From Sphingobium amiense (GTDB taxonomy: Bacteria; Pseudomonadota; Alphaproteobacteria; Sphingomonadales; Sphingomonadaceae), in assembly GCF_003967075.1 (NCBI RefSeq), contig NZ_AP018665.1, positions 148,397-212,396 on the forward strand: 64,000 nucleotides of DNA, in the 5' to 3' direction. The notes below the pieces were generated by a model, which saw only the letters and a list, made by a program, of their open reading frames with translations, made no database searches and was not told where the DNA came from. Positions 1 through 64,000 of the stretch are shown one piece after another; within the stretch, counting starts at the first letter, position 1, and each line of letters begins with the position of its first letter. The position numbers and the translations under genes are program-made.

Positions 1-162
1 GGGACAGGCCCGCAGGGGTCGGCGGCGGCCTAGTGAATAGAGCCGTCATCGGGCTCGTCCCGATGCGCCCAGCAACCCCTTTCCTGTCTTCCGCCGGGCC
101 TCTCCATCGCTTATAGGAGAGGCGCGTTCACAGCCCGATCAGCTTGAACGAAAGGCCTTCCT

Positions 163-381
163 ATGGCGAAATCCCTGGACGATGAACGCGCGGCCATTGC
201 CGCAGACGAAGAGCGGCTGGCCGATCGCCGCAAGCGGCTCGCGGAACGCGAGCGCGATGCGGCGCTGGCGGCCCTCGACAAGGCGGGGCTGTTCAAGCTC
301 CCGCTCGATAGGATCGAGGCCTTCGCCGCGCAGGTGAAGAAGCTCGGTTTCGAGGAAGTCACCAAGCGCCTCGCCGCCTGA
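163..381 (+). CDS. Small charged helical protein, function unknown
   Basis: A 72-residue protein. Residues 5 to 42 are almost entirely Ala, Arg, Glu, Asp and Leu in heptad-like spacing, which predicts a long helix or coiled coil. The C-terminal half (AGLFKLPLDRIEAF) looks like a small helical domain. I recall similar short proteins on sphingomonad plasmids but cannot name a family with confidence. There is no signal peptide or metal motif. It stands alone on the plus strand, about 110 bases from the end of the convergent gene at 495. The ATG at 163 is preceded by a weak purine stretch (GAACGAAAGG). Confidence 0.6.
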   Translation: MAKSLDDERAAIAADEERLADRRKRLAERERDAALAALDKAGLFKLPLDRIEAFAAQVKKLGFEEVTKRLAA

Positions 382-494
382 ACGACCCTGCCGCGCCGAC
401 CGGCGCGGTACGGACGCGGGGGGCTCGATGCCCCCCGCGTCCGTCTGTCCCGAGCAGCAAAAAAGGAGAGGCCTTGCGGCCCCTCCCCTCGGTT

Positions 495-719
495 TCAATA
501 TTCGTCCGATAGACCGCCCGGCACTGTGTGCACCACCCGGTCGACGAGCGTCATCGGCAGCGCGTCATAGTCGCCTTCGTCGATGCTGATGTAGCGGCCC
601 TCGCTCTCCTGGATGACATGCTGGTCGAAGAAGCTGTGGAGCGCGCGGCGCTGTGCGCAGGCGACGGCGGCGAAGAAGGCGGCGTTGTCGGCGGCGGCGC
701 TGGTCATCTGGGTCTGCAT
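495..719 (-). CDS. Small hypothetical plasmid protein, 74 aa
   Basis: The frame is open much further upstream, but the ATG at 719 is preceded by a strong AGGAGAAAGAC ribosome site and everything before it is low-complexity. I therefore start the 74-residue protein (MQTQMTSAAADN...) there. It has an alanine-rich helical first half and an acidic, aromatic second half ending in SDEY. No enzyme motif is visible. It belongs to the run of short minus-strand plasmid genes that share AGGAG leaders. Function unknown. Confidence 0.6.
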   Translation of the reverse strand: MQTQMTSAAADNAAFFAAVACAQRRALHSFFDQHVIQESEGRYISIDEGDYDALPMTLVDRVVHTVPGGLSDEY

Positions 720-1262
720 CGTCTTTCTCCTCTTGTCTTGAAGGACAGGGGAGTGGCCGTCGGCCGTCCGGGATCGGGTCAAGGACCGCCGGCATCGCCG
801 GCGGCCGCGAAGCGGGCGACGGGGGTACCGATTTTGTCCTGGTTGCCGTGGAGCGAAGCGGAGCGGTGGCCAGGGCAAAATTGGGGGGACCGTCGATCCT
901 TGAGGCGGTCCCGGACGGCTGACATCATGGGAGGTCTGTGAGAGATATTTTCCTCTCGTGGGGGCGCCCCGGCCGAGGCGAGCGGCCCGCGGACCGAAGG
1001 GTCCGCTTGGGGGTCGCGAGCGAGCCGGGCGAAACAGCGCGGAAATGGCCGGTGAAGCGGGAATCCGCAGCAACGGGCGGCGGTTCAGAGCGGGTTCATG
1101 GGCATCCCGCCAAGAAAAAAGCGACCCCTGATGATGCAGGGATCGCCTCAAGTTTGGGTTGCTCGCAACAAAAGCCGCGAGTCCCTCGGGTCGCACCGTG
1201 TTTGTAGCATCAAATGATGCAAGAATAGTTGGCGAATTGCGTCGGCTTTGGCAGCTATTTGC
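720..1262. other. Gene-free stretch with hairpin repeat
   Basis: No ORF here looks real: the candidate frames are arginine- and proline-rich shadows of GC-rich DNA. The stretch contains copy 1 of a dyad repeat (827-892) and a short GCGGACC/GGTCCGC hairpin near 990-1007. It would hold the promoter of the gene at 719, but I see no convincing -35/-10 pair. Confidence 0.5.
827..892. repeat. Dyad repeat, copy 1
   Basis: CCGATTTTGTCCTGG (828-842) pairs with CCAGGGCAAAATTGG (870-884), apart from G-T wobbles, and is followed by GGGGACCG and then ATCCTTGA. The same layout recurs at 3203-3260. Both copies are upstream of minus-strand genes. Confidence 0.7.
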
Positions 1263-1499
1263 CTAAAGCATCAGGCGGGCGGGATCGCGACTTGCCGCCG
1301 CCGCGTCGAAGCCCCGCTGCCAGGCTTGATCTCTCGCGCTGCCCCGCCGGTAGCCGCTCCCGCCATGACCCATGACGAAGGCGCGCCAGCCGGCCTTTTC
1401 CGCTTCCCACAAGACTTCGACCGGCGCGGGACCGAGCAGCGTCAGAAGATCGAGCCGCGGCGCGCGTTCGGGTCCAAAAGGACGTGCCCGGCGTGTCAT
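1263..1499 (-). CDS. Small protein resembling ribosome-modulation-factor-like proteins
   Basis: A 78-residue protein that starts inside the stop of the upstream gene (ATGA at 1496-1499), which implies translational coupling. Residues 30 to 70 contain a Trp/Gly pattern (AGWRAFVMGHGG followed by AWQRGFDAA) that resembles the small Rmf/CrpP-type helical proteins. That resemblance is by eye and weak. The protein is basic at the N terminus. It is probably the second gene of a two-gene operon with 1496-1903. No catalytic motif is visible. Confidence 0.55.
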   Translation of the reverse strand: MTRRARPFGPERAPRLDLLTLLGPAPVEVLWEAEKAGWRAFVMGHGGSGYRRGSARDQAWQRGFDAAAASRDPARLML

Positions 1500-1903
1500 C
1501 GCGCCCCGCCCTGCTCTGCCGATTCCAGCGCGCTCATACCGGCGCCGTCGACCGCGCCCTGCCCGCCGATTTCGAGCACAATGTCGCCGCTCATCGGCAG
1601 GCGGCGGGTGCGGATCTGGGCCCGCGTGAACTGCGCTTCGTCGAGGACCGCGATCACATCGGCGTCATAGTCGAAGAGCTTGGCGAGGGCGGCCACAGCC
1701 AGCGTGTCGACGCGGGCGCTCAGCGCATAGTCCAGCGCGTGCTCGTCGCCCTCCTTTTGCCGCAGGAGGTCGAGACCCTGCCGGAGCGCTTCGGCCTCAA
1801 GATAGGTACGCAGGCGGGCATAGTGTCGCGCGGTGATGCGGGCCACGAGCGGGCGATATTGGACGGTGAACGCGGCGGCAGCTTTGCGAAACGGGATCGA
1901 CAT
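1496..1903 (-). CDS. Hypothetical plasmid protein, 135 aa
   Basis: The open frame extends to 2110, but the ATG at 1903 has an AAGGAGAGCTCCC leader and the upstream part is arginine-rich noise, so I use 1903. The 135-residue product (MSIPFRKAAAAF...) looks helical, with alternating Leu and Glu/Arg from residue 20 to 100 and a more polar tail. No recognised domain. The stop overlaps the start of 1263-1499 by four bases, so the two are likely co-translated. Confidence 0.6.
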   Translation of the reverse strand: MSIPFRKAAAAFTVQYRPLVARITARHYARLRTYLEAEALRQGLDLLRQKEGDEHALDYALSARVDTLAVAALAKLFDYDADVIAVLDEAQFTRAQIRTRRLPMSGDIVLEIGGQGAVDGAGMSALESAEQGGAR

Positions 1904-2106
1904 GGGAGCTCTCCTTGTCTGTTGGCTCGCGCCTTTCCACCCCTCTTTTCTTTGGGCTTTGCGGGCCGGTCCCCAGAGCCCGCCGATAGAGGTTTCAGGG
2001 CCGCCATCGGCGCGGCGCGACGGGGTTCGATGCCCCGGCGCGCCGCCCTGCCAGACGAAAAGAAGGAGGAGAGGCCCCGGCCTGAGCCGGAGCCTCTCCG
2101 ATGGGC

Positions 2107-3081
2107 TCATGCCCGCTTGGCCGTCCGCTGGTGGGCGAGATTGACGACGTGGAGCGGAACCCCGGCCTGGCGCAGCTTCTGGGCGAGGTTCATCTGGATG
2201 CCGGAGCCCTCGCAGATGACCGCTTCGACGGGCTTGAGGTTCACCAGCCGGTCGTTGCGGACGAAGGCGGCGCGGTTGCCCTGGCTGCGGTCCAGGCGGA
2301 ACTGGATGACCTTGACGCCGCGAGCGGCGGCCCAGGCGTGGGCGATGGCATCGCAGCCCTTGGCCTGCGCGGTCGTGGCCAGGATCATCTCGGGGATGCG
2401 CGTCTTGATGCGGTCGAGACCCTTGTAGAGCAGGTCATGATCTTCCCACACCTGGCCGCCAGAGAAGATGACCACCGGACCATCGGGCGCGAACTGTTCG
2501 CGGCGCGTCCGGGCGCGTCCTGCCAGATAGTCGCGCGCGTCGATCATCGAGGCGCTGAGCGCGGAGGATACCCGGCTGCCCTTGACGGGCGAGAAGGGCT
2601 TGCCGGTTTCGACCCGGTAGACTTCGGCGGCATGGTCGCGCATGCATTCCATCGCTTCGCGGCATCCCTGCAGCGTCTGGCAGAGCAGCTGCGTGTCCTC
2701 GAGTTCCGTCGCGTAGATTTCCGAGGGGTCGTAGTGGCGCGCGAGCTCCCCGAGCGCCTTGGCGGCGTCATCCTCGCGGCCCTCGATGCGCTTGGCCACG
2801 ACATGGAAGCTGTTGGCAAAGCCCCAGGCGAGATCGGCGGCATAGGCCTCCATCCTGGTGTCGCGCAGGACGTCGAACATCGTCTGCATCATCATGTCGA
2901 CCGCAGCGCGGACCTGCTCCGGGTCGGGCATGTCGAGCGCTTCGGGCGCCTCGACGATGGAGAGCTTGGCCATCTCGCTATGCTCGATGAAGGCGGCTCC
3001 ATAATTGCGGCTGGCGTCATCATTGTCGCGGCTTGCGGCGATGAAGCTGGCGAGATCGGCGAAGTTGGTGAAGTTGGTCAT
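2107..3081 (-). CDS. DUF2493 (SLOG-superfamily) protein
   Basis: A 324-residue protein. Residues 1 to 200 are a helical, charged region. Residues about 200 to 315 form a Rossmann-like domain of the DUF2493/YAcAr type: a first strand with GPVVIFSGGQVWEDH, a TTAQAKGCDAIAHAWA helix and a late VICEGSG turn. This family belongs to the SLOG superfamily, thought to bind nucleotide-derived ligands. The role on plasmids is not known to me. The ATG at 3081 follows GGAGGCACTC. The gene stands alone behind a 520-base leader that carries hairpin repeat copy 2. Confidence 0.8.
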   Translation of the reverse strand: MTNFTNFADLASFIAASRDNDDASRNYGAAFIEHSEMAKLSIVEAPEALDMPDPEQVRAAVDMMMQTMFDVLRDTRMEAYAADLAWGFANSFHVVAKRIEGREDDAAKALGELARHYDPSEIYATELEDTQLLCQTLQGCREAMECMRDHAAEVYRVETGKPFSPVKGSRVSSALSASMIDARDYLAGRARTRREQFAPDGPVVIFSGGQVWEDHDLLYKGLDRIKTRIPEMILATTAQAKGCDAIAHAWAAARGVKVIQFRLDRSQGNRAAFVRNDRLVNLKPVEAVICEGSGIQMNLAQKLRQAGVPLHVVNLAHQRTAKRA

Positions 3082-3604
3082 GAGTGCCTCCGTGTGAGTG
3101 TCTCATCCGTTCGATGAGGCCCTCCTCCGGGCGTGCGGCGGTCCAGCTGGTCAGGGACGGCGGCCGGTCTCCGGTCGACGCCGCTTTGCGGGGAGTGGGG
3201 GAACCGATTTTGTCGGGGTCGGCGCGGCACGCGGCGGCGCCGTCAAAATTGGGGGGACCGCTCATCCTTGACGAGCGCCGATCCCCGCACGCCACACTTG
3301 GACGACTAGAGAGAGATAAATAGAAAACGGGGGGATCCGGTTGGCACCCCGCAAGGTGATCGTCACCCGGCAGGGCGGAGACGCGGCGCAGGCGCGGCTC
3401 CGGGAGCGCCAGCGACTAGAGCGCCGGTCCCGGCCGACGGCCGGGATGCGCCGCCCCATTCCTTTTTACCGCGCCCCGCCGCGTCGGCGACGGGATATCC
3501 AACCCGGCTCGGACTATCGAGGATCGCCCTGCCCGCGAGATCGCTGGCGCGGACCAGGCGCGAGGGCTATTTTCGAGACCGGACGCCAGGGACTCGGGCG
3601 TCAA
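3082..3604. other. Divergent intergenic region with hairpin repeat
   Basis: This lies between the minus-strand DUF2493 gene and a small plus-strand gene. It holds repeat copy 2 (3203-3260) and an A-rich patch (GAGAGAGATAAATAGAAAAC near 3310), the lowest-GC spot nearby and a plausible promoter area. No real ORF was seen. Confidence 0.45.
3203..3260. repeat. Dyad repeat, copy 2
   Basis: ACCGATTTTGTC on the left and CAAAATTGGGGGGACCG on the right match copy 1 at 827-892. The loop differs in sequence but keeps its GC-rich character. The trailing ATCCTTGA is also shared. Confidence 0.7.
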
Positions 3605-3838
3605 ATGCGGGACACGAAGATCATGGTCAAAGGCAAGGGCAGCGAGCGCGCCGCGCGGGCGCTGTGCGAGGCGGAGGGCCTGGCTTGCGACATCCGTTTC
3701 GAGGGCGCGCCGATGTGGCAAAGCTTCCTGCCGCAGGTCCGGACCGTCCTCGCCGCGATCGCGGACCCGGGCGTGGCCCATGGCGAGGAATGGACGCGGA
3801 TCATCGCCCATCTGCGGGCGCAGGCCGGGCCGCGCTGA
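3605..3838 (+). CDS. Small hypothetical protein, 77 aa
   Basis: The frame is open from 3341, but the first 88 residues are arginine-rich and look non-coding. The ATG at 3605 gives a compact 77-residue product (MRDTKIMVKGKGSER...) with a balanced composition and an alternating strand/helix pattern. A second ATG at 3623 is possible. It converges on the NYN/LOTUS gene 21 bases downstream. No family recognised. Confidence 0.5.
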   Translation: MRDTKIMVKGKGSERAARALCEAEGLACDIRFEGAPMWQSFLPQVRTVLAAIADPGVAHGEEWTRIIAHLRAQAGPR

Positions 3839-3859
3839 GGGCCCGGCCCGGTATCCGAC

Positions 3860-4732
3860 CTAGCCGCCGGGCTTGGCGGCGCGGTCGGTGTTGCGCTTGT
3901 CCGCGACATAGGTCTGGCCGTTGTCGCCCTTCATGATGACGAACAGGCCGGTCGCCTCGAACAGCCGGGGGAAATTCTTGACCCCATAGTTGCGCGGATC
4001 GATTGGTGCCTGGCGCTTTACCGCGCTGCCGGCCGCCGCCATGTGCGCCCAGCCATCGTCGCGGGCGGCGGCCTCGACCGCGCCGCGCAGGGTGGTGATG
4101 AGCTTGCTGTCCTGCGCGAGCGACTTGGCGCCGGGCGTCGTCGGCGCTTCTGGCGGAGCGGCAGGCGCGGCGGCAGCCGCCGGCGCAGTGGCAGGCGCCG
4201 CCTTGCGGCGACCGCGCCCCTTCGGCTGCGCAGCAGCCGGAGCCTCGACCTCCGCTTCGGCAGGCGGGGCGCTGTCCTCGAGGCCGTCAAGGAAGAGGAA
4301 AGTGGTGCAGGCGTTGACGAAAGGCGTCGGCGTCTTGCGCTCGCCGAACCCGTAGACCTCATGGCCATTGGCCTTGAGCTGCATGATCAGCGGCGTGAAG
4401 TCGGCATCGCTCGACGCGATCGCAAAGGCGTCCAGGTCCTGGGTATAGAGCAGTTCCATCGCATCGATGACGAGCGCGATATCGGTGGCGTTCTTGCCGG
4501 TGGAATAGCTGAACTGCTGGATGGGCCGAATCGCGAAATCGTGGAGCTTTCCGGTCCAGCCCTTGAGCGTCGTCGCCGCCCAGTTGCCATAGGCGCGGCG
4601 GATATTGGCAGTGCCATATTTGCTGAGCTCGGCGAGGATGGCGCCAATCTTGGCATGGCTCACATTGTCGGCATCGATGAGCAGCGCGATGCGGCGGCTG
4701 GGTGTGGCGGCGAGGGGCGTGTCGGGTTCCAA
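3860..4732 (-). CDS. NYN-domain RNase-like protein with C-terminal LOTUS (OST-HTH) domain
   Basis: A 290-residue protein. Residues about 10 to 145 are a NYN (LabA/PIN-like) domain: ALLIDADN at the first strand, an internal NATDIALVIDAM with the second acidic residue, and AIASSDADFTPL with further acidic residues. Such domains usually form a metal-dependent RNase site. An Ala/Pro linker follows, then about 80 residues ending the protein that look like an OST-HTH/LOTUS winged helix (YGVKNFPRLFEATGLF). The first usable codon is TTG at 4732 with AAAGGA upstream; no ATG precedes the first motif. It lies directly downstream of ssb on the same strand, 92 bases away. Confidence 0.85.
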   Translation of the reverse strand: MEPDTPLAATPSRRIALLIDADNVSHAKIGAILAELSKYGTANIRRAYGNWAATTLKGWTGKLHDFAIRPIQQFSYSTGKNATDIALVIDAMELLYTQDLDAFAIASSDADFTPLIMQLKANGHEVYGFGERKTPTPFVNACTTFLFLDGLEDSAPPAEAEVEAPAAAQPKGRGRRKAAPATAPAAAAAPAAPPEAPTTPGAKSLAQDSKLITTLRGAVEAAARDDGWAHMAAAGSAVKRQAPIDPRNYGVKNFPRLFEATGLFVIMKGDNGQTYVADKRNTDRAAKPGG

Positions 4733-4824
4733 GAGCGGTCCTTTGTGCAAGAGTGCCGCAGGCGCGCGGGGGATGCGCACCTGCGGCCAGCGAAGGGCGG
4801 CGCATGGGCGCCGCCCGGCGCCTG

Positions 4825-5151
4825 TCAGAAGAAATGGAGCCGGTCGGCGATGACCTCGGCGCCGTAGCGGGCGTTGCCGTCGCGATCTTCCCAGCTCGAA
4901 TAGTGCAGATAGCCCGAAATGGCGACGACGTCGCCCTTCTTGCGCGTGGCCGCCGCCTTGCCCTGGCCGTTGAAGCAGGTAACCTTGTGGAACTCGCTGG
5001 TCTTGGCCGTGTAGCCGGTCGCCTCGTCGATATAGGTCTTGCCGTCCTTGAGCTTGACCCGGTCGGTCGCGACGATGAGGGTGACGGGACCATTGCCCGA
5101 GGGGGTCTGCGGATCCTTGGCGACGCGGCCGGTGAGATTGACTTCGTTCAT
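4825..5151 (-). CDS. ssb: Single-stranded DNA-binding protein, short form
   Basis: A 108-residue OB-fold SSB: it opens with MNEVNLTGRVAKDP, typical of the first strand, and continues through SEFHKVTCFNGQGKAA and GDVVAISGYL. It ends at ADRLHFF without the glycine-rich linker and acidic IPF tip of chromosomal SSB, so it may coat plasmid ssDNA without recruiting the usual partners. I start at the ATG at 5151, which has AAGGAGG; the longer frame adds only unrelated residues. It is followed by the NYN/LOTUS gene and could share a transcript with it. Confidence 0.9.
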   Translation of the reverse strand: MNEVNLTGRVAKDPQTPSGNGPVTLIVATDRVKLKDGKTYIDEATGYTAKTSEFHKVTCFNGQGKAAATRKKGDVVAISGYLHYSSWEDRDGNARYGAEVIADRLHFF

Positions 5152-5645
5152 GATGAGCCTCCTTGGGTTGCCGGCGTTCCTTCCCGCCGGTGACACCGAT
5201 TGGCGGCGTGGGGCCGGGACCTGCACCGACGCGCGCAGCGCGGGAGGGGAACCCCTGGAAGGCGCTGGCGCGGGCCGCCGCGCAGCGGCAACACGGGCGC
5301 CTGGAACGGGGTTGCCGGGCCCATCCCCTCGCCGCAGGTGTCACGTCAACGGCGCGGAAGGGACGCTGGCAGCCCAGGCCGGCGGTGAACGGACAATTGT
5401 CAGGCCGCCCCCAGGATCGGCTCCCCTTGCGGCAATGGCCCTGGCACCCGGCGCGGCGGGCGAGGCTCATGCGCCGGCAGACCGGCCGGACGCGGGCGCA
5501 GGGCGAGCGACCAATGGCGCGCCGACGGGTTCCCCTGGGATACCATGCGGTCCGGGCGGCCCGGCGATCTTGCGCGAAGCAGGCGGCCCTCGCCCGCCCG
5601 GGCTATCGGCTTGAGCGAGAGCACCGCATCAGCGCGCGCGCGCCG
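5152..5645. other. Gene-free stretch upstream of ssb
   Basis: Very GC-rich, with long frames on both strands that are all arginine/proline-rich shadows. It ends in an alternating GC run (about 5630-5644). It presumably contains the ssb promoter, but I could not identify one. Confidence 0.4.
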
Positions 5646-6575
5646 TCAGGGCTGGACGATGGCCTCCGACCAGGTGCCGAGCACCGCCCCATCGGCGGGG
5701 TTCTCGATGCGCACCTCGTCGAGCGCGATGGCAAGGAGGCAGACCGGGCGCTGGTCCGGCCCGGCGGCCTGGGTGCAGCGCAGGCTGCCGCCATCCGGAA
5801 GGCGGGCGACCCGGCCGATGAGCCGGATACGGAGCCCCTTCGGCCCGGGCGCTGCGTCCGGCGCCAAGCGCTTGACCAGGGCATAGGCCCGCCCGGCCCG
5901 CGCTGTATCGGTCCGTCCTGCCTCGCTGCGCCATTGCGCAAAGGCCAGCGTCTGCTCAGGCGGGAGCAGGGGCGCAGATGCACCCTCGCTTGCAGCCGGT
6001 CCGGGAGGAACGGGCGGACAGGTCTCGGCGCTAGACCAGGGCCGCTCGATCCAGAAGCCCTCAAGCCGGGCCTGCCCGGCCGCTTCCCCCGCCCTGGCGT
6101 CGACGCCCGTATCCCCTTCGCCGCTCGTCCCGTCCCCGCCCTTATCCGGAGCAAGCCCCCAGTCGGCCAGCGACCAGCGGGCGGGCGCGACATGAACGCG
6201 CAGGGTCTGCTGCGCGGCATCATAGCGCCAGCGCAAGGGCGCGGCGCTGTCGGCAGCGGCAGGCCCGGCGCAGCCGAAGGGGAGAACGAGCTCGAACCGC
6301 TTGCCCTGCAGGCCGGTCGGCAGCACCTGCCCCGATGCGGCGGCATCGGCCGCCTTGGCGGCGAGCGCGAGGAGGTCCGCGCGGCCCAGAATATGCGGCG
6401 GTTCAGGCTGAGCCGCCGGCGACGGCGGCGCGGACTGGATCGCGGGCGGCGGCGCGCTGTCTGGCCTGGGCGACGTGCCGCGCCCGAGCAGGAATCCCCC
6501 GCCCGCCAGCGCGAGCGCGGCCACGAGGCCGCCGGCAATGGCAAGACGGCTGGTCCTGAGATTGGGCTCGCGCAT
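5646..6575 (-). CDS. Membrane-anchored hypothetical protein
   Basis: A 309-residue protein. Residues 10 to 31 (LAIAGGLVAALALAGGGFLL) form one hydrophobic segment just after a short basic N terminus, so it is probably a type II anchored periplasmic protein. A Pro/Ala-rich spacer follows. The rest is a soluble region with four cysteines (PFGCAG, AETCPP, SLRCTQ, PVCLL) that could form disulfides outside the membrane. No enzymatic motif recognised. I prefer the ATG at 6575 because it places the membrane segment at the N terminus. It is divergent from the SLC13 gene, about 100 bases apart. Confidence 0.65.
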   Translation of the reverse strand: MREPNLRTSRLAIAGGLVAALALAGGGFLLGRGTSPRPDSAPPPAIQSAPPSPAAQPEPPHILGRADLLALAAKAADAAASGQVLPTGLQGKRFELVLPFGCAGPAAADSAAPLRWRYDAAQQTLRVHVAPARWSLADWGLAPDKGGDGTSGEGDTGVDARAGEAAGQARLEGFWIERPWSSAETCPPVPPGPAASEGASAPLLPPEQTLAFAQWRSEAGRTDTARAGRAYALVKRLAPDAAPGPKGLRIRLIGRVARLPDGGSLRCTQAAGPDQRPVCLLAIALDEVRIENPADGAVLGTWSEAIVQP

Positions 6576-6677
6576 GTCCGGGTGATACCAAATTGCAAGG
6601 CCGGCTCCACCCCGCCCGGCCTGTTTCTTTTGGCCGGACGTTGACAGGGGCGGACCTGGGTTCGAGGCAGGGACGCG

Positions 6678-7985
6678 ATGACGATCGATCAAATTCTCAC
6701 CTTGCTCGTGCTGGTCGGCGTGGTCGGCGTGATGATCTGGGACCGGCTGCGTGCCGACGTCGTGGCGCTTGCGGGCGCGGCGATCCTCCTCATGACCGGG
6801 GTCGTGCGGCCGGTGGACGTGCAGGGCGCTTTCGCCAGTCCCGCCATCATCGCCCTCGCCTCGCTATTCGTCATTGCCTATGCGCTGGAGCTCTCAGGCC
6901 TGCTCGATCGCGCGATCGAACTCGGCGTCGGTCTCTGCCGGCGCCTGGGCGCCAAGGGGGTGTGGCTGCTCCTCTCGATGATCGGCGGCCTCTCCTGTTT
7001 TCTCAATTCGACTCCGATCGTGGTGCTGGGCGCGCCGGTGATCCGCGATATCGCTCGCACCCTGGGACAGTCGCCCAAGCGCTATCTGATGCCGCTCTCG
7101 TACATCACCGTCCTCACCGGCTGCTGCACGCTGGTGGGCACTTCGACGAACCTTCTCGTCGACGACATGGCGAGCATTGCCGGACAGGCGCGCTTCGGCA
7201 TTTTCGAGATCACGCCCGTGGGCCTGCCGATCGCCCTGGCCGGCGGGCTCTATCTCTATTTCGTCAGCGGTCGGCTGCTGCGGGCGCATGAGAGCGACGA
7301 GCGGGACCGCGAGCCCGGACCGCTCGAACCCATCCATATCGGCAATGCCCAGGTCGGCGACGCGACGCTGTTCGCGCAAAAGCGCCCCTTCCAACCGCTC
7401 AAGGCCGCGATGGCCTTTGCCATCTTTGCCGGCGCGATCGCGCTGGCGGCGTTCGGGGTCGCACCGATCGCGGCGACGGCGCTCAGCGGCGCGGTCCTTC
7501 TGATCCTGCTGCGCGTGATCAGCGCCGACGAGGCCTATGGCGGACTGCGTCCGGAAATCCTGATCCTCATAGCGGGCATGGTGGTGATTGGCATCGCTAT
7601 GGAATCGAGCGGGCTGGCGGGCGAGGCCTCGGAGTTCCTGATTTCCAGCGTCCACGGGCTGAGCCCGCTCGTCGCGCTGATCGTCCTCTACTTCGCCACG
7701 ATGGTGCTGACCGAGCTTCTGTCCAACGCGACCGTGGCGGTGCTCGTGACGCCTGTCGCCGTGGCGCTGGCCGACAGTCTCGGCGTCAGCCCACGGCCCT
7801 TTCTGGTCGGGGTCATGATGGCCGCGAGCGCCGCCTTCGCGACCCCCTTCGGCTACCAGACCAATGTCATCGTCTACCAGATGGCGGGCTATCGCTATAC
7901 GGACTTCGTCCGGGTCGGCCTGCCGCTCAACCTCCTGACCGCGACCGTGGCGATCCTCGCGATCCAGGCCTTTTTTCCGTTCTGA
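6678..7985 (+). CDS. SLC13/ArsB-type anion permease
   Basis: A 435-residue polytopic membrane protein with about ten hydrophobic segments. Family hallmarks are the paired motifs FLNSTPIVVLG (residues about 112-122) and GTSTNLLV in the first half, and TELLSNATVAVLVTP with FGYQTNVIV in the second half: the inverted-repeat Asn-Thr turns of the SLC13/DASS fold. The family moves di- and tricarboxylates, sulfate or similar anions with Na+. Many bacterial members carry two TrkA-C domains in the central loop; here that loop (about residues 205-240) is short and has none. ATG at 6678. It is isolated on the plus strand, and no partner gene suggests the substrate. Confidence 0.85.
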   Translation: MTIDQILTLLVLVGVVGVMIWDRLRADVVALAGAAILLMTGVVRPVDVQGAFASPAIIALASLFVIAYALELSGLLDRAIELGVGLCRRLGAKGVWLLLSMIGGLSCFLNSTPIVVLGAPVIRDIARTLGQSPKRYLMPLSYITVLTGCCTLVGTSTNLLVDDMASIAGQARFGIFEITPVGLPIALAGGLYLYFVSGRLLRAHESDERDREPGPLEPIHIGNAQVGDATLFAQKRPFQPLKAAMAFAIFAGAIALAAFGVAPIAATALSGAVLLILLRVISADEAYGGLRPEILILIAGMVVIGIAMESSGLAGEASEFLISSVHGLSPLVALIVLYFATMVLTELLSNATVAVLVTPVAVALADSLGVSPRPFLVGVMMAASAAFATPFGYQTNVIVYQMAGYRYTDFVRVGLPLNLLTATVAILAIQAFFPF

Positions 7986-8113
7986 GCCGGACTGGATCGG
8001 CTCTTTCCAGCCGAAACAAAGACAGGACCCGCTGCGCGGGGGAGCGCGGCGGATCCTGCCAGGGGCTTTCCGCGCCGGAGGCGCGGCGCGGAAAGGGAAG
8101 AGGATGGTTGCGG

Positions 8114-8638
8114 TCAGTCGGCGGTTTCGACCGCGCGCTGACGGCGGCCGCGGCGGCCCTGGGCGGGTGCCTGCGCGTCATCGCCGCCAAAATCGTCACC
8201 GGCGGTCGAGGCGCCCAGCCCCTCGGGCTCGCTGTGTCCGGCCTGGGCGGCGTCGTCGCCCGGCAGCGGCGGCAGGCCGTCGTCGGCGGGCATCGCCATT
8301 TCGGCGGGGAGTTCGCGGCGGCGCGAGGGGCGCGACCAGACGACATTGTAGGAGCCGTCCTGCTGCTGGAACAGCGAGACGTAGAGCGGCTGGGCGAAGC
8401 TCGGATCCTCGATCTTGCCGTTGTAGAAGATGAGGCCGCTCTCGCGCGAGGCGAGCTCGAACAGCGCGCCGACGCGGACCCAGGCGCGCGCAGCCGACAG
8501 CGCCATCACTTCGAACTTGGGCGCATTGGGATTGGCCGAGTGGACCGGGCGGAGCGCGATGGTGAGCTCGACGGTCAGGGTGGAGACACGGCCGACGAGG
8601 TGGCCGGCGGCGTTCTTGGCGATGGAACCGATGTTCAT
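8114..8638 (-). CDS. DUF736 protein, copy A
   Basis: A 174-residue protein that starts at the ATG at 8638 behind AAGGAGAAGTCC. Residues 1 to 105 are a DUF736 domain (MNIGSIAKNAAGHLVG, then ALSAARAWVRVGALFEL and IEDPSFAQPLYVSLF), common on alphaproteobacterial plasmids and of unknown function. The tail after residue 130 is acidic and then strongly basic (GRRGRRQR). A second copy at 12111-12569 is nearly identical up to about residue 145 but has a different tail. The upstream region is duplicated too. Confidence 0.85.
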   Translation of the reverse strand: MNIGSIAKNAAGHLVGRVSTLTVELTIALRPVHSANPNAPKFEVMALSAARAWVRVGALFELASRESGLIFYNGKIEDPSFAQPLYVSLFQQQDGSYNVVWSRPSRRRELPAEMAMPADDGLPPLPGDDAAQAGHSEPEGLGASTAGDDFGGDDAQAPAQGRRGRRQRAVETAD

Positions 8639-8752
8639 GGGACTTCTCCTTGGAAAGCGTCCTCGAACCCCTTGTCCGGGACGCCAGTCCTCTCTCCCCC
8701 TCCTCTCCTCGGCCGCTGGGCCGAGCAGGCGCCGCCAGGCGCCCATCATCGC
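8223..8752. repeat. Segmental duplication, copy A
   Basis: About 530 bases covering most of the DUF736 gene and its leader (including CGAGCAGGCGCCGCCAGGCG) recur at 12154-12682 with few differences. Coding offsets are constant (3931), with a one-base indel only in the leader, so purifying selection has kept both frames. Confidence 0.85.
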
Positions 8753-8779
8753 CAGCCCCTTTGGCGGGCGATGGCCCGA

Positions 8780-9475
8780 TCAGATGAGCGGCGCGGGCAT
8801 GGCCAGCCATTCGGGCTGGTCGTCGGTGATTGGGATGTCCAGGCGTGACGCCTCGGCCTCCGAGAAGATGCTTGCATCGGCGAGCCGCCCGAACCCGGCC
8901 TCGCGGTTCCAGAAGCTGAGCCCATGGGTCGCATGACGCGTGACCAGCACATAGCCGTCCGCGCCTTCCTCGATCGCGCGCCCGATCGCCCGGTCCAGGA
9001 GCGCGCTGCTATGGCCGAAGCTGACGCCCTGCTCGGTAATCGCAACATAGCCACCGCCAAATTGGCCGGGCACGAGGCGATCGCAATCGAGCGAGAATTC
9101 GAAACCGAACGGCAGGGCGGATTTGGCGGCGGCGAAGAGAAGGTGTCCGACGGCGTCGATGGCGAACTGCTCCCCGGCAAAGTGCAGGTGGACACGGCCC
9201 TCGCTGCGGGGCTCGCATCGGGACAGATCGCAGTCGAACGTCGGATAGGTGGGATCGACAAACAGAGCCGGGAACGTCTCGAACGGATCGTCGCCGCCCG
9301 GGGGGAAAGCCGCGGCAAAGGCCGAGCCCAGGCCCGAATAGGCCGCAAGGCGCGCCGCCGGCTCGTCCCCGAGATCGCCCAGCAGATCGCTCGCTGCAAA
9401 GGCGCAGTCGATGAGCGCAGCCTCGACGGGCGTGACTTCGATGAGGAAGCTCGCCTTGAGATAGTTGTTCGCCAT
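8780..9475 (-). CDS. Hypothetical plasmid protein, 231 aa
   Basis: A 231-residue protein starting at the ATG at 9475 with AAGGAGACGATC. The open frame upstream is unrelated. It shows alternating strands and helices with acidic patches, and a central GGGYVAITEQGVSFG segment. A similar strand pattern and acidic style is seen in the neighbouring genes 10400-10903 and 10945-11451. No domain recognised. It is divergent from the plus-strand gene at 9571. Confidence 0.65.
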   Translation of the reverse strand: MANNYLKASFLIEVTPVEAALIDCAFAASDLLGDLGDEPAARLAAYSGLGSAFAAAFPPGGDDPFETFPALFVDPTYPTFDCDLSRCEPRSEGRVHLHFAGEQFAIDAVGHLLFAAAKSALPFGFEFSLDCDRLVPGQFGGGYVAITEQGVSFGHSSALLDRAIGRAIEEGADGYVLVTRHATHGLSFWNREAGFGRLADASIFSEAEASRLDIPITDDQPEWLAMPAPLI

Positions 9476-9570
9476 GATCGTCTCCTTATGGTGAGAAAAG
9501 TGCAGGCCCGCTGGCCGCACGCGCAGTGCCGGGCTCGTCGCCCGGCTGAACAAAATGGGAGGAAGATCCT

Positions 9571-10089
9571 ATGCAGGCGTGGATAGCCGCGCTCTCGACC
9601 TATTCCGCGACGCGCGAGACGATCCTCCAGCACCGATTTCTCGCCGATGTCGGCGGCGAGCTATGGCGCCGCGGCGAGTTCGATTTTTCGGTCTCGCACA
9701 GCGAGGTCGACAATAGCGGCTATGACCTCATCATCGAGGCGCGCGGCATAATGCGGCATGTCCAGCTCAAGGCGATGCATGGACAGGCCAGACGGCGCAG
9801 CTTCGACATTCAGACCCGGTTGGGCGCCAAGCCCAATGGCTGCGCCGTGCTGATCCGGCATGATGCGCGCAGCCTCGCGGTCGAGGCCTATCGCTGGTTC
9901 GGCGGACCGCCCGGCCAAGGCCTGCCGCCGTTAGGGGAGAAGGTCACCCGCCATGCCAAGGGCAATGCGCTCGGCCATAAGGCGGACCAGCCGGCGCTGC
10001 GCGAGGTGCCACTCGCGCGCTTTGCGCCCGTCAGCGATATCGCGGCGCTGGTGGTTCTGATGTTTGGGCCCTGGCCCGAGGCGGGTTAG
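9571..10089 (+). CDS. Possible PD-(D/E)XK-fold protein
   Basis: A 172-residue protein with GGAGGAAGATCCT before the ATG at 9571. Residues about 20 to 70 read like the core of a restriction-endonuclease-like fold: a helix ending RFLADVGGELWRRG, then SGYDLIIEARGIMRHVQLKA, where Asp and the ...QLK pattern sit where PD-(D/E)XK residues would. This is a visual match and the second acidic residue (Glu) is not certain. The last four bases overlap the stop of the convergent gene 10086-10403. Possible roles are DNA cleavage or a degenerate DNA-binding fold. Confidence 0.6.
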   Translation: MQAWIAALSTYSATRETILQHRFLADVGGELWRRGEFDFSVSHSEVDNSGYDLIIEARGIMRHVQLKAMHGQARRRSFDIQTRLGAKPNGCAVLIRHDARSLAVEAYRWFGGPPGQGLPPLGEKVTRHAKGNALGHKADQPALREVPLARFAPVSDIAALVVLMFGPWPEAG

Positions 10090-10403
10090 GCCGCGTTCGC
10101 GGCCTGGGGCGCGTGCCAGCGCGCGATGATCGCCTGCATCTCGTCGCCATAGCCGAGCGCATCGATATAGAGGGCGCCCGGATGCTGGGCGACAAAGCCC
10201 ACGATCGCCGCGATGTCGCGCGCCACGGCCGTGTCCAGCGCGAACAGGTCGGCGACCGGGAAGTCGCCCAGCTCGGGTCCGTTCCACCAGGCCATGAGAA
10301 AGCGGGCGACCCGCCGCGCCTGCCCGGTATCGGACAGGGCGAGGGGAACGAGCCGGTCGCGCGCGGCCAGCGCGCTGCTGCGGTCGGTGGGAATCGTTGT
10401 CAT
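10086..10403 (-). CDS. Small helical protein, DUF7673-like
   Basis: A 105-residue, mostly helical protein with a conserved-looking core (ARRVARFLMAWWNGPELGDFPVADLFALD). It resembles the DUF7673 proteins I recall from proteobacterial plasmids, but the name is tentative. It starts at an ATG that overlaps the upstream stop (ATGA at 10400-10403), so it is coupled to 10400-10903. No catalytic residues visible. Confidence 0.65.
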   Translation of the reverse strand: MTTIPTDRSSALAARDRLVPLALSDTGQARRVARFLMAWWNGPELGDFPVADLFALDTAVARDIAAIVGFVAQHPGALYIDALGYGDEMQAIIARWHAPQAANAA

Positions 10404-10903
10404 GATGATACTGTCTCATCAAAGCCCGGCCGGGCCAAGGGCTCTTGGGGGAAAGGAGCGGCATCCCCCACGACGAGCGGCGGCACAACGAAGTCGGCCG
10501 CATCGAAATAGGCGAGCACGGCGTCGAAGCTTGCCAGGCGTTCGAGCGCCGCGCGGCCGATCACGACATAATCGTCTTCGTCGACCGGGTAGGAGATGGG
10601 TTCGCCTGCGCCCGTGAACACCACGCGCTCTGCGCCCCATTGCGAAGGATAGGCGCCCGACCAGCGCGCAAAGGCGATGCCGTGCTCGGCGCACCAGGCT
10701 TCGAGGGCCTCGAACCGGCCGTTGGCGACTTCGTGGGCGAAGAGGCTGAGAGCAGTGCCAGGAATATGGTGGTCGGCCTCGAACGGCTCGCCGTCCCATT
10801 CGGTCGACAAGGCCTCGGCGGTGATGAGCGCTGTGAGCGCCTCATAGGCGTAGGGTGAGAGGGTGCCGCCGAGCGTGATCGACGCGGAAACGCGGTTTGC
10901 CAT
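10400..10903 (-). CDS. Hypothetical plasmid protein, 167 aa
   Basis: A 167-residue protein starting at the ATG at 10903 with CAGGAGCTCACC. Residues 1 to 120 alternate helices and strands, with EWDGEPFEADHHIPG and SYPVDEDDYVVIGR. The tail is acidic and hydrophobic. It has no signal peptide or metal site. It is co-translated with the next small gene through an ATGA overlap and follows 10945-11451 by 41 bases. Family not recognised. Confidence 0.65.
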   Translation of the reverse strand: MANRVSASITLGGTLSPYAYEALTALITAEALSTEWDGEPFEADHHIPGTALSLFAHEVANGRFEALEAWCAEHGIAFARWSGAYPSQWGAERVVFTGAGEPISYPVDEDDYVVIGRAALERLASFDAVLAYFDAADFVVPPLVVGDAAPFPQEPLARPGFDETVSS

Positions 10904-10944
10904 GGGTGAGCTCCTGAAAAGAAGGTGGTCGGCCTCGCGCGAGA

Positions 10945-11451
10945 TCATGCGCAGAGGGCCGCGAGGGCTTGGGCCGCGCAAGCGGGATAGGCGGCTGCGA
11001 TATTGGCATGGAGATGCGCGAAGTCCGGGATCGGAAATTGCCCTCCGCTGGTCGGCCGGGTCGTCATGAGCGCGCCGATGACGATCTCCTCGAGCCCGGC
11101 GCGCCGCTCCAGCACGTCGCCGCCCTGCGCATAGCGGATCGGCGCGGTGAAGCCCGCTTCGATCCAGGTCGTCAGGCCGTTTTCGGCGGCCTCGACATAG
11201 GCGGCGACCTCGGCCCGGTCCTGCGCGAAGCGCCAGACCTTGAGACCGAGGGTCAGGTAGCGCCCGAAATCATGGGCGTTGCCGATAGCGACGAGCGCAC
11301 AGCCCTCGGGCGGAGGACCGAAGCGGGCCTGGATGGCGGCGCGATAGCTCTCCACTTCGAGGCGGTTGCACGCATCGAAGTCGGGCGTGTGGCCGATCTG
11401 GGCGCAGTCTTCATTCGCCGGCGCCGCGCCGATATCAAAGATGCTGAACAT
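10945..11451 (-). CDS. Hypothetical plasmid protein, 168 aa
   Basis: A 168-residue protein that starts at the ATG at 11451 behind GGAGGATTTC. It has four cysteines spread out (EDCAQ, DACNR, EGCAL, AYPACAAQ) and a pattern of helices. The frame is open far upstream, but that part reads as serine/arginine shadow. It sits between klcA-like and 10400-10903 in a tight minus-strand series and is probably in one operon with them. Function unknown. Confidence 0.65.
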   Translation of the reverse strand: MFSIFDIGAAPANEDCAQIGHTPDFDACNRLEVESYRAAIQARFGPPPEGCALVAIGNAHDFGRYLTLGLKVWRFAQDRAEVAAYVEAAENGLTTWIEAGFTAPIRYAQGGDVLERRAGLEEIVIGALMTTRPTSGGQFPIPDFAHLHANIAAAYPACAAQALAALCA

Positions 11452-11512
11452 GAAATCCTCCGGGGGATTGGGGGGCCTGGCGTCTGACGGCAGACCCGCG
11501 CTGGGAGCGGAT

Positions 11513-11947
11513 CTAGTCGATCGCGCCGAAGATTTTCGCGGCCTCGGGATGGTCGCCGGCATAGTCGCGCAGGCGGTGGTAGGCCTCGGCGAGATGATCG
11601 TCTTCGACCTCGAAGGAGAGGTGCGAAAAGGCGAAGAGCGTGGCGATGATGCCCGCAGCGTCGGCGGAGACGGTGCCCTCATAGCCGTTGCTGTTGCAGC
11701 AGATGCGATAGGCCGGTCGTCCGGCGGGGACGAGATAGAGCGGGTGCCCCGCCCGTTCCATGAACTGCCAATAGCCGCCGCCATAATCGGCCGAGAGCCA
11801 CTGCAGGAAGGAATAGACCAGCGTCTCGCCCTGGAAGAAATGACGGCGGCCAAAAAGTGCAGGGAGAAATGCGCCGCGCCGCGCGTCGGGTACGAGGGTT
11901 GCGGCGTTGCAGGGGGCATCGGCGATAGCGGGGAGAGTGTCTGTCAT
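11513..11947 (-). CDS. klcA: KlcA/ArdB-type antirestriction protein
   Basis: A 144-residue protein of the KlcA/ArdB family: VPDARRGAFLPALFGRRHFFQ, then ADYGGGYWQFM, CNSNGYEGTVSADAAGIIAT and a final helix AYHRLRDYAGDHPEA. All the family blocks are present and the length is typical. These proteins protect incoming plasmid DNA from type I restriction by a mechanism that does not rely on DNA mimicry. The start is the ATG at 11947 with GGAG upstream; an AGGGGAGGGGGA tract lies about 65 bases upstream. It likely acts early after conjugative entry together with the ArdC genes. Confidence 0.9.
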   Translation of the reverse strand: MTDTLPAIADAPCNAATLVPDARRGAFLPALFGRRHFFQGETLVYSFLQWLSADYGGGYWQFMERAGHPLYLVPAGRPAYRICCNSNGYEGTVSADAAGIIATLFAFSHLSFEVEDDHLAEAYHRLRDYAGDHPEAAKIFGAID

Positions 11948-12110
11948 GGGGAACTCCGACAAAGGGACCGGCCCGGACGCTCCTTTTTGCGGCAGGACCA
12001 TCATCACCGCTCCCCCTCCCCTCACAGCGCCGCGCGAGCGGCGGCAGGACGACAGGGCCCGCTTCGCAGGCGTGCGAGGCGAACCCTGTCGGGGGCAGAG
12101 GCGATGGCGA

Positions 12111-12569
12111 TCAGTCCGCGAAGGCAGGCGGGGCCGAGCTGGCGCCCAGCACGTCGGGTTCGCTCTGTCCGGCCTGGGAGGCGTCGTTGCCCGGCAGCGG
12201 CGGCAGGCCATCATCGGCGGGCATCGCCATTTCGGCGGGAAGTTCCCGGCGGCGCGAGGGGCGCGACCAGACCACATTGTAGGAGCCGTCCTGCTGCTGG
12301 AACAGCGAGACATAGAGCGGCTGGGCGAAGCTCGGGTCCTCGATCTTGCCGTTGTAGAAGATGAGGCCGCTCTCGCGCGAGGCGAGCTCGAACAGCGCGC
12401 CGACGCGGACCCAGGCGCGCGCAGCCGACAGCGCCATCACCTCGAACTTGGGTGCGTTGGGATTGGCCGAGTGGACCGGGCGGAGCGCGATGGTGAGCTC
12501 GACGGTCAGGGTGGAGACACGGCCGACGAGGTGGCCGGCGGCGTTCTTGGCGATGGAACCGATGTTCAT
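12111..12569 (-). CDS. DUF736 protein, copy B
   Basis: A 152-residue protein nearly identical to copy A (8114-8638) over the DUF736 domain and its leader, with the same AAGGAGAAGTCC ribosome site. It diverges after about residue 135 and ends in a shorter tail (SSAPPAFAD) in place of the basic tail of copy A. The two products may therefore differ in partners or nucleic-acid affinity. The domain function is not known. Confidence 0.85.
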   Translation of the reverse strand: MNIGSIAKNAAGHLVGRVSTLTVELTIALRPVHSANPNAPKFEVMALSAARAWVRVGALFELASRESGLIFYNGKIEDPSFAQPLYVSLFQQQDGSYNVVWSRPSRRRELPAEMAMPADDGLPPLPGNDASQAGQSEPDVLGASSAPPAFAD

Positions 12570-12682
12570 GGGACTTCTCCTTGGAAAGCGTCCTCGAACC
12601 CCTTGTCCGGGACGCCAGTCCCTCACCCCCTCCTCTCCTCGGCCGTTCGGCCGAGCAGGCGCCGCCAGGCGCCCATCATCGC
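12154..12682. repeat. Segmental duplication, copy B
   Basis: The partner of 8223-8752. The direct repeats flank a 3.4-kb segment holding 8780-11947, so recombination between them would delete or amplify klcA and its neighbours. Confidence 0.85.
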
Positions 12683-12748
12683 ACGCGCCTGCCCGTGGGC
12701 GATGGCCTGAAACTGGCCCGTCTTGTCCGCGCCGTCCGGTCTTGAAGC

Positions 12749-13122
12749 CTAATGCTGCGAACCGAACAGGATTCGCTTGACCTCAATCTGGTGCTCGCCG
12801 TCGCGCTGCCCGGCGGCTGCGTCCATGTCTGCGCGCAGACGTCTGGCCAGATCATCCGGTATAAGCGCATAGGGCGCGACAAGCGCGATGGCGGCCTCGG
12901 GATCGAGCAGTTCGCCCGGTTCGGTGCCGACCCACAGCAGGATTCGCCATCCTCATCCCCCTCCTCAATATCGTCCCGCACGCTCTCGGCCTCGGGATCG
13001 TCGGCCTCGGGGGTATGCGAGAAGACCTGCGCGAAGAGGGTCTGGAGCGGGCGGTCGAAACCGACGACGGCGCGCAACACCTCTGGGCACTCGGGGCGGG
13101 GCGCAAGCCTATGACGGCTCAT
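12749..13122 (-). pseudogene. Frameshifted plasmid gene
   Basis: The frame from the ATG at 13122 (MSRHRLAPRPECPEVL, then AVVGFDRPLQTLFAQVF) looks real up to an acidic stretch (EEGDEDG) and then turns into nonsense. From about 12945 the other frame continues sensibly with WRILLWVGTEPGELLDPE and ends KRILFGSQH at 12749. Start to stop is 374 bases, two more than a multiple of three, so one base appears to be missing near 12945-12955 (GATGAGGATGG on the coding strand). The intact protein would be about 124 residues; I recall similar proteins on sphingomonad plasmids. Causes could be mutation, sequencing error or, less likely, programmed frameshifting. Confidence 0.7.
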
Positions 13123-13213
13123 GATTTTGTCCTCCTCGCAAATTGCTTGAATGGTTGGCGCTGCGACATCGCCGCCATATCTTCCCAGGTTCAATCCCAA
13201 GAAGGAGACAGCC

Positions 13214-13705
13214 ATGGGCAAAGCCACCGAAGGGCATATCGATATCGGCATCGACGAGAAGGACCGCGCGGCCATCGCCGAAGGTCTCTCCCGTCTCTTG
13301 GCCGACACCTATACGCTCTACCTCACCACCCACAATTTCCATTGGAACGTGACCGGCCCGATGTTCAACACGCTCCATGACATGTTCATGGTGCAATATA
13401 CCGAGCTGTGGAACTCGGTCGATCTCATCGCCGAGCGCATTCGTTCGCTGGGACACAAGGCGCCGGGCTCCTACGCGCAGTTCAGCGAACTGGCATCGAT
13501 CGACGATGCGCCCGCCGATCCGCCCAAGGCGCTCGACATGGTCGCCATCCTGGTGACGGGCCATGAGGCGGTGGCGCGCACCGCGCGCTCGATCTTCCCC
13601 CTGGCTGACAAGGCGAGCGACGAGCCCACCGCCGATCTTTTGACCCAGCGGCTGACCGTGCACGAAAAGACGGCCTGGATGCTACGCTCGCTGCTGCAGA
13701 ACTAA
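13214..13705 (+). CDS. dps: Dps, DNA-protection ferritin
   Basis: A 163-residue Dps. The intersubunit ferroxidase residues are in place: [13 protein letters not shown] (His at the family positions), then [15 protein letters not shown] with His, Asp and Glu. SLGHKAPGS and the C-terminal [11 protein letters not shown] helix are also typical. Dps forms 12-mers that store iron, consume peroxide and shield DNA. The ATG at 13214 has GAAGGAG. It is followed on the same strand by katE, which suits a shared peroxide-stress role. There is no long basic tail, so direct DNA binding may be weak. Confidence 0.95.
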
Positions 13706-13720
13706 GCGACTGACCGTTAT

Positions 13721-13755
13721 CCGACAGGGTGCCCGGCCTCTGTGCGCCCTGTCGG
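13721..13755 (+). terminator. Hairpin after dps
   Basis: CCGACAGGG and CCCTGTCGG form a perfect 9-bp stem 15 bases after the dps stop. There is no clear T tract, so it may be a weak terminator or an mRNA-stabilising hairpin. Confidence 0.55.
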
Positions 13756-13878
13756 ACGAGGCGGCTCCCAATTTGCTCGGCCTGGGAAACTCAAACTGTC
13801 CCCGGGGGTTTGTCCGTCATACCTGCCCAGCGTCCGGCGTGGGCGGGTTCACCGACATGACCAGTGACAGGAGCTCCC

Positions 13879-16075
<2,197 letters not shown>

Positions 16076-16086
<11 letters not shown>

Positions 16087-16648
16087 GCCCGGCGATCTGC
16101 CGCCCCTGCCCTCGCCCGAGCGGCTGCGCGAACTGATGTTCGATGCGGCGCAGCTGGGACGGACCGACGTGCTGCCGGCCCTGCTGCATGCGGGCTGCGC
16201 GGTCGAGGCAAAGGATGAGCGGGGCTATACCCCGCTCATCCTGGCGGCCTATCATGGGCATGACGAGGCCGTGGCGCTGCTGCTCGATCACGGCGCCGAT
16301 CCCGAGGCGGGTGATGCCGCGCGCGGCAATACCGCGCTGATGGGCGCGGCGTTCAAGGGCTTCACATCGGTCGCCCGGCTGCTTCTCGAGCGCGGGGCAG
16401 ACGCCGAGACGACCAACAAGGCCGGCCAGACTGCCCTCATGCTCGCCGCGCTGTTCGACCGGCGAGAGATTGCCGATCTCCTGGTCGCGCAGGGCGCGGA
16501 CCCCGAGCGGTGCGACGCCGCGGGCAACTCGGCGCTGTCGGTTGCGCGAGACCAGAACAACGCCGCCATGGGCGAGCATTTGCGCGGCGCTTGTCCTGCA
16601 TCTCGGCCTGGGAGTTGGCGGGCAGAAAGCGCCATTCTCACATCGTAG
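16076..16648 (+). CDS. Ankyrin-repeat protein linked to catalase
   Basis: A 190-residue protein with four or five ankyrin repeats ([50 protein letters not shown]). The start at 16076 overlaps the katE end, implying coupled translation. A later ATG at 16137 is the alternative. Catalase genes paired with an ankyrin gene are known in pseudomonads (katA/ankB type), where the ankyrin protein supports catalase activity. A similar role here is inference. No signal peptide is visible, so a cytoplasmic location is likely. Confidence 0.85.
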
Positions 16649-16725
16649 GAGGGCGTGGGAGCGTGCAGGGGCGACCATGTCCGATGGTATTGGGCGCTGC
16701 ATCGCCGTCATTGGCCGCCCTTATC

Positions 16726-16767
16726 GCGGTCTGCCCAACGCGGTCTGCCCAACGCGGTCTGCTCAAG
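16726..16767. repeat. 14-bp tandem repeat, three units
   Basis: Two perfect units of GCGGTCTGCCCAAC and a third with one or two changes (GCGGTCTGCTCAAG) lie downstream of the ankyrin gene. Confidence 0.75.
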
Positions 16768-17077
16768 GAAGCGCTGGCTGATCTGGGGATGCGATGCGCG
16801 GTCGGCGACAGGGGGCAGTAGGACGCGGAGAAAAGGGCGGCTGCTCTTGTCGGGCGGTGCCCGGGAGACGCCGCAGGCGATAGGCGCGTTCGATGGCTGC
16901 GACGGCGTGGCCGGCCAGCAGACACTGGGCTTCGAGCGAAAGGGGCGCAGCGCCCACGAACGCGAGGGTGACACCGGCGTCGCCGCGGCGCTCGAAACGA
17001 AGAGTACCCTGGGCGCAGACCGCAAGTCCTGCTTCAAAGTCGAGCGACCAGAGCCCGGGTGTTGTGTGCGAATCCAT
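16763..17077 (-). CDS. Doubtful hypothetical protein, 104 aa
   Basis: The first 70 residues (MDSHTTPGLWSLDFEAGLAV, then a strand-rich stretch and AIERAYRLRRL) have a plausible composition. The last 30 residues are proline/arginine noise that reads through the tandem repeat. No ribosome site is visible before the ATG at 17077. It may be a degraded remnant. It is the only candidate between the ankyrin gene and 17192. Confidence 0.3.
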   Translation of the reverse strand: MDSHTTPGLWSLDFEAGLAVCAQGTLRFERRGDAGVTLAFVGAAPLSLEAQCLLAGHAVAAIERAYRLRRLPGTARQEQPPFSPRPTAPCRRPRIASPDQPALP

Positions 17078-17191
17078 GCACACTTGTACCGCAAAATGAC
17101 GAAAGGCTGGTTATGGCGACGGCGTTCAAAACCCTAGACATTGGTCGCATGGCGCTTGACCCCGCCAAGGCGTCGCGCGAGAGCGCGGGCG

Positions 17192-17386
17192 TCACGTGCT
17201 CGTGCGCCGGATCCGGTGCGCGACATGCCGGGCCGCGCCTTCGGCGCTGCTGATCGCTTTGCCGGCGGCGGCCGCCGCCTGGCGCGCGCCGGCCTGGCGC
17301 AAGAGGGTGCGCGCTTCGCGCAGGCGCTCGACAGCGTTGGCGATGGCCTGGCCCTGCTCGGGCGAGGCAGGCGTGATGGGACGCAT
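17192..17386 (-). CDS. Small helical protein, 64 aa
   Basis: A 64-residue protein with a perfect CAAGGAGGTCAACC leader before the ATG at 17386. The composition is helical with many Ala, Arg and Glu (NAVERLREARTLLRQAGARQ) and ends in a basic patch. Family not known. It lies downstream of the interrupted PAPS-reductase-like gene and would have been the next gene of that operon before the Tn554-like element separated it from the promoter. Confidence 0.55.
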   Translation of the reverse strand: MRPITPASPEQGQAIANAVERLREARTLLRQAGARQAAAAAGKAISSAEGAARHVAHRIRRTST

Positions 17387-17495
17387 GGTTGACCTCCTTG
17401 GTGGATAAGCTTGTGGTCAGAGCCGGCATAACGGGTGGGTATGCTGTGGGCGCGCGGTGCACATGTCGCGGGATGGCGCAGCGCAGCGCGGCTGC

Positions 17496-18101
17496 CTAGA
17501 GACGGCTGGTGGCCTGCCCCGCGGTGAAGTCGGCGAGCCATTGCTCCATGGTCGGCCGTTCGCTCACCGGCACGAGCGCGGCCGCGTCCTGGAAGCGCAG
17601 CAGCTCGGTGGGAGCGGTCCGCAGGATCTCGCCGATCTCGGCCTCGGGCAGCAGCTGCTCGGCACGGATAAAGTCGGTGATCCGCCCCGGACGGGTTCGG
17701 GTAGAGCGCCGCCAGAGCCCCTCGACCGTATGGAGACGGGGGGCCGCACGCGCCTCGATGAGCACGATGAGGCGCAGGCACCAGGCCGGCAGGGCGCGGA
17801 CCTCGTCGGGCTTGATGGCGCCGCAGAAGAAGCAGGACGACTTGGGCGGGACCGGCAGGCCGGCTTGCGCAATCCGGGCCTCGCAGCGTGCGCGCGTCCA
17901 GCCCCAGTCGCGCAGCGGATAGCGGCACTCGAACAGCGGGTCGTCGATCCCGGCGGCATGGCGGTAACGGCGTGCGTCGGCGGGCGAGGCATCGTAGCCG
18001 ATCAGGCGCACGACCTTCCGGCCCGCCGCCCAGGCGGCCTTGGCCGGCGGCCATTGCTTGAGGAAGGCGTCCTGGGGCGCGACCTTCCATTTGAGGCTGC
18101 A
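17496..18101 (-). pseudogene. PAPS-reductase-like protein, C-terminal fragment
   Basis: The frame opens with CSLKWKVAPQDAFLK directly at the left end of the Tn554-like element and runs to 17496. It contains GYDASPADARRYRHA, FECRYPLRDWGW and a CXXC pair (SSCFFCGAIKP), as in DndC/PAPS-reductase-like adenosine-nucleotide proteins. The N-terminal part with the PP-loop is at 27290-27643. Joining the two at the shared GCTGCA restores 317 codons in one frame. Without the element this fragment has no natural start. Confidence 0.9.
18096..18101. repeat. Left 6-bp core (GCTGCA) of the Tn554-like element
   Basis: The same six bases flank the right end at 27290-27295. Just inside both ends is TTAGGTCT in inverted orientation (18102-18109 and 27282-27289). 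Confidence 0.85.
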
Positions 18102-18204
18102 TTAGGTCTGCATCGACCTGTCGTATTGGCTGCGCAAAGCCCGCATTTCCGACATCCCCAGTCCTCCTCCCCTTCCAAGACGCCCGATTAGGGCGTGACC
18201 GCCT

Positions 18205-18669
18205 TCAGGCAGTGGAGGGATCGGGCGCTTCGGCGTTGATGCGGATAGGGACGGGCAGGCGTATCCGATCGAGTTCCTGCACGAGTTGCGCGTTGCGGCG
18301 TTCAAGGCGCTCCGCGCGCTGTTCGGCCTCGAGGGCGCGCTTCAGCAGGCTGGCATTATGTGTTGCGAGGGCGATGTTCTTGGCTTCCACGTGCCGAAGA
18401 GCAGAGCGTGTGCGATCGGCATCGCCGGCGGCCATTTCAGTGGCGCCCTCACGTTGCGATTGAAGCTCGCGCAGGGCGTCAAGAACGTCGGCATGGTGCG
18501 TATAGATGATGTTGCGGCCGACCCCGGCTGCTCGTGCAAGAGCGGCGACCGTTGGCGCGGCGGACGGGTCTTTGGCAAGGACGCCAAGGGCTTCGCGCAG
18601 ACGTGCATTGGTGTTCGCCCGGCGACGGGCCTGCGGGGTGGATAGGTCAGATTCAGACGTCACCGGCAT
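18205..18669 (-). CDS. TnpC-like accessory transposition protein (DUF6262 type)
   Basis: A 154-residue protein: a basic helix-rich N terminus (ARRRANTNARLREALGVL), a helix-turn-helix-like part (TVAALARAAGVGRNIIYTHH) and a long coiled-coil C-terminal half. This is the layout of the small third protein of Tn554-family elements, which influences insertion frequency and orientation. It overlaps the end of the upstream recombinase. The GTG at 18663 is better spaced from GAAGGA than the ATG at 18669, so either could be used. Confidence 0.75.
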   Translation of the reverse strand: MPVTSESDLSTPQARRRANTNARLREALGVLAKDPSAAPTVAALARAAGVGRNIIYTHHADVLDALRELQSQREGATEMAAGDADRTRSALRHVEAKNIALATHNASLLKRALEAEQRAERLERRNAQLVQELDRIRLPVPIRINAEAPDPSTA

Positions 18670-20455
18670 TTCCTTCGTCGAGCTGGTCGAGGATACGGCG
18701 AGATTCCTGGATGCGGGCTTCGGCAAGTGCTCGGCTCTCGCGATCGAGGTCATCGCGCTGGATCAATGCGGTGTTTCGTTCAAGCCGCGCTTCCCAGACC
18801 GGCCTATGCCGGTCGGTCACGGCGAAGTTGGCGCAAGTCGAGCAGGTGCTTTGTGTGCGAAGCACCGGGTTCGGCTCGCGCTCGCCGCCGAGGCAAGCGG
18901 AGGTCTCCCGGCGGTAGAGGCAGTAGCCCCAGTCGCATACGCCGAGGCGCATATCCGTGCCGGCGAGGATCTCGGTGATATATCCATCGACGTCGCTCGA
19001 TAGCGTGCGCCCGCGGAACGGCGATCGCTCGGAGAGCATGACGCCCGCCTTCCCGGCGACGTTCGGCGCCAGGAGCAGGTCTTCCAGCGCCTTGCGGGTT
19101 TCTTCGGCGGCTTGGTCGTCGATCAGCTGGGCAAGCTCGAAGTCGGTGCCCACATAGGCCCGGTCGGTCATCGCGCGGTGGACATGGCCGAGATGGCGTT
19201 GCAGCGCCGTCAGGCCGGTGCGGTCGCGCCGCCCGATGAACCGTGAGAACGTCTTGCGACCCTGATAGGTGGTCAGGTGCCAGGTTCCGCCTTGGTGTTC
19301 CGGCAAGGCAAGGAACGGCGCAAGTCGTTCGTTCAAGCGGATATTGACCATGGGTGATCGCAGTCGAGCGACGGGCATCATCGTCGGAAGCGGCGAGCGT
19401 CCCCGGCCGAGCTGGTGGAGCCAGAGGTTCCTCTTCCCGCTAAGTTCGCGAAGCGGAGCGGAGAGACGTTCGAGGATGTGGATCGCCCGCTGGACCGGCT
19501 CGGGCGCGAGCCAGCGATGGACGTCCCCATGTTCCGTCAGCGACGTCTTCGTGATCGTGCCGACCAGATAGACGTGTTCCTCGCCGTCTCCGTCGGCCGC
19601 GCGCCGTTCGAGGCAACCCTCCTCAAGCCTGAGTATTTCGGAGGCTCTCGCGCCAACGAGATAGGCGATGACGACGAAGCAGGCGTCGCCAAGGCGATCG
19701 AGCATGAACGTCAGGCGGCGCAGCGGCCATTCCGGATTCGGATACAGATCCGCGTGGGGGCATGGCTCAGCCAACATGGCGCGTCTGATATGCCAGTGGA
19801 GCCTTCGCCCCTGATGCTGTTGTCGAAACTTCTCATACAGATCTTCGAGGCGATCGCGCAGCGCGAGTATCTGGTCCGCTGGGTCACCGAGCAGTTCCAT
19901 AGCGCCGCTGATGAGAGGCACGGCGATCTCGTCGGGCGTATAGGGATGGCCGCCATAAGGTTTCCAGTGCCGCTTCCCAACCGAACCGGCGCGAGGCGGC
20001 GCCATCAGCGGCGCGTCGTCCAGCTTGTCGCGCTGCATGTGGAACGTGCGGATCGTGCCGAGATAGCCTTCGGCGGTGCTGAGGGAGAGCCGTGAAGCGT
20101 TCCTGCCGGGACGGGCGCGCAACATGGCCACGAACCGGTCGACGGCGTCTTGATCGAGATCCTTGAAGCATCGGACGTTCTCGGCTGCCATCCATCGAAC
20201 GAGGAAGCGGATGTGGCTGAAGTGACCATCGACCGTTTCCTTGCGAAGTGGCATCCGCCCTTCGGGCGGATCGGCCCGCAGCGAGAACAGGAACAGTTCG
20301 GCGGCGTGCCGGAGCGGCGTCCACTGATCGTCCGTGAACCGGCTCCCGTCCGGCATTTCGAAGCCCCAGTTGAACGTCGTGGCGGCGGGGACGCCTTCGT
20401 TTCCGAGCAATGGCGCCGGAAGTTGGGTAGGCGTGGATGTCGGGACGGAGGCCAT
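18653..20455 (-). CDS. Tyrosine recombinase, third of the Tn554-like set
   Basis: A 600-residue protein. The catalytic half (about 300-470) shows VGARASEILRLEEG with the first Arg, HLTTYQGRKTFSRF in place of HxxR, and LGHVHRAMTDRAYVG with His and the Tyr nucleophile. A Cys-rich tail follows (CDWGYC, CSTCAN), probably a zinc-binding module typical of the large members of such trios. It ends overlapping the TnpC-like start and begins four bases after the previous gene, so all are one operon. Confidence 0.85.
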   Translation of the reverse strand: MASVPTSTPTQLPAPLLGNEGVPAATTFNWGFEMPDGSRFTDDQWTPLRHAAELFLFSLRADPPEGRMPLRKETVDGHFSHIRFLVRWMAAENVRCFKDLDQDAVDRFVAMLRARPGRNASRLSLSTAEGYLGTIRTFHMQRDKLDDAPLMAPPRAGSVGKRHWKPYGGHPYTPDEIAVPLISGAMELLGDPADQILALRDRLEDLYEKFRQQHQGRRLHWHIRRAMLAEPCPHADLYPNPEWPLRRLTFMLDRLGDACFVVIAYLVGARASEILRLEEGCLERRAADGDGEEHVYLVGTITKTSLTEHGDVHRWLAPEPVQRAIHILERLSAPLRELSGKRNLWLHQLGRGRSPLPTMMPVARLRSPMVNIRLNERLAPFLALPEHQGGTWHLTTYQGRKTFSRFIGRRDRTGLTALQRHLGHVHRAMTDRAYVGTDFELAQLIDDQAAEETRKALEDLLLAPNVAGKAGVMLSERSPFRGRTLSSDVDGYITEILAGTDMRLGVCDWGYCLYRRETSACLGGEREPNPVLRTQSTCSTCANFAVTDRHRPVWEARLERNTALIQRDDLDRESRALAEARIQESRRILDQLDEGNAGDV

Positions 20456-20459
20456 GAGG

Positions 20460-22277
20460 CTATTCCAGGTCCGGCAGCGGCGGCAAGGCGGGTATGTGCC
20501 GTTCCGCGTCCGGCATCATTTCGGGCGGGAACGCCGGCAGCAGGTCTTGTGTCAGCGCCCGAAGGCTGGGGGCATAGAAGAGGCTGAACCGGATCGGGTC
20601 GATGCGTTCCCGCGCCGCTTCAAGATGCATGGTGGCCTGGACAATGCGCGCCAGATGACCCGGGTCGATCGGGACGATTAGGCCTGGACAGGCAAGGCAG
20701 CCTCCCAGTTTCGGGCACACGCGGCCAGGCTGTGCCTGCCCGCCGTCGACCGGTCGAAGGCAGTCGTGGCCGAACAGCGCCGTCACCCGCGCGCTGGTAT
20801 CCGGCCCTTGATGTTGCGAGTCATGGGCGGGCGTCTCGCCGGTGACCCATGTGATCATCAGCGACTGGAGCCGAGCGATCGTATCGCGTTCGAGGCGGCG
20901 GACGGCCTCGCCATCGACATAGATGTCGGTGGTGGCGACATTCGCATGATTGAGGACCGCCTTGGCCGCCATGATATCGCCCTGCGACGCTGTGTAGTGG
21001 GCGCTTGCCATGCTGCTGCGGAACAGCTTGGGCGAGAAGTCGGGAAGCAAGGAACGGGACTTGCCCGGATGCGCATCGTTCCAGGAGGCGATCGCGCCAT
21101 TATGCCGTTCGTAGAAGCGCAACATTGCCGATCGCAACGTGGCCTGCACGATATGACCGGCGTGATGCTCGCGCTCGAGGCGTCCTGTCGTCATGAGGAA
21201 GCGGTGGAGGAACAGCCGGTCGCGTTTGGACGGCTCCACATGCGGTAATAGGGGCGCCGTCATCGCAAGGAGCTTTTCGATCAGGCGCGGCGCCGCATAG
21301 GGTCGGCGATTGTCGAACGAGCGCCGTTGCATGCGCTTCACCTTGCCGCCGGCACGAGGTTTCACCCACTCGACCATGACGCGATGCCGCTCGAGCGGAT
21401 GCGGCACGAGGCAGTCCCGCTTGATCTGGCGCAGCGGACCGGCGTTGGCCGCCGTCTGGATCAGCAGCACGATATAGAACGCAACCAGCGTGTCGGTCGT
21501 GAGGTGGAGATAACCCTCGAGCTCGCGGAACCCGCCTACCTCGGCGATCCTCTGCCGATCGGGCTTGTTAAGGTCCAAGCCTCGGTCGATCGGCATGATG
21601 CCGTGGCCGCGGCGATGGAGCTTCCAGATCCAGCGATCCCGTTCGGCGGTCCGCCCACTATGGAGCGGCACGTTCGGAAGATTGACGATGGTTTGCCCGT
21701 GCTGGAACTTGGCCCATGCCGTGTCGATCTCGGCATAGCAGACTGCCAGCAGGGCGCGCATTGCGGCTGGTGTCAGCCGGTCTTGCGGTAACCGCTGGAC
21801 GCCGGCGAGCGGGATCGGATTGTTGGGAACGGCGAAGCCCGGTGCGAACAAGCCTGGATTGTCCGCGATCGCGCGCTTGAGGACGGGCCGGATCATACCG
21901 AACTGACCGGATTGTGAGCGGACGCCACGCCTGCGCCCGTCAGTGGGCATCGCCAGCCAGGTGATGAACCGGCGGATCGTTGCCGTGTCGAGGTCTGCCG
22001 CGCGCCTGACACGCGCGTCTTCGCGCAGGAACCTACCGAACACGCGCATCGCGAACCAGCGCGCGGTGCGGGTCGCGACGCTGGATGCCATATCATGATC
22101 GCGGAAAGCCCGGGCGATGGCGGCGCTGATATCGTCCGGCAACCCGAACAGCGCCGGGTCGAAGCGTTGGACGATCTTGCCCCATTCGTCGCGGAACTGG
22201 ATCTCGACGACCTCCGCCGGATGGTTCGCCGGTGCCGGATCGAGTCTCAGCGTGCGATCGAGGCGGCCCCTAGCCAT
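20460..22277 (-). CDS. Tyrosine recombinase, TnpB-like
   Basis: A 605-residue protein. The recombinase core is recognisable by TAANAGPLRQIKRDCL, the SSMASAHYTASQGD block and AVLNHANVATTDIYVDGEAV (His and Tyr). Sequence around the first Arg is atypical, so catalytic competence is not certain. The C terminus has spaced cysteines (HDCLRP, GRVCPKLGGCLACPG). Its ATG overlaps the end of the first recombinase by eight bases. In Tn554, TnpA and TnpB both contribute recombinase activity. Confidence 0.8.
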   Translation of the reverse strand: MARGRLDRTLRLDPAPANHPAEVVEIQFRDEWGKIVQRFDPALFGLPDDISAAIARAFRDHDMASSVATRTARWFAMRVFGRFLREDARVRRAADLDTATIRRFITWLAMPTDGRRRGVRSQSGQFGMIRPVLKRAIADNPGLFAPGFAVPNNPIPLAGVQRLPQDRLTPAAMRALLAVCYAEIDTAWAKFQHGQTIVNLPNVPLHSGRTAERDRWIWKLHRRGHGIMPIDRGLDLNKPDRQRIAEVGGFRELEGYLHLTTDTLVAFYIVLLIQTAANAGPLRQIKRDCLVPHPLERHRVMVEWVKPRAGGKVKRMQRRSFDNRRPYAAPRLIEKLLAMTAPLLPHVEPSKRDRLFLHRFLMTTGRLEREHHAGHIVQATLRSAMLRFYERHNGAIASWNDAHPGKSRSLLPDFSPKLFRSSMASAHYTASQGDIMAAKAVLNHANVATTDIYVDGEAVRRLERDTIARLQSLMITWVTGETPAHDSQHQGPDTSARVTALFGHDCLRPVDGGQAQPGRVCPKLGGCLACPGLIVPIDPGHLARIVQATMHLEAARERIDPIRFSLFYAPSLRALTQDLLPAFPPEMMPDAERHIPALPPLPDLE

Positions 22278-23412
22278 CGGCGGGGATCAGCTCGCCATAA
22301 AGATAGGCGAGGCTTTCGCTCAGGTCGCGCTCGTGCAGCTCGACGCAGCGCAGATAAATCGCGGTGGTTGTGATCGAAGCATGGCCGAGCAGCACCTGCA
22401 CGACCTTGAGCGGGTTGAGATCGGGATTGGTGCGGGCCTGGATCTGAAGGCGGGCCAGCATCGCCATCGCGAAGGTGTGCCGCAGCCAGTGCAGCGTGCC
22501 CTGAAGTCCCGCGGCCGCGAACGCTTCCGCGAGCTGCGCCGTCAGGAGTTTTCGCGTCATGGCGCGGCCATGCTCGTTCAGCAGGAGATTAGGCGGCGCG
22601 CGATAGCCCCGGTCGGAACGGCGGATACCGCGGACGATCCGGGCGCGATCCTCGCCCGCATACCAGTGTGTATGATCAAGCAGCCGAAGCGGCGGATAGA
22701 CCGTCCTTGGCCGGTCGCCCTTGGTGATATGGAGCGGCACGCCGACAAGTGGATCGCTGTCGAGGTAGAGTGGCCAGCTATCCGGGATCTGGTCGAGGGC
22801 GAGCGCGCAAAGCTCCTTGCGACGCAGACCCGCCCCAAGCGCCCATTGCGCGGCAAGTCGGGCGGTAGGCCTCAGATGCGCGAACAGCCGTGCCAGTTCG
22901 TCGGCACGCAGCGGTCGCGGCAGTTTTTCCGGGCGTGAGACGATCAGCTCATTGACCTGGCGCCGCTGCAAGCCTGGGCGATAGGCGCCGTCGAGCATCA
23001 GCGTCATCTTCTCGGTCAACCGGAACGGGCAGTGGTCGATCAGCCCCTTATCGAGCGCCCAGCCATAGAAGCGGCAGACGGTCGAGACACGCGCATTGAT
23101 CGTGGTCCGGGCATAGGGCCGCCCGGTATGCGTGCTGGGATTCTCCAGCATCCGGTTGCGATAGGCGGCGATGACGCGTTCGTCGGCTTCGCGCCATTCG
23201 ATCCCCGATTGTTCGAGCGAGTCGAACCAGTCGTGGAGATGCTCGCCGTAGGTCCGCACGGTTTCGGAGGCGTGGGCACGGCCGCTTAGCTCTGCATGCT
23301 CCATGAGCCAGACGAAGGCCGGCTCGATGATCGCCATGTCGGCGTCGAACAGAATCGGGAAGCCAGCGGGGACATTGGGCACGCCAGAGGCAGCCCGAAT
23401 CACTGATACCAC
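22270..23412 (-). CDS. Tyrosine recombinase, TnpA-like
   Basis: A 380-residue integrase. There is a SAM-like N-terminal domain (TYGEHLHDWFDSLEQSG), then catalytic residues in LGAGLRRKELCAL, HWLRHTFAMAML and LLGHASITTTAIYLR. The length suits Tn554 TnpA (about 360). The frame is open back to 23568; I prefer the GTG at 23412, preceded by GAGGGAGATGGCCC, because residues upstream look unrelated. It is the first gene of the recombinase operon and diverges from the TIR cargo across about 200 bases, which must hold both promoters. Confidence 0.85.
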   Translation of the reverse strand: MVSVIRAASGVPNVPAGFPILFDADMAIIEPAFVWLMEHAELSGRAHASETVRTYGEHLHDWFDSLEQSGIEWREADERVIAAYRNRMLENPSTHTGRPYARTTINARVSTVCRFYGWALDKGLIDHCPFRLTEKMTLMLDGAYRPGLQRRQVNELIVSRPEKLPRPLRADELARLFAHLRPTARLAAQWALGAGLRRKELCALALDQIPDSWPLYLDSDPLVGVPLHITKGDRPRTVYPPLRLLDHTHWYAGEDRARIVRGIRRSDRGYRAPPNLLLNEHGRAMTRKLLTAQLAEAFAAAGLQGTLHWLRHTFAMAMLARLQIQARTNPDLNPLKVVQVLLGHASITTTAIYLRCVELHERDLSESLAYLYGELIPADG

Positions 23413-23615
23413 GGGCCATCTCCCTCGCCCGCACAGGTGCGATTTCGAAAGTAGCGCAACATGCTCGATTTGGCCGACGCATTTCGATGGAATGGGCGCT
23501 TTCCTCGCCATGCCGAAGGGTGTCGCTTCGACCAGCCTACCCCAAGCACTCACCGCGCCTGCTGACACCTGGCGTCCGCCTTGATATGAGTGGACGATGA
23601 TCGAGGGGGGAAGCG

Positions 23616-24104
23616 GTGGCGCGTCGGGTATTCTTTAGCTTTCACTATGACCGTGACGTTCGACGGGTCGTGCAAGTCCGCAATTCCTGGGTGGTTCGTC
23701 CAGGTGGCGAAGCGCAGCCTTTCTATGACAAGGCAGAGTTCGAAGAGGCAAAAAGACGCGCGGGCGGCATAGAAAAATGGATCGAAGAGCAGCTCAAAGG
23801 CACGTCCGTGACTGTGGTGCTGTTCGGCGCAGAGACGTATGATCGCGAATGGGTCCGGCACGAGATCAAGAGAAGTTACGAGCTTGGGAAAGGCCTATTG
23901 GCCATCGACATCCATAGCGTAAAAGATCCGCAACTTGGAACTGATCGACAGGGGACCAACCCTCTCAGTTATTTTACAATAAAGCAGAATGGCCGAGATA
24001 TTCCGCTGTCGAACCTATACGGGACATATGATTGGGTCCGGGATAACGGCTATGCCAACATGCCGGCTTGGATCGAAACTGCGGCAAAAGCGGCCGGTCG
24101 CTGA
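23616..24104 (+). CDS. ThsB-like TIR (DUF1863) protein 1
   Basis: A 162-residue single-domain protein that starts with GTG (ARRVFFSFHYDRDV) behind GAGGGGGAAGCG. It matches the DUF1863/ThsB subgroup of TIR folds: the opening FFSFHYD strand, KWIEEQLKGTSVTVVLFGAET and DREWVRHEIKRSYELGKG, where the Glu is the probable NADase residue. ThsB proteins sense phage and make a cyclic ADP-ribose signal in Thoeris defence. It is followed after five bases by a larger TIR gene and then a SLOG gene. A paralogue is at 26550-27047. Confidence 0.8.
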   Translation: MARRVFFSFHYDRDVRRVVQVRNSWVVRPGGEAQPFYDKAEFEEAKRRAGGIEKWIEEQLKGTSVTVVLFGAETYDREWVRHEIKRSYELGKGLLAIDIHSVKDPQLGTDRQGTNPLSYFTIKQNGRDIPLSNLYGTYDWVRDNGYANMPAWIETAAKAAGR

Positions 24105-24109
24105 CACCA

Positions 24110-25270
24110 ATGAGTATCTATGAACTGGCCATACTTGGTGCGGCAACGCCAGAGGAGCGTGCAACACTGACAGCGACGCTCACGGATATCGTTTCCGACT
24201 TCGGATTGACGTTGGGGGACGATGTAGTTGTGCATAATGCGGCAACGCTGGGTGAGCGGCACAAGCCAGCAGCATTCGCGTGTGCGTATTTTGGAGGAAA
24301 TGCCCAGCAAGATCTCGAAGCGGCCCAAGACCTGATCCGGGCCAGTGCGCCCATCATTCCAACGATTGCCGCTGGCGCAGACTTCAATGCTCACATCCCC
24401 CCGCTTCTCCAGCCCATCAATGGGCTAACGCGGCGCGCTGACGATCCAAATATGACTGAACTCGCGTCAGCAATGCTGGAATGCGTGGGCTTACTTCGTC
24501 GACAGCGACGGGTTTTTGTGAGCTATCGGCGCGTGGAATCCCGAGCAGCAGCGTTGCAACTTCACGATCTCCTTGCGTCCCGCGGATTCGACGTATTCTT
24601 GGACACGCACGACATTAGGCCCGGCGATCCGTTCCAAGATGTGCTTTGGCATAGGCTCGTCGATTCTGATGTTATGGTTATGCTCGACACGCCTACCTAT
24701 TTCGATAGCCGCTGGACTCGACAGGAAATAGGAAGGGCGCGCGCGAAAGAGATCCAGGTCCTTCGTGTAATTTGGCCTGAGCATACGCCAAACAAGCTGA
24801 CCGATCTTGCAGAGACTATATATCTTGATCCAGAGGAACTCGAGGGGCCAGATGGCCCAATAGTAGCCAAAACGGCGGATACAATCGTCCTGGAGGTCGA
24901 GCGGCTACGAAGCCGGAGCATCGCATCTCGATATATGTCGATTACCGGCAAACTCCGCGCTGACGTCGAGAAAATTGGTGCGTCAGTGGAAGGCGTCGGC
25001 GCACATCGGGCCGTCGCCGTGCGGTTGCTGGACGGCGAAAAGATCTGGGCATATCCGATCGTCGGAATCCCCACGGCTGAAATTTTGAACGATGTGGCCG
25101 ATAAGGCGCGACGAGCGGAACAGCAGGAGATACCGGTACTGGTCTACGATCATATCGGCATCCGTGATGCATGGAATGCTCATCTCCGATGGCTTGGGGA
25201 GCATATTCGCGCGGTCCGCACGATTAAAGTTTCCGAAGCCGGATGGGCTCTTGCGGCATGGGAGAACTGA
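24110..25270 (+). CDS. TIR-domain protein with extra N- and C-terminal domains
   Basis: A 386-residue protein. Residues 1 to about 130 form a Rossmann-like domain I do not recognise (YELAILGAATPEERATL). Residues about 135 to 260 are a canonical TIR (RVFVSYRRVESRAAALQL, FDVFLDTHDIRPGDPFQDVL, then SRWTRQEIGRARAKE with the candidate catalytic Glu). The last 110 residues are another alpha/beta region. It is most likely an NAD+-cleaving effector or signal synthase. It sits between a ThsB-like gene and a SLOG gene in a tight operon, so ligand signalling among them is the natural guess. Confidence 0.8.
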   Translation: MSIYELAILGAATPEERATLTATLTDIVSDFGLTLGDDVVVHNAATLGERHKPAAFACAYFGGNAQQDLEAAQDLIRASAPIIPTIAAGADFNAHIPPLLQPINGLTRRADDPNMTELASAMLECVGLLRRQRRVFVSYRRVESRAAALQLHDLLASRGFDVFLDTHDIRPGDPFQDVLWHRLVDSDVMVMLDTPTYFDSRWTRQEIGRARAKEIQVLRVIWPEHTPNKLTDLAETIYLDPEELEGPDGPIVAKTADTIVLEVERLRSRSIASRYMSITGKLRADVEKIGASVEGVGAHRAVAVRLLDGEKIWAYPIVGIPTAEILNDVADKARRAEQQEIPVLVYDHIGIRDAWNAHLRWLGEHIRAVRTIKVSEAGWALAAWEN

Positions 25271-25272
25271 CC

Positions 25273-25929
25273 ATGACTGAGGCCATTTTTCTTTCGGCAG
25301 GCGTGCCGGATCCGAAGCGAGGCCCACAATATGCGGCGACCGCTGACAGTGTCGCGATTACAGCCGCAGTCTCCGCTTTGGTGCACGTCACGCTAGGACG
25401 CAGGCTGCTTGTTTGGGGTGGTCAACCCGCAATAACACCAATGATCTGGGTGGTCTCGCAAGACATAGGAATAAATTACGGACACTGGGTCCGGCTCTAC
25501 CAGTCTCGCCATTTCAAGGACGAGTATCCCGAGGATAATGAGCGGTTCAACAACGTGGTTTATACGGACGAGATTGAGAAGGATCGGGAGAAGAGCTTGC
25601 TGGCCATGCGCGAGCGTATGTTTTCCGAACACAAGTTCAAAGCGGCAGTTTTCATTGGGGGTATGGGCGGGATTGTACAGGAATATGAAATGTTTCGACG
25701 CCTGCAACCGGACGCTGCAGTGATTCCAGTAGTCTCCACGGGCGGCGCGACGCTTGAAGTTGGGGCGCAGGTTGAATCTCTATCGCCCGACCTAGCGGAA
25801 GACCGGGACTATGTTGCGTTATTTCACCGCCACCTTGACGTTTCCGTCCGAGAGGAGCGCTTCGAAAGTCCAACTCTCCAACCGGATGTCGTTGAGAAGC
25901 GATTTTGGCAACCCCCTGCCACTGCTTAA
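25273..25929 (+). CDS. Stand-alone SLOG-domain protein
   Basis: A 218-residue protein starting at the ATG at 25273, three bases after the TIR stop. The SLOG signature is clear: AIFLSAGVPDP at the first strand, LLVWGGQPAITPMIW, and AVFIGGMGGIVQEYEMF with the Gly-rich turn and Glu. SLOG domains bind NAD-derived ligands; in ThsA of Thoeris the SLOG domain senses the cyclic ADP-ribose made by TIR proteins. Here there is no fused effector domain, so it may sequester or process the signal, or act through another protein of the locus. Confidence 0.8.
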   Translation: MTEAIFLSAGVPDPKRGPQYAATADSVAITAAVSALVHVTLGRRLLVWGGQPAITPMIWVVSQDIGINYGHWVRLYQSRHFKDEYPEDNERFNNVVYTDEIEKDREKSLLAMRERMFSEHKFKAAVFIGGMGGIVQEYEMFRRLQPDAAVIPVVSTGGATLEVGAQVESLSPDLAEDRDYVALFHRHLDVSVREERFESPTLQPDVVEKRFWQPPATA

Positions 25930-25945
25930 ACGGGACGGGAACTCG

Positions 25946-26500
25946 TTATTCACCAGCCAGCCACTCGCTAAGCTCGGTAGCTGTGTTCCTTTTCTCGTCG
26001 AGGACCATCCAGACGCGCTTTTGATGACCCTGTAGATCCCCCCAGACGATGCGGCGGTATAATCCCAGATACTCCCACGACGCCCATGCCTGCTCATGCG
26101 CGCTGTCGGATGCCGGGAACAGCGCGATCTTCGTCAACCCTTTATACCCATCCGCGACGCCCAACTCCCAGGGCACCCAACGACTGTCCTTGCTGTTCTT
26201 GCTTGCAAGAAGGACAAAGCGCTTGGTCTGACGAATACGGCTCTTTAACAGCCCTGCCGTTTCCTCCGTCGTGTATGGGGGCATTTCCGGGTCGATTTCA
26301 TCGACATAAACCTTGGCGCCGTGCCCTTCTAATACACGAATGGCGCCAACGACGAGATCATCGTCCTTGCTTGAGTGCGAAAGAAATGTAGCACCCGACA
26401 GCGCCCGAGAAGAAGCAGATTTCCTGAGGTTTACCTGCTCGTTGATGTTCAATTTGCCAGCGAAATTACGAAGCTCGGATTTGGTAATATATTCTATCAT
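25946..26500 (-). CDS. TIR-domain protein, 184 aa
   Basis: A 184-residue protein. A short N-terminal helix region (IEYITKSELRNFAGKL) precedes a TIR domain: ATFLSHSSKDDDLVVGA, AKVYVDEIDPEMPPYTTEE and SRWVPWELGVADGYKG with the candidate catalytic Glu. It is on the opposite strand to the first three cargo genes and converges on the SLOG gene, with only 16 bases between the stops. No strong ribosome site is visible. It may be a second effector or part of an independent module with 26550-27047. Confidence 0.8.
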   Translation of the reverse strand: MIEYITKSELRNFAGKLNINEQVNLRKSASSRALSGATFLSHSSKDDDLVVGAIRVLEGHGAKVYVDEIDPEMPPYTTEETAGLLKSRIRQTKRFVLLASKNSKDSRWVPWELGVADGYKGLTKIALFPASDSAHEQAWASWEYLGLYRRIVWGDLQGHQKRVWMVLDEKRNTATELSEWLAGE

Positions 26501-26549
26501 TCTTGCCGCCCGCTCTTAATTCCGCGCAAAATCTCCGATTCTCTGCACT

Positions 26550-27047
26550 TCAGTTATTTGCTCGGATCGCAATGGCCTCTTCAATCCAAGTCTCGATCCC
26601 ATTCTTAATCGAGTCATAGGCGGCTTTGCTATCTGCTCCGGAAGGAGAGACGAGCTTCACTATGGACGAAAGCTTCTTCCCTGTATTGGCGTAGCCTATT
26701 TCATCAAATGGATTGCTGCCTGCCACGCACGAGTTCCCATCGTGACCAAGAAGTTTGTTTATCCGGATACCCACCACGCCTTTGCCTGCGTCCCAACCTT
26801 TGACGATCTCGCGGATCACCCATGGCCGGTTCGCTGTTTCCGAACCGACGAGCACCACCACGCAACTCTTGCCGTACATGTTGTCATCGATCCATTTTTC
26901 GATGGAGGCTTTGCCCTTCCGCTTGACCTCCTCCCAAGCATTCGCAGTGCAAAGAGTCTGCCCTTCGAGGGCTCCGATGTTACGCACCTGCTGAGTACGC
27001 CAAAAATCGTTCGCGAAGTGAAAACTGAAGAAAACGCGCCGCGCCAT
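26550..27047 (-). CDS. ThsB-like TIR (DUF1863) protein 2
   Basis: A 165-residue protein that begins MARRVFFSFHFANDFWRT, closely like the N terminus of 23616-24104, then diverges. It keeps KWIDDNMYGKSCVVVLVGSE and NRPWVIREIVKGWDAGKG with the Glu of the TIR active site. It is a divergent paralogue on the other strand, so the cargo is roughly symmetrical, with a ThsB-like gene at each outer end. It precedes 25946-26500 by 49 bases and probably shares its transcript. Confidence 0.8.
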   Translation of the reverse strand: MARRVFFSFHFANDFWRTQQVRNIGALEGQTLCTANAWEEVKRKGKASIEKWIDDNMYGKSCVVVLVGSETANRPWVIREIVKGWDAGKGVVGIRINKLLGHDGNSCVAGSNPFDEIGYANTGKKLSSIVKLVSPSGADSKAAYDSIKNGIETWIEEAIAIRANN

Positions 27048-27191
27048 AAGGCCCCCTTTTGTTCTCCGACCTTCTACAGAGGCGGCCATCGTTCCGCTAG
27101 AGAAATCGATTCGGAAACGAATGGCTTGAATAACAAGCGCGGCATTTTTGTGCGGCGCCTCATGCGACGCTTAAGCGTCGCTGCGCGACGC

Positions 27192-27250
27192 GAGGGACGG
27201 GCCGACCACCGCCAGCTCTTTGGGTTAGCGCGGCAGTCGGCCCGTCCCTC
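27192..27250. repeat. Perfect 15-bp inverted repeat near the right end of the Tn554-like element
   Basis: GAGGGACGGGCCGAC (27192-27206) and GTCGGCCCGTCCCTC (27236-27250) form a perfect 15-bp stem with a 29-base loop, about 40 bases from the right core. It could be a recombinase site or an insulating hairpin. Confidence 0.75.
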
Positions 27251-27289
27251 ATCGCGCGCAAAGGAGACAGTTTCAATGGGTAGACCTAA

Positions 27290-27295
27290 GCTGCA
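27290..27295. repeat. Right 6-bp core (GCTGCA) of the Tn554-like element
   Basis: The direct-orientation partner of 18096-18101. Confidence 0.85.
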
Positions 27296-27643
27296 ACTAT
27301 GCCGTCCCAGGCTGATGCTCGGCAAAGTCGCATTGGTCAGGACATTGGCGAGGATCGAATAATAGGGCGGCCAGTGCTTGAAGCGCCTGGGCACGTAGCG
27401 GACGATCTCATAGGGAATCCCGCGCGCGTGCATCCACGCGGCGATCATCCGCTGATATTCGTAGGTCTCGGGCTTCTCCGCGCCCGGATCGGCGCTCAGC
27501 ACCAGGTCTGGCGCCTCGCCGCGCGCCTCGAGTTCGATCAGCAGCGCCGTGGAATCGACACCGATCCCATAGGCCAGGACCACGGGCGGCGGGGCGGCGA
27601 CCAGAATGGTATCGACCGCTCGTCTGTTGCTTGGGATGTGCAT
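27290..27643 (-). pseudogene. PAPS-reductase-like protein, N-terminal fragment
   Basis: The ATG at 27643 opens a 118-codon host segment ending RHSCS at the element boundary; the frame then runs on into the element to 27074. Residues 24 to 33 (AYGIGVDST) are the PP-loop that binds adenosine nucleotides, and SADPGAEKPETYEYQ is the typical second block. Residues needed for catalysis are in the other half at 17496-18101. It follows the Mom-like gene by 56 bases, so it was probably the next gene of that operon. Confidence 0.9.
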
Positions 27644-27699
27644 GGAGTTCTCGGCCTCGATCGCGGCCCATCGCCGCAACCCTCAAGATCCCCCTCCCC

Positions 27700-28536
27700 T
27701 CATTCTCGGCCGGCTGTGCGGTTCTCGGCCTCGATGCGAAGATCGAACTGAAAGGTGGGGTGCGCCAACGGCAGGGCCTTTGGATAGGGAAGTCGCGGCA
27801 GTGCGCGGCCGTGCCGGCGGGCTTCGCGGGTGAGCTCGAAGCAATAGGCGTAGAGACCCGGCTGCTGATGGCGCACGAGATGGCGTTCGCGTTGCAGCCG
27901 CCAAAGCCATGTCGCAGGCATCTCCCCGAACTCCGGCCTGGGCAGGCCAAGCGAAACGAGCTGATCGATGGCGCCGGCATGGCCTCGCTCGCCAAGGCGG
28001 ATCTTCGAGAGCGTGCGCCCCGCGATCGTTGTGTCGCCGGCGCGCAGGACGGTTCGCGGCCTCGTAATGGCGCGGTGCGCCGCCGAGAGCGCGCAATAGA
28101 CGCGGCCTATATGTCCGGCGCTTGGGTCGCTGTACGAAACCACGGCCTCGATTCCGGGCTTCTCGCGGCGCAGATGGCGAAAGGCCCGCGCGACGAAGAA
28201 GCTCTCCCCGTTCTGGGGCACGGCGTCTGTCAGGATCAGGCGGGCGAGCACGCAGCCGCGTAGCGGATCGGCAAAGCCGGTGTGCCGCGTGATTACGGCT
28301 CCGGTGGCCGGAACGGCGAAGACGGCGACGCCTTCCAGGACTGCCCCGGCGCCATAGAGCCCGACCGCGAGCTGCGCCGCAGGATAGGTCGGCAGATAAT
28401 GATGGCGGGCAATGAAAGCGCGCGCGGCATCGTGTCCGATGATCTCGACGGAATAGGATTTGGGATCGATGACCGTGAGATCGCGGGCCCAGAGCGCCCG
28501 GCGCTCGCGCCAGCGCTGGCTGCGGCTCGTTTCCAT
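27700..28536 (-). CDS. Mom-like DNA-modification protein (GNAT-type fold)
   Basis: A 278-residue protein. Residues about 30 to 200 look like the Mom family: IGHDAARAFIARHHYLPTY, GLYGAGAVLEGVAVFAV, CVLARLILTDAVPQNGESFF and AVVSYSDPSAGHIGRVY. Phage Mu Mom adds a methylcarbamoyl group to adenine in DNA and blocks many restriction enzymes. The basic C-terminal part may bind DNA. The family call is from memory and moderate. It is downstream of the PRTRC operon and upstream of the interrupted PAPS-reductase-like gene, which suits a plasmid self-protection role. Confidence 0.7.
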   Translation of the reverse strand: METSRSQRWRERRALWARDLTVIDPKSYSVEIIGHDAARAFIARHHYLPTYPAAQLAVGLYGAGAVLEGVAVFAVPATGAVITRHTGFADPLRGCVLARLILTDAVPQNGESFFVARAFRHLRREKPGIEAVVSYSDPSAGHIGRVYCALSAAHRAITRPRTVLRAGDTTIAGRTLSKIRLGERGHAGAIDQLVSLGLPRPEFGEMPATWLWRLQRERHLVRHQQPGLYAYCFELTREARRHGRALPRLPYPKALPLAHPTFQFDLRIEAENRTAGRE

Positions 28537-28554
28537 GTTTTGGATCCTCGAATG

Positions 28555-29838
28555 TTAGCGGGCGGCAAATCTCGTCGCCCCGCCGAACAGGCGGAGCGCG
28601 CGTGCCATCTCGTCGCGCAACCGGGCCTTGCTGCCGACGATGAGCGTCGGCGCGAGGGGTTTCCCGCCGGGGTCGATGAAGCCGTGCGCGAGGGTGCCGT
28701 CCTGTTCGATCGAGACGAGATGCCCCTTGCCGGGCGCCGGCCCCTGATAGCGCGCCGTCAGCTCGCCTAGCTTCGCAGTCAGGCCCTTGGTCGCCTTGGA
28801 CCAACGGATGTGGCCAGCGCCGACATTGCTCCCGGCCTCGCGGCCTCGATCCATCCAGAGTTTCGCGTGCGCCTTGACCTGCAGCGGCGTGTTGCGCGTG
28901 CGTTCGCGATTCCGACAGGTTGGCAATGCGGCCGAATGGGTATCGAGAACCCGCAGATATTCGCCGTGCAGCGCGACAAGGATATCCTCGATGTCGATGC
29001 CGGCGAGGAGCGCGCGAAGCCGGTCCTCCTGCTCGGGACTGGCAATGAGCTCGTCGGCCCGCTCCGCCGTCAGTTCCTCGGCCTCGGGCTGCGCGGTCAC
29101 ACCGGATATGAAGCCCTTGGTGGCGGTGAGAATGATGGCGTGACCGCCGCAGCGGCCGCCTGTCTTACGATAGCGCTCCAAAATATCGCCTCGGCCGAGC
29201 GCCGCCGCCGGATGATCGCCCAGGATGATAACCCGCCGCGACCATGGTGTCGGTCGGGGCCGGTCGCTGGGTTTCGGCCAGTCCGAGGGTAGCGATCGCA
29301 CCGCACCCCGCGACTGCATCGAGATGGGCGCTCGTTCGGCAGCGCGATTGGCCCGGCGCGCCGCGTCGAAGAGATCGTCAACGTCGCCGCCGCCGTCGGC
29401 GAACCCGCAGTCATAGGCCGGGCGTTCTGCGGCCTTGGACGGCGAACAATGGTTCCAACCTACATGGGCCGCGTACCAGCCATCGGCATAGCGGATCGCG
29501 AGATTCCAGTCATAACCATAACGATCGCGTCCACGCAGGATCGCCGCATCGCGGTCATCACCGCGTCCTGAGACGGCGCGCTCCTCGGTGAAGCTGAAAT
29601 TGCGCGCCTGGCGCTCGGCCTCGCTATGCGCGGCAATCGCGTCGTTGACGGGCTTCATCGCCTGGACGCGCGCGCGGGTGTGCGCCATGCGATCTTCAGG
29701 TGAAGCCGTCGGCGCCAGGTCCGGAAAGTCGCGCCAGGCTTTCGCGATCGCTTCGGCATGTTCCGGTGCGCGGCCCCGGGCCAGCCAGGTGGCAGTCGAA
29801 CAGGGGTCGAACTGCGGGATTTTTTCGACATGGATCAT
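28555..29838 (-). CDS. Large hypothetical plasmid protein, 427 aa
   Basis: A 427-residue soluble protein. The N-terminal part is rich in Trp and Arg (TATWLARGRAPEHAEAI). There is a Gly/Asp stretch near residue 150 (DCGFADGGGDVDDLF), a central SRRVIILGDHPAAALGRGD segment and a basic C-terminal region. I recognise no catalytic signature. It lies between 29859-30503 and the Mom-like gene with short spacers, so it is likely in the same operon. Position beside PRTRC genes is typical, but function is unknown. Confidence 0.65.
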   Translation of the reverse strand: MIHVEKIPQFDPCSTATWLARGRAPEHAEAIAKAWRDFPDLAPTASPEDRMAHTRARVQAMKPVNDAIAAHSEAERQARNFSFTEERAVSGRGDDRDAAILRGRDRYGYDWNLAIRYADGWYAAHVGWNHCSPSKAAERPAYDCGFADGGGDVDDLFDAARRANRAAERAPISMQSRGAVRSLPSDWPKPSDRPRPTPWSRRVIILGDHPAAALGRGDILERYRKTGGRCGGHAIILTATKGFISGVTAQPEAEELTAERADELIASPEQEDRLRALLAGIDIEDILVALHGEYLRVLDTHSAALPTCRNRERTRNTPLQVKAHAKLWMDRGREAGSNVGAGHIRWSKATKGLTAKLGELTARYQGPAPGKGHLVSIEQDGTLAHGFIDPGGKPLAPTLIVGSKARLRDEMARALRLFGGATRFAAR

Positions 29839-29858
29839 GTGGTCGGCCTCGGTCGAGA

Positions 29859-30503
29859 TCAGGCGAAGAGGCGCATCGGCTGTTCGACCGGCGGCGTGAG
29901 ACGAAGGTCGCGCCGCAGACGGTCGGCGAAACGGTCGGGCGCCATGAGATCATTGACCGATGCCCAGTGATTGCGCGCGCCGCAGTGATCATCGCGGCCA
30001 CGAACCCGGCGATAGAGGACTTCCCGGCCCGGGCCCGAACAGCCAAGCGAGAGCTGCACCCATGCTTCCTCGCCATGGAGCGTGATTTCGCCGGAAACCG
30101 CAGGGCCGCCCTTGCTGGAGCGGATGTCATAGGTTCCGTCGCATAGGCCCAGCGCGTCGGCGAGGCGCCGCATTGCGGTGCGGCCCTCCGAATGGAAGAG
30201 CCGCTTGGCGGCCTCGTCATGGCTCACGCCCCGATAGGCGAGGTTGCGCAGGACCGGCGTTCGGCGGATTTCGGCGATCTGGTCCATGCAGGTGCGCCGA
30301 AGCTCGAGATTGGACGGACGATCTTCGCACACTGCGCTGAGGTGGCGAACGAGCAGGATCACGGCGGGATCGGTTTCGGCGTCTTTGCCGGCGTTGCGGC
30401 AATCCTTGATCGCGGCTCCGATCGCGTGGAGGGTGGTGCCGACGGTGATCAGCGCGCTGGGGTCGAGCGCCTGCTGGTGGCGCATGGCGACGTCGTAAGT
30501 CAT
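29859..30503 (-). CDS. Hypothetical plasmid protein, 214 aa
   Basis: A 214-residue protein with a helical N-terminal half (TVGTTLHAIGAAIKDCRNAG) and a winged-helix-like middle (DEAAKRLFHSEGRTAMRRLADALG), followed by a strand-rich part with three cysteines. A DNA-binding role is possible but not shown. The ATG at 30503 lies about 50 bases downstream of an AGGGGAGGGGGAGAGGG tract on the coding strand, which marks a break after the PRTRC ThiF gene. Confidence 0.6.
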   Translation of the reverse strand: MTYDVAMRHQQALDPSALITVGTTLHAIGAAIKDCRNAGKDAETDPAVILLVRHLSAVCEDRPSNLELRRTCMDQIAEIRRTPVLRNLAYRGVSHDEAAKRLFHSEGRTAMRRLADALGLCDGTYDIRSSKGGPAVSGEITLHGEEAWVQLSLGCSGPGREVLYRRVRGRDDHCGARNHWASVNDLMAPDRFADRLRRDLRLTPPVEQPMRLFA

Positions 30504-30596
30504 GGGATGGCCCTCCGGTCTTGAGCGAAAATCCGCTCAAACGGCCCTCTCCCCCTCCCCTTTCTCCCGTGGCCGGCCTCGGGCTCGACCGAAGAT

Positions 30597-31355
30597 TCAA
30601 GCAGCGATCGGTAGCGGGATCGGCACGGCCTGCCCGGTGGCGATATTGATGAACGCGCCCGCGTGGCCGATCGATCCGCGGCCAACGAGATCGAAGAGAA
30701 GGGCCAGCGCGTGGCTCGCCACCACCCGGTTCACGAAAAGCGACTGGCGCTCGAGGGCTTCGGCCATCGAGCACGACGGCGCGTCGTCGTCAGGCAGGCT
30801 CTCGTTCGCGACCTCGGGGAAATATTCGAGGACTGTCGGGAGGATCTGGTGCCCGGCCTCGGGCTCAGCGTTCGGGCAACCGATGATATATTGCCCGTCG
30901 CCAGCGCGGTTGCCGAGATCCAGCCAATAGGCCGGCGCATTCCTGGCCGAGGCGATGGCCGCACCGACGCTCCGGCGCGCCGATGCGGTATCGACACAAG
31001 TGATGACGATGTCGGTGCCGTCGAGCTTCGCGGCCTCGGGTGCCCGGCCATGCACCGCCGTCCAGGCCAGACCGTGGGCGAGATTGATCCGCTCGGTTAA
31101 CGTCCGGGCCTTCGAGTTGCCGATGTCGCACCTGAAGAAGGGCTGCCGGCCAAGATTGGCCTCGCTGACGATATCGTCGTCGACGACGGTTACATCGAGC
31201 GAACGCGACGAAATCGCCCGCAGCGCCGTATCCAGCGAGGCGAGCCCCATCAGCATCTGCGCGCCGTTGCCGCCGCATCCCACAAGCACGATTTTGATCG
31301 CGCGGTTGCCGAGCGCCGCAGGCAGATAGTGGCGAAGGGGCGTCTCAGAGGTCAT
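30597..31355 (-). CDS. PRTRC ThiF-family (E1-like) protein
   Basis: A 252-residue E1-like protein. VLVGCGGNGAQ (residues 23-33) is the nucleotide-binding loop, VTVVDDDIVSEANLGRQPF holds the Asp and Arg that contact ATP, and VITCVDTASARR provides the later strand. E1-like proteins adenylate the C terminus of ubiquitin-like partners. It is the last gene of the PRTRC cassette; its ATG overlaps the stop of PRTRC A by four bases. The expected partner is the PRTRC C protein (34006-34212), whose tail is GTKG rather than a diglycine. Confidence 0.9.
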   Translation of the reverse strand: MTSETPLRHYLPAALGNRAIKIVLVGCGGNGAQMLMGLASLDTALRAISSRSLDVTVVDDDIVSEANLGRQPFFRCDIGNSKARTLTERINLAHGLAWTAVHGRAPEAAKLDGTDIVITCVDTASARRSVGAAIASARNAPAYWLDLGNRAGDGQYIIGCPNAEPEAGHQILPTVLEYFPEVANESLPDDDAPSCSMAEALERQSLFVNRVVASHALALLFDLVGRGSIGHAGAFINIATGQAVPIPLPIAA

Positions 31356-32005
31356 GATCGTCTCCTGAAAAAAGGGCTTCGCGGCAGCGGGAGGAACATC
31401 CCTCCGGCGCACAGTCGCGAGGCAAATGCGGGGCCGTCCGTATGACCCAGACGTCCGACAACCAGGGCGATCTTGGTCGCGTGCGCGTCGTCCGCGTCGT
31501 CGGTTGCGCTGAAGAAGGCCGCGCCGTGCCCATGGCTGTGAATGTCGCAGATGAGGTGATGGTGCGGCGGCAGCGCAGGCGGACGATAAGTGAGGTGTGA
31601 CGGCGTCGCGCGGTCGATCTGGGGGAAGTCGACCCAGAATCGCCGATTAGCCTCATCCCAGAGGATGAAGGCGGCGGCCTCGTTGGGCAGCGCGGCGCGA
31701 AAGTGCTCGAGGACTTGCCGCAGCAGCTCCGCCGGTATCAAGCCGCAACGCAGGTCCGCGCGGCGAACTCCAATGCTCCCGTAGGGCAGGTAGGCCGGGA
31801 TCGGCGGTGTCACGGGCAGATCCAGAGCCAGCCAGGCCCGGCGCAAGATCAGGCAGACACCATCGCGGCCGATTGCGAGGCAGCTGCCTGCTCGGGCTTC
31901 GCGAACGGCCTCGATCGCGGGTGATCGCCCATCCGGCGGCACGGGATAGCAAGGCGCCTCCGCCAGTACCGCGGCGGCGGTCGGGTCTTCGGCGAGGGCA
32001 GTCAT
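31352..32005 (-). CDS. PRTRC system protein A, JAB/MPN peptidase-like
   Basis: A 217-residue protein with a JAB/MPN+ site: HSHG at 156-159, Ser 166 and Asp 169-170 (FFSATDD), and a candidate Glu at 109 (LPNEAAAF). This is the zinc-dependent isopeptidase pattern used to cut ubiquitin-like tags. The N-terminal 90 residues are specific to PRTRC A. It overlaps both neighbours by four bases, so B, A and ThiF are likely made together. The metal site appears complete, so it may be active. Confidence 0.9.
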   Translation of the reverse strand: MTALAEDPTAAAVLAEAPCYPVPPDGRSPAIEAVREARAGSCLAIGRDGVCLILRRAWLALDLPVTPPIPAYLPYGSIGVRRADLRCGLIPAELLRQVLEHFRAALPNEAAAFILWDEANRRFWVDFPQIDRATPSHLTYRPPALPPHHHLICDIHSHGHGAAFFSATDDADDAHATKIALVVGRLGHTDGPAFASRLCAGGMFLPLPRSPFFRRRS

Positions 32006-32832
32006 CGGCCGGACCTTCCGTAGATGAGGTCGCCGAGCGTCACTGGGTCGGCCTTGGCGGCGCCTCGCGGGGCGGTCTGGCGACGATCTCCGAGGAACGG
32101 CCTCAAGCGTTTGACCGGGAAGCGGGTCGCGCGGGTCGCTGCGAGGGTGTCCCAGAGACGCACGAGACCGCCCTTCCCCGTGATCGTCAGCTCCTGACCC
32201 GGATTCGGATGGGTCGACCAGGAGTCGAAAAGCGCGCGCTCGAACTCGGGAATGGCGGACACATCCAGCGATGTCGGCTTCGGAATGTTACCCCAGCAGA
32301 GGGAACCGTTGAGGAAGACGTTGAGGATCGGCGAATGAAGCAAGGCGGTTTCGGCCGCGGGCCGCTCGTTCCGCTCAAGCGCAAAGACTCCAAGCCGGCG
32401 CCGTGTGGCGACAAGGACGTGTGCCGGATAGGCAACCGGGACGATCGCGCGGCCGCCAAGCGCACGCAGTCCAGCCAGTTTCGCCGAGAGGTCGAAATAG
32501 GCCGTCCTCACCTGTGCGGGCACCCACCAGACCAGCAGGTCGGGATGGGCGACAAGCACCGTTTCGGGGAGAATTTGCGGCGGGGCGACGCGGCCGAGCG
32601 CCTGCGACCAATGCCGCAGATGCGCCCGGGTCAAAGGCGTTCCAGCGGCGATGGTCGGCGCGCCGATAGCGTCGTGCTCGATCTGATGGATGCTGGCGAA
32701 TGCCTCGGCATCTTCGCCAGGGGTAAGATGCGAGCCGAGGCCGCGAGCCCCGTCGCTTCTGTAGAGCAGGATGGCGTTGGTCAGCATCATGCCGCCTGCG
32801 GTTCGCTCGAACTGCACGCAATGGTCAGTCAT
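32002..32832 (-). CDS. PRTRC system protein B, E2-like
   Basis: A 276-residue PRTRC B protein. The family is classed as an E2-like fold. Here Cys179 in NVFLNGSLCWGNIPKP is the conserved candidate for the thioester-forming Cys. The N-terminal half begins MTDHCVQFERTAGGMML and includes LVWWVPAQVRTAYF. The ATG at 32832 was chosen because the longer frame adds residues from the overlapping end of F. It is followed by the JAB-like A gene through a four-base overlap. Confidence 0.85.
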   Translation of the reverse strand: MTDHCVQFERTAGGMMLTNAILLYRSDGARGLGSHLTPGEDAEAFASIHQIEHDAIGAPTIAAGTPLTRAHLRHWSQALGRVAPPQILPETVLVAHPDLLVWWVPAQVRTAYFDLSAKLAGLRALGGRAIVPVAYPAHVLVATRRRLGVFALERNERPAAETALLHSPILNVFLNGSLCWGNIPKPTSLDVSAIPEFERALFDSWSTHPNPGQELTITGKGGLVRLWDTLAATRATRFPVKRLRPFLGDRRQTAPRGAAKADPVTLGDLIYGRSGR

Positions 32833-32842
32833 GTCGGCCTCG

Positions 32843-33838
32843 TTATTCGGGAGGATAGAGTTCGATGAGATGTTTGGCGGCCCGCAGCAGCCGCGCGCCG
32901 GCGGCGAGTGACGCATGCCAGACATCGATCGCGGTGGAGTGCGTCATTGGGCAAAGGCCCGTCACGTCCATGAAACCATATTCCATGCCGTGACGCCCGA
33001 CGTCGTCGACCTCGACCGCGAACTGTTCGACGGGAACGAGTGTCAGCGGCGGAAGCGGCGAACATTCCTCGATACCGGGGACATATTCGTAGAGAACATC
33101 CATCTCGAGGCGCCAGGCGTGATGTTCGTCAGGCAAATTGGTGAGCGCCGCGTGGGCATCCCGCAATTCGCGCAGAGCCCGACGAAGGGCAGTCGGTAAC
33201 TTCGACGTGGGCGCTGCCCTCGCGGCGAGCATCCATTCTGGCCGCCTGGCGTTCATTTCGGACGGCATGGTCTGGGCCGCGATCTCGCTGTCGTCAGCCC
33301 CATGGAGCGCAACGAGGGCCTCGCGCGCAGCGGCGTCCTCGGTCTCGCCGTCCCAATAGTACATCGAGATGTTGTCGAAGAGGTCATCGTAGCAGAAGAT
33401 CGGGAGAGCACTTCCGAGCGTGCGCTCGAGCACCCGATACGCAGCCGCGCGCCACGGGATCGGCCGCTTGCTGTCCTCGATCCATCCGAGATCGAGCTGC
33501 CCGACACTGTCGCAGACGATCGCGACCGCCGGCGCCCCGCAGGATTCGCCGTTGAGCACGACGACGCGCAGGTCCGCGATCGTGCAGCTCCGCAAGCTTT
33601 CGAGGACCTCGGTCTGGAAGACCCGTTCGATATGTCGGCGCGCCTCAGGGCGCGTGCGGTGCACTGTCTCCTGCTCTTTCGAGGCGACCCAACTGCCGAC
33701 GAGCTTATGGTGGGCCGCCAAAGGTCGATCGAACATCACCGGAATATCAGGGGAGATATGGACGGTCCGTCCTGCCAGATCAGCCGAGCGGAGGAAGGGA
33801 GAGTCCTGTGGGTGGCGGGATAGGATCGGCAGGACCAT
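32843..33838 (-). CDS. PRTRC system protein F
   Basis: A 331-residue protein placed where PRTRC F is always found, between C and B. It has DLRVVVLNGESCGAPA, LGWIEDSKRPIPWR, IFCYDDLFDNISMYYW and a C-terminal block with Trp and aromatic residues. No known fold or active site is apparent and the family has no assigned role. The start is uncertain: the ATG at 33838 overlaps the small ORF 33780-34004, and a shorter start inside the frame is possible. Confidence 0.8.
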   Translation of the reverse strand: MVLPILSRHPQDSPFLRSADLAGRTVHISPDIPVMFDRPLAAHHKLVGSWVASKEQETVHRTRPEARRHIERVFQTEVLESLRSCTIADLRVVVLNGESCGAPAVAIVCDSVGQLDLGWIEDSKRPIPWRAAAYRVLERTLGSALPIFCYDDLFDNISMYYWDGETEDAAAREALVALHGADDSEIAAQTMPSEMNARRPEWMLAARAAPTSKLPTALRRALRELRDAHAALTNLPDEHHAWRLEMDVLYEYVPGIEECSPLPPLTLVPVEQFAVEVDDVGRHGMEYGFMDVTGLCPMTHSTAIDVWHASLAAGARLLRAAKHLIELYPPE

Positions 33839-34004
33839 CCTCGCGCGTGCCCGCGTCGAGGATGATCTTCGCATGGAGGGCCTGGGCTTGTTTGCTGCAA
33901 GCAGGCCGGGAGAGTTCGGAAGTGTTGCCATGGTCGTTCTCGATCCAATGGAGCAGCGTGCAGCGCGGTGCGGCGGGGATGGCCGCCATTTGAACGCGCG
34001 CCAT
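33780..34004 (-). CDS. Small protein between PRTRC C and F, possible
   Basis: A 74-residue frame whose ATG lies one base after the PRTRC C stop, so it would be tightly coupled. The sequence is not shadow-like: MARVQMAAIPAAPRCTLLHW, then ENDHGNTSELSRPACSKQAQ and a helix. The end overlaps the assigned start of F by 59 bases, which argues either for a later F start or against this gene. It may be an extra cassette member. Family unknown. Confidence 0.45.
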   Translation of the reverse strand: MARVQMAAIPAAPRCTLLHWIENDHGNTSELSRPACSKQAQALHAKIILDAGTREDGPADPIPPPTGLSLPPLG

Positions 34005-34005
34005 G

Positions 34006-34212
34006 TCAGCCCTTGGTGCCGACAGCTCGGCGATATTCGGTGACGTGGACACCGCCAGTAACCCCGGCATCGACCAGGTCGGCATTGAGGATCGCCGGGT
34101 AGAGGGTGGCGTGGTAGGCGCGCAGCCCCTGCGGGTCATTGGCAAGGTGCGGCGGCTGCGGGAGGTCGATACCGTCATAGCGGTAGACGCGGGCAAGATG
34201 GTCGATCTGCAT
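34006..34212 (-). CDS. PRTRC system protein C, ubiquitin-like
   Basis: A 68-residue protein with the beta-grasp pattern of PRTRC C: MQIDHLARVYRYDGIDLP, then HATLYPAILNAD and a last strand VTEYRRAVGTKG. The C-terminal GTKG is the family ending. If it is conjugated like ubiquitin, the last Gly is the carboxyl that ThiF would activate. AAGGACATTCCG precedes the ATG. It sits between E and F in the usual order. Conjugation in this system has not, to my knowledge, been shown. Confidence 0.9.
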   Translation of the reverse strand: MQIDHLARVYRYDGIDLPQPPHLANDPQGLRAYHATLYPAILNADLVDAGVTGGVHVTEYRRAVGTKG

Positions 34213-34257
34213 CGGAATGTCCTTGTTGGAATTGCAAAGGGTGTCGGTTGCTTCCGA

Positions 34258-34689
34258 TCACCAGAGGCTGGCGGGCTCCTCCGATTTTGCATCGGCCGGC
34301 AGGGCGCCCGCCGCTGGCGCGGCCGGCGTGCTCGCTGCGACTACCGGCTTGGCGGGTGCCGATGCCGCCTTTGCCTTCGCCGCCTCCGCAGACGCCGCGC
34401 GCGCGGCCTCGGCCGCGTCCCGCTGGGTCGCGATCTGATCGGCAAGCGCCATGCGTGTGGCAATCAGCCCACCGAGCGCCCCCTCGGCGCCCTTCGCAAG
34501 CTCTGCATCGATCTCGGCGGCCGTCGCTGTGATCGAGATCGGACGCAGCTCGCCGGCCTCGGCCTTGTGCGTTTTGCCTTCGGCGACGCGGGGAATGATG
34601 ATGAGGGTAACGACACCGTCATCGCCGGCGACAAGATCGAAGGCGAGCGAATAGCTGCCCAGCATGGGCAGAAGATTGGTGATCAGCAT
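34258..34689 (-). CDS. PRTRC system protein E
   Basis: A 143-residue protein. Residues 1 to 80 are a compact domain (LITNLLPMLGSYSLAFDLVA, then LIIIPRVAEGKTH and ISITATAAEIDAEL). A long Ala/Lys/Pro tail from residue 85 is low-complexity and likely flexible. It follows ParB by 33 bases and precedes C by 45, the standard PRTRC order. Function unknown. Confidence 0.85.
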   Translation of the reverse strand: MLITNLLPMLGSYSLAFDLVAGDDGVVTLIIIPRVAEGKTHKAEAGELRPISITATAAEIDAELAKGAEGALGGLIATRMALADQIATQRDAAEAARAASAEAAKAKAASAPAKPVVAASTPAAPAAGALPADAKSEEPASLW

Positions 34690-34722
34690 TGTGGGATTCC
34701 TTGATTGGAAAGTTGGGCGAGG

Positions 34723-36342
34723 TCAGGCGGCCAGTTCGGTGACAACCTCGTCGGCCTTGGCGGGCGGAAGCGAATTGGGCGGCGCATAGCGGCCATCGAG
34801 GGCCATCGCGCTTGGCACCCGGCCAGCCCAATCGAACCCGACAGCATTCAACATGCCGGAGATCAGGTCGCCCTTCTTGGCGCCGAGCAACTTTGCGAAT
34901 GCCTTCTCGCCCATGTGCGCGACCAGGCCGCTCTCGGCGGCAATGAACTTGAGCTCGTCCTTCGTGTATCGTTCGAGAAAAGCGCGATCGACCTGCCAGA
35001 CTGTCCGGATGTCGATGCCGAAGGCGCCGGCGAGATCGGCGACGTGCGCGAACGACTGGACGTCCCGGGCATATGCTGCCCCGATCGCAGCCAGCACCGT
35101 GGTGGCCTGAACCTCCGATAGCTCGCGGATCTCTGCGATCTTTTCCTTGAAACCGCGATCGGGGAACGCGGCGTCGACCAGCAGTGCAGCGCGCGAGGTC
35201 AAAGTGCCTGACTTGATGTGCGAAAGCGTGCCGGTCAGCGCTGCCACGAGGATCGCCGCCTGGGCGTTCAAAGGATCGTCGGCCAGCCCGCGGGCGAGCG
35301 CCGTGCGCCATGTCGCCTCCCGCAGGTCGGTCGTGCGGCCTGCGATGGACTTTGCGGTAACACTGGGCCCGGTGCTGGTGGAAACCTTGCGCACGACGGT
35401 TCCGCGACCGACCAGAGGTGCTGAAGGCGCTGCGTCATCGGTCAGACCGCCGATCTCACCGCCGTCCTCGTTTTCGTCGCCATCGTCGGCGAGAGCGTCA
35501 TCATCGCCGTCATCGTGTTCGATCGCTGCGGCGGCGTCCTCGGCCTCGGCGGCCGCCTCCGCATCACGGCGTGCAGCTTCGACCGCCTCGGTCTTTAGCT
35601 GGAAGCAGGTAGCGTTGGTGCAGTGGCCATCGTCGACATGGGTGTCGAACAGGGCGCGCTGCGTCCCTGAATTGAACGGACAGGTGGTGCATTCCGTTTT
35701 GTCGAACAGGGCATCGGCGAGGCGCTGCGTGACCTTCATGAGAAGATCGCGGGTCTTTGCGATGTCAAGGCCGGCCGCGATGATCGTCTCGAGCGCCTTG
35801 TCCTGCTTGTCGGCGGGAACGGCGGCGAGCAATTCGGCGTGTCCGACCTTGATCCGGCGCTCGTCGAGCGCGGTTTTGACGGTCTCGGAAAGGTCGGCGA
35901 GCGCGAGCCGGCGGTCCAGCTTTGCGCGGGACCAGCCAAGCCGCCGTGCAGCTTCAGCCCGGTCGCCTTGGCACGCCGCGAGATAGCGAACGGCCGCGTC
36001 CGCCTGCTCGGTCTCGGAAGGATCATCGCGATCGTCGTTTTCGGCAATCGCCGCGTCGAGCGCCTCCTGGTCGGTCATCTCCCGGATCAGGACCGGCACC
36101 TCGGCGTTTTCGCCGAAGGCTTCCATTGCGGCCCGGTAGCGGCGACCGCCCGCGACGATCGTGAAATGCTCCGGCAGGTCGGCAGCGGGCCGAACCAGCA
36201 TCGGCTGCAGCATGCCTCGCAAACGCAGGGAGGCGACGAGTTCGTCATGCTTCTTCCGGTCGAAATAGCGGCGCGGATTATAGCCCACGGCAATCCGGGC
36301 GAGCGGGACCATGGCGGTCCCGACAGGGTGCGATGCGGTCAA
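34723..36342 (-). CDS. parB: PRTRC-type ParB-family protein
   Basis: A 539-residue ParB/Srx-domain protein. The N-terminal nuclease-like domain has YNPRRYFDRKKHDELVASL and IVAGGRRYRAAMEAF (the CTP-binding GERR-like motif). A helix-turn-helix follows (GDRAEAARRLGWSRAKLDRR). There is a Cys cluster near residue 220-245 (CTTCPF, HCTNATC), then an acidic linker (DDGDDDALADDGDENEDGG) and a helical C-terminal domain. The start codon appears to be TTG at 36342 with AGGAG; the ATG at 36312 is the alternative. It heads the PRTRC operon. No ParA is seen nearby. Confidence 0.9.
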   Translation of the reverse strand: MTASHPVGTAMVPLARIAVGYNPRRYFDRKKHDELVASLRLRGMLQPMLVRPAADLPEHFTIVAGGRRYRAAMEAFGENAEVPVLIREMTDQEALDAAIAENDDRDDPSETEQADAAVRYLAACQGDRAEAARRLGWSRAKLDRRLALADLSETVKTALDERRIKVGHAELLAAVPADKQDKALETIIAAGLDIAKTRDLLMKVTQRLADALFDKTECTTCPFNSGTQRALFDTHVDDGHCTNATCFQLKTEAVEAARRDAEAAAEAEDAAAAIEHDDGDDDALADDGDENEDGGEIGGLTDDAAPSAPLVGRGTVVRKVSTSTGPSVTAKSIAGRTTDLREATWRTALARGLADDPLNAQAAILVAALTGTLSHIKSGTLTSRAALLVDAAFPDRGFKEKIAEIRELSEVQATTVLAAIGAAYARDVQSFAHVADLAGAFGIDIRTVWQVDRAFLERYTKDELKFIAAESGLVAHMGEKAFAKLLGAKKGDLISGMLNAVGFDWAGRVPSAMALDGRYAPPNSLPPAKADEVVTELAA

Positions 36343-36439
36343 GGCGGTTCTCCTAGTGAGAATGGCGGTGCACGCGCTTGCTCGCGACGCGCACCCTTTC
36401 GGTGAGCCTGATGCTCACCCTTCCACTCCCCCTCCCCTT

Positions 36440-37453
36440 TCACCGCTCCGCCGTCTGGTCATGGAAGATGTCGGCCGCCCATTGCTCGAGCCACGGCTCG
36501 AACATCTCATCATGATCAAGATCGCCGGACTCGATGAGATCGCGGATTTCGGTACGGGCCTGCGCGATTGCGGCCTCCCAGGGATCGATCGGCGGAGGAT
36601 CTGCGTCAGCAGGCCGTTGCTGCGGAAGGCGGCGCGGCCGCTCGGTTAGTCGGTGGTACTGACCGGCGAGCCATTGCTCCATGTAATCGGCCACGACGCG
36701 ATCGGTCTTGGAGATCCCCGCCTTCAGGGCTGCCCGACGCGCACCGACGCCATAGGCCTGGCTGTCGATCGACGCGACCCGGTGTGCGAAAGGCAGAAGG
36801 AAGGGCAGTGCCGTGCCCTTGACGCCGAATGCGTGGAGCAGAACACCGGCCGGAAGAATCTGATCGAGATGGTCGATGACCGCGATCAGGCCTTCCGGTC
36901 CGTGAATATCGCGCCGGCACATGCTTCCGACACCGATCAATGCGCCGGGGCGGAGCGAACCCCAGAGCGCATCGACACAGCGCTCATAGTCGGATGGTCG
37001 CCGGCCCTGGATCACAGGCATCAGTCTGTCGGCTATTCCGGCATCCTCGCCCAGGATGCGGCAGTCGCGATTGGCGCGGATGGTGCGCGACAGGCGGTCG
37101 AAGACTTCGTCGCGATCTCGCGCGATCTCAGCCTCGACGCAGTAATCGGCACTTGCCCACCATTGGAATGGATAGGCCGCCGCGAGCGATACATAGTCCG
37201 ACAGGGACCACGGGAAGCCACCATAGCGCGCAGTCGCGACGAAGCCTGCGGAGTCCAGGCAGAGGCCGGACAAACCCCGTGCATTCTGGAGTTGCCCCAG
37301 GCGCCATCCGGTCCATTCCCGCCAGCCGCGCTTTTCGGACCAACGTGAAAGCGCGTTCGCCGAGATGAGCGCGGTCCGGCCAAGCGCGCGTGCCCGCTGA
37401 AGGATCGGCCCATCGTTCAGGTGCGGAAGGCCGACGATGACGTTGATGGGCAT
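36440..37453 (-). CDS. Queuine tRNA-ribosyltransferase-like protein (TGT/DpdA type)
   Basis: A 337-residue TIM-barrel protein of the TGT superfamily. Asp67 in GLCLDSAGF matches the base-binding DSGGF motif, HAFGVKG (about 207-213) matches the HLLGVG block, and Asp230 in VASIDSQAYG is placed as the nucleophile. The zinc-binding Cys set of true TGT is not evident. Such plasmid and phage proteins resemble DpdA, which inserts 7-deazaguanine bases into DNA. It is just upstream of parB and in the same orientation. The substrate, DNA or tRNA, is not decided by the sequence. Confidence 0.8.
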   Translation of the reverse strand: MPINVIVGLPHLNDGPILQRARALGRTALISANALSRWSEKRGWREWTGWRLGQLQNARGLSGLCLDSAGFVATARYGGFPWSLSDYVSLAAAYPFQWWASADYCVEAEIARDRDEVFDRLSRTIRANRDCRILGEDAGIADRLMPVIQGRRPSDYERCVDALWGSLRPGALIGVGSMCRRDIHGPEGLIAVIDHLDQILPAGVLLHAFGVKGTALPFLLPFAHRVASIDSQAYGVGARRAALKAGISKTDRVVADYMEQWLAGQYHRLTERPRRLPQQRPADADPPPIDPWEAAIAQARTEIRDLIESGDLDHDEMFEPWLEQWAADIFHDQTAER

Positions 37454-37540
37454 GATGCGCGCTCCGCTCGCAACGGAAGCACGCGGACAATTGACGGTCG
37501 CGCATGTTCACGTTACGTTCTAATGAGTAGGAGATTTGCC

Positions 37541-38029
37541 ATGACGACGCCCAGCATCCGACACCTGTTCGATCTCGACATAACGCTGCGGGATGCGGCG
37601 CTGGATATGGAGAACCGGCCGACCCGTCGGATGATCGCCAATGCGGCGATCGGCATTCATGTCGAGGACGCCTACTATTCGGTGCGGGAGCTGCGCGAGG
37701 CGGTAAGCTGGGTGCATGAAGGGGTTTCGGCGGGCAAGCTGAAGCTGGCGGAGATCCTGGGCAATGATGGTGCCGACGATTTTCAGCGCTGCATCTATTT
37801 CTGCCTCGCCGGCCGCGGCGTGGTGTCGATGCTCGACGATCTTGAATGGCTGGAGGATCTGCTGGAGCGGCGCGGGCGCATCGCAGGCGAACAGAAGCGC
37901 CTGAAGGAGACGGTGATGCCGCTCGTGAACCCCTATGTGGCCGACGCGCCCGATGGGCCGTTGGTCAGGATGGACGGAAATTTCGAGCAGGGACCATCTT
38001 GGTGGGCCGACCCGACTTTGTCGGCCTGA
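37541..38029 (+). CDS. Hypothetical helical protein, 162 aa
   Basis: A 162-residue protein with TAGGAGATTTGCC before the ATG at 37541. It is nearly all helical (DLDITLRDAALDMENRPTRR; ELREAVSWVHEGVSAGKL) with an acidic block (LDDLEWLEDLLERRGR). No domain recognised. It is divergent from the TGT-like gene across about 87 bases and converges on the nuclease gene with only three bases between the stops. It could be a regulator or a partner of neither. Confidence 0.6.
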   Translation: MTTPSIRHLFDLDITLRDAALDMENRPTRRMIANAAIGIHVEDAYYSVRELREAVSWVHEGVSAGKLKLAEILGNDGADDFQRCIYFCLAGRGVVSMLDDLEWLEDLLERRGRIAGEQKRLKETVMPLVNPYVADAPDGPLVRMDGNFEQGPSWWADPTLSA

Positions 38030-38032
38030 CCA

Positions 38033-38536
38033 TCAGCGCTCGCAGCTCAGGCGGTTCCCGTGCCGCCAGCGCGACGGTTCGATCCAGTCTCCGGCAAAGG
38101 CCCCTGCCCTTTGCCTCCTGGCCGAAGCGAAGGCCGCATTATATGCGCGCAGGCGAGCGGGATCGTCTCTGAGATAACTCGCCTGCGGGGTCGCGAGACC
38201 CGCGCGGATAAGACGCTCTCCCAAATCCGCGCCGTCGACTGTAACGACCGCAACGGGGCGGCCATAAGAAGACGAAGACACGAGCCGGATCGTCGCGGCC
38301 TTGGAACGCAGGGCGTTCGCGGCGAAATCCTGTGCGGCCTTCCCACACTGCCAACATCCCGAGGCGCGCCGACAGAGCTGCCCGCGCTCGAATGCGTCGA
38401 CCCCAAGCAACCGGAAATCGACGGCCACGGTATCGCCATCGAGCGCCCGCGCCTTCGCGTCGAAACTCTGAGACCATGAGGGCGATGTGAGAGCGGCTCC
38501 GCCCGCGAGGATGATGGCCGCCGCGATCCGGATCAA
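38033..38536 (-). CDS. Secreted thermonuclease-like (SNase) protein
   Basis: A 167-residue protein. Residues 1 to 22 (IRIAAAIILAGGAALTSPSWS) are a signal peptide. The mature part has the staphylococcal nuclease fold: ARALDGDTVAVDFRLLGVDAFERGQLC, with Asp and Arg at catalytic positions, then a VTVDGADLGERLIRAGLA helix. It probably cuts nucleic acids in the periplasm. Extra cysteines (LCRRASGCWQCGK) may form disulfides. The start is TTG, overlapping the upstream stop by four bases. Confidence 0.8.
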   Translation of the reverse strand: MIRIAAAIILAGGAALTSPSWSQSFDAKARALDGDTVAVDFRLLGVDAFERGQLCRRASGCWQCGKAAQDFAANALRSKAATIRLVSSSSYGRPVAVVTVDGADLGERLIRAGLATPQASYLRDDPARLRAYNAAFASARRQRAGAFAGDWIEPSRWRHGNRLSCER

Positions 38537-38733
38537 AATGTCATCTCCACCTCGACATGATCATCGGCCGCCGGCGTCGTGCAGACCCGGAATGGTTGCA
38601 GCGGATCGCCAGTGCGGACGATCGACAGCCTACCCGGCCGCTCGTCGAATAGGCGACCTGCGACGCGATTGGCGTTCTCGCGGCTGCAAAGCTGCAGACG
38701 CTTGGGCGACAATTCAAGACACGCGGCAAACAT
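38533..38733 (-). CDS. Small hypothetical protein, 66 aa
   Basis: A 66-residue protein from the ATG at 38733 with GGGAGAAGCC. It has two cysteines (AACLELSP, LQLCSREN), a basic middle and an acidic tail (AADDHVEVEMTF). It is translationally coupled to the nuclease through TTGA. It may be a cytoplasmic partner or unrelated. Family unknown. Confidence 0.5.
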   Translation of the reverse strand: MFAACLELSPKRLQLCSRENANRVAGRLFDERPGRLSIVRTGDPLQPFRVCTTPAADDHVEVEMTF

Positions 38734-38775
38734 GATGGCTTCTCCCTGCTGCGGGAATGATACTGGCTGACGCAC

Positions 38776-39384
38776 TCATGCAAAGATCGTCTTGTGAACC
38801 TTAGTGACCGGCAGGATCGTCCAGTCGCGCTCCATGAACCGGCTGATCGCATAGCCGCAGCGAGTCGCGGGATCGCGGAAACTCAGGCGGCGGCCGCGCT
38901 TCACGACGATAAATTCGTCACCCACATGACCATCGGAGAAGGTCAGCGCCTGGGCCAGTTTGATCCGGTCGCCGTCCTCGATCTTGCGCGATCGGCGGGC
39001 CAGGTTGGCACGGCACCGCGCGCGCCAGTCGAGGGCGTGCTCCCGGTCGGTCGGGGTCAGAAGGTCGAGAATGTGGCGGGGACAGCTATCCTCATAGGGG
39101 CCGACAGATTCGTCCATATCCTTGTAGCCGAAATGCTCGCCGGACTTGCTTTTGGGATTCCACATCACCTTGCAGACGATCGCGAAAACCTCCTTGCCGA
39201 CGCCGTCGATCATCACCTGAGCCGCAGCATAATAGGTGCGATTCTGGGGGCAGGATGAGGCGAGCACCTTCAGTCCCTTGATCGTCCCGTCCGCCTCGCG
39301 GCTATAGGTGAATTGCGCGTCCAGATAATCCTTGGCGGTCTTGTGTCCGCCCATGTGGAAACGGGACATGGTGAGCCAGCCCAT
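38776..39384 (-). CDS. DUF6927-like protein
   Basis: A 202-residue protein beginning MGWLTMSRFHMGGHKTAKDY, with YFGYKDMDESVGPYEDS-type blocks and a helical LDLLTPTDREHALDWRARCR. This pattern matches the DUF6927 proteins I recall from plasmids and integrative elements. Its function is not known. CAGGAGATACCG precedes the ATG at 39384. It follows the ardC C-terminal fragment by 43 bases, so before the insertion it was probably co-transcribed with that ardC gene. Confidence 0.75.
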   Translation of the reverse strand: MGWLTMSRFHMGGHKTAKDYLDAQFTYSREADGTIKGLKVLASSCPQNRTYYAAAQVMIDGVGKEVFAIVCKVMWNPKSKSGEHFGYKDMDESVGPYEDSCPRHILDLLTPTDREHALDWRARCRANLARRSRKIEDGDRIKLAQALTFSDGHVGDEFIVVKRGRRLSFRDPATRCGYAISRFMERDWTILPVTKVHKTIFA

Positions 39385-39427
39385 CGGTATCTCCTGTGAT
39401 GTCGGGGAAAATTCGGATTAGCGGCGG

Positions 39428-39664
39428 TCAGGCCGCCTCGAGGATCTGCCTGACCCCCTCGGCCGATGACGCCGTGTCGTCGCTGTCGCCAAACGCCAGA
39501 AGGTAGTTGAAGGCCTGCTCAGCTTTCGAGGCGGCGTGAATGATTGCGGTCTTGTCCGCGCGCAAAATGCCGAGCCAGTGGGCGACGTAGCTCGCATGAT
39601 TGTCGTGCAGTTCGTTCGGCAGATCCAAATGCGCGCAAATCAGGCCGCTTCCGATCTCTGCTAC
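39428..39664 (-). pseudogene. ardC: ardC gene 2, C-terminal fragment
   Basis: Reads EIGSGLICAHLDLPNELHDN, then SYVAHWLGILRADKTAIIHA to a stop at 39428. These are the last blocks of ArdC after the zinc-peptidase motif. The other part lies 6.6 kb away at 46259-46968. Joined at the shared GCYAC core the frame is 313 codons. Upstream codons (GLSGYV) come from the recombinase element and give the fragment an artificial start. Confidence 0.88.
39660..39664. repeat. Left core (GCTAC) of recombinase-trio element 2
   Basis: Matches GCCAC at 46259-46263 in direct orientation. Just inside are inverted TATCnnGACAGTC sequences on both ends. Confidence 0.7.
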
Positions 39665-39720
39665 ATATCCTGACAGTCCAGCCCTAATGTGACTTCCACC
39701 GCAAATTTTCGGGGCGCGGA

Positions 39721-40623
39721 TCATGCGGCCATCTCCTCAGGCTGGGGCTGCTGGGCGTGCATCCAGTCGGCGGCCGCCTGCGCCTTGCTGGCGGCGGTGA
39801 AGATGGCACGAGGGTCGTCTTTGAGTGCGCGCAACCACGATGCTACGTAGGCGGCATGATCGGCCCGCGGATGGTGAGCGATCCCGAGGTCGGCGAGCAC
39901 GAACGATGCGGTCAGTTCAGCGCAAATTTCCTCGATCGCCAAGCTGTCGCGCTTGAAACGTTCGGCAAAGTTGCGGTCGAGCCGGTGCTTTGCCCCTGTG
40001 GCGTGGGCCGCCTCATGCAAAAGCGTGCCCATCTGTGCTGATGCATCCCGAAACGAGGCAAAGGTCGGCATGAAGATGTGATCGAGGTCGATCCGGTAGT
40101 GCGCATCGTAGGCGCCCTCGGTGACCGGGATCTTGAGGGCCGCGACGAAAGCTTCGGCGTGCCCGAACCGCTCGCCCTCGGGTAGAACTGCGACAGGTGA
40201 GGGTTCATAGCCCTCGACCTGGGCGAGGTTGAACACGGTGAAGGCCCGCGCGAACATGCGGCCGGGTCCGGCTTCGCCATCGTCATGATCATCATCGGTG
40301 CGCGATGCGGCCTGTTTCCAGAACACAACCGTCGTTCCGCGTTCACCTTTGCGGACCTGTGCGCCAAGCGATGCCCACTGGCGATAGGTCCCCCAAAGAC
40401 CGCTGGAATAGGCAGCCGCTTCGGCTGCGATCCAGAGCGCGAGCACGTTGACGCCGCGATAGCGGCGGCGGGAGGTGACGTTCTGCGGCCTGGTGGTGGC
40501 AGCGCCATCATGGTGCCAGGGCATACGCCAATCGCCGGCACCGGCTTCGATGGCACATACAATCTCGGTAGTAATGCGCGAATAGACGTCGGCTCGCGGC
40601 GTAGCAGGGTAGGATCGGGACAT
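39721..40623 (-). CDS. ardC: ArdC-family antirestriction protein, intact
   Basis: A 300-residue protein. Residues 10 to 140 are the ssDNA-binding ArdC N-terminal domain (PRADVYSRITTEIVCAIEAG; SRRRYRGVNVLALW; GTYRQWASLGAQVRKGERG). The second half is a zincin-like peptidase with HEAAH at 203-207 and a downstream Glu in AIEEICAELTASF. ArdC protects ssDNA entering a new host from restriction. The ATG at 40623 suits the family start. It is the cargo of element 2 and sits inside another ardC. Sequence identity between the two copies looks low. Confidence 0.9.
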   Translation of the reverse strand: MSRSYPATPRADVYSRITTEIVCAIEAGAGDWRMPWHHDGAATTRPQNVTSRRRYRGVNVLALWIAAEAAAYSSGLWGTYRQWASLGAQVRKGERGTTVVFWKQAASRTDDDHDDGEAGPGRMFARAFTVFNLAQVEGYEPSPVAVLPEGERFGHAEAFVAALKIPVTEGAYDAHYRIDLDHIFMPTFASFRDASAQMGTLLHEAAHATGAKHRLDRNFAERFKRDSLAIEEICAELTASFVLADLGIAHHPRADHAAYVASWLRALKDDPRAIFTAASKAQAAADWMHAQQPQPEEMAA

Positions 40624-40667
40624 GGCAGGTCTCCACGACGGGCGGAGGGAAACTGTCTTCCGCTCCT

Positions 40668-42893
40668 TCAATCCGTCACCCGCAAACCCGCCTCCTCTTC
40701 CTCTCCCGCCATACCGTTATGCGGTGTGGCGGTACCCGGTGCGATCTGTTCAAGAACACGCTGGATTCTGGCCACCTCGGCCTGAAGCGTCACCCGCTGC
40801 GGCTCTGGAAGCCGCTTCTCGCGCAACAACAACCGTGCCTCATCAGCACCGCGCTGCCATGCCGGGCGATGCCGTTCGGCGATGCAGGCATTGGGGCAGC
40901 GGACCGGTTCGCACATGGAGATCATTGGCCCGCTTGCGCCTGGCTCCGAACTCCGGTTCAGGCACAGGGCAGTTGCCGGATCAAAGAAGCAATCGGCCAG
41001 CGGGCCGACATGCAATGTCCGCGCGAGACTGCCCAGCATGGTGCGCAGACGTGGACGGTCGGCAATCATGGCAGGTAGCGGCGCCAACTCGTGGGCGGCA
41101 GTATCAAGCACAACTCCGACCCTGTTCGCGGCAGGTCCGCCAAGGCGTGCGCCACTTTGCCGCTCGTCGAAGTAGACAAGGATATCGTCGATCTGCCCGA
41201 GCGCACGCTGGGCTTCGATCTCTCCCCGAAATCCGGACCGGCTGCTGCCAGCATAGCCTTCGAAAGCCGCAACGCTGGCATGCTTGTACTGGATCATGCC
41301 GGCAATTGTTCCGAAGGGCCGGTTGGCGATGTGCCAGGCGATTGTGCGGCGAAACTGACGCGTTGTCAGACGCCATGGTCGGCCGTCGGGTCCGGCAGGA
41401 ATGACGGGTGCCTGCGCGGATCCGAATTGGTCATTGAGGTGATCGCGGAACCGGTTGAGTTGCCGGACTATCTCTGCAGAGACGTGCGTCTTGGTATTGG
41501 CCCGGAGCGTGAGGACTGGCCACAGGGTCGTTGTTCCGCGCGCTTGCCCTGCACGCGCGGAAAGGCGTTCGAGGACATCGATGGCTTCAGCGACTGGCGC
41601 GATGGTAACCCACTCGGTCTCCTCGCCGCCGCCGCGCTTGCCCTTGTAAGCAGTGGACTTGATACGATGCCGCAAGATCGTACCGTCTTCGGCTTTGGTA
41701 ATAGACAGGCATCCCTGCCTCATGGCTTGGATCTCGCTGTCCCGCATGCCTGAGAGAAAGGCACATACGATATAGGCTGCGGACTGCAGCATGACTTCCT
41801 CGAGGGGCAAAACCTTGGCATCGAAGCGGGTGCGCCAAGGCAGGCCAGTATCGGGATCGGCAGAAATGGGCGTATCCATGCCGCCGATCTCGGTGCCGAG
41901 TTCTGCGATGGCAGCGGCGATGAGGTCTGGTGCACCGGTGGCGAGGCCAAGGTGCATGGCAGGTTCGGCCTGCGCGTTGATACCGGCATGGAGGTGGATC
42001 AGGTGGTAGTTGATCGGCGGCGTGACGGCGCCGGTTTGCGGGTCTGTTCGCGTTGCGCCGTTATGTGCCGTGGTCCAGATCGGAATGCCGCGCCCATGCT
42101 GCCGCAAGGATGCAACATAGTCGAGAAGGCGTTCGCGTTGCCGTAACCGACGAACAGCGGGATCCAGACCTTCCCCAGCGGCAATCAGACGGTTGCGCGT
42201 TGCTTCAAGGCGATCGAGTTCCGCCCGTGCGGCAAGGATATCGCCTGCGTGGCAGGTCACGTAGCGCAACGACCAGGAGAGCAGCGGCGTCATGATCGAT
42301 TCGGGAATGCGCGGCGTCCGGTTCTCCCCTGCAATATGCTTTGCGCCCGCCACGGAAAACGGACTTCGTCCCGGCCACGGTTCGAAGGACAGGTGCGCAG
42401 TCGGCAGATGATGCTGCAACTCGTGCAGGTCAAAGACGATCCGCAGCAGCGCTGCCGCTACAACTGGGCGCAGCCCGGCAAGGCGCAAAGATCCGGCGTA
42501 GCGATCGACCAGAGCCTGATCGACCCGGCCGAGATCGAAACGCCCCAGCTGAGCCTTCACGAAGTCGAAAAAGCGCAAGGTCCGGTTGGCCTCGCCGCGC
42601 ACCCCGGCCGGCTCAAGCCGCGAACGGTGACCGGGGAGATCGACATTGAGCCGCGCATGGAGAATCTGGCGCAGGGCATCAGCAATAGATGGGTCTTCAA
42701 TACCGCCGAAATGTACCGTGACATGGCAGCGCCGCGCGTTGTCGCGAAATACGCCGGGAGCCAGATCCCACACCGGATCGCCGTATCGTGAAATATGCGC
42801 GCGATCGCAGCCGGGGCGCAAAGGCGCGGACATAAGCACAGGGAGGGCATCGCGCTCATCGTCGCTCTCCGCCAGAAGCTGGACAACGGTCAT
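40668..42893 (-). CDS. Tyrosine recombinase, large third protein of element 2
   Basis: A 741-residue recombinase. The catalytic region around 430-600 has FLSGMRDSEIQAMRQG, WRLTTRQFRRTIAWHI and YKHASVAAFEGYAGSS, with the core Arg, [HR]xxR variant and a Tyr. The C-terminal end has a Cys cluster (DCFFDPATALCLN, CEPVRCPNACIA), like the large protein in the Tn554-like element. It overlaps the previous gene by four bases (ATGA). It ends 45 bases before ardC. Confidence 0.8.
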   Translation of the reverse strand: MTVVQLLAESDDERDALPVLMSAPLRPGCDRAHISRYGDPVWDLAPGVFRDNARRCHVTVHFGGIEDPSIADALRQILHARLNVDLPGHRSRLEPAGVRGEANRTLRFFDFVKAQLGRFDLGRVDQALVDRYAGSLRLAGLRPVVAAALLRIVFDLHELQHHLPTAHLSFEPWPGRSPFSVAGAKHIAGENRTPRIPESIMTPLLSWSLRYVTCHAGDILAARAELDRLEATRNRLIAAGEGLDPAVRRLRQRERLLDYVASLRQHGRGIPIWTTAHNGATRTDPQTGAVTPPINYHLIHLHAGINAQAEPAMHLGLATGAPDLIAAAIAELGTEIGGMDTPISADPDTGLPWRTRFDAKVLPLEEVMLQSAAYIVCAFLSGMRDSEIQAMRQGCLSITKAEDGTILRHRIKSTAYKGKRGGGEETEWVTIAPVAEAIDVLERLSARAGQARGTTTLWPVLTLRANTKTHVSAEIVRQLNRFRDHLNDQFGSAQAPVIPAGPDGRPWRLTTRQFRRTIAWHIANRPFGTIAGMIQYKHASVAAFEGYAGSSRSGFRGEIEAQRALGQIDDILVYFDERQSGARLGGPAANRVGVVLDTAAHELAPLPAMIADRPRLRTMLGSLARTLHVGPLADCFFDPATALCLNRSSEPGASGPMISMCEPVRCPNACIAERHRPAWQRGADEARLLLREKRLPEPQRVTLQAEVARIQRVLEQIAPGTATPHNGMAGEEEEAGLRVTD

Positions 42894-44677
42894 ACCCGTG
42901 CCTCTGGCGGCAGATAGACCGTGGGAGGGTCGTTCGCGACTTGCGCACGGGCCCTTGCCACGACGCCTTCGGCGAAGGCAGGCAGGATCTGCTGAACGAT
43001 GCGATCATGGGCATGACCAAACTTGGCGGTCCAATCAGCGGCACTCAGGCCGATCCGCTGAGCGTCGACGAAGGAGAGAAAGGCGAGAATGGCAGGCAGC
43101 TTGCGCGCGGTAATGACCGCGTTGCGGCAATCGAGGCAGGCCCAGAACGGTGTTGGGCATGGCGTGCCGACGGATGCGAAGGGACTGGAATAGAAGTTGC
43201 CACAGCTTGCAAGCCAGACGTCTTGTTCGCCATCGAGCAGTGCGGTTGAAATGCCCCCATCATCGGGATCAGGGCTTGCCAACTTGCCGCGCAGCCGGTC
43301 CTCGTCTTGAGGAGGCAGGATCATTGGACCAGCGAGCGCCTCTTCGAGGGCATCTGCCACGGTTTGCTCGTGCAGCGGTCTGAGGGAGGGAATATCGGCG
43401 TAGTGCCGTGCCGCGATATCGACGGTATGACCTACGGCGAAGCGGGCCATGTGGCCTTCGGTCTTCAGATACCACAAGGCCTTGTGCGTCTTGCGCAGAT
43501 ACGAAAGACACAGATGGAGCGGTTTACCCTGATCATCGGTAATACAATGGCGCTGCGTCCAGGCACTGACCTTCAAGCGCAGTTGACGAATACCTGCGGT
43601 GATCTCGCCCGGCTGAAAATAGACCCAAAGGTTATCGCTAAAGTTATGGACCCTGGCCTTGGACGATAGGGCGATGATGCGTCGGATCAGACCGCCAGGG
43701 GTGGATGAGCCGCGATCACGCACCCGGATTGTCTTGTGCTCGGCACCGTGTGCCCGCAGCTTGGTGTAGGCGATATCGACGGTACCACCTGCGGCATTGC
43801 GCAGACAATCGAGGGTGAGCGACTTGCAGCACTCCAGCTCAAGCCCTGTCTCGAGTAAGAGCAGAACAAGAAGCGGGACGATATCGTCGGCAGTAAGATA
43901 GTGGGCTGCGTGGAGGCTCAGGTTAAGCCTGTCACTGGTGAGATCGCGCTTTTTGCGCAGCTTGTACAGGCTCTGAAACGTGGGATCACGGTAGCCCAGA
44001 ACACCGTATGTCTCGATGGCAGCATGGGCTTTGCAATATGCGCCATCGATCTGCGCCACCTCATCGATCTGTGGCCCCGATCGCAAGCGGGCCTCGATCG
44101 CAGCAATATCCGCGCGTGCCGCATCGCGCAGCTGGCGGGCTACATACGGACTGTAGGCATCGCGTGGACGGGAACGAACGTGTGCGTGTGAGCTGACGTA
44201 GCGCAGTCGTTCCCGCAAGCCGCAATCGACAAGCTCAGGGCTGTCGTCCGCGATGCGACGTAGGACGGAAACGACCTTGGCGACATAGGTTTGTCCATGC
44301 ACGCGAGACTTGCCCTGCGCGCTGAGCCATGTCTCAAATCCATCGATGTGATGGGCGCGAAGGTCAGCAGGGCCGTTGATCCGGTCGCCTGTCCCGGCCA
44401 GGTAGGCAAAGAAGCTTGGCAGCTGGTTGGCGTATGTCTTGAGGGAGGAACGTACCATGATGGGGCCGCGCGGTGCGGCCAGCTTGAACAGGCTCCGGGC
44501 AAAAGCGAGCGCCAGGCCGCGCGGCCGCAAGCCCGTGAAATCGACGAGCAGCTCGCCGCCATATAAGGGATGAATCATGAAGCGCAGCGTGCTGATCTGC
44601 GACCATGGATCGGCTTGGGGCGCAGCCGCCTCGGTCTCGAAGCTGACCTTGCGTCCTTTGCGTGGAGCAGCGCTCAT
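42890..44677 (-). CDS. Tyrosine recombinase, second protein of element 2
   Basis: A 595-residue protein. It has a SAM-like N-terminal domain (LKTYANQLPSFFAYLAGTGD), LLLETGLELECCKSLTLDCL at the first catalytic block, LSYLRKTHKALWYL, and FAVGHTVDIAARHYADIPSL near the nucleophile. There is a Cys-containing tail (PCPTPFWACLDCRNAV). Some catalytic positions differ from the consensus, so it may be a helper. It is coupled by four-base overlaps on both sides. Confidence 0.8.
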   Translation of the reverse strand: MSAAPRKGRKVSFETEAAAPQADPWSQISTLRFMIHPLYGGELLVDFTGLRPRGLALAFARSLFKLAAPRGPIMVRSSLKTYANQLPSFFAYLAGTGDRINGPADLRAHHIDGFETWLSAQGKSRVHGQTYVAKVVSVLRRIADDSPELVDCGLRERLRYVSSHAHVRSRPRDAYSPYVARQLRDAARADIAAIEARLRSGPQIDEVAQIDGAYCKAHAAIETYGVLGYRDPTFQSLYKLRKKRDLTSDRLNLSLHAAHYLTADDIVPLLVLLLLETGLELECCKSLTLDCLRNAAGGTVDIAYTKLRAHGAEHKTIRVRDRGSSTPGGLIRRIIALSSKARVHNFSDNLWVYFQPGEITAGIRQLRLKVSAWTQRHCITDDQGKPLHLCLSYLRKTHKALWYLKTEGHMARFAVGHTVDIAARHYADIPSLRPLHEQTVADALEEALAGPMILPPQDEDRLRGKLASPDPDDGGISTALLDGEQDVWLASCGNFYSSPFASVGTPCPTPFWACLDCRNAVITARKLPAILAFLSFVDAQRIGLSAADWTAKFGHAHDRIVQQILPAFAEGVVARARAQVANDPPTVYLPPEARV

Positions 44678-46065
44678 GATCGAAGATAGCCTGGTACGAG
44701 TGCCAACAGCTCTTCGACTGCCGCATCGACGGTATCGGCACGCGTGGCGAGGTGATCCAGATAAATAGAGGTCGTCGCGAGGCTCGAATGGCCAAGCAAT
44801 CGCTGGACCTGTTGAAGCGGATCGCCGACCAGCTGGCGATAACCTTCCATGGCGCCCACTGGTGCCGCTGCGTCGGCGAGGCGGCGCTGGATCAGCATGG
44901 CCAGCATGTGGACTGCAAAGGAATGCCGGAGTTGATGGGGGCTAAGCCGGACCGGGATGCCTGCGTCCGTGCAACGGCGGCTTGCCCGTGCGAAGATCGC
45001 TTCCCACGAGTTGGGCAACACAGGATGGCCCACCTCGGTCAGCCAGAGGACCGCGGCTTCGCGCGGCGTTCCATCGTCAGCGCAAATAACAAGCCTTGCG
45101 CGTTCATCCGGTGTGACGACCTCCATGTCCATCGTGCCACCGCCAACGAGAGGCAATGCGCGCTGCCCGAATGAGGGGCTGTGGATGAAGATCGGGCGGT
45201 CGATGGCTTCCCAGCCACGGCGCTGTGCGAACTTGGCGACGGCCGCCGCTCGCTCAACGGCGATGTAGGCGTCAAACACCGGCAACAAACGGCGCGGTAG
45301 CAGCATGCTTCGCCCCCTGTCACCCTTGGTAAGTGCCGCCGGAAGCTCGACCCGCCGCTGACGTTCCGAGCGGGCGTCGCAAACCGGAATCTCAGCTGCG
45401 AGCAAGTGGGATGCCTCTTCCAGGCGCAGGCCGGTGGTGACCAGCAGATCGGCGAACAGCGCGTTGCGCGCGCCATTGCGGTCACGCGCTCCAGGACGCT
45501 CGGTCCCTTCAACGGTCAGGCCGCGCAAACCAACTTCCCGGAAGGCGCGGTAATCGGTGAGATCGATGAAACGGACGTCGGAACGACGGGCTGCGCGCTC
45601 ATAGGCGTCATTGCGGCCCGTGACTGCCGCCCGGCGCCCATCGTGCGATCGTCGCCAGACCTGACGATGCGTAAAAGGTGTACGCTCGATCAGACCCTCC
45701 CGTTCGGCCCATCGATAAAGCTTGTCGAGCGAGGCAATCGCCCGGTTCCACGTCGATGCCGAAATCCGGAACTCAGCATCGCTGCGCCGCCGGGCACGAT
45801 GATAGGCACCGACATCATTGGCATCGGCTTGCCAAACAGACTTGCCACGGGCCGAAGCGAGAAAGCGAACCCAGACCAGAACATCATAGCCATGGGCGCG
45901 CAACGAGTGTCGCGAACGCGAACCGTTCAGCGGCAAATCGAGGAAGTAGCGCTCAAGGTGGAGATCATAGATCGCACCATCACGCAGGATTACCGGGATG
46001 TAGGAGTCCAGGCCATCCGCCGTCCGGCGCTCCTGAATGACGATCGACGCACCTGAAGTATCCAC
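44674..46065 (-). CDS. Tyrosine recombinase, first protein of element 2
   Basis: A 463-residue integrase with all canonical residues: VTTGLRLEEASHLL, PHQLRHSFAVHML and LLGHSSLATTSIYLDHL. The N-terminal domain (SLRAHGYDVLVWVRFL) is SAM-like. It is the promoter-proximal gene; the frame begins MDTSGASIVIQERR. A pyrimidine tract (GGGAGGGGGTCTGGGGGAGG on the coding strand) lies just upstream. It is likely the main strand-transfer enzyme. Confidence 0.85.
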   Translation of the reverse strand: MDTSGASIVIQERRTADGLDSYIPVILRDGAIYDLHLERYFLDLPLNGSRSRHSLRAHGYDVLVWVRFLASARGKSVWQADANDVGAYHRARRRSDAEFRISASTWNRAIASLDKLYRWAEREGLIERTPFTHRQVWRRSHDGRRAAVTGRNDAYERAARRSDVRFIDLTDYRAFREVGLRGLTVEGTERPGARDRNGARNALFADLLVTTGLRLEEASHLLAAEIPVCDARSERQRRVELPAALTKGDRGRSMLLPRRLLPVFDAYIAVERAAAVAKFAQRRGWEAIDRPIFIHSPSFGQRALPLVGGGTMDMEVVTPDERARLVICADDGTPREAAVLWLTEVGHPVLPNSWEAIFARASRRCTDAGIPVRLSPHQLRHSFAVHMLAMLIQRRLADAAAPVGAMEGYRQLVGDPLQQVQRLLGHSSLATTSIYLDHLATRADTVDAAVEELLALVPGYLRS

Positions 46066-46138
46066 AGCTTGTCAGTCCCTCCCCCAGACCCCCTCCCAAC
46101 TCCAGATCGCACACGTTGCGCGCCTGCGGGACGGTGGT

Positions 46139-46189
46139 CATCAGGCCGGATTACGCCAGCTTATGGATAGCGCTTCATCCGGCCTGATG
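46139..46189. repeat. Perfect 13-bp inverted repeat at the right end of element 2
   Basis: CATCAGGCCGGAT (46139-46151) and ATCCGGCCTGATG (46177-46189) pair perfectly, about 70 bases from the right core. It occupies a place comparable to the 15-bp hairpin of the Tn554-like element. Confidence 0.7.
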
Positions 46190-46258
46190 CCCCCCTGCGT
46201 TGCGCCAAAACATACCGTTCAAGTGTGCGTGAGGCACGGTGCAGACTGTCCAGATAAA

Positions 46259-46968
46259 GCCACAAGCTCCTCGAAACTATAAGCTTTGTCGCCGAACCGC
46301 TTGCCGAAGGTCCGGGCAAGGCGCGAGCTGCCGCCTGACCAATGAACGGTCTCGTGTGCCCTCACCGAGGCGTAATGATCCATCGTTGTGAATGACCGCC
46401 GGTGCGGCATCTGGATGAAATCAAATGTCGGGTGGAAGAAGGCGCGATCGCCGCCATGTCGAACATCTGCCGGCACATGATCGAAGAACTCGTCGATGGC
46501 AGCTTGCCGCGCAGATGGATCGATCGGCGCAGGGGTCGCGTCGTCCGGATAGAAATAGGCGGGCAGCCCATCGATCTGATCGGCGTTGAACACGAGATAA
46601 TGGCGAAGGAAACGAATGCTGCGTTCGCTCTCGGCACCGGTCACCCGGTCCGACTCGGTCTTTTTGAAGCTCGAATAATAGACCGAGAGCGAGCCGTGCT
46701 CCCCCCGGCGAACATGGCCGCCGAGCGCTTCGGCCTGGCGATACGTCATCCAGTAGCGCGAGCGATAGCCGTTCGCGTCTGCGATCGCCCAAAGATAGAC
46801 CGTGTTGATCCCGGTATAGGGCGTGCCGCAGTGTCGGAGCGGACGGCCACCGGCGCCGGCAACCCGCCAGGGCCGAGTCCAGGGCGGGACGCCTTCTTCC
46901 AGCTTTCTGATGATGAGGTTGGTGATTTCGGCCGCGACGTCGCGGCTCGGACGGGCTTTCGCAGGCAT
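46259..46968 (-). pseudogene. ardC: ardC gene 2, N-terminal fragment
   Basis: The ATG at 46968 (GGAG upstream) opens the ArdC N-terminal domain (DVAAEITNLIIRKLEEG; TPYTGINTVYLW; YWMTYRQAEALGGHVRRGEHG) and the zinc motif HETVH at 205-209. It is cut after SFEELVA by element 2; the frame then reads 13 foreign residues to 46219. The missing end is at 39428-39664. Both halves lack parts needed for a folded peptidase, so it is presumably inactive. Confidence 0.9.
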
Positions 46969-47069
46969 GGCTGATGCTCCAGCGGGATGACGATGGGGTT
47001 CGGGAGAGGCAAGCGTGCGGGAGGGGACGATCGCGCAAGTGGCGCCGACCGCCCCCCTGTCCTGCTGGG

Positions 47070-49175
47070 TCAGGCTTCGACCGGCTCGATCACCGTATCG
47101 TCCGCGACCGAAGCGCCTTCCGCCATGTGATCATCCGACAACGCAGAGCGATCCGGCTCGCCACCGAGACGATCGGTCGGGCACGGGGCCGCAGCACCAA
47201 AGCGCATCGCGTCCGGCACCCATGCGAGCACAGCGTCCTTCGTCTCGGGCTCGACAATGGCCGCCCCGGCGAAGAGTTTTTCACAGCTCTCCGAGATCTC
47301 CGCCTTCTTCAGGGTGGCGTGCCGAGCCGTCAGCGCGCCGCCGCCGACGTCATGAAGCAGGCTCAAAATGCTGCCCTTGTTGACCCGATCGAAGAAGTTT
47401 TCCGCGGTCGGACGCCACCAGCTCGCAACGTCGATCTCGAGGATCGAGGCCAATCGATTGTGGATCGCGACCTGGCCGCTGGCCCCGCGCGGCTTGGCCT
47501 CGATCGACATGGCAACGATATAGGCCAGCCACTGCGCCTTGCTGTCGTCATCGAGCGCGCGAAACCCTTCGAACCGATCGATTTCGTGATCGTGGTCGCA
47601 CCATCCGGCATCAAGGCCATCATGCGCTTCGGCCAGGTAGGACCGGGCGCGTGAGCCGGGCAAATCCGCCGTGACGGGATCCTGCGGGGCATCAGCGCAG
47701 ATGGTGGTGCCATATTGAACGATCTCGTCGGCAGAACCGCCGCCGGCGAAAACCCGGGCGTCGATCATGACGAACAGCGCGTAATCGAGCGCGAGCGCCG
47801 GCTGAGCGAGCAGACAGGATGCGAGAATATCGCGGCGTTGTATGGCAAGCTCGTCGTAGAGCCGATTGCTGAGCGGCTTGCCGCCAGGTGCCACAGCTTC
47901 GGGTCGGCGAGCTGGCTCGGGCGAATCCTTCACGCCGACGCGAAACCTGCCCGCCCCGCCCTCGTCGGGTTCGCCGGGATTTCCGCCGCCCGCATCATCG
48001 ATCGCGTCGGGTTCTTCGACGATGAGCTCCTGCTCGCTATAAAATTGGGTGTCGAGACGCATCTCGCCCTGCGGCGTCAGAAGCAGAAACGCGCCGACAT
48101 GCGGCCGCAGCTCATCTGGCAGCACGGGCGCGCGATGCTCGATCGCCTCGGCCTCGGCGATCAGTCGGTCATCCTCCTGGTCCAGGGCCTTGTAGGCATC
48201 GGGCGAGATGGATTCGTCCTGCATTTCGGCCTCGAGCTCGGCGCGGCGCGCCTCGATCTCGCCAAGGCGGGCGGATTGCTCCTCGGTGAGCGCGGGCGGC
48301 TGCAGGATGGCACGGTAGAGGCCGTGGGCGGCGTTGTGGGCGTAGTTGCTGGCGATCGGCCTGATCCAGGCAAGGCCCGTCTCCTCACCGATGCGTCTCG
48401 CTTCGGCCTCCATGATGTCGCCGGCGAGACGGTGCGCGATCTCGGGATTGTTCCAGCGGTCGTTGCCGTCGGTGAAGAGGTCGCCATCGACCTTGCCGCC
48501 TGCCGCGCGATACCGCTCCTCGCCGACCAGAATCGCGATCGGATCGCTGGCCTTGAGCGTCTCATTGGCGATGACGCGGCGGATGGTGTCGGCCGTTACG
48601 TGGCCATTCTGGTAGCTGTTCCAGACCAGAAGCTGCTTGTCGTGGCTTTCGGTCGACGCATAGGCTTTGGCGATGTCGAGCGTGATCTCGCTTTTGCTCA
48701 AGGCGTCGAAGATCGGCGCTGCCAGCGAGGCGAGGCGCAGGCGCCCCTCGACGAAGCGACGTGTCACGCCGAAACGCTTTGCGACAGCATCGAGATCGCC
48801 GGTCGAGCCGATGAAGTGCTGAAAGGCGCGGCATTCCTCGGCGGGGGTCATCTTGAGCTGATGGAAGTTGGTCGCCGTGGACGTTTCGGACAATTCGGCA
48901 TCGTCGCCGGTAAGGATCATGACGGGGACATCGAAATCGGCTTCCGAGATCGTACCGCGCTCGGCGAGCAGGCGAAGCGCGCGCCAACGGCGTCCGCCAT
49001 CGAAGACCTCGAAGGTGCCGCGCGGCTTTTTGGCGGGCGTGACGAGCAGATTCTGAAGGACGCCCTTGGCCTCGATACTGGCGGCCATGGGTTCAATCTG
49101 AAGCTGTTCGTCCGGTGCGGTACGGACGTTGATCGGCGAGAGCCGCAGCTTGGCGAGTTTGATGGTCTGGATCAC
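47070..49175 (-). CDS. Second ParB/RepB-family protein, large
   Basis: A 701-residue protein. The N-terminal ParB/Srx domain has LRLSPINVRTAPDEQLQI, then FEVFDGGRRWRALRLLAER, followed by a helix-turn-helix (DLDAVAKRFGVTRRFVEGRL). A coiled-coil region (LGEIEARRAELEAEMQDE) and a long C-terminal domain of unknown type follow. I use GTG at 49175 with AGGAG nine bases before it; ATG is not available near the motif start. It is unlike the PRTRC ParB in length and tail. It may control transcription or nick DNA rather than partition. No ParA is near. Confidence 0.85.
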   Translation of the reverse strand: MIQTIKLAKLRLSPINVRTAPDEQLQIEPMAASIEAKGVLQNLLVTPAKKPRGTFEVFDGGRRWRALRLLAERGTISEADFDVPVMILTGDDAELSETSTATNFHQLKMTPAEECRAFQHFIGSTGDLDAVAKRFGVTRRFVEGRLRLASLAAPIFDALSKSEITLDIAKAYASTESHDKQLLVWNSYQNGHVTADTIRRVIANETLKASDPIAILVGEERYRAAGGKVDGDLFTDGNDRWNNPEIAHRLAGDIMEAEARRIGEETGLAWIRPIASNYAHNAAHGLYRAILQPPALTEEQSARLGEIEARRAELEAEMQDESISPDAYKALDQEDDRLIAEAEAIEHRAPVLPDELRPHVGAFLLLTPQGEMRLDTQFYSEQELIVEEPDAIDDAGGGNPGEPDEGGAGRFRVGVKDSPEPARRPEAVAPGGKPLSNRLYDELAIQRRDILASCLLAQPALALDYALFVMIDARVFAGGGSADEIVQYGTTICADAPQDPVTADLPGSRARSYLAEAHDGLDAGWCDHDHEIDRFEGFRALDDDSKAQWLAYIVAMSIEAKPRGASGQVAIHNRLASILEIDVASWWRPTAENFFDRVNKGSILSLLHDVGGGALTARHATLKKAEISESCEKLFAGAAIVEPETKDAVLAWVPDAMRFGAAAPCPTDRLGGEPDRSALSDDHMAEGASVADDTVIEPVEA

Positions 49176-49280
49176 CGGGGTCACTCCTCTTGGCGTCCGG
49201 CAATTCCCGGACACCACCCCGTTCCCCCTTCCCTCTTTCCCAAGAGCGGCCTCGGTCGTTTGACCAAGGGCGACCCGCGC

Positions 49281-51062
49281 TCACCCAGGATCGGCGAGAA
49301 TGCGCCCAAGGATGTCGGCGGCGATGCTCACCGGAAGGAACACCCGTGTCCGGTACTGAATGATCTCGGTGAAGCAGCCCAAGGATTTCAGCCAGGCGAG
49401 CTGATCCGACGGCGCCCCGACTATCTCGATGCGATGATTTCGGTTCACCATCGCGCGGCGGATCGTCATGGGGAATGGGCGGGCAACATCAACGCTTCGA
49501 CCGGAATGGGCCGATTTGATGATGTCCGAGGGCGGCAGGTTCTCGGCGCGATCGATGCCGAGCTTGGTGAAAAGCTGGACAACGTGCTCGTCGAAAACGA
49601 GGCGGCCGAGCCAGCTATTTCCCGCTTTGTCAGCGATGCGGTTGACCACCAGATGATCGCTGGGCAGCGCCGACCAGATCGGCAGAAGCAAGCCGGTCGC
49701 GAGGCGGATCGTCTCGGTGTCGACCTTGTTCGCCGCTTCATCGGCTTCGGCCTGCCATTTCGCGCAGAAGGCGTCCCGATCGACTATTTTCCAGGCGCTC
49801 TCGAAGAGCTCATGCTCGCGGATATATTCCCGCCGGGTCGGCCTCGTCAGCTCGAAGCGCGGGATCGGCGTTCCGTCCTTCTCCTCCATGAGCGCTCGGG
49901 CGCGGGTCTGCAGCGCGACCATCCCCGACTTGGCGTTGAGCAGAAATACGGCGGTGCTATCGCTGTCGGCGATACGCAGCACGCGCTCCAAGGTGACAGG
50001 GGTCCGCCGCCGCGCGATCTCGATGGTCAGCAAGTGCGACGTCGCCCCGCTGACCGGGTCGGTCCGGAGCAGTGTGTCGTCGATCAAGGTGGCGGAATCG
50101 ACGAGGATCGTCTCGACACCGACATCGAGCCGGCCAGCCTCCCTCGCCGCCGATACCCGTGTCTCGACCAGGGACAGAAACTCATCGAAGATGCTGTTCT
50201 GCAGGCCGATGGGAAGCGCGAGGATGCGATTTAGCCATCGCTGGATGGGCGGCAGTTCCTCTTTCAGGACGCCGTCCTTGTCGCAGAGCTCGAGACCGGT
50301 CCGATCCTCGAATTCCGAATGCGAGATGCTCTTGAGCTTGCCATCGACCAGCAAGTGGAACCACGTCACCAGCGCAGCGCAAGCATATTCGCTCTCCAGA
50401 TTATCAGCCGGGTCGAAGAGATTCTGACCGCCGGTCTGGCGCTGACCCCGTGTGAGTGCGCCGAGGCTGTCGAGCCGCCTCGCAATCGTGCTGGTGAAGC
50501 GGAGTTCGCCTTTGCAGTCGGTCGTGACGGGCCGGAACAGTGGCGTGCTCGCCTGATGGGTCCGATGGGTTCGGCCAAGGCCCTGAATGGCGCGGTCCGC
50601 GCGCCAGCCCGGCTCGAGCAACAGATGGACGCGTTGCTCCTGGTTCGGCACGTCCATTGATGCGTGATAGGATCGCCCCGTCCCGCCGGCGTCCGAGAAA
50701 ATGAGGACGCGCTTCAGCCCCTGCATGAAGGCCGCGGCCTCGGCCTGACTGGTACGGGTCGAACGGGTTTCCAGCTTCTGCCGGCCGTCGCCCGTCGAGA
50801 TTAGGCGTTTTGTCCGCCCAGTGACTTCCGCGACACGATCATGCCCGAAATGCTCCAGGATGCCGTCGAGCGCCGACATGATCGGCGGCAATGCGCAAAG
50901 ATGCTCGATCATCAGCGCGCGGGCAGCTTCGGCTTCGGGATTGTAGACGGGATTACCCGTCTCGTCCGTCATCGGCTCGGAGCGCTGCGTGCCTGTGTCG
51001 TCGGTGAAGACGCGCATTTGGCGAGTAGGGAAAGCGCGCTCGAGATAATCGATGACATATTC
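49281..51062 (-). pseudogene. Strawberry-notch-type methyltransferase/helicase, C-terminal part
   Basis: Host coding sequence begins EYVIDYLERAFPTRQM at the left border of element 3 and runs to 49281 (593 residues). It holds the helicase C-terminal domain: VLIFSDAGGTGRSYHASM, LLLEPGWRADRAIQGLGRTH with the arginine finger, then a long C-terminal region. An ATG inside the element at 51125 with CTGGAG upstream adds 21 foreign residues and keeps the frame, so a truncated helicase tail could be made. It cannot hydrolyse ATP alone because Walker A is in the N-terminal part. Confidence 0.9.
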
Positions 51063-51151
51063 TTTGCAGTCGAGATTTATGTCGAGCGGTTCGCACGCAG
51101 GCGCGGATTTACGGGATGAAGACATCGATTTTACTCCAGATAATTAAGGTG
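51063..51151. repeat. Left 89-bp inverted repeat of element 3
   Basis: Starts TTTGCAGTCGAGATTTATGT and ends with TAATTAAGGTG. Read outward it contains GGAG and an ATG (51125) with an open frame running into the host gene. Confidence 0.9.
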
Positions 51152-51179
51152 CCCCCAGCCCCAACAAGCTGGAGGATCT

Positions 51180-52724
51180 ATGACGTCGCCAAAAACGGTC
51201 GTTTCATACGGACGGCCCAAGCCCTGGACGGGAGACACTCCCACCCCAGATACTCTATCCACCGCCTTCCACTCTTCTCTTCTGGGGACTGCGGCAGTTG
51301 CAGCGGGGCTTTACAAAACGGCCGCTCGCCATTTCCTGTACTGGATCGATCAGCAGGGCATCGCGGTCTCGATTGTTGATGACGCTGTCGTCCGCCGCTT
51401 CGAGAAGCATCGGTGTCGCTGTCGGGGTTTTTCCCGCCATGAGCCCAACCGTCCGAAGTTCACCAGCAAGGTTCGGCGGTTTGTTCGCTTCCTGGAGGAC
51501 CGGGGTATGGTCGCCGTGCCCGATGATATCGATCATCTGGACACGGCGTTGGCGGATTACGCGACATTCCTCGTGCAGGAGCATTACAGCGCGGCGAGCA
51601 TCAAGAGCTACCGTTCGGAGGCAGCGCACTTTGCCGCGTGGATGCGCGTTTCTCGCCTGCGCTGGCAGGATGTCACTGATAAGCATGTTGCCTTGTATGC
51701 TGGCCACAGCTGTCGTTGCCCGGTTTACCGCAAGCGCGGAACGCTGATCGGCCATCACGGTCCGTTACGCCGCAGTAAGGGCGCGCGGCGCTTCCTTGGA
51801 TTTTTGCGCGACCGGCAGATACTTCCGCAGGCAGAGAGCCAACCGTATGAAGACGAGGATCTGACAGCCTATAAGGCTTGGCTGAAGGCCCATTGCGGCA
51901 GTTCGGCTGCGACGATCCGTCGTTACAGCGACGAAGTGAAGCGCTGGTATTTGTTGCTCGGTCCGCCATCGGATCTGGACGCGGCTACCATCAGAAGAAT
52001 CGTTAGCCACCGCATCACCGAGGTGCCCGGTTCTGCACCGACCGTCGCCGGCATCATACGGAGCTATGTGCGCTTTCTTGTCTCACGCGGGGAGTGTGAC
52101 GCGGCGTTGCAACATGCCTTTCCGCCCATCAGGCGCTATCGGCTCGGCACCCTGCCACGCTATATGGACGAGGCGACGGTCGAGGGGATCATTGCGTCCT
52201 GCAAAACCGATACTGCGGTCGAGATTCGTGACAAGGCCATCATCCTTCTACTTGCCAGGCTCGGCCTGCGAGCCGGTGACATTTGGCAGCTCCGTCTAGC
52301 GGATATCGACTGGAACGAAGGATGTCTGAGGGTATGCGGCAAGAGCAGGCGGCCCGATCGCCTGCCGCTGCCCCAGGATGTAGGGGATGCGATCCTCGAC
52401 TATATCGAGCGGGCCCGCCCACCGATAGACGAGGAGCGGTTGTTCGTTCGGGTGCAACCTCCATTCCGGCCGTTCAACTCGTCGGCCGAGATCGCAGGCA
52501 TCGTAGCGCGTGTATTCCATCGGGGCGCCATCGAGGGCGTGCCGACGGGTGCCCATGCCTTCCGGCATTCTCTGGCAACACGGATGCTGCGCGCCGGCGC
52601 CGGCCTTGAATCGGTCGGCACGATCCTGCGCCACCGTTCCCCGGCGACCACCGCCATCTACGCCAAGGTCGACGTCCCGATGCTGCTCAAGGTCGCTCAG
52701 GATTGGCCGGGAGACGCGGCATGA
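51180..52724 (+). CDS. Tyrosine recombinase A of element 3
   Basis: A 514-residue protein, ATG at 51180 with GGAGGATCT. It has a long N-terminal region with Cys/His (HRCRCRGFSRHEPNRPKF; YAGHSCRCPVYRKRG) that may bind zinc. A standard catalytic domain follows with LARLGLRAGDIWQLRLAD, GAHAFRHSLATRML and ILRHRSPATTAIYAKVD. It begins just inside the left inverted repeat and overlaps the next gene by four bases. Confidence 0.85.
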   Translation: MTSPKTVVSYGRPKPWTGDTPTPDTLSTAFHSSLLGTAAVAAGLYKTAARHFLYWIDQQGIAVSIVDDAVVRRFEKHRCRCRGFSRHEPNRPKFTSKVRRFVRFLEDRGMVAVPDDIDHLDTALADYATFLVQEHYSAASIKSYRSEAAHFAAWMRVSRLRWQDVTDKHVALYAGHSCRCPVYRKRGTLIGHHGPLRRSKGARRFLGFLRDRQILPQAESQPYEDEDLTAYKAWLKAHCGSSAATIRRYSDEVKRWYLLLGPPSDLDAATIRRIVSHRITEVPGSAPTVAGIIRSYVRFLVSRGECDAALQHAFPPIRRYRLGTLPRYMDEATVEGIIASCKTDTAVEIRDKAIILLLARLGLRAGDIWQLRLADIDWNEGCLRVCGKSRRPDRLPLPQDVGDAILDYIERARPPIDEERLFVRVQPPFRPFNSSAEIAGIVARVFHRGAIEGVPTGAHAFRHSLATRMLRAGAGLESVGTILRHRSPATTAIYAKVDVPMLLKVAQDWPGDAA

Positions 52725-53635
52725 TGAACGCTCAGATCGAACGCTATGTCGCGTTACATCGCAGTTTCGGCCGCAAGTTTGACGCGCAGGAACGGTGGCT
52801 CCGTCTCTTTGCCAGCTATGCCAACGACCTCGGCGATCGGCACATCAAAGTCGAGCGGATCTACGATTGGTGCCGATCGGCCAGTTCCCAGAACGTGGCC
52901 CGGGACAGGTTCGACCACCTCCGCCGCTTCTGCCTCTATGCCCATGCCGAGGATCAGCAGCATCAGGTGCCGCCAGCAGGCGTCTTCGGAAGAGGGAAGC
53001 GACGCCGCCCGACACCACATATCATCGAGCCCGAACAACTCAGAGCGATCATGCAGGCCGCCCTTGATCTTCCGCCCAAAGGCAAGATCAGCCCGCATAC
53101 TTACCACTACCTGTTCGGCCTGCTGGCGACGACCGGCCTGCGGATATCCGAGGCGCTCGCACTCCAGTGTAATGATGTGGTCGACGACGGCCTCGTTATC
53201 CGGAACGGCAAATTCGGCAAGCAACGCCTCCTGCCGATCCAGCCATCAACGCGAGAGGCGCTCGATACGTATCTCAGCATTCGCAGAAGGCTGAACGCCC
53301 GCGGCGATGATCTGTTCGTCACCACGAGAGGCCGGGCGCCACACCAGACGGTCGTTCACATCGTCTTCGTCAGATTGGCTCGTAAGCTGGGTTTCCGCGG
53401 TCCGACCGGAACCAAGGGCATTCGCGTCCACGACCTGAGGCACACCTTCGCCGTTCGGTCGCTGGAGTCCTGCCAGCACGATCGGGAGGCGATCCGGCAT
53501 CACTTAGCAGCGCTCAGCACCTATCTTGGCCATACGGATGTAGCCAACACATACTGGTATCTCGAAGCAACACCGGTCCTCCTTCGTGACATCGCCGCAG
53601 CAGGTGAGCAGCTTTTCCGAGGAGACGCAGCATGA
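52721..53635 (+). CDS. Tyrosine recombinase B of element 3
   Basis: A 304-residue integrase. ATGA overlaps the end of the first gene. Catalytic blocks are LLATTGLRISEALALQC, RVHDLRHTFAVRSL and YLGHTDVANTYWYLEATP, with R, HxxR, H and Y all present. The N-terminal domain is short (RYVALHRSFGRKFDAQERWL). It is coupled to the third gene by another four-base overlap. Confidence 0.85.
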   Translation: MMNAQIERYVALHRSFGRKFDAQERWLRLFASYANDLGDRHIKVERIYDWCRSASSQNVARDRFDHLRRFCLYAHAEDQQHQVPPAGVFGRGKRRRPTPHIIEPEQLRAIMQAALDLPPKGKISPHTYHYLFGLLATTGLRISEALALQCNDVVDDGLVIRNGKFGKQRLLPIQPSTREALDTYLSIRRRLNARGDDLFVTTRGRAPHQTVVHIVFVRLARKLGFRGPTGTKGIRVHDLRHTFAVRSLESCQHDREAIRHHLAALSTYLGHTDVANTYWYLEATPVLLRDIAAAGEQLFRGDAA

Positions 53636-54675
53636 CCGCGCTCGCCACCCATCTCGCTGCGTTCCTGCGCGAACATCTGCCTCGCGAACGCAACGTCAGC
53701 CCACATACGGTGACGACCTACGCGAACTGCTTCGCGCTTCTGGTCCGGTTCGCAGCCAACCACCTGAAGCGGCGCCCCACCGACTTGACGATTGAGGATT
53801 TCGATCCCGCGCTGATCATGGCGTTTCTCGACCATTCGGAGGAGGCAAGGAAGAACAGTCCCAGAACCCGCAATGCCAGGCTTGCGGCGATCCGGGCGTT
53901 CTTCCGTTACGTCGAGTATCGCGTCCCAGCCTGCCTCGATCTCGCGCTGCGTGTACGTGCCGTGCCGACAAAGCGGACCGACACGACCCTGATCGACTAT
54001 CTGACGCGGGACGAGATCACCGCGCTGCTCGATGCACCCGATCCTCAGTCTCGCCTGGGCACCCGGGATCGCGCCATGTTGCACCTCGCCTACGCTGGCG
54101 GTCTGCGGGTCGCCGAGTTGTTGTCGCTACAGATGCAGGACTTTCCGGAACGCTCGCTCGCAACGGTCCACATCATTGGCAAGGGGCGGCGCGAACGCAT
54201 CCTCCCTCTCTGGCGCGAGACACAGGCAAGTCTTCGGGCCTGGCTTGCTGTTCGCCCGCAATGTCAGGCGATGGAGATATTTCTGAACGCTCATGGCGAG
54301 CCGATGACGCGCGACGGATTTGCGTTCAGGCTCGCCAAGCATGTAGCCACGGCGGCGAAGAAGCAGCCGTCGCTGCTGCGCAAGCGGGTCACGCCCCACG
54401 TGCTCCGGCATTCCTGCGCGATGCACACGCTCGCTGCGACCGGCGACATCCGCAAAGTGGCGCTCTGGCTTGGGCATGCCAGTATCCAGAGCACGGAAGC
54501 CTATCTGCGGGCCGACCCCGAGGAAAAGCTGCAAATCCTCGCTGCGCATGGGTCGCCATTGGTCAAGCCAGGCCGCTTCAGGCCGCCAGCGGATCCGCTG
54601 ATCATGATGCTCAACGACGTTCGAAAACGAGCATCGCCCCGGGGCCGTAGCGCGCCTGGCATCCAGTCACCTTAA
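53632..54675 (+). CDS. Tyrosine recombinase C of element 3
   Basis: A 347-residue integrase: SAM-like domain with SPHTVTTYANCFALLVRF, then LAYAGGLRVAELLSLQMQ, TPHVLRHSCAMHTLAA and WLGHASIQSTEAYLRAD, a complete R...HxxR...H...Y set. It ends eight bases inside the right inverted repeat. The order and sizes of A, B and C match element 4, but the sequences are clearly different. Confidence 0.85.
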   Translation: MTALATHLAAFLREHLPRERNVSPHTVTTYANCFALLVRFAANHLKRRPTDLTIEDFDPALIMAFLDHSEEARKNSPRTRNARLAAIRAFFRYVEYRVPACLDLALRVRAVPTKRTDTTLIDYLTRDEITALLDAPDPQSRLGTRDRAMLHLAYAGGLRVAELLSLQMQDFPERSLATVHIIGKGRRERILPLWRETQASLRAWLAVRPQCQAMEIFLNAHGEPMTRDGFAFRLAKHVATAAKKQPSLLRKRVTPHVLRHSCAMHTLAATGDIRKVALWLGHASIQSTEAYLRADPEEKLQILAAHGSPLVKPGRFRPPADPLIMMLNDVRKRASPRGRSAPGIQSP

Positions 54676-54756
54676 TTATCTGGAGTAAAACCGATGTCTT
54701 CATCCCGTAAATCCGCGCCTGCGCGCGAACCGCTCGACATAAATCTCGACTGCAAA
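54668..54756. repeat. Right 89-bp inverted repeat of element 3
   Basis: The inverse partner of 51063-51151, with two differences. Confidence 0.9.
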
Positions 54757-54794
54757 GAATATGTCTTATCTGGAGATCCAGATAAAACATATTC
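54757..54794. repeat. Terminal dyad at the right end of element 3
   Basis: GAATATGT(C)TTATCTGG, a 4-base centre, then CCAGATAA(A)ACATATTC: an inverted repeat of about 17 bases per arm. Its outer arm supplies the right ACATATTC core. There is no counterpart at the left end. Confidence 0.8.
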
Positions 54795-55106
54795 ACGAGG
54801 GCTGAGGTCGATTTCGAGGTCGACGCGCTCATCCGGGCTGAGCATGCCCAATCGCCGGTCGAGGATGGACTCGGCCGTCGTCACCAGTTGAAGCACCACC
54901 GACTGGCCCGCCATAAGATGCTCGCCGACCGCGGCGATGACCGTTGGCAGCTTCATCGAAAGCAGCACCTGGCCGAAGAAACGCTGCTTGGTGGACTCGA
55001 AGCGCGAGCGGGCCGATGCCTTCGCCCCGCTATTCAAAGTGGTGTTCTCGAGACCATCGACGACGCCGGTGAGTTCCAGGGCTTTTTCCATGTTCCGGTG
55101 GATGAT
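54787..55106 (-). pseudogene. Strawberry-notch-type gene, middle fragment
   Basis: About 106 codons reading IIHRNMEKALELTGVVDG, a helix-rich stretch (TKQRFFGQVLLSMKLPTVI), then LSPDERVDLEIDLSPREYV. It is bounded by element 4 on the right and element 3 on the left. In the same frame it links the N-terminal part (…ANAWAI) to the C-terminal part (IDYLERAF…). On its own it has no promoter and no domain function. Confidence 0.9.
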
Positions 55107-55109
55107 GGA

Positions 55110-55145
55110 TTATCGCGAGGTCGCGATAATGCGCAGGAGCGCGGC
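55110..55145. repeat. Left 36-bp inverted repeat of element 4
   Basis: Its outer 20 bases, TTATCGCGAGGTCGCGATAA, are themselves a dyad with a two-base centre, as expected for a recombinase binding site. Confidence 0.85.
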
Positions 55146-55193
55146 GCGGCCCCGCAAAGCGGCGGCACACTTCGCCACGTCCTTCGCATTATT

Positions 55194-56222
55194 TCACAGG
55201 GTGTCGAGCCATTCCATCAGGCTGGCATCGCGTTTCCACGATGGTGGGACGTTGCTCGCCGCCGGCGCGCCTACCTGTTCAAGCGCCTTTCGTTTGGTCT
55301 CCAGATTGGCCTGTGCGTAGTGGTTGGTCGTATCGAGGCTGACGTGTCCAAGCCAACTGCGGATGACGGTGATGTCGACCCCGGCAGCGACAAGGTGAAC
55401 GGCGGTGGCATGCCGGAAGCTGTGCGGCGTCACATGTTTGGACCGAAGCGTCGGCATGGATTTGGCGGCTTCCTCAACATAGGCGGCCAACTTGAACCGC
55501 ACCCCGGAGGCGCCCAGGGGCTCACCGTATCGATTCACGAAGATTCGCTCTTCTGCCCCACGTGGTTGGCGTTCCAACAACTTCCGGAGCAACGTCACTG
55601 TTTCTGGCCAGAGCGGACAGATGCGTTCCTTGCGCCCCTTGCCGTAAAGACGCACGAAGTTCGGTGCGTCGAACCGGATCGCGTCGGTACAGAGGTCGAG
55701 AGCTTCCTGGATGCGCGCGCCGCTGTTGTAGAGGAACGAGAGCAACACATGGTCGCGCATCCCCTCGATTGTCGATCGGTCGGGCTGAGCAAGGATCGCC
55801 TCGACCTCCCCCGTCTCGAGATAGCAGGGTGCAGCGGTGGGCTCCCGCTTCAGCGGGACGGTCAGGACCTCGGCGCATTGCGCAATGTATTCGGGATCCT
55901 TGTCCGCCACGTAGCTGAAGAAGCTGCGGATCGCTGCGAGCCGGCAGTTTCGCGTGCCGATTGTGCTTTTGCGCCCATGCTCGGTATGATGGAGGAACGC
56001 GCGCACCTCGCCGGCCGAGACATCGGCCAGCGTGATCCGCGCAACCCCGCCGCCTTTTCGCTCCGCGATAAACCGAAGCAACAATCGCCAGGTGTCGCGG
56101 TAAGACCGGATCGTATGAACCGAAGCACTGCGTTGCTCGGCCAACCATTCCTGGAAGAACGCCCGCAACAACGCGGGGAACGGATTGCTCTTCGTCATGG
56201 CCGCGCCTCCATTGTGAGGCAT
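55194..56222 (-). CDS. Tyrosine recombinase C of element 4
   Basis: A 342-residue integrase. HTIRSYRDTWRLLLRF marks the SAM-like domain; FLYNSGARIQEALDLC, TPHSFRHATAVHLV and WLGHVSLDTTNHYAQ give the complete catalytic set. It is the last gene of the trio and overlaps the second by 28 bases. It is most like protein C of element 3 in layout. Confidence 0.85.
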   Translation of the reverse strand: MPHNGGAAMTKSNPFPALLRAFFQEWLAEQRSASVHTIRSYRDTWRLLLRFIAERKGGGVARITLADVSAGEVRAFLHHTEHGRKSTIGTRNCRLAAIRSFFSYVADKDPEYIAQCAEVLTVPLKREPTAAPCYLETGEVEAILAQPDRSTIEGMRDHVLLSFLYNSGARIQEALDLCTDAIRFDAPNFVRLYGKGRKERICPLWPETVTLLRKLLERQPRGAEERIFVNRYGEPLGASGVRFKLAAYVEEAAKSMPTLRSKHVTPHSFRHATAVHLVAAGVDITVIRSWLGHVSLDTTNHYAQANLETKRKALEQVGAPAASNVPPSWKRDASLMEWLDTL

Positions 56223-57550
56223 CGGACGCCAACGGTACGGAACCGCTCGCTTGCCTCATGCAGCAGGTCCTGCGTGACAGTGATGTAGACCAGCGTGGAG
56301 TTGATGTCCCGGTGCCCCATATAGGTGGAGAGAAAGCGCAGTTTGTCCTGCGGATTGACGCCGGATCGATACCATTGAAGGATTCGGTTCACGACCATCG
56401 AGTGGCGCAGGTCATGAACGCGTGGTCCCGCCCGCCCCGTCGGGGGCTTGAACCCGGCGCGGCGCATGACGTTGGTAATCATCGTTGAGACCGTCACGGG
56501 GGTATAGCGATCATTGAAGTGCTCGTGCCAGAAGAGCCCGGACCGCGGATCCTGCGGGGCGCCGGCGCGCCGCCTTGCATCGATATAGGCCCGTAATTCG
56601 GCCATGACGCTGCCGGTTAGCGGCAAGATCCTGGTCTTGTAGAACTTCGTTTCCCGGATCGTGATCGTGTCCGATTGAAGGTCCACGTCACCCAGATCAA
56701 GCCCGGCGAGTTCACTACGGCGCAGTCCGGCACAATAGGCCAGAACCACCATCGTGTAGAGGACCATAGGCCGCAGCGGAGCATCCGGCGACGGATACGA
56801 GCGGGCAACATCGAGCAACCGCCGGACGTCGGCCGGACTGAAGATATGCGGCCGTCGATGCTCGCGCGCCACTTCCCGCTCTGGCCGGGCGTTGAAGCGT
56901 TTTGGCGGGATTCTGGGATCAAGGCGATACCGCGCCTTGGTCAGGATGCGCCCCAGCTTCTGACATTCAGCCGCGTGATTGCGGGTCGGCTTGGCAGTTG
57001 CCCAGCGCGCCAGCATTGTCTCAAGCGATGCCCCGGCAAGTTCGGGGTTCGCCTGGAGGAACCGATCGAACCGCAATAGCCAGTGAGCCTGGGTCTCATA
57101 CTGATAGCCCCGGCTGCGCATCAACGCGACATGCTCGCGCATGAAGTCCCCCAGCACGCTGCCGTAGGGCGCGGGCCGTCGCAATGCGGCCAGGGCTTCG
57201 TCGGGATTGGGGGAAGCGAGAGCCCGCCAGATCGGCTTGTTTTGTTTGGCGTTGTACTGACGACGAAGCACAGCAACGGGATTCTCGGCGATCAGCCCGA
57301 TTTCGACGAGGTGTTCGAGGAAGCGATCGACAATGCAGACCTGGTTGAGCAGCGTCGGCATTCGCCAACGTTTTTCCATTTCCTTCAGCCAGACGTCGAG
57401 CATCTGCCGGTCAACCGCGGGATGACGTCGGGCTACATCCTCGAAGCTGCGAAGGAACCAGCGATAAGTCGGTCTGCTTCCCGGCCGGAACTGCGATTTT
57501 TCCAGGAAGGCGTCAACAACGGTGCAATCGGGATCGTGCCAGGCGCTCAT
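56195..57550 (-). CDS. Tyrosine recombinase B of element 4
   Basis: A 451-residue protein. The N-terminal 180 residues are helical (PTYRWFLRSFEDVARRHP). The catalytic part has LAYCAGLRRSELAGLDL, RVHDLRHSMVVNRIL and YMGHRDINSTLVYITV, with all residues present. It is coupled to the first gene by ATGA at 57547-57550. It is longer at the N terminus than protein B of element 3. Confidence 0.85.
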   Translation of the reverse strand: MSAWHDPDCTVVDAFLEKSQFRPGSRPTYRWFLRSFEDVARRHPAVDRQMLDVWLKEMEKRWRMPTLLNQVCIVDRFLEHLVEIGLIAENPVAVLRRQYNAKQNKPIWRALASPNPDEALAALRRPAPYGSVLGDFMREHVALMRSRGYQYETQAHWLLRFDRFLQANPELAGASLETMLARWATAKPTRNHAAECQKLGRILTKARYRLDPRIPPKRFNARPEREVAREHRRPHIFSPADVRRLLDVARSYPSPDAPLRPMVLYTMVVLAYCAGLRRSELAGLDLGDVDLQSDTITIRETKFYKTRILPLTGSVMAELRAYIDARRRAGAPQDPRSGLFWHEHFNDRYTPVTVSTMITNVMRRAGFKPPTGRAGPRVHDLRHSMVVNRILQWYRSGVNPQDKLRFLSTYMGHRDINSTLVYITVTQDLLHEASERFRTVGVRCLTMEARP

Positions 57551-58779
57551 GACAGCATCTCCGAGCCGGGTACCTCGAGCGCCACGGCTCGGAGATCATC
57601 TGTCGCCAGCTTGAGATAGGCATTGGTGGATTCGATTGATCGATGCCCGAGCACGTCGCCGATGATCTTTTGCGGGACCGACGCCCGCAGTAGTTCGACC
57701 GCTCGCGCGTGGCGGAAGACATGCGCTCCTCGCTTTCCCGGCGGCTCGACGCCTGCGGCTGCTAACCGCCCGCGGATCATGCCGTACAGGTTTGTCATTG
57801 CGATGTAGGGCGCGCAGGATCGGATGAAGATTTCCCGCCCCTCGACCTGGGGGCGCCCATGACGCAGATAGTCGAGCAGCGCCTCACCAACCGGCGCCAA
57901 TAGCGGCATGTAGGAGTACGCATTGGTCTTGGTGTGACGGATACGCAGGGATTCTCCGCGCCAGTTCACGTCTTCAAGCCGAAGGCGGCATATCTCACCT
58001 TCGCGCAACCCATATGTGGCAAGCAGTTGAAGTACCGCAAAATCGCGCATTCCTCGCGGCGATCCGTCCTTCTTCGTCGTCGCCAACACCGCGGCGATTT
58101 GGCTCTTGTCCAACGTCGAGGGCACATCTTCATAGGCGTAAAGCATGGGGCCGATGATGTGCGGCGTGAGATCAGTCGGGATGCGTCCCGTCCGATGCAG
58201 ATAGCGCACCACCGACCGGAGCCGCTCAGCGACATCGGCCAATGATTTGCGCCTTAATCCAGGCGCGCGCATGTCCATGTAGAGATCGACTTCCACGATG
58301 CTCAACGTGTCGAGGCTGGCAGCACCGCTCCGTTCGAACTGCCATCGCAGGAAGTTCCGTGCCTCCCACATAAGCGCCGCGATGGTAGCGCTTGCCAGAC
58401 CGCGCTCGTCGCGCAGCCATGCCTCGTATTCGCAGCAGATCGCCTGCCGGTACACAGTTTCCGGTTCGATTATCTCCGGCTCGGGCGGCCATTTGCCTTG
58501 AGCAAGCCGGAGGAGCTTGTTGATTGACGTGCGGGGCAACATGTGCCACCGCGGACAGGGAACTCGGCCATACTGGGCCTGAAAATCCTGGATTGCATAG
58601 CAAAAATACTGGTCGACCTGCTGAGGCGTCACAGTCTCGACCTGCATGTCGCACTCGGCCAGATAATCGAGAAATGCGCGCGCGTAGAGTCGATGGTTCG
58701 CCACAACCACCGGGTTATAATTCTGCGCCGTGAGCAAATTCGAGAGTTCGGCGATCAATTCGTCGTGCGTCTGCAACAT
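57547..58779 (-). CDS. Tyrosine recombinase A of element 4
   Basis: A 410-residue integrase from the ATG at 58779 with GAGGAAACAATC; the 14 residues upstream in frame look non-coding. Catalytic blocks are LATYGLREGEICRLRLED, GAHVFRHARAVELL and VLGHRSIESTNAYLKLA. It is the first gene of the trio, about 95 bases inside the right inverted repeat. Confidence 0.85.
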   Translation of the reverse strand: MLQTHDELIAELSNLLTAQNYNPVVVANHRLYARAFLDYLAECDMQVETVTPQQVDQYFCYAIQDFQAQYGRVPCPRWHMLPRTSINKLLRLAQGKWPPEPEIIEPETVYRQAICCEYEAWLRDERGLASATIAALMWEARNFLRWQFERSGAASLDTLSIVEVDLYMDMRAPGLRRKSLADVAERLRSVVRYLHRTGRIPTDLTPHIIGPMLYAYEDVPSTLDKSQIAAVLATTKKDGSPRGMRDFAVLQLLATYGLREGEICRLRLEDVNWRGESLRIRHTKTNAYSYMPLLAPVGEALLDYLRHGRPQVEGREIFIRSCAPYIAMTNLYGMIRGRLAAAGVEPPGKRGAHVFRHARAVELLRASVPQKIIGDVLGHRSIESTNAYLKLATDDLRAVALEVPGSEMLS

Positions 58780-58873
58780 GATTGTTTCCTCAGCTGGTCC
58801 AGAGACCACCGAGGTTCGCAATCAAAATAATGTGCAGCAAGATCGCACGACAGTGCAGGAATTCAGCGACTAT

Positions 58874-58909
58874 GCCGCGCTCCTGCGCATTATCGCTACC
58901 TCGCGATAA
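58874..58909. repeat. Right 36-bp inverted repeat of element 4
   Basis: The inverse partner of 55110-55145 with a single mismatch in the dyad centre region. Confidence 0.85.
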
Positions 58910-58941
58910 GCGATCTTATGCGCAGCTGCGCATAAGATCGC
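58910..58941. repeat. 32-bp perfect palindrome at the element 4/host border
   Basis: GCGATCTTATGCGCA is followed directly by its exact reverse, ending CATAAGATCGC, with no loop. The outer GATCGC belongs to the host codons for WAI. There is no equivalent at the left end, as in element 3. Confidence 0.9.
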
Positions 58942-61068
58942 CCAGGCATTGGCGTAAGTGTCGTAGATCTCGATCTGCGCGGGCGTCAGTTCGTGCCGCA
59001 GGATCTCATATTCGACACCGGCGAAGCTCAGCGCTCGCGCCATGTAGAGCCCAGTCGCCTTGAGATCGCGTGCGACCAATTCCATGGCGGCGATCCCGCC
59101 CTGGCGAATGCTGGAGATGAATTGCTCGCGATTGGCGAACGCCGTCTCCGGTCCCCAGAGCCCGAGCCGCACGGCATAGGCAAGGTTGTTGACCTCGGAC
59201 GCCCCCGTCGCAGAGGCGTAGAGGATCCGCGCGGCGGGCAGATGGTTCTGGAGCCGAACGCCGCTGATGCCCTGTTGCGATCCCTCCTTGGCTCCGAGTG
59301 CGCCCTCGCCTCCTGCGACACCGCCCATCTCGTGCGCTTCGTCGAAGGCGATGACGCCGTCGAAATCGGCGCCGGCCCAGTCGATGATCTGCTTCAGCCG
59401 GCTATGTTCCCCGCGCATCGATCGAAGGGTCGGATAGGTGACCAGAAGGACGCCCTGGTCAAGCCTGATGGGTTCGTCGATCTTCCAGTTCGATATGGGC
59501 TGAATGTCACCGGCGAGCCCGCCGAGGGCCGTCCAATCACGGCGAGCATCTTCGAGGAGGGGCGCGTTCTTGGTGACCCAGATATTGCGACGCCGCCCCT
59601 GAAGCCAGTTGTCAAGAATGGCGGCCGCGATTTGGCGACCCTTGCCTGCCCCGGTTCCGTCCCCGAGGAAGAAACCCTTTCGGTAGCCGCGGCCCTCCTC
59701 CGAGATAACGAGGCCGACACCATCCTTGTCCGGTGAGAAGCGCCCAGGGATCGTCTGAGCCCAGGCATGGCCGGCGTAAACGACGGTTTCGAGCTGGGAG
59801 GCCGAGAGCAAACGCTCTGTGACAGTCCGCTCCGGCAGCGAAGGGACGTAATCGGGGATCGGCGCTGGGATTGATCCCATGGCAACGGATTCGACGAGCG
59901 CAGTCGGGTGTTCGCCGGCTTTGTCGAAAACCAGGCGGCTTGGCCGATAGGGCAGATAGACGCCGGTCTGTTCGAGCAGCGGCGCCGGGGTTTCGAGCCT
60001 GGTGTAAGCAACCGGCAAGACATGGTTGCGCACGGCAGCGTGAAAGGCCCGGGGCATGGGCTTGGCGCTTTTGACCGCTCTGAAGAGCGAGATGCCTCCG
60101 CCCCGCTTCGGCGCGGGTGCCGGCTGATCTGCGACAAGGGACAGGCGAGGTGTCACGGTGAGAACGTCGAGCAGTTCCGCGATTGATCCACCCTGGATGA
60201 CTTCTGGTGCGAGCCTGCCGGCGACCTTGTCGATGACGAAGATTCGCACGTCGATAGACGTGCCGTGTTTGAGATAGCAGCCTTCAAGTCGAACAGAGGC
60301 TTGCACTGTCGATCCGCGAAGGACGGTCTCGTAGTGGTCGCGCATTCGGGTGGTCGGTCCGAACCAGTCGGGCATGATGGCAACGAGGCGGCCCCCAGTC
60401 TGCAATCGGCGAAGTGCAGCCTGAAGATGCCGAACGGCCGCAAGATCATCGACGCCGCGGCCGAGCGACCGCGAAAACGGCGGATTCATGAGGATCAGGG
60501 AAGGACGCGGTGCGTCGCCAAGAGCAGCATCAAGAATCGCCCCATCATGGCCGGTGATCGTTGCGCCGGGGAAAACGCCGTGCAGGCGATCGCGGCGGAT
60601 CGGATCGAGCTCGTTGAGATGCAGCGATCGATGAGCCCCAAGCTGTGCAACGAGCAAACCGTTGCCGGCGCTGGGCTCGAGAATGACGTCATCCTGCCGG
60701 ACATCTGCGAGCAGAATCGCGACGGCCGCAATGTCGACAGGAGTCGAGAATTGCTGCCATTCGATCTGGTCTTCGCTCCGCACGGTCTGAGTGGGGAGGC
60801 GCTGCGCGAGGTCAATCCGCGCGGCGACATCGGCGAGGCTGGCCAGAGGCGCCAATGATCCACGGAGATGAAGGGCGAGTGCGTGCTCTAGCACCTCGAA
60901 GCTTGAGCGCTGCGTCCAGCGTCCTTCGGCATCGGTTCCGCCGAACGCCTGCACCATCGCCCGATTGAGATGTTGACGGGTGACCGGCTCGCCTGACGCC
61001 AGTTGGGATAGAAGGATGTGCGCAGCGGCACGGTCGCCGCGCTCGGCGGTCTGAAAAAGGTCGGTCAT
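58936..61068 (-). pseudogene. Strawberry-notch-type methyltransferase/helicase, N-terminal part
   Basis: 711 host codons from the ATG at 61068 (CAGGAGATTCCCAA). Residues about 105 to 290 are an adenine-specific methyltransferase-like domain (FSTPVDIAAVAILL; LEPSAGNGLL; MNPPFSR with NPPF at 195-198). The following domain is the strawberry-notch ATPase: FFLGDGTGAGKGRQI, then IAFDEAHEMGG. It ends ANAWAI at element 4, after which 22 foreign residues lead to a stop at 58870. Removing both elements gives 1407 residues. The methyltransferase half could still fold and work alone. Confidence 0.9.
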
Positions 61069-61143
61069 TTGGGAATCTCCTGCGCGGCTGCATCTGTCGC
61101 AGCGACACACCCTCGATCCCCCTCCCCTCTCTCCGCCCCGGGA

Positions 61144-61989
61144 TCAGGTCCGGCAGTGCGCGTCGAGGAACTTTGCCCAATCCTTGAAAGCCGGCGGCGG
61201 CGGGTCGCGGCGGATGATGAGCCCGGGACGGGCATATTTCGCTTCGGCGGACGCCGCGGCGCGACGCCCTTCTGGATCATTGTCCTCTGCGATCAGCAGG
61301 GTCGTAATGCCGGGTGGAATGACCAGTTGATCGAGCCGCCTGGCGCCAAGTGAGGCCCAGCAGGGGATGTCCTTGATGCGGGTGTAGGCGCCGGCAGTCT
61401 CGAAACCTTCGGCGATCGCCAGCGTCTCGCCCCCTGCCCGGCCCCGCCATGCGCCTGTCCCAGGCACGCCGAGCATGACTTTTCGGAGGCACTTCGCTGT
61501 CGCAGGGTCGAGAAAGTTGCGCTGGATCGCGACGAGCTGCCGGATCTCGCGAACAGCAATCAGCAAAGCCGGTCGATAAACGGTTTTCGGCTTCGGGAGG
61601 TATGGGCAGCGCGAATGGAAGCGCACGTCGGCAGGCGCTGGCAACAAGTTGCGTCGCTCAAGATAGCGCTCGGCCAGCGTCCCTTTGACGCCAACGGCCT
61701 GCTCCCAGATGCGCGAGACATTGGCGCTGCCTTGCGGTCGATCCTGTTCCGGTATTGCATAATGTTGGCCGGTTCGAACCCGACGCAATTCCCGCAGAAC
61801 ATCATCGCGTGCGCAACCCGCGAAGCACGTCACCAGAATGCCGCGGTCACCTTGGCGGATCGAAAGACTTGGATCGTTGTCGCCATGTGCCGGGCAACGG
61901 GCCATAGCCCTGTAGCCGGTCCAGGTGCCGCCAAGAGCGCCTACGAGGTCAACAAGTTCCTGGGTCGGTCGTTTGGCCGTGAGTGGCAT
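61144..61989 (-). CDS. Toprim/primase-like protein
   Basis: A 281-residue protein. Residues 25 to 70 form a CHC2-like zinc finger (ARCPAHGDNDPSLSI, then CFAGCARDD). The C-terminal half is a toprim domain with LAIAEGFETAGAY and LLIAEDNDPEGRRAA, the acidic residues that bind Mg2+. Such plasmid proteins are thought to prime or assist replication. The ATG at 61989 has GGAGG. It follows rep on the same strand, so a role in plasmid replication is likely. It lacks a helicase domain. Confidence 0.85.
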   Translation of the reverse strand: MPLTAKRPTQELVDLVGALGGTWTGYRAMARCPAHGDNDPSLSIRQGDRGILVTCFAGCARDDVLRELRRVRTGQHYAIPEQDRPQGSANVSRIWEQAVGVKGTLAERYLERRNLLPAPADVRFHSRCPYLPKPKTVYRPALLIAVREIRQLVAIQRNFLDPATAKCLRKVMLGVPGTGAWRGRAGGETLAIAEGFETAGAYTRIKDIPCWASLGARRLDQLVIPPGITTLLIAEDNDPEGRRAAASAEAKYARPGLIIRRDPPPPAFKDWAKFLDAHCRT

Positions 61990-62153
61990 AGGACTACCTC
62001 CTGCTCGGTAGCCACATCCCCCCTTCCCTCTTTCAGCGCATGGCGCTGTGACCCGGACCTATCAACGATGAGGGTCGGCGCGCTCACGTTGATCGCTTCA
62101 TCGGGCACGACTCGGGCTCGTTCGCAGGCGACGAACGGCTCGGACATCATCGG

Positions 62154-63458
62154 TCAATCGTCAGGCCGGTTCTTCCGCCGATCCGCATATTTGATCACGA
62201 AGGCCTCCCAGAGCCGCATCCATTCGGTGTCGGTCCGGGGCCTCTTGATATCGGCGAATCCCTTGCGGAATGCGTTGGCCATATCGTCGACTGACCAAGG
62301 ATGGCCCTTAGTGAGACCGACACTCCGAAACGCCTGTTCGCGGTCGCCATAGGAAAGCGTTCCCGGCGGGAATGCGTGAAGCGGTTCGTCTGATTTCGCT
62401 GCGGGTTTCGTTGCCTGCGGAACGGTGCGAACCGATGATCTCGGTGCCGTTTCGACGCCTGGCGCCCCAACAAGTCGCAAATGGGGTCCGACCAATTTAC
62501 GCTCCATCGGCGCTGGAGACGGATGAAGGACCACCTTCCTGCCGGAGAGATCGACGTTCGCGTTGGGATAAACCGCCGAGACGAGCTGCATCGTCTCCCG
62601 CACCGTTTGACGAAAGCGCTTGCTGTCAGCCTCGTTGCCGAGGTGCTTTGCCAGTTGATCCCAAGAAATGATCTGCCCCTTGTCGGAGCCGATCCGTGGG
62701 AGGCGATAGGCAAGATAGGTATAGAGATCGAGCGCCGTTGGCGTCCCTTTAAGCTCCCGGATCGCTACTTCGTTTAATGGGACAGCGTGCTCGATAAGGT
62801 GACTGTAGAAGACCTCCGACATACGGATTTCCCGCGCGAAGGTGCCGTTCTTGTCGAGTGAACCAGCATATTCATTTGAGATCTTCACATCGCGGACCGC
62901 AAAGGCGTTGTCGTCCGTTTCGGTGCCATCCCAGCGAATCTGCCACTCGCACGCCAGCAAGCGGTCGACCTGTTCGCGCATCAGATTTGCGGTGCCACGG
63001 GGGCCATAGGACACCGTTTGATAGCCAAGCCGCCGCATCCATTCCGTGAAGTTGCGGCCGAGATAGACGTCGCGCGAACGCTTCATTACCGCCTGTGAAA
63101 GCAGATAGATGAGCGCAACCCTGGGATAGGCCCCATATGGAACACCCAGGCTTCTCATGACCGACTTGCCATCGATATTTTGAAGAACCGGCCGAGGGTT
63201 GATTGCCAGCGCGTACTTGCCGTCTTCCCGGATAATCGGGAGCGTGTCGTCCTTCGGGCGCTTGGTCGGGAGCGACATGGCGCAAAGCGCGGAATGGAGA
63301 AATGCCGGGACAGGCTCTTCGTCGTGGACTCGCAGGAAGGCGTCGAGCGTCAATTGGGTTCCGGCAGTGGAGGCAAGCTTCCGGACATTCTCTGCACCGC
63401 CATCGATCATGGCGAGTGCATATTGGTGCCCAATCGGCCTATGCTGATCTCCGTTCAT
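62154..63458 (-). CDS. repA: Plasmid replication initiator, RepA-like
   Basis: A 434-residue protein. The central region (about 100-280) has winged-helix features of plasmid RepA proteins: YGAYPRVALIYLLSQAV, FTEWMRRLGYQTVSYGPRG, TPTALDLYTYLAYRLPRI and SWDQLAKHLG. The Pro-rich linker near 330 and the C-terminal SVDDMANAFRKGF helix complete it. It would bind the GAGATCATCGGT repeats just upstream. One inverse copy of the repeat lies inside the gene (62431-62442) and one near-copy at its stop (62142-62153), which hints at autoregulation. The ribosome site is weak (GGCGGAACA). Confidence 0.85.
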   Translation of the reverse strand: MNGDQHRPIGHQYALAMIDGGAENVRKLASTAGTQLTLDAFLRVHDEEPVPAFLHSALCAMSLPTKRPKDDTLPIIREDGKYALAINPRPVLQNIDGKSVMRSLGVPYGAYPRVALIYLLSQAVMKRSRDVYLGRNFTEWMRRLGYQTVSYGPRGTANLMREQVDRLLACEWQIRWDGTETDDNAFAVRDVKISNEYAGSLDKNGTFAREIRMSEVFYSHLIEHAVPLNEVAIRELKGTPTALDLYTYLAYRLPRIGSDKGQIISWDQLAKHLGNEADSKRFRQTVRETMQLVSAVYPNANVDLSGRKVVLHPSPAPMERKLVGPHLRLVGAPGVETAPRSSVRTVPQATKPAAKSDEPLHAFPPGTLSYGDREQAFRSVGLTKGHPWSVDDMANAFRKGFADIKRPRTDTEWMRLWEAFVIKYADRRKNRPDD

Positions 63459-63696
63459 TGTTCCGCCCTTCCCCGAATCTCCGGGGTCTGTGATGGCGCT
63501 GTCTCAACAGGTTTGGGTTTCGAAATCAACCCTGTTGGCAGTTTTGGCGGGAAATCAGGGGTGAGAGTTGCAATTCGACCGATGATCTCGGTGCCGCTTT
63601 TGCCGAATCGCCCCTTCCCACTTTCAAAAATCGAAATTTTGAAGCCGATTCGCGAATCGGATTGATTCAGGGATTCATGTAATAGGTATGCGCTCC

Positions 63697-63914
63697 GAGA
63701 TCATCGGTCTGTTGGCACCGAGATCATTGGTAGGACGCACCGAGATCATCGGAAGGTACTGAGATCATCGGTATTTATCCACAGGGCATCGCTCGGTGCA
63801 GCCGGACGCAGCAAGTTTTCGGAAAGCTTGCACCGACTCGGAGATCATCGGTGCGTCTCTACCAGGGCGCATTGGCATTACCTTGAAATCCGAAACGGCT
63901 CGGAGATCATCGGT
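63697..63914 (+). repeat. Six direct iterons, GAGATCATCGGT
   Basis: Starts at 63697, 63720, 63742, 63761, 63841 and 63903. A gap of 80 bases with the DnaA box separates the first four from the last two. Confidence 0.9.
63775..63783 (+). promoter_or_regulatory. DnaA box
   Basis: TTATCCACA, an exact consensus match, placed between iteron groups. Confidence 0.8.
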
Positions 63915-64000
63915 AAAGTTGTAAGTTCGATGGCCAAATCGTTGCTCGAAACTGCCAACGTCGCTATTGTGGGCCATCAAACCCACAAAAGCGGAATCTC

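Follow-up and report, generated by a model that had tools for sequence, protein, structure and literature searches.

The five-gene locus described here, found in Sphingobium amiense, is by its family matches a Thoeris type III system: two of its proteins, ThcA and ThcB4, pass the curated models of that type. It is a true, well-formed locus of a known kind. What is new, as far as checked, is the constant ThcB4-ThcA core, in which the divergence of one protein tracks that of the other, whereas the short TIR proteins encoded around it vary in descent. The window, i.e., the whole stretch of DNA that was analysed, is 64,000 nucleotides long.

The five-gene locus and its proteins

Three plus-strand genes converge on two minus-strand TIR genes (Table 1). 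The coordinates and strands given in the initial annotation hold, but its spacing of 3-5 bases does not: the measured gaps are 5 bases between TIR-a and ThcB4 and 2 bases between ThcB4 and ThcA. The convergent genes of ThcA and TIR-c are 16 bases apart. The five genes recur together elsewhere: the identical order is present in eight of ten near-identical contigs (L002-L011), labelled Sphingomonas, Sphingobium, Novosphingobium, Rhizorhabdus, Sphingopyxis and, once, as a Microbacterium MAG. In one of the eight (L009), TIR-d lies ~0.9 kb further off. The exceptions are L006, with ThcB4 in two pieces, and L008, which stops before TIR-d. Because of this recurring order and the domain E-values, the set is not a product of chance.

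Table 1. Features of the locus, the element and its insertion site (positions in the window).
Feature	Coordinates	Strand	Evidence
Interrupted host gene, 3' part	17496-18101	-	Junction comparison
Left 6-bp flank GCTGCA, direct repeat	18096-18101		
Whole mobile element, 9188 bp, ends TTAGGTCT...AGACCTAA	18102-27289		Homology breaks, junction comparison
Fourth gene of recombinase operon, small (182 aa), resembling GinD/TnpC solely in position	18205-18753	-	
Tyrosine recombinase C, 600 aa	18653-20455	-	phrog_216 integrase 2e-6; Phage_integrase 0.026, under cut-off
Tyrosine recombinase B, 605 aa	20460-22277	-	phrog_1 integrase 1.5e-7; Phage_integrase 0.003, under curated cut-off
Tyrosine recombinase A, 432 aa as ORF	22270-23568	-	PF00589 1.2e-11
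TIR-a, ThsB-like short TIR, 162 aa, predicted sensor/signal synthase	23616-24104	+	ThsB_TIR, PADLOC, 6lhy
TIR-b = ThcB4, 386 aa, predicted NADase effector	24110-25270	+	TIR_2; NCBIfam ThcB4
SLOG protein = ThcA, 218 aa, lone SLOG cluster 3, predicted signal receptor	25273-25929	+	PF18180; NCBIfam
TIR-c, short TIR, 184 aa, predicted sensor/signal synthase	25946-26500	-	PADLOC, PDB 8btn
TIR-d, ThsB-like short TIR, 165 aa, predicted sensor/signal synthase	26550-27047	-	ThsB_TIR, PADLOC, 6lhy
Right 6-bp flank GCTGCA, direct repeat	27290-27295		
Interrupted host gene, 5' part	27290-27679	-	Junction comparison

ThcA matches the NCBIfam model NF058525 with 263 bits (cut-off 110; 1.2e-78), and SLOG cluster 3 (PF18180; 1.2e-81) covers residues 19-188 of its 218. 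No SIR2 family was matched in the domain search, so that the SIR2-SLOG fusion of Thoeris type I is absent and the earlier description of the SLOG as lacking a fused effector is borne out. By structural alignment, the predicted ThcA structure is nearest the SLOG domain of ThsA, the top rows of the comparison being ThsA chains; Foldseek alone gave 0 ThcA matches at E<=0.001, and P0250 had no match among PDB sequences.

ThcB4 matches NF058526 with 497 bits (cut-off 220; 2.8e-149) and TIR_2 with an E-value of 1.4e-17. It is composed of an N-terminal alpha/beta domain (~1-125), the TIR (~130-240), a helix (253-288) and a C-terminal alpha/beta domain (292-386). The flanking domains that had been called unassigned do exist, but both fall under the ThcB4 model, which spans residues 4-379 of 386. 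Foldseek returned a mixture of Rossmann folds and TIRs for this protein, and no named fold was obtained for its N- and C-terminal domains from a structure comparison that barely covered them.

TIR-a and TIR-d are ThsB-type TIRs of the Thoeris type I kind (PF08937, 6lhy/9b7d), with domain-search E-values of 1.6e-25 and 7.9e-24 for ThsB_TIR (PF08937) and matches to 6lhy at 2.5e-27 and 7.7e-19. TIR-c matches TIR_2 (5.2e-9, domain search) and PDB 8btn (2.3e-21). Among the PADLOC models, TIR-a hits ThsB PDLC00431 (8.5e-64), TIR-c ThsB PDLC00436 (1.2e-85) and TIR-d PDLC00433 (9.7e-71); all four TIRs, ThcB4 included, are labelled ThsB. No NCBIfam model matches the three short TIRs at E<=1, and the neighbouring NCBIfam accessions tried as candidates for ThcB1-3 belong to unrelated families. 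Four TIRs in one locus would fit the name ThcB4.

The candidate catalytic Glu proposed for all four TIRs was found in each (WVRHEI, WTRQEI, WVPWEL, WVIREI). It is present in 49/49 short-TIR rows (19 loci) and, in an alignment judged by eye, in 25/25 ThcB4 rows, which rules out its loss from the ThcB4 of patatin-bearing loci. The Glu pattern scan was blank in eight ThcB4 rows (L024, L025, L030, L031, L037, L042, L044, L048) and mis-sited in two more (L043, L049).

The name Thoeris type III is used in a passage of PMC12390725, where Costa et al. 2025 (its ref. 69; doi 10.1016/j.chom.2025.06.010) is cited just before it. In common with that type, ThcA and ThcB4 score above their cut-offs and several TIR genes adjoin them; in the present locus, two TIRs are on the opposite strand and the set is carried by a recombinase element. 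With Thoeris type I (ThsA SIR2-SLOG and ThsB) it shares short TIRs related to ThsB and a ThcA model nearest the ThsA SLOG, but the SLOG is unfused to SIR2, which is matched in none of the five proteins, and there is an extra TIR protein with one domain on each side. TIR signal makers are likewise found in types II (TM-macro ThsA) and IV (caspase-like), whereas no macro or caspase-like family matches any of the five proteins. The proposal of a Thoeris-type locus on a recombinase element is supported. The claim of a new arrangement is not: Thoeris type III already has curated models for both ThcA and ThcB4, dated June 2026 (NCBIfam release 20.0). The two genes match a described defence type, and a new one is ruled out.

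The ThcB4-ThcA pair and the surrounding short TIRs

In 39/39 fetched stretches with a ThcA of at least 180 aa (24 groups at 90% identity; at most 36 distinct places, L007/L059, L010/L061 and L037/L042 being apparently identical), the gene immediately 5' of ThcA on its own strand is ThcB4. SLOG matches below 180 aa (two in L044) and the short duplicate loci L015-L023 are omitted from this count, L006 is scored as paired despite its split ThcB4, and the 24-group counts were made after near-identical loci had been collapsed. ThcA and ThcB4 show closely correlated pairwise identities (r = 0.946, 276 pairs), against r = 0.478 (136 pairs) for ThcA and the ThsB-like TIRs and r = 0.335 (66 pairs) for ThcA and the TIR-c type, the last two values being lowered by the choice of one short-TIR paralogue per locus. 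The constant pairing and correlated divergence, compared with the low short-TIR values, mark the pair at the level of sequence as an inherited unit around which the short TIRs change.

One to four short TIRs, in varying number and strand, are located within 7 kb in 18/24 groups. In the other six (L032-L036, L039) none was found within 7 kb with our own TIR profiles, which missed some annotated TIR genes (for example, one each in L038, L047 and L048). Three of these six groups are Magnetococcales (L032, L033, L034): no short TIR was found across 18.0 kb in L032 and 14.4 kb in L034, and the contig of L033 is only 6 kb long. Among five distant pairs, ThcA is above the curated cut-off in four, the exception being G069/L036 with 38 bits, and ThcB4 is above its cut-off in all three scanned (L032, L035, L036). 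The homologues listed were 120 of 1345 for ThcA, 120 of 1548 for ThcB4 and 120 of 127 for the distant clade, part of which were aligned (A1, 69 rows; A2, 41 rows).

With the own genome included, ThcA is above the cut-off in 7/398 genomes sampled from the phylum (8 at E<=0.001) and in 2/385 from the class. Matches occur in 28 of 72,556 plasmid records. There are none in 50,697 phage records, and no relative was confirmed in IMG/VR with patterns drawn from one sequence only.

The mobile element and its insertion site

The element that carries the locus interrupts a minus-strand host gene with no Pfam or NCBIfam match; its inverted ends measure 8 bp and its core 6 bp. A decayed second copy occurs in its own genome, on contig C3. 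A suggested resemblance of the interrupted gene to PAPS reductases is supported by no model and was dropped. Homology to five elements in other surroundings stops at 23411 (L026), 23364 (L027), 22814 (L028) and 23425 (L029, L060); the true start of recombinase A may lie near 23411-23425. Recombinase B is annotated "recombinase" in several relatives and is found at E<=1e-150 in 7/397 genomes of the family, own included; IntB is 86-93% identical in four plasmids and 92% in G1013. The small fourth gene has weak matches to TetR_N (0.0043) and DUF6262 (0.02), both under cut-off.

The same flank (TTCCATTT or TTCCACTT) adjoins the left end in each of the 16 further stretches (14 places) that have these recombinases and a readable left end; L005 is cut there, and no left-end motif was found in L006 and L027. 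In L062 and L063, the recombinases are divergent and the flank is different. Relatives of the recombinases carry other cargo: in L026 (right end not found) they adjoin a short Argonaute and its REase-type partner, the cargo slot of L027 (left end not found) holds RND efflux genes, and L060 carries an S41 peptidase as well as a protein of 346 aa. L029 has little or no cargo, its ends being 5.8 kb apart.

Tn554 has two tyrosine recombinases and TnpC, with a short core at the junction. Adjacent tyrosine recombinases are common to Tn554/RIT elements and to this one; in a comparison by family models, no NCBIfam TnpA/B/C model matched. What stands of the earlier label "Tn554-like" are the three tyrosine recombinases, the small fourth gene, the inverted ends and the 6-bp core, but the gene set is nearer to ginABCD of the GInt islands. 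Shared with these islands are a run of three tyrosine recombinases with a small fourth gene (B and C of the element being assigned by weak profile matches), site-specific insertion, a 6-nt core and varied cargo. In GInts, the cargo follows ginD and the direct imperfect repeats measure 10-17 nt (Bardaji et al. 2017, PMC5385486), whereas here the cargo is upstream of recombinase A and the flanking repeat is 6 bp. Compared by gene content, the four-gene set fits GInt ginABCD better than Tn554 tnpABC, except for the cargo position.

A putative relay and its alternatives

The reading preferred here, to which we give a probability of about one half, is a relay. The three short TIRs would act as phage sensors that synthesise a cyclic-ADP-ribose-like signal; the predicted receptor, ThcA, would bind it and in turn activate the NADase of ThcB4, its partner, which would execute by NAD+ destruction. 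We infer this order because the short TIRs are ThsB-like, the SLOG fold is ThsA-like, the pair is constant and the element holds no other candidate effector gene. Judged by their relatedness to ThsB, the short TIRs are probably both sensors and synthases. ThcA is presumably a receptor rather than an enzyme and would act on ThcB4; the latter would kill through NAD+ loss, and the locus would protect against phage. Counted against the relay, related loci add other likely effectors, namely a SLOG cluster 2-patatin fusion (6/25 loci) and a TIR/Nmad2/MazG_C/UDG module (5/25).

A more far-reaching version can be put forward only tentatively. ThcA-ThcB4 would be a self-contained mobile module of receptor and executioner, a "split ThsA" whose SLOG acts in trans on a TIR NADase, with interchangeable short TIRs as phage sensors and SLOG-patatin, Nmad2/MazG/UDG and HET effectors as additions; the Magnetococcales pair alone would then be a complete immune system.

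It is rather unlikely that ThcA is itself the effector, a SLOG enzyme of the LOG type which on triggering would split an N-glycosidic bond of NAD+ or of some other nucleotide, the four TIRs being signal makers and ThcB4 the one dedicated to ThcA. The best structural rows are ThsA chains, in whose SLOG domain R371 and E403 serve ligand binding; this residue pair is therefore no proof of catalysis. No open paper was found that explains killing or signalling by a SLOG protein lacking a fused effector; as the co-inheritance of ThcA and ThcB4 points to one pair, the question is testable with two genes.

The patatin fusion, together with other accessory modules in further loci, could also mean that the sphingomonad locus is a partial system, its true effector (e.g., the enterobacterial SLOG-patatin) missing or elsewhere and ThcA-ThcB4 only an amplifier or regulator. 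We hold this to be improbable: the five-gene set is whole in eight of the ten near-identical contigs, and no patatin was found within the window. A STALD SLOG was not found in the own genome either, a weak argument given that the search controls were silent too. Least probable of all is an off switch, with ThcA breaking down or buffering what the TIRs make and so restraining their NADases, since, although SLOG domains have been proposed in PMC9503650 to include processors of ADP-ribose derivatives, ThcA is closely co-inherited with one TIR only and its fold is nearest a signal receptor.

The interest that remains in this locus lies in the constant pair as against the changing TIRs, and in the varied cargo of related recombinases. 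The related loci show immune parts, both short TIRs and extra effectors, swapping around a constant pair. If the "split ThsA" version were true, TIR enzymes would sit on either side of one second messenger.

Genes adjoining the ThcB4-ThcA pair

The constant pair of the Thoeris type III locus, ThcB4 (a 386-aa TIR protein) and ThcA (a lone SLOG cluster 3 protein), has several kinds of neighbours in the fetched stretches carrying relatives (L-numbers). A protein joining SLOG cluster 2 (residues 108-169, 1.2e-7 in L024) to patatin (residues 231-417, 1.1e-28) is common to L024, L025, L030, L031, L044 and L048; several records label it a CBASS cGAMP-activated phospholipase, a label stemming from the patatin part. 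A module containing a further TIR recurs in L012, L037, L041, L043 and L044, and its Nmad2, MazG C-terminal domain and uracil-DNA glycosylase genes gave no match to any PADLOC model. The two 463-aa Sulfitobacter proteins share 58% identity, with a weak DUF4062 match (0.0059, below the cut-off).

Coordinates of the features discussed
Feature	Location	Setting
Large catalase, best model HPII	window 13864-16086	
PRTRC genes ThiF, A, B, ParB	window 30597-36342, minus	near element
TIR + Nmad2 + MazG C-terminal domain + uracil-DNA glycosylase	L012:3184-6161	adjoins ThcB4-ThcA
463-aa protein	L043:8708-10099; L049 about 9560-10945	after ThcA, two Sulfitobacter plasmids
1082-aa NACHT / FGE-sulfatase / ParA-like protein	L036:6749-9994	directly 3' of distant ThcB4-ThcA
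538-aa SLOG cluster 2-patatin protein	L024:2467-4083	adjoins ThcB4-ThcA, E. coli plasmid NZ_CP034659
Short Argonaute + SMEK/REase-type partner	L026:4834-7742	beside related recombinase trio, Novosphingobium pentaromativorans pLA4
Second, decayed element copy	L064:3640-12687 (G000:C3)	same genome as window

The recombinase element and its surroundings

In the decayed copy on contig C3 of the same genome, TIR-d is intact and TIR-c truncated (the two minus-strand TIR genes of the locus); its centre is replaced by ORFs that, judged by eye, are insertion-sequence-like. The window's catalase scores 931 bits, under the HPII model cut-off of 1102. On pLA4, PRTRC genes lie farther out, past the short Argonaute region; genes of this system are likewise found near the element in the window.
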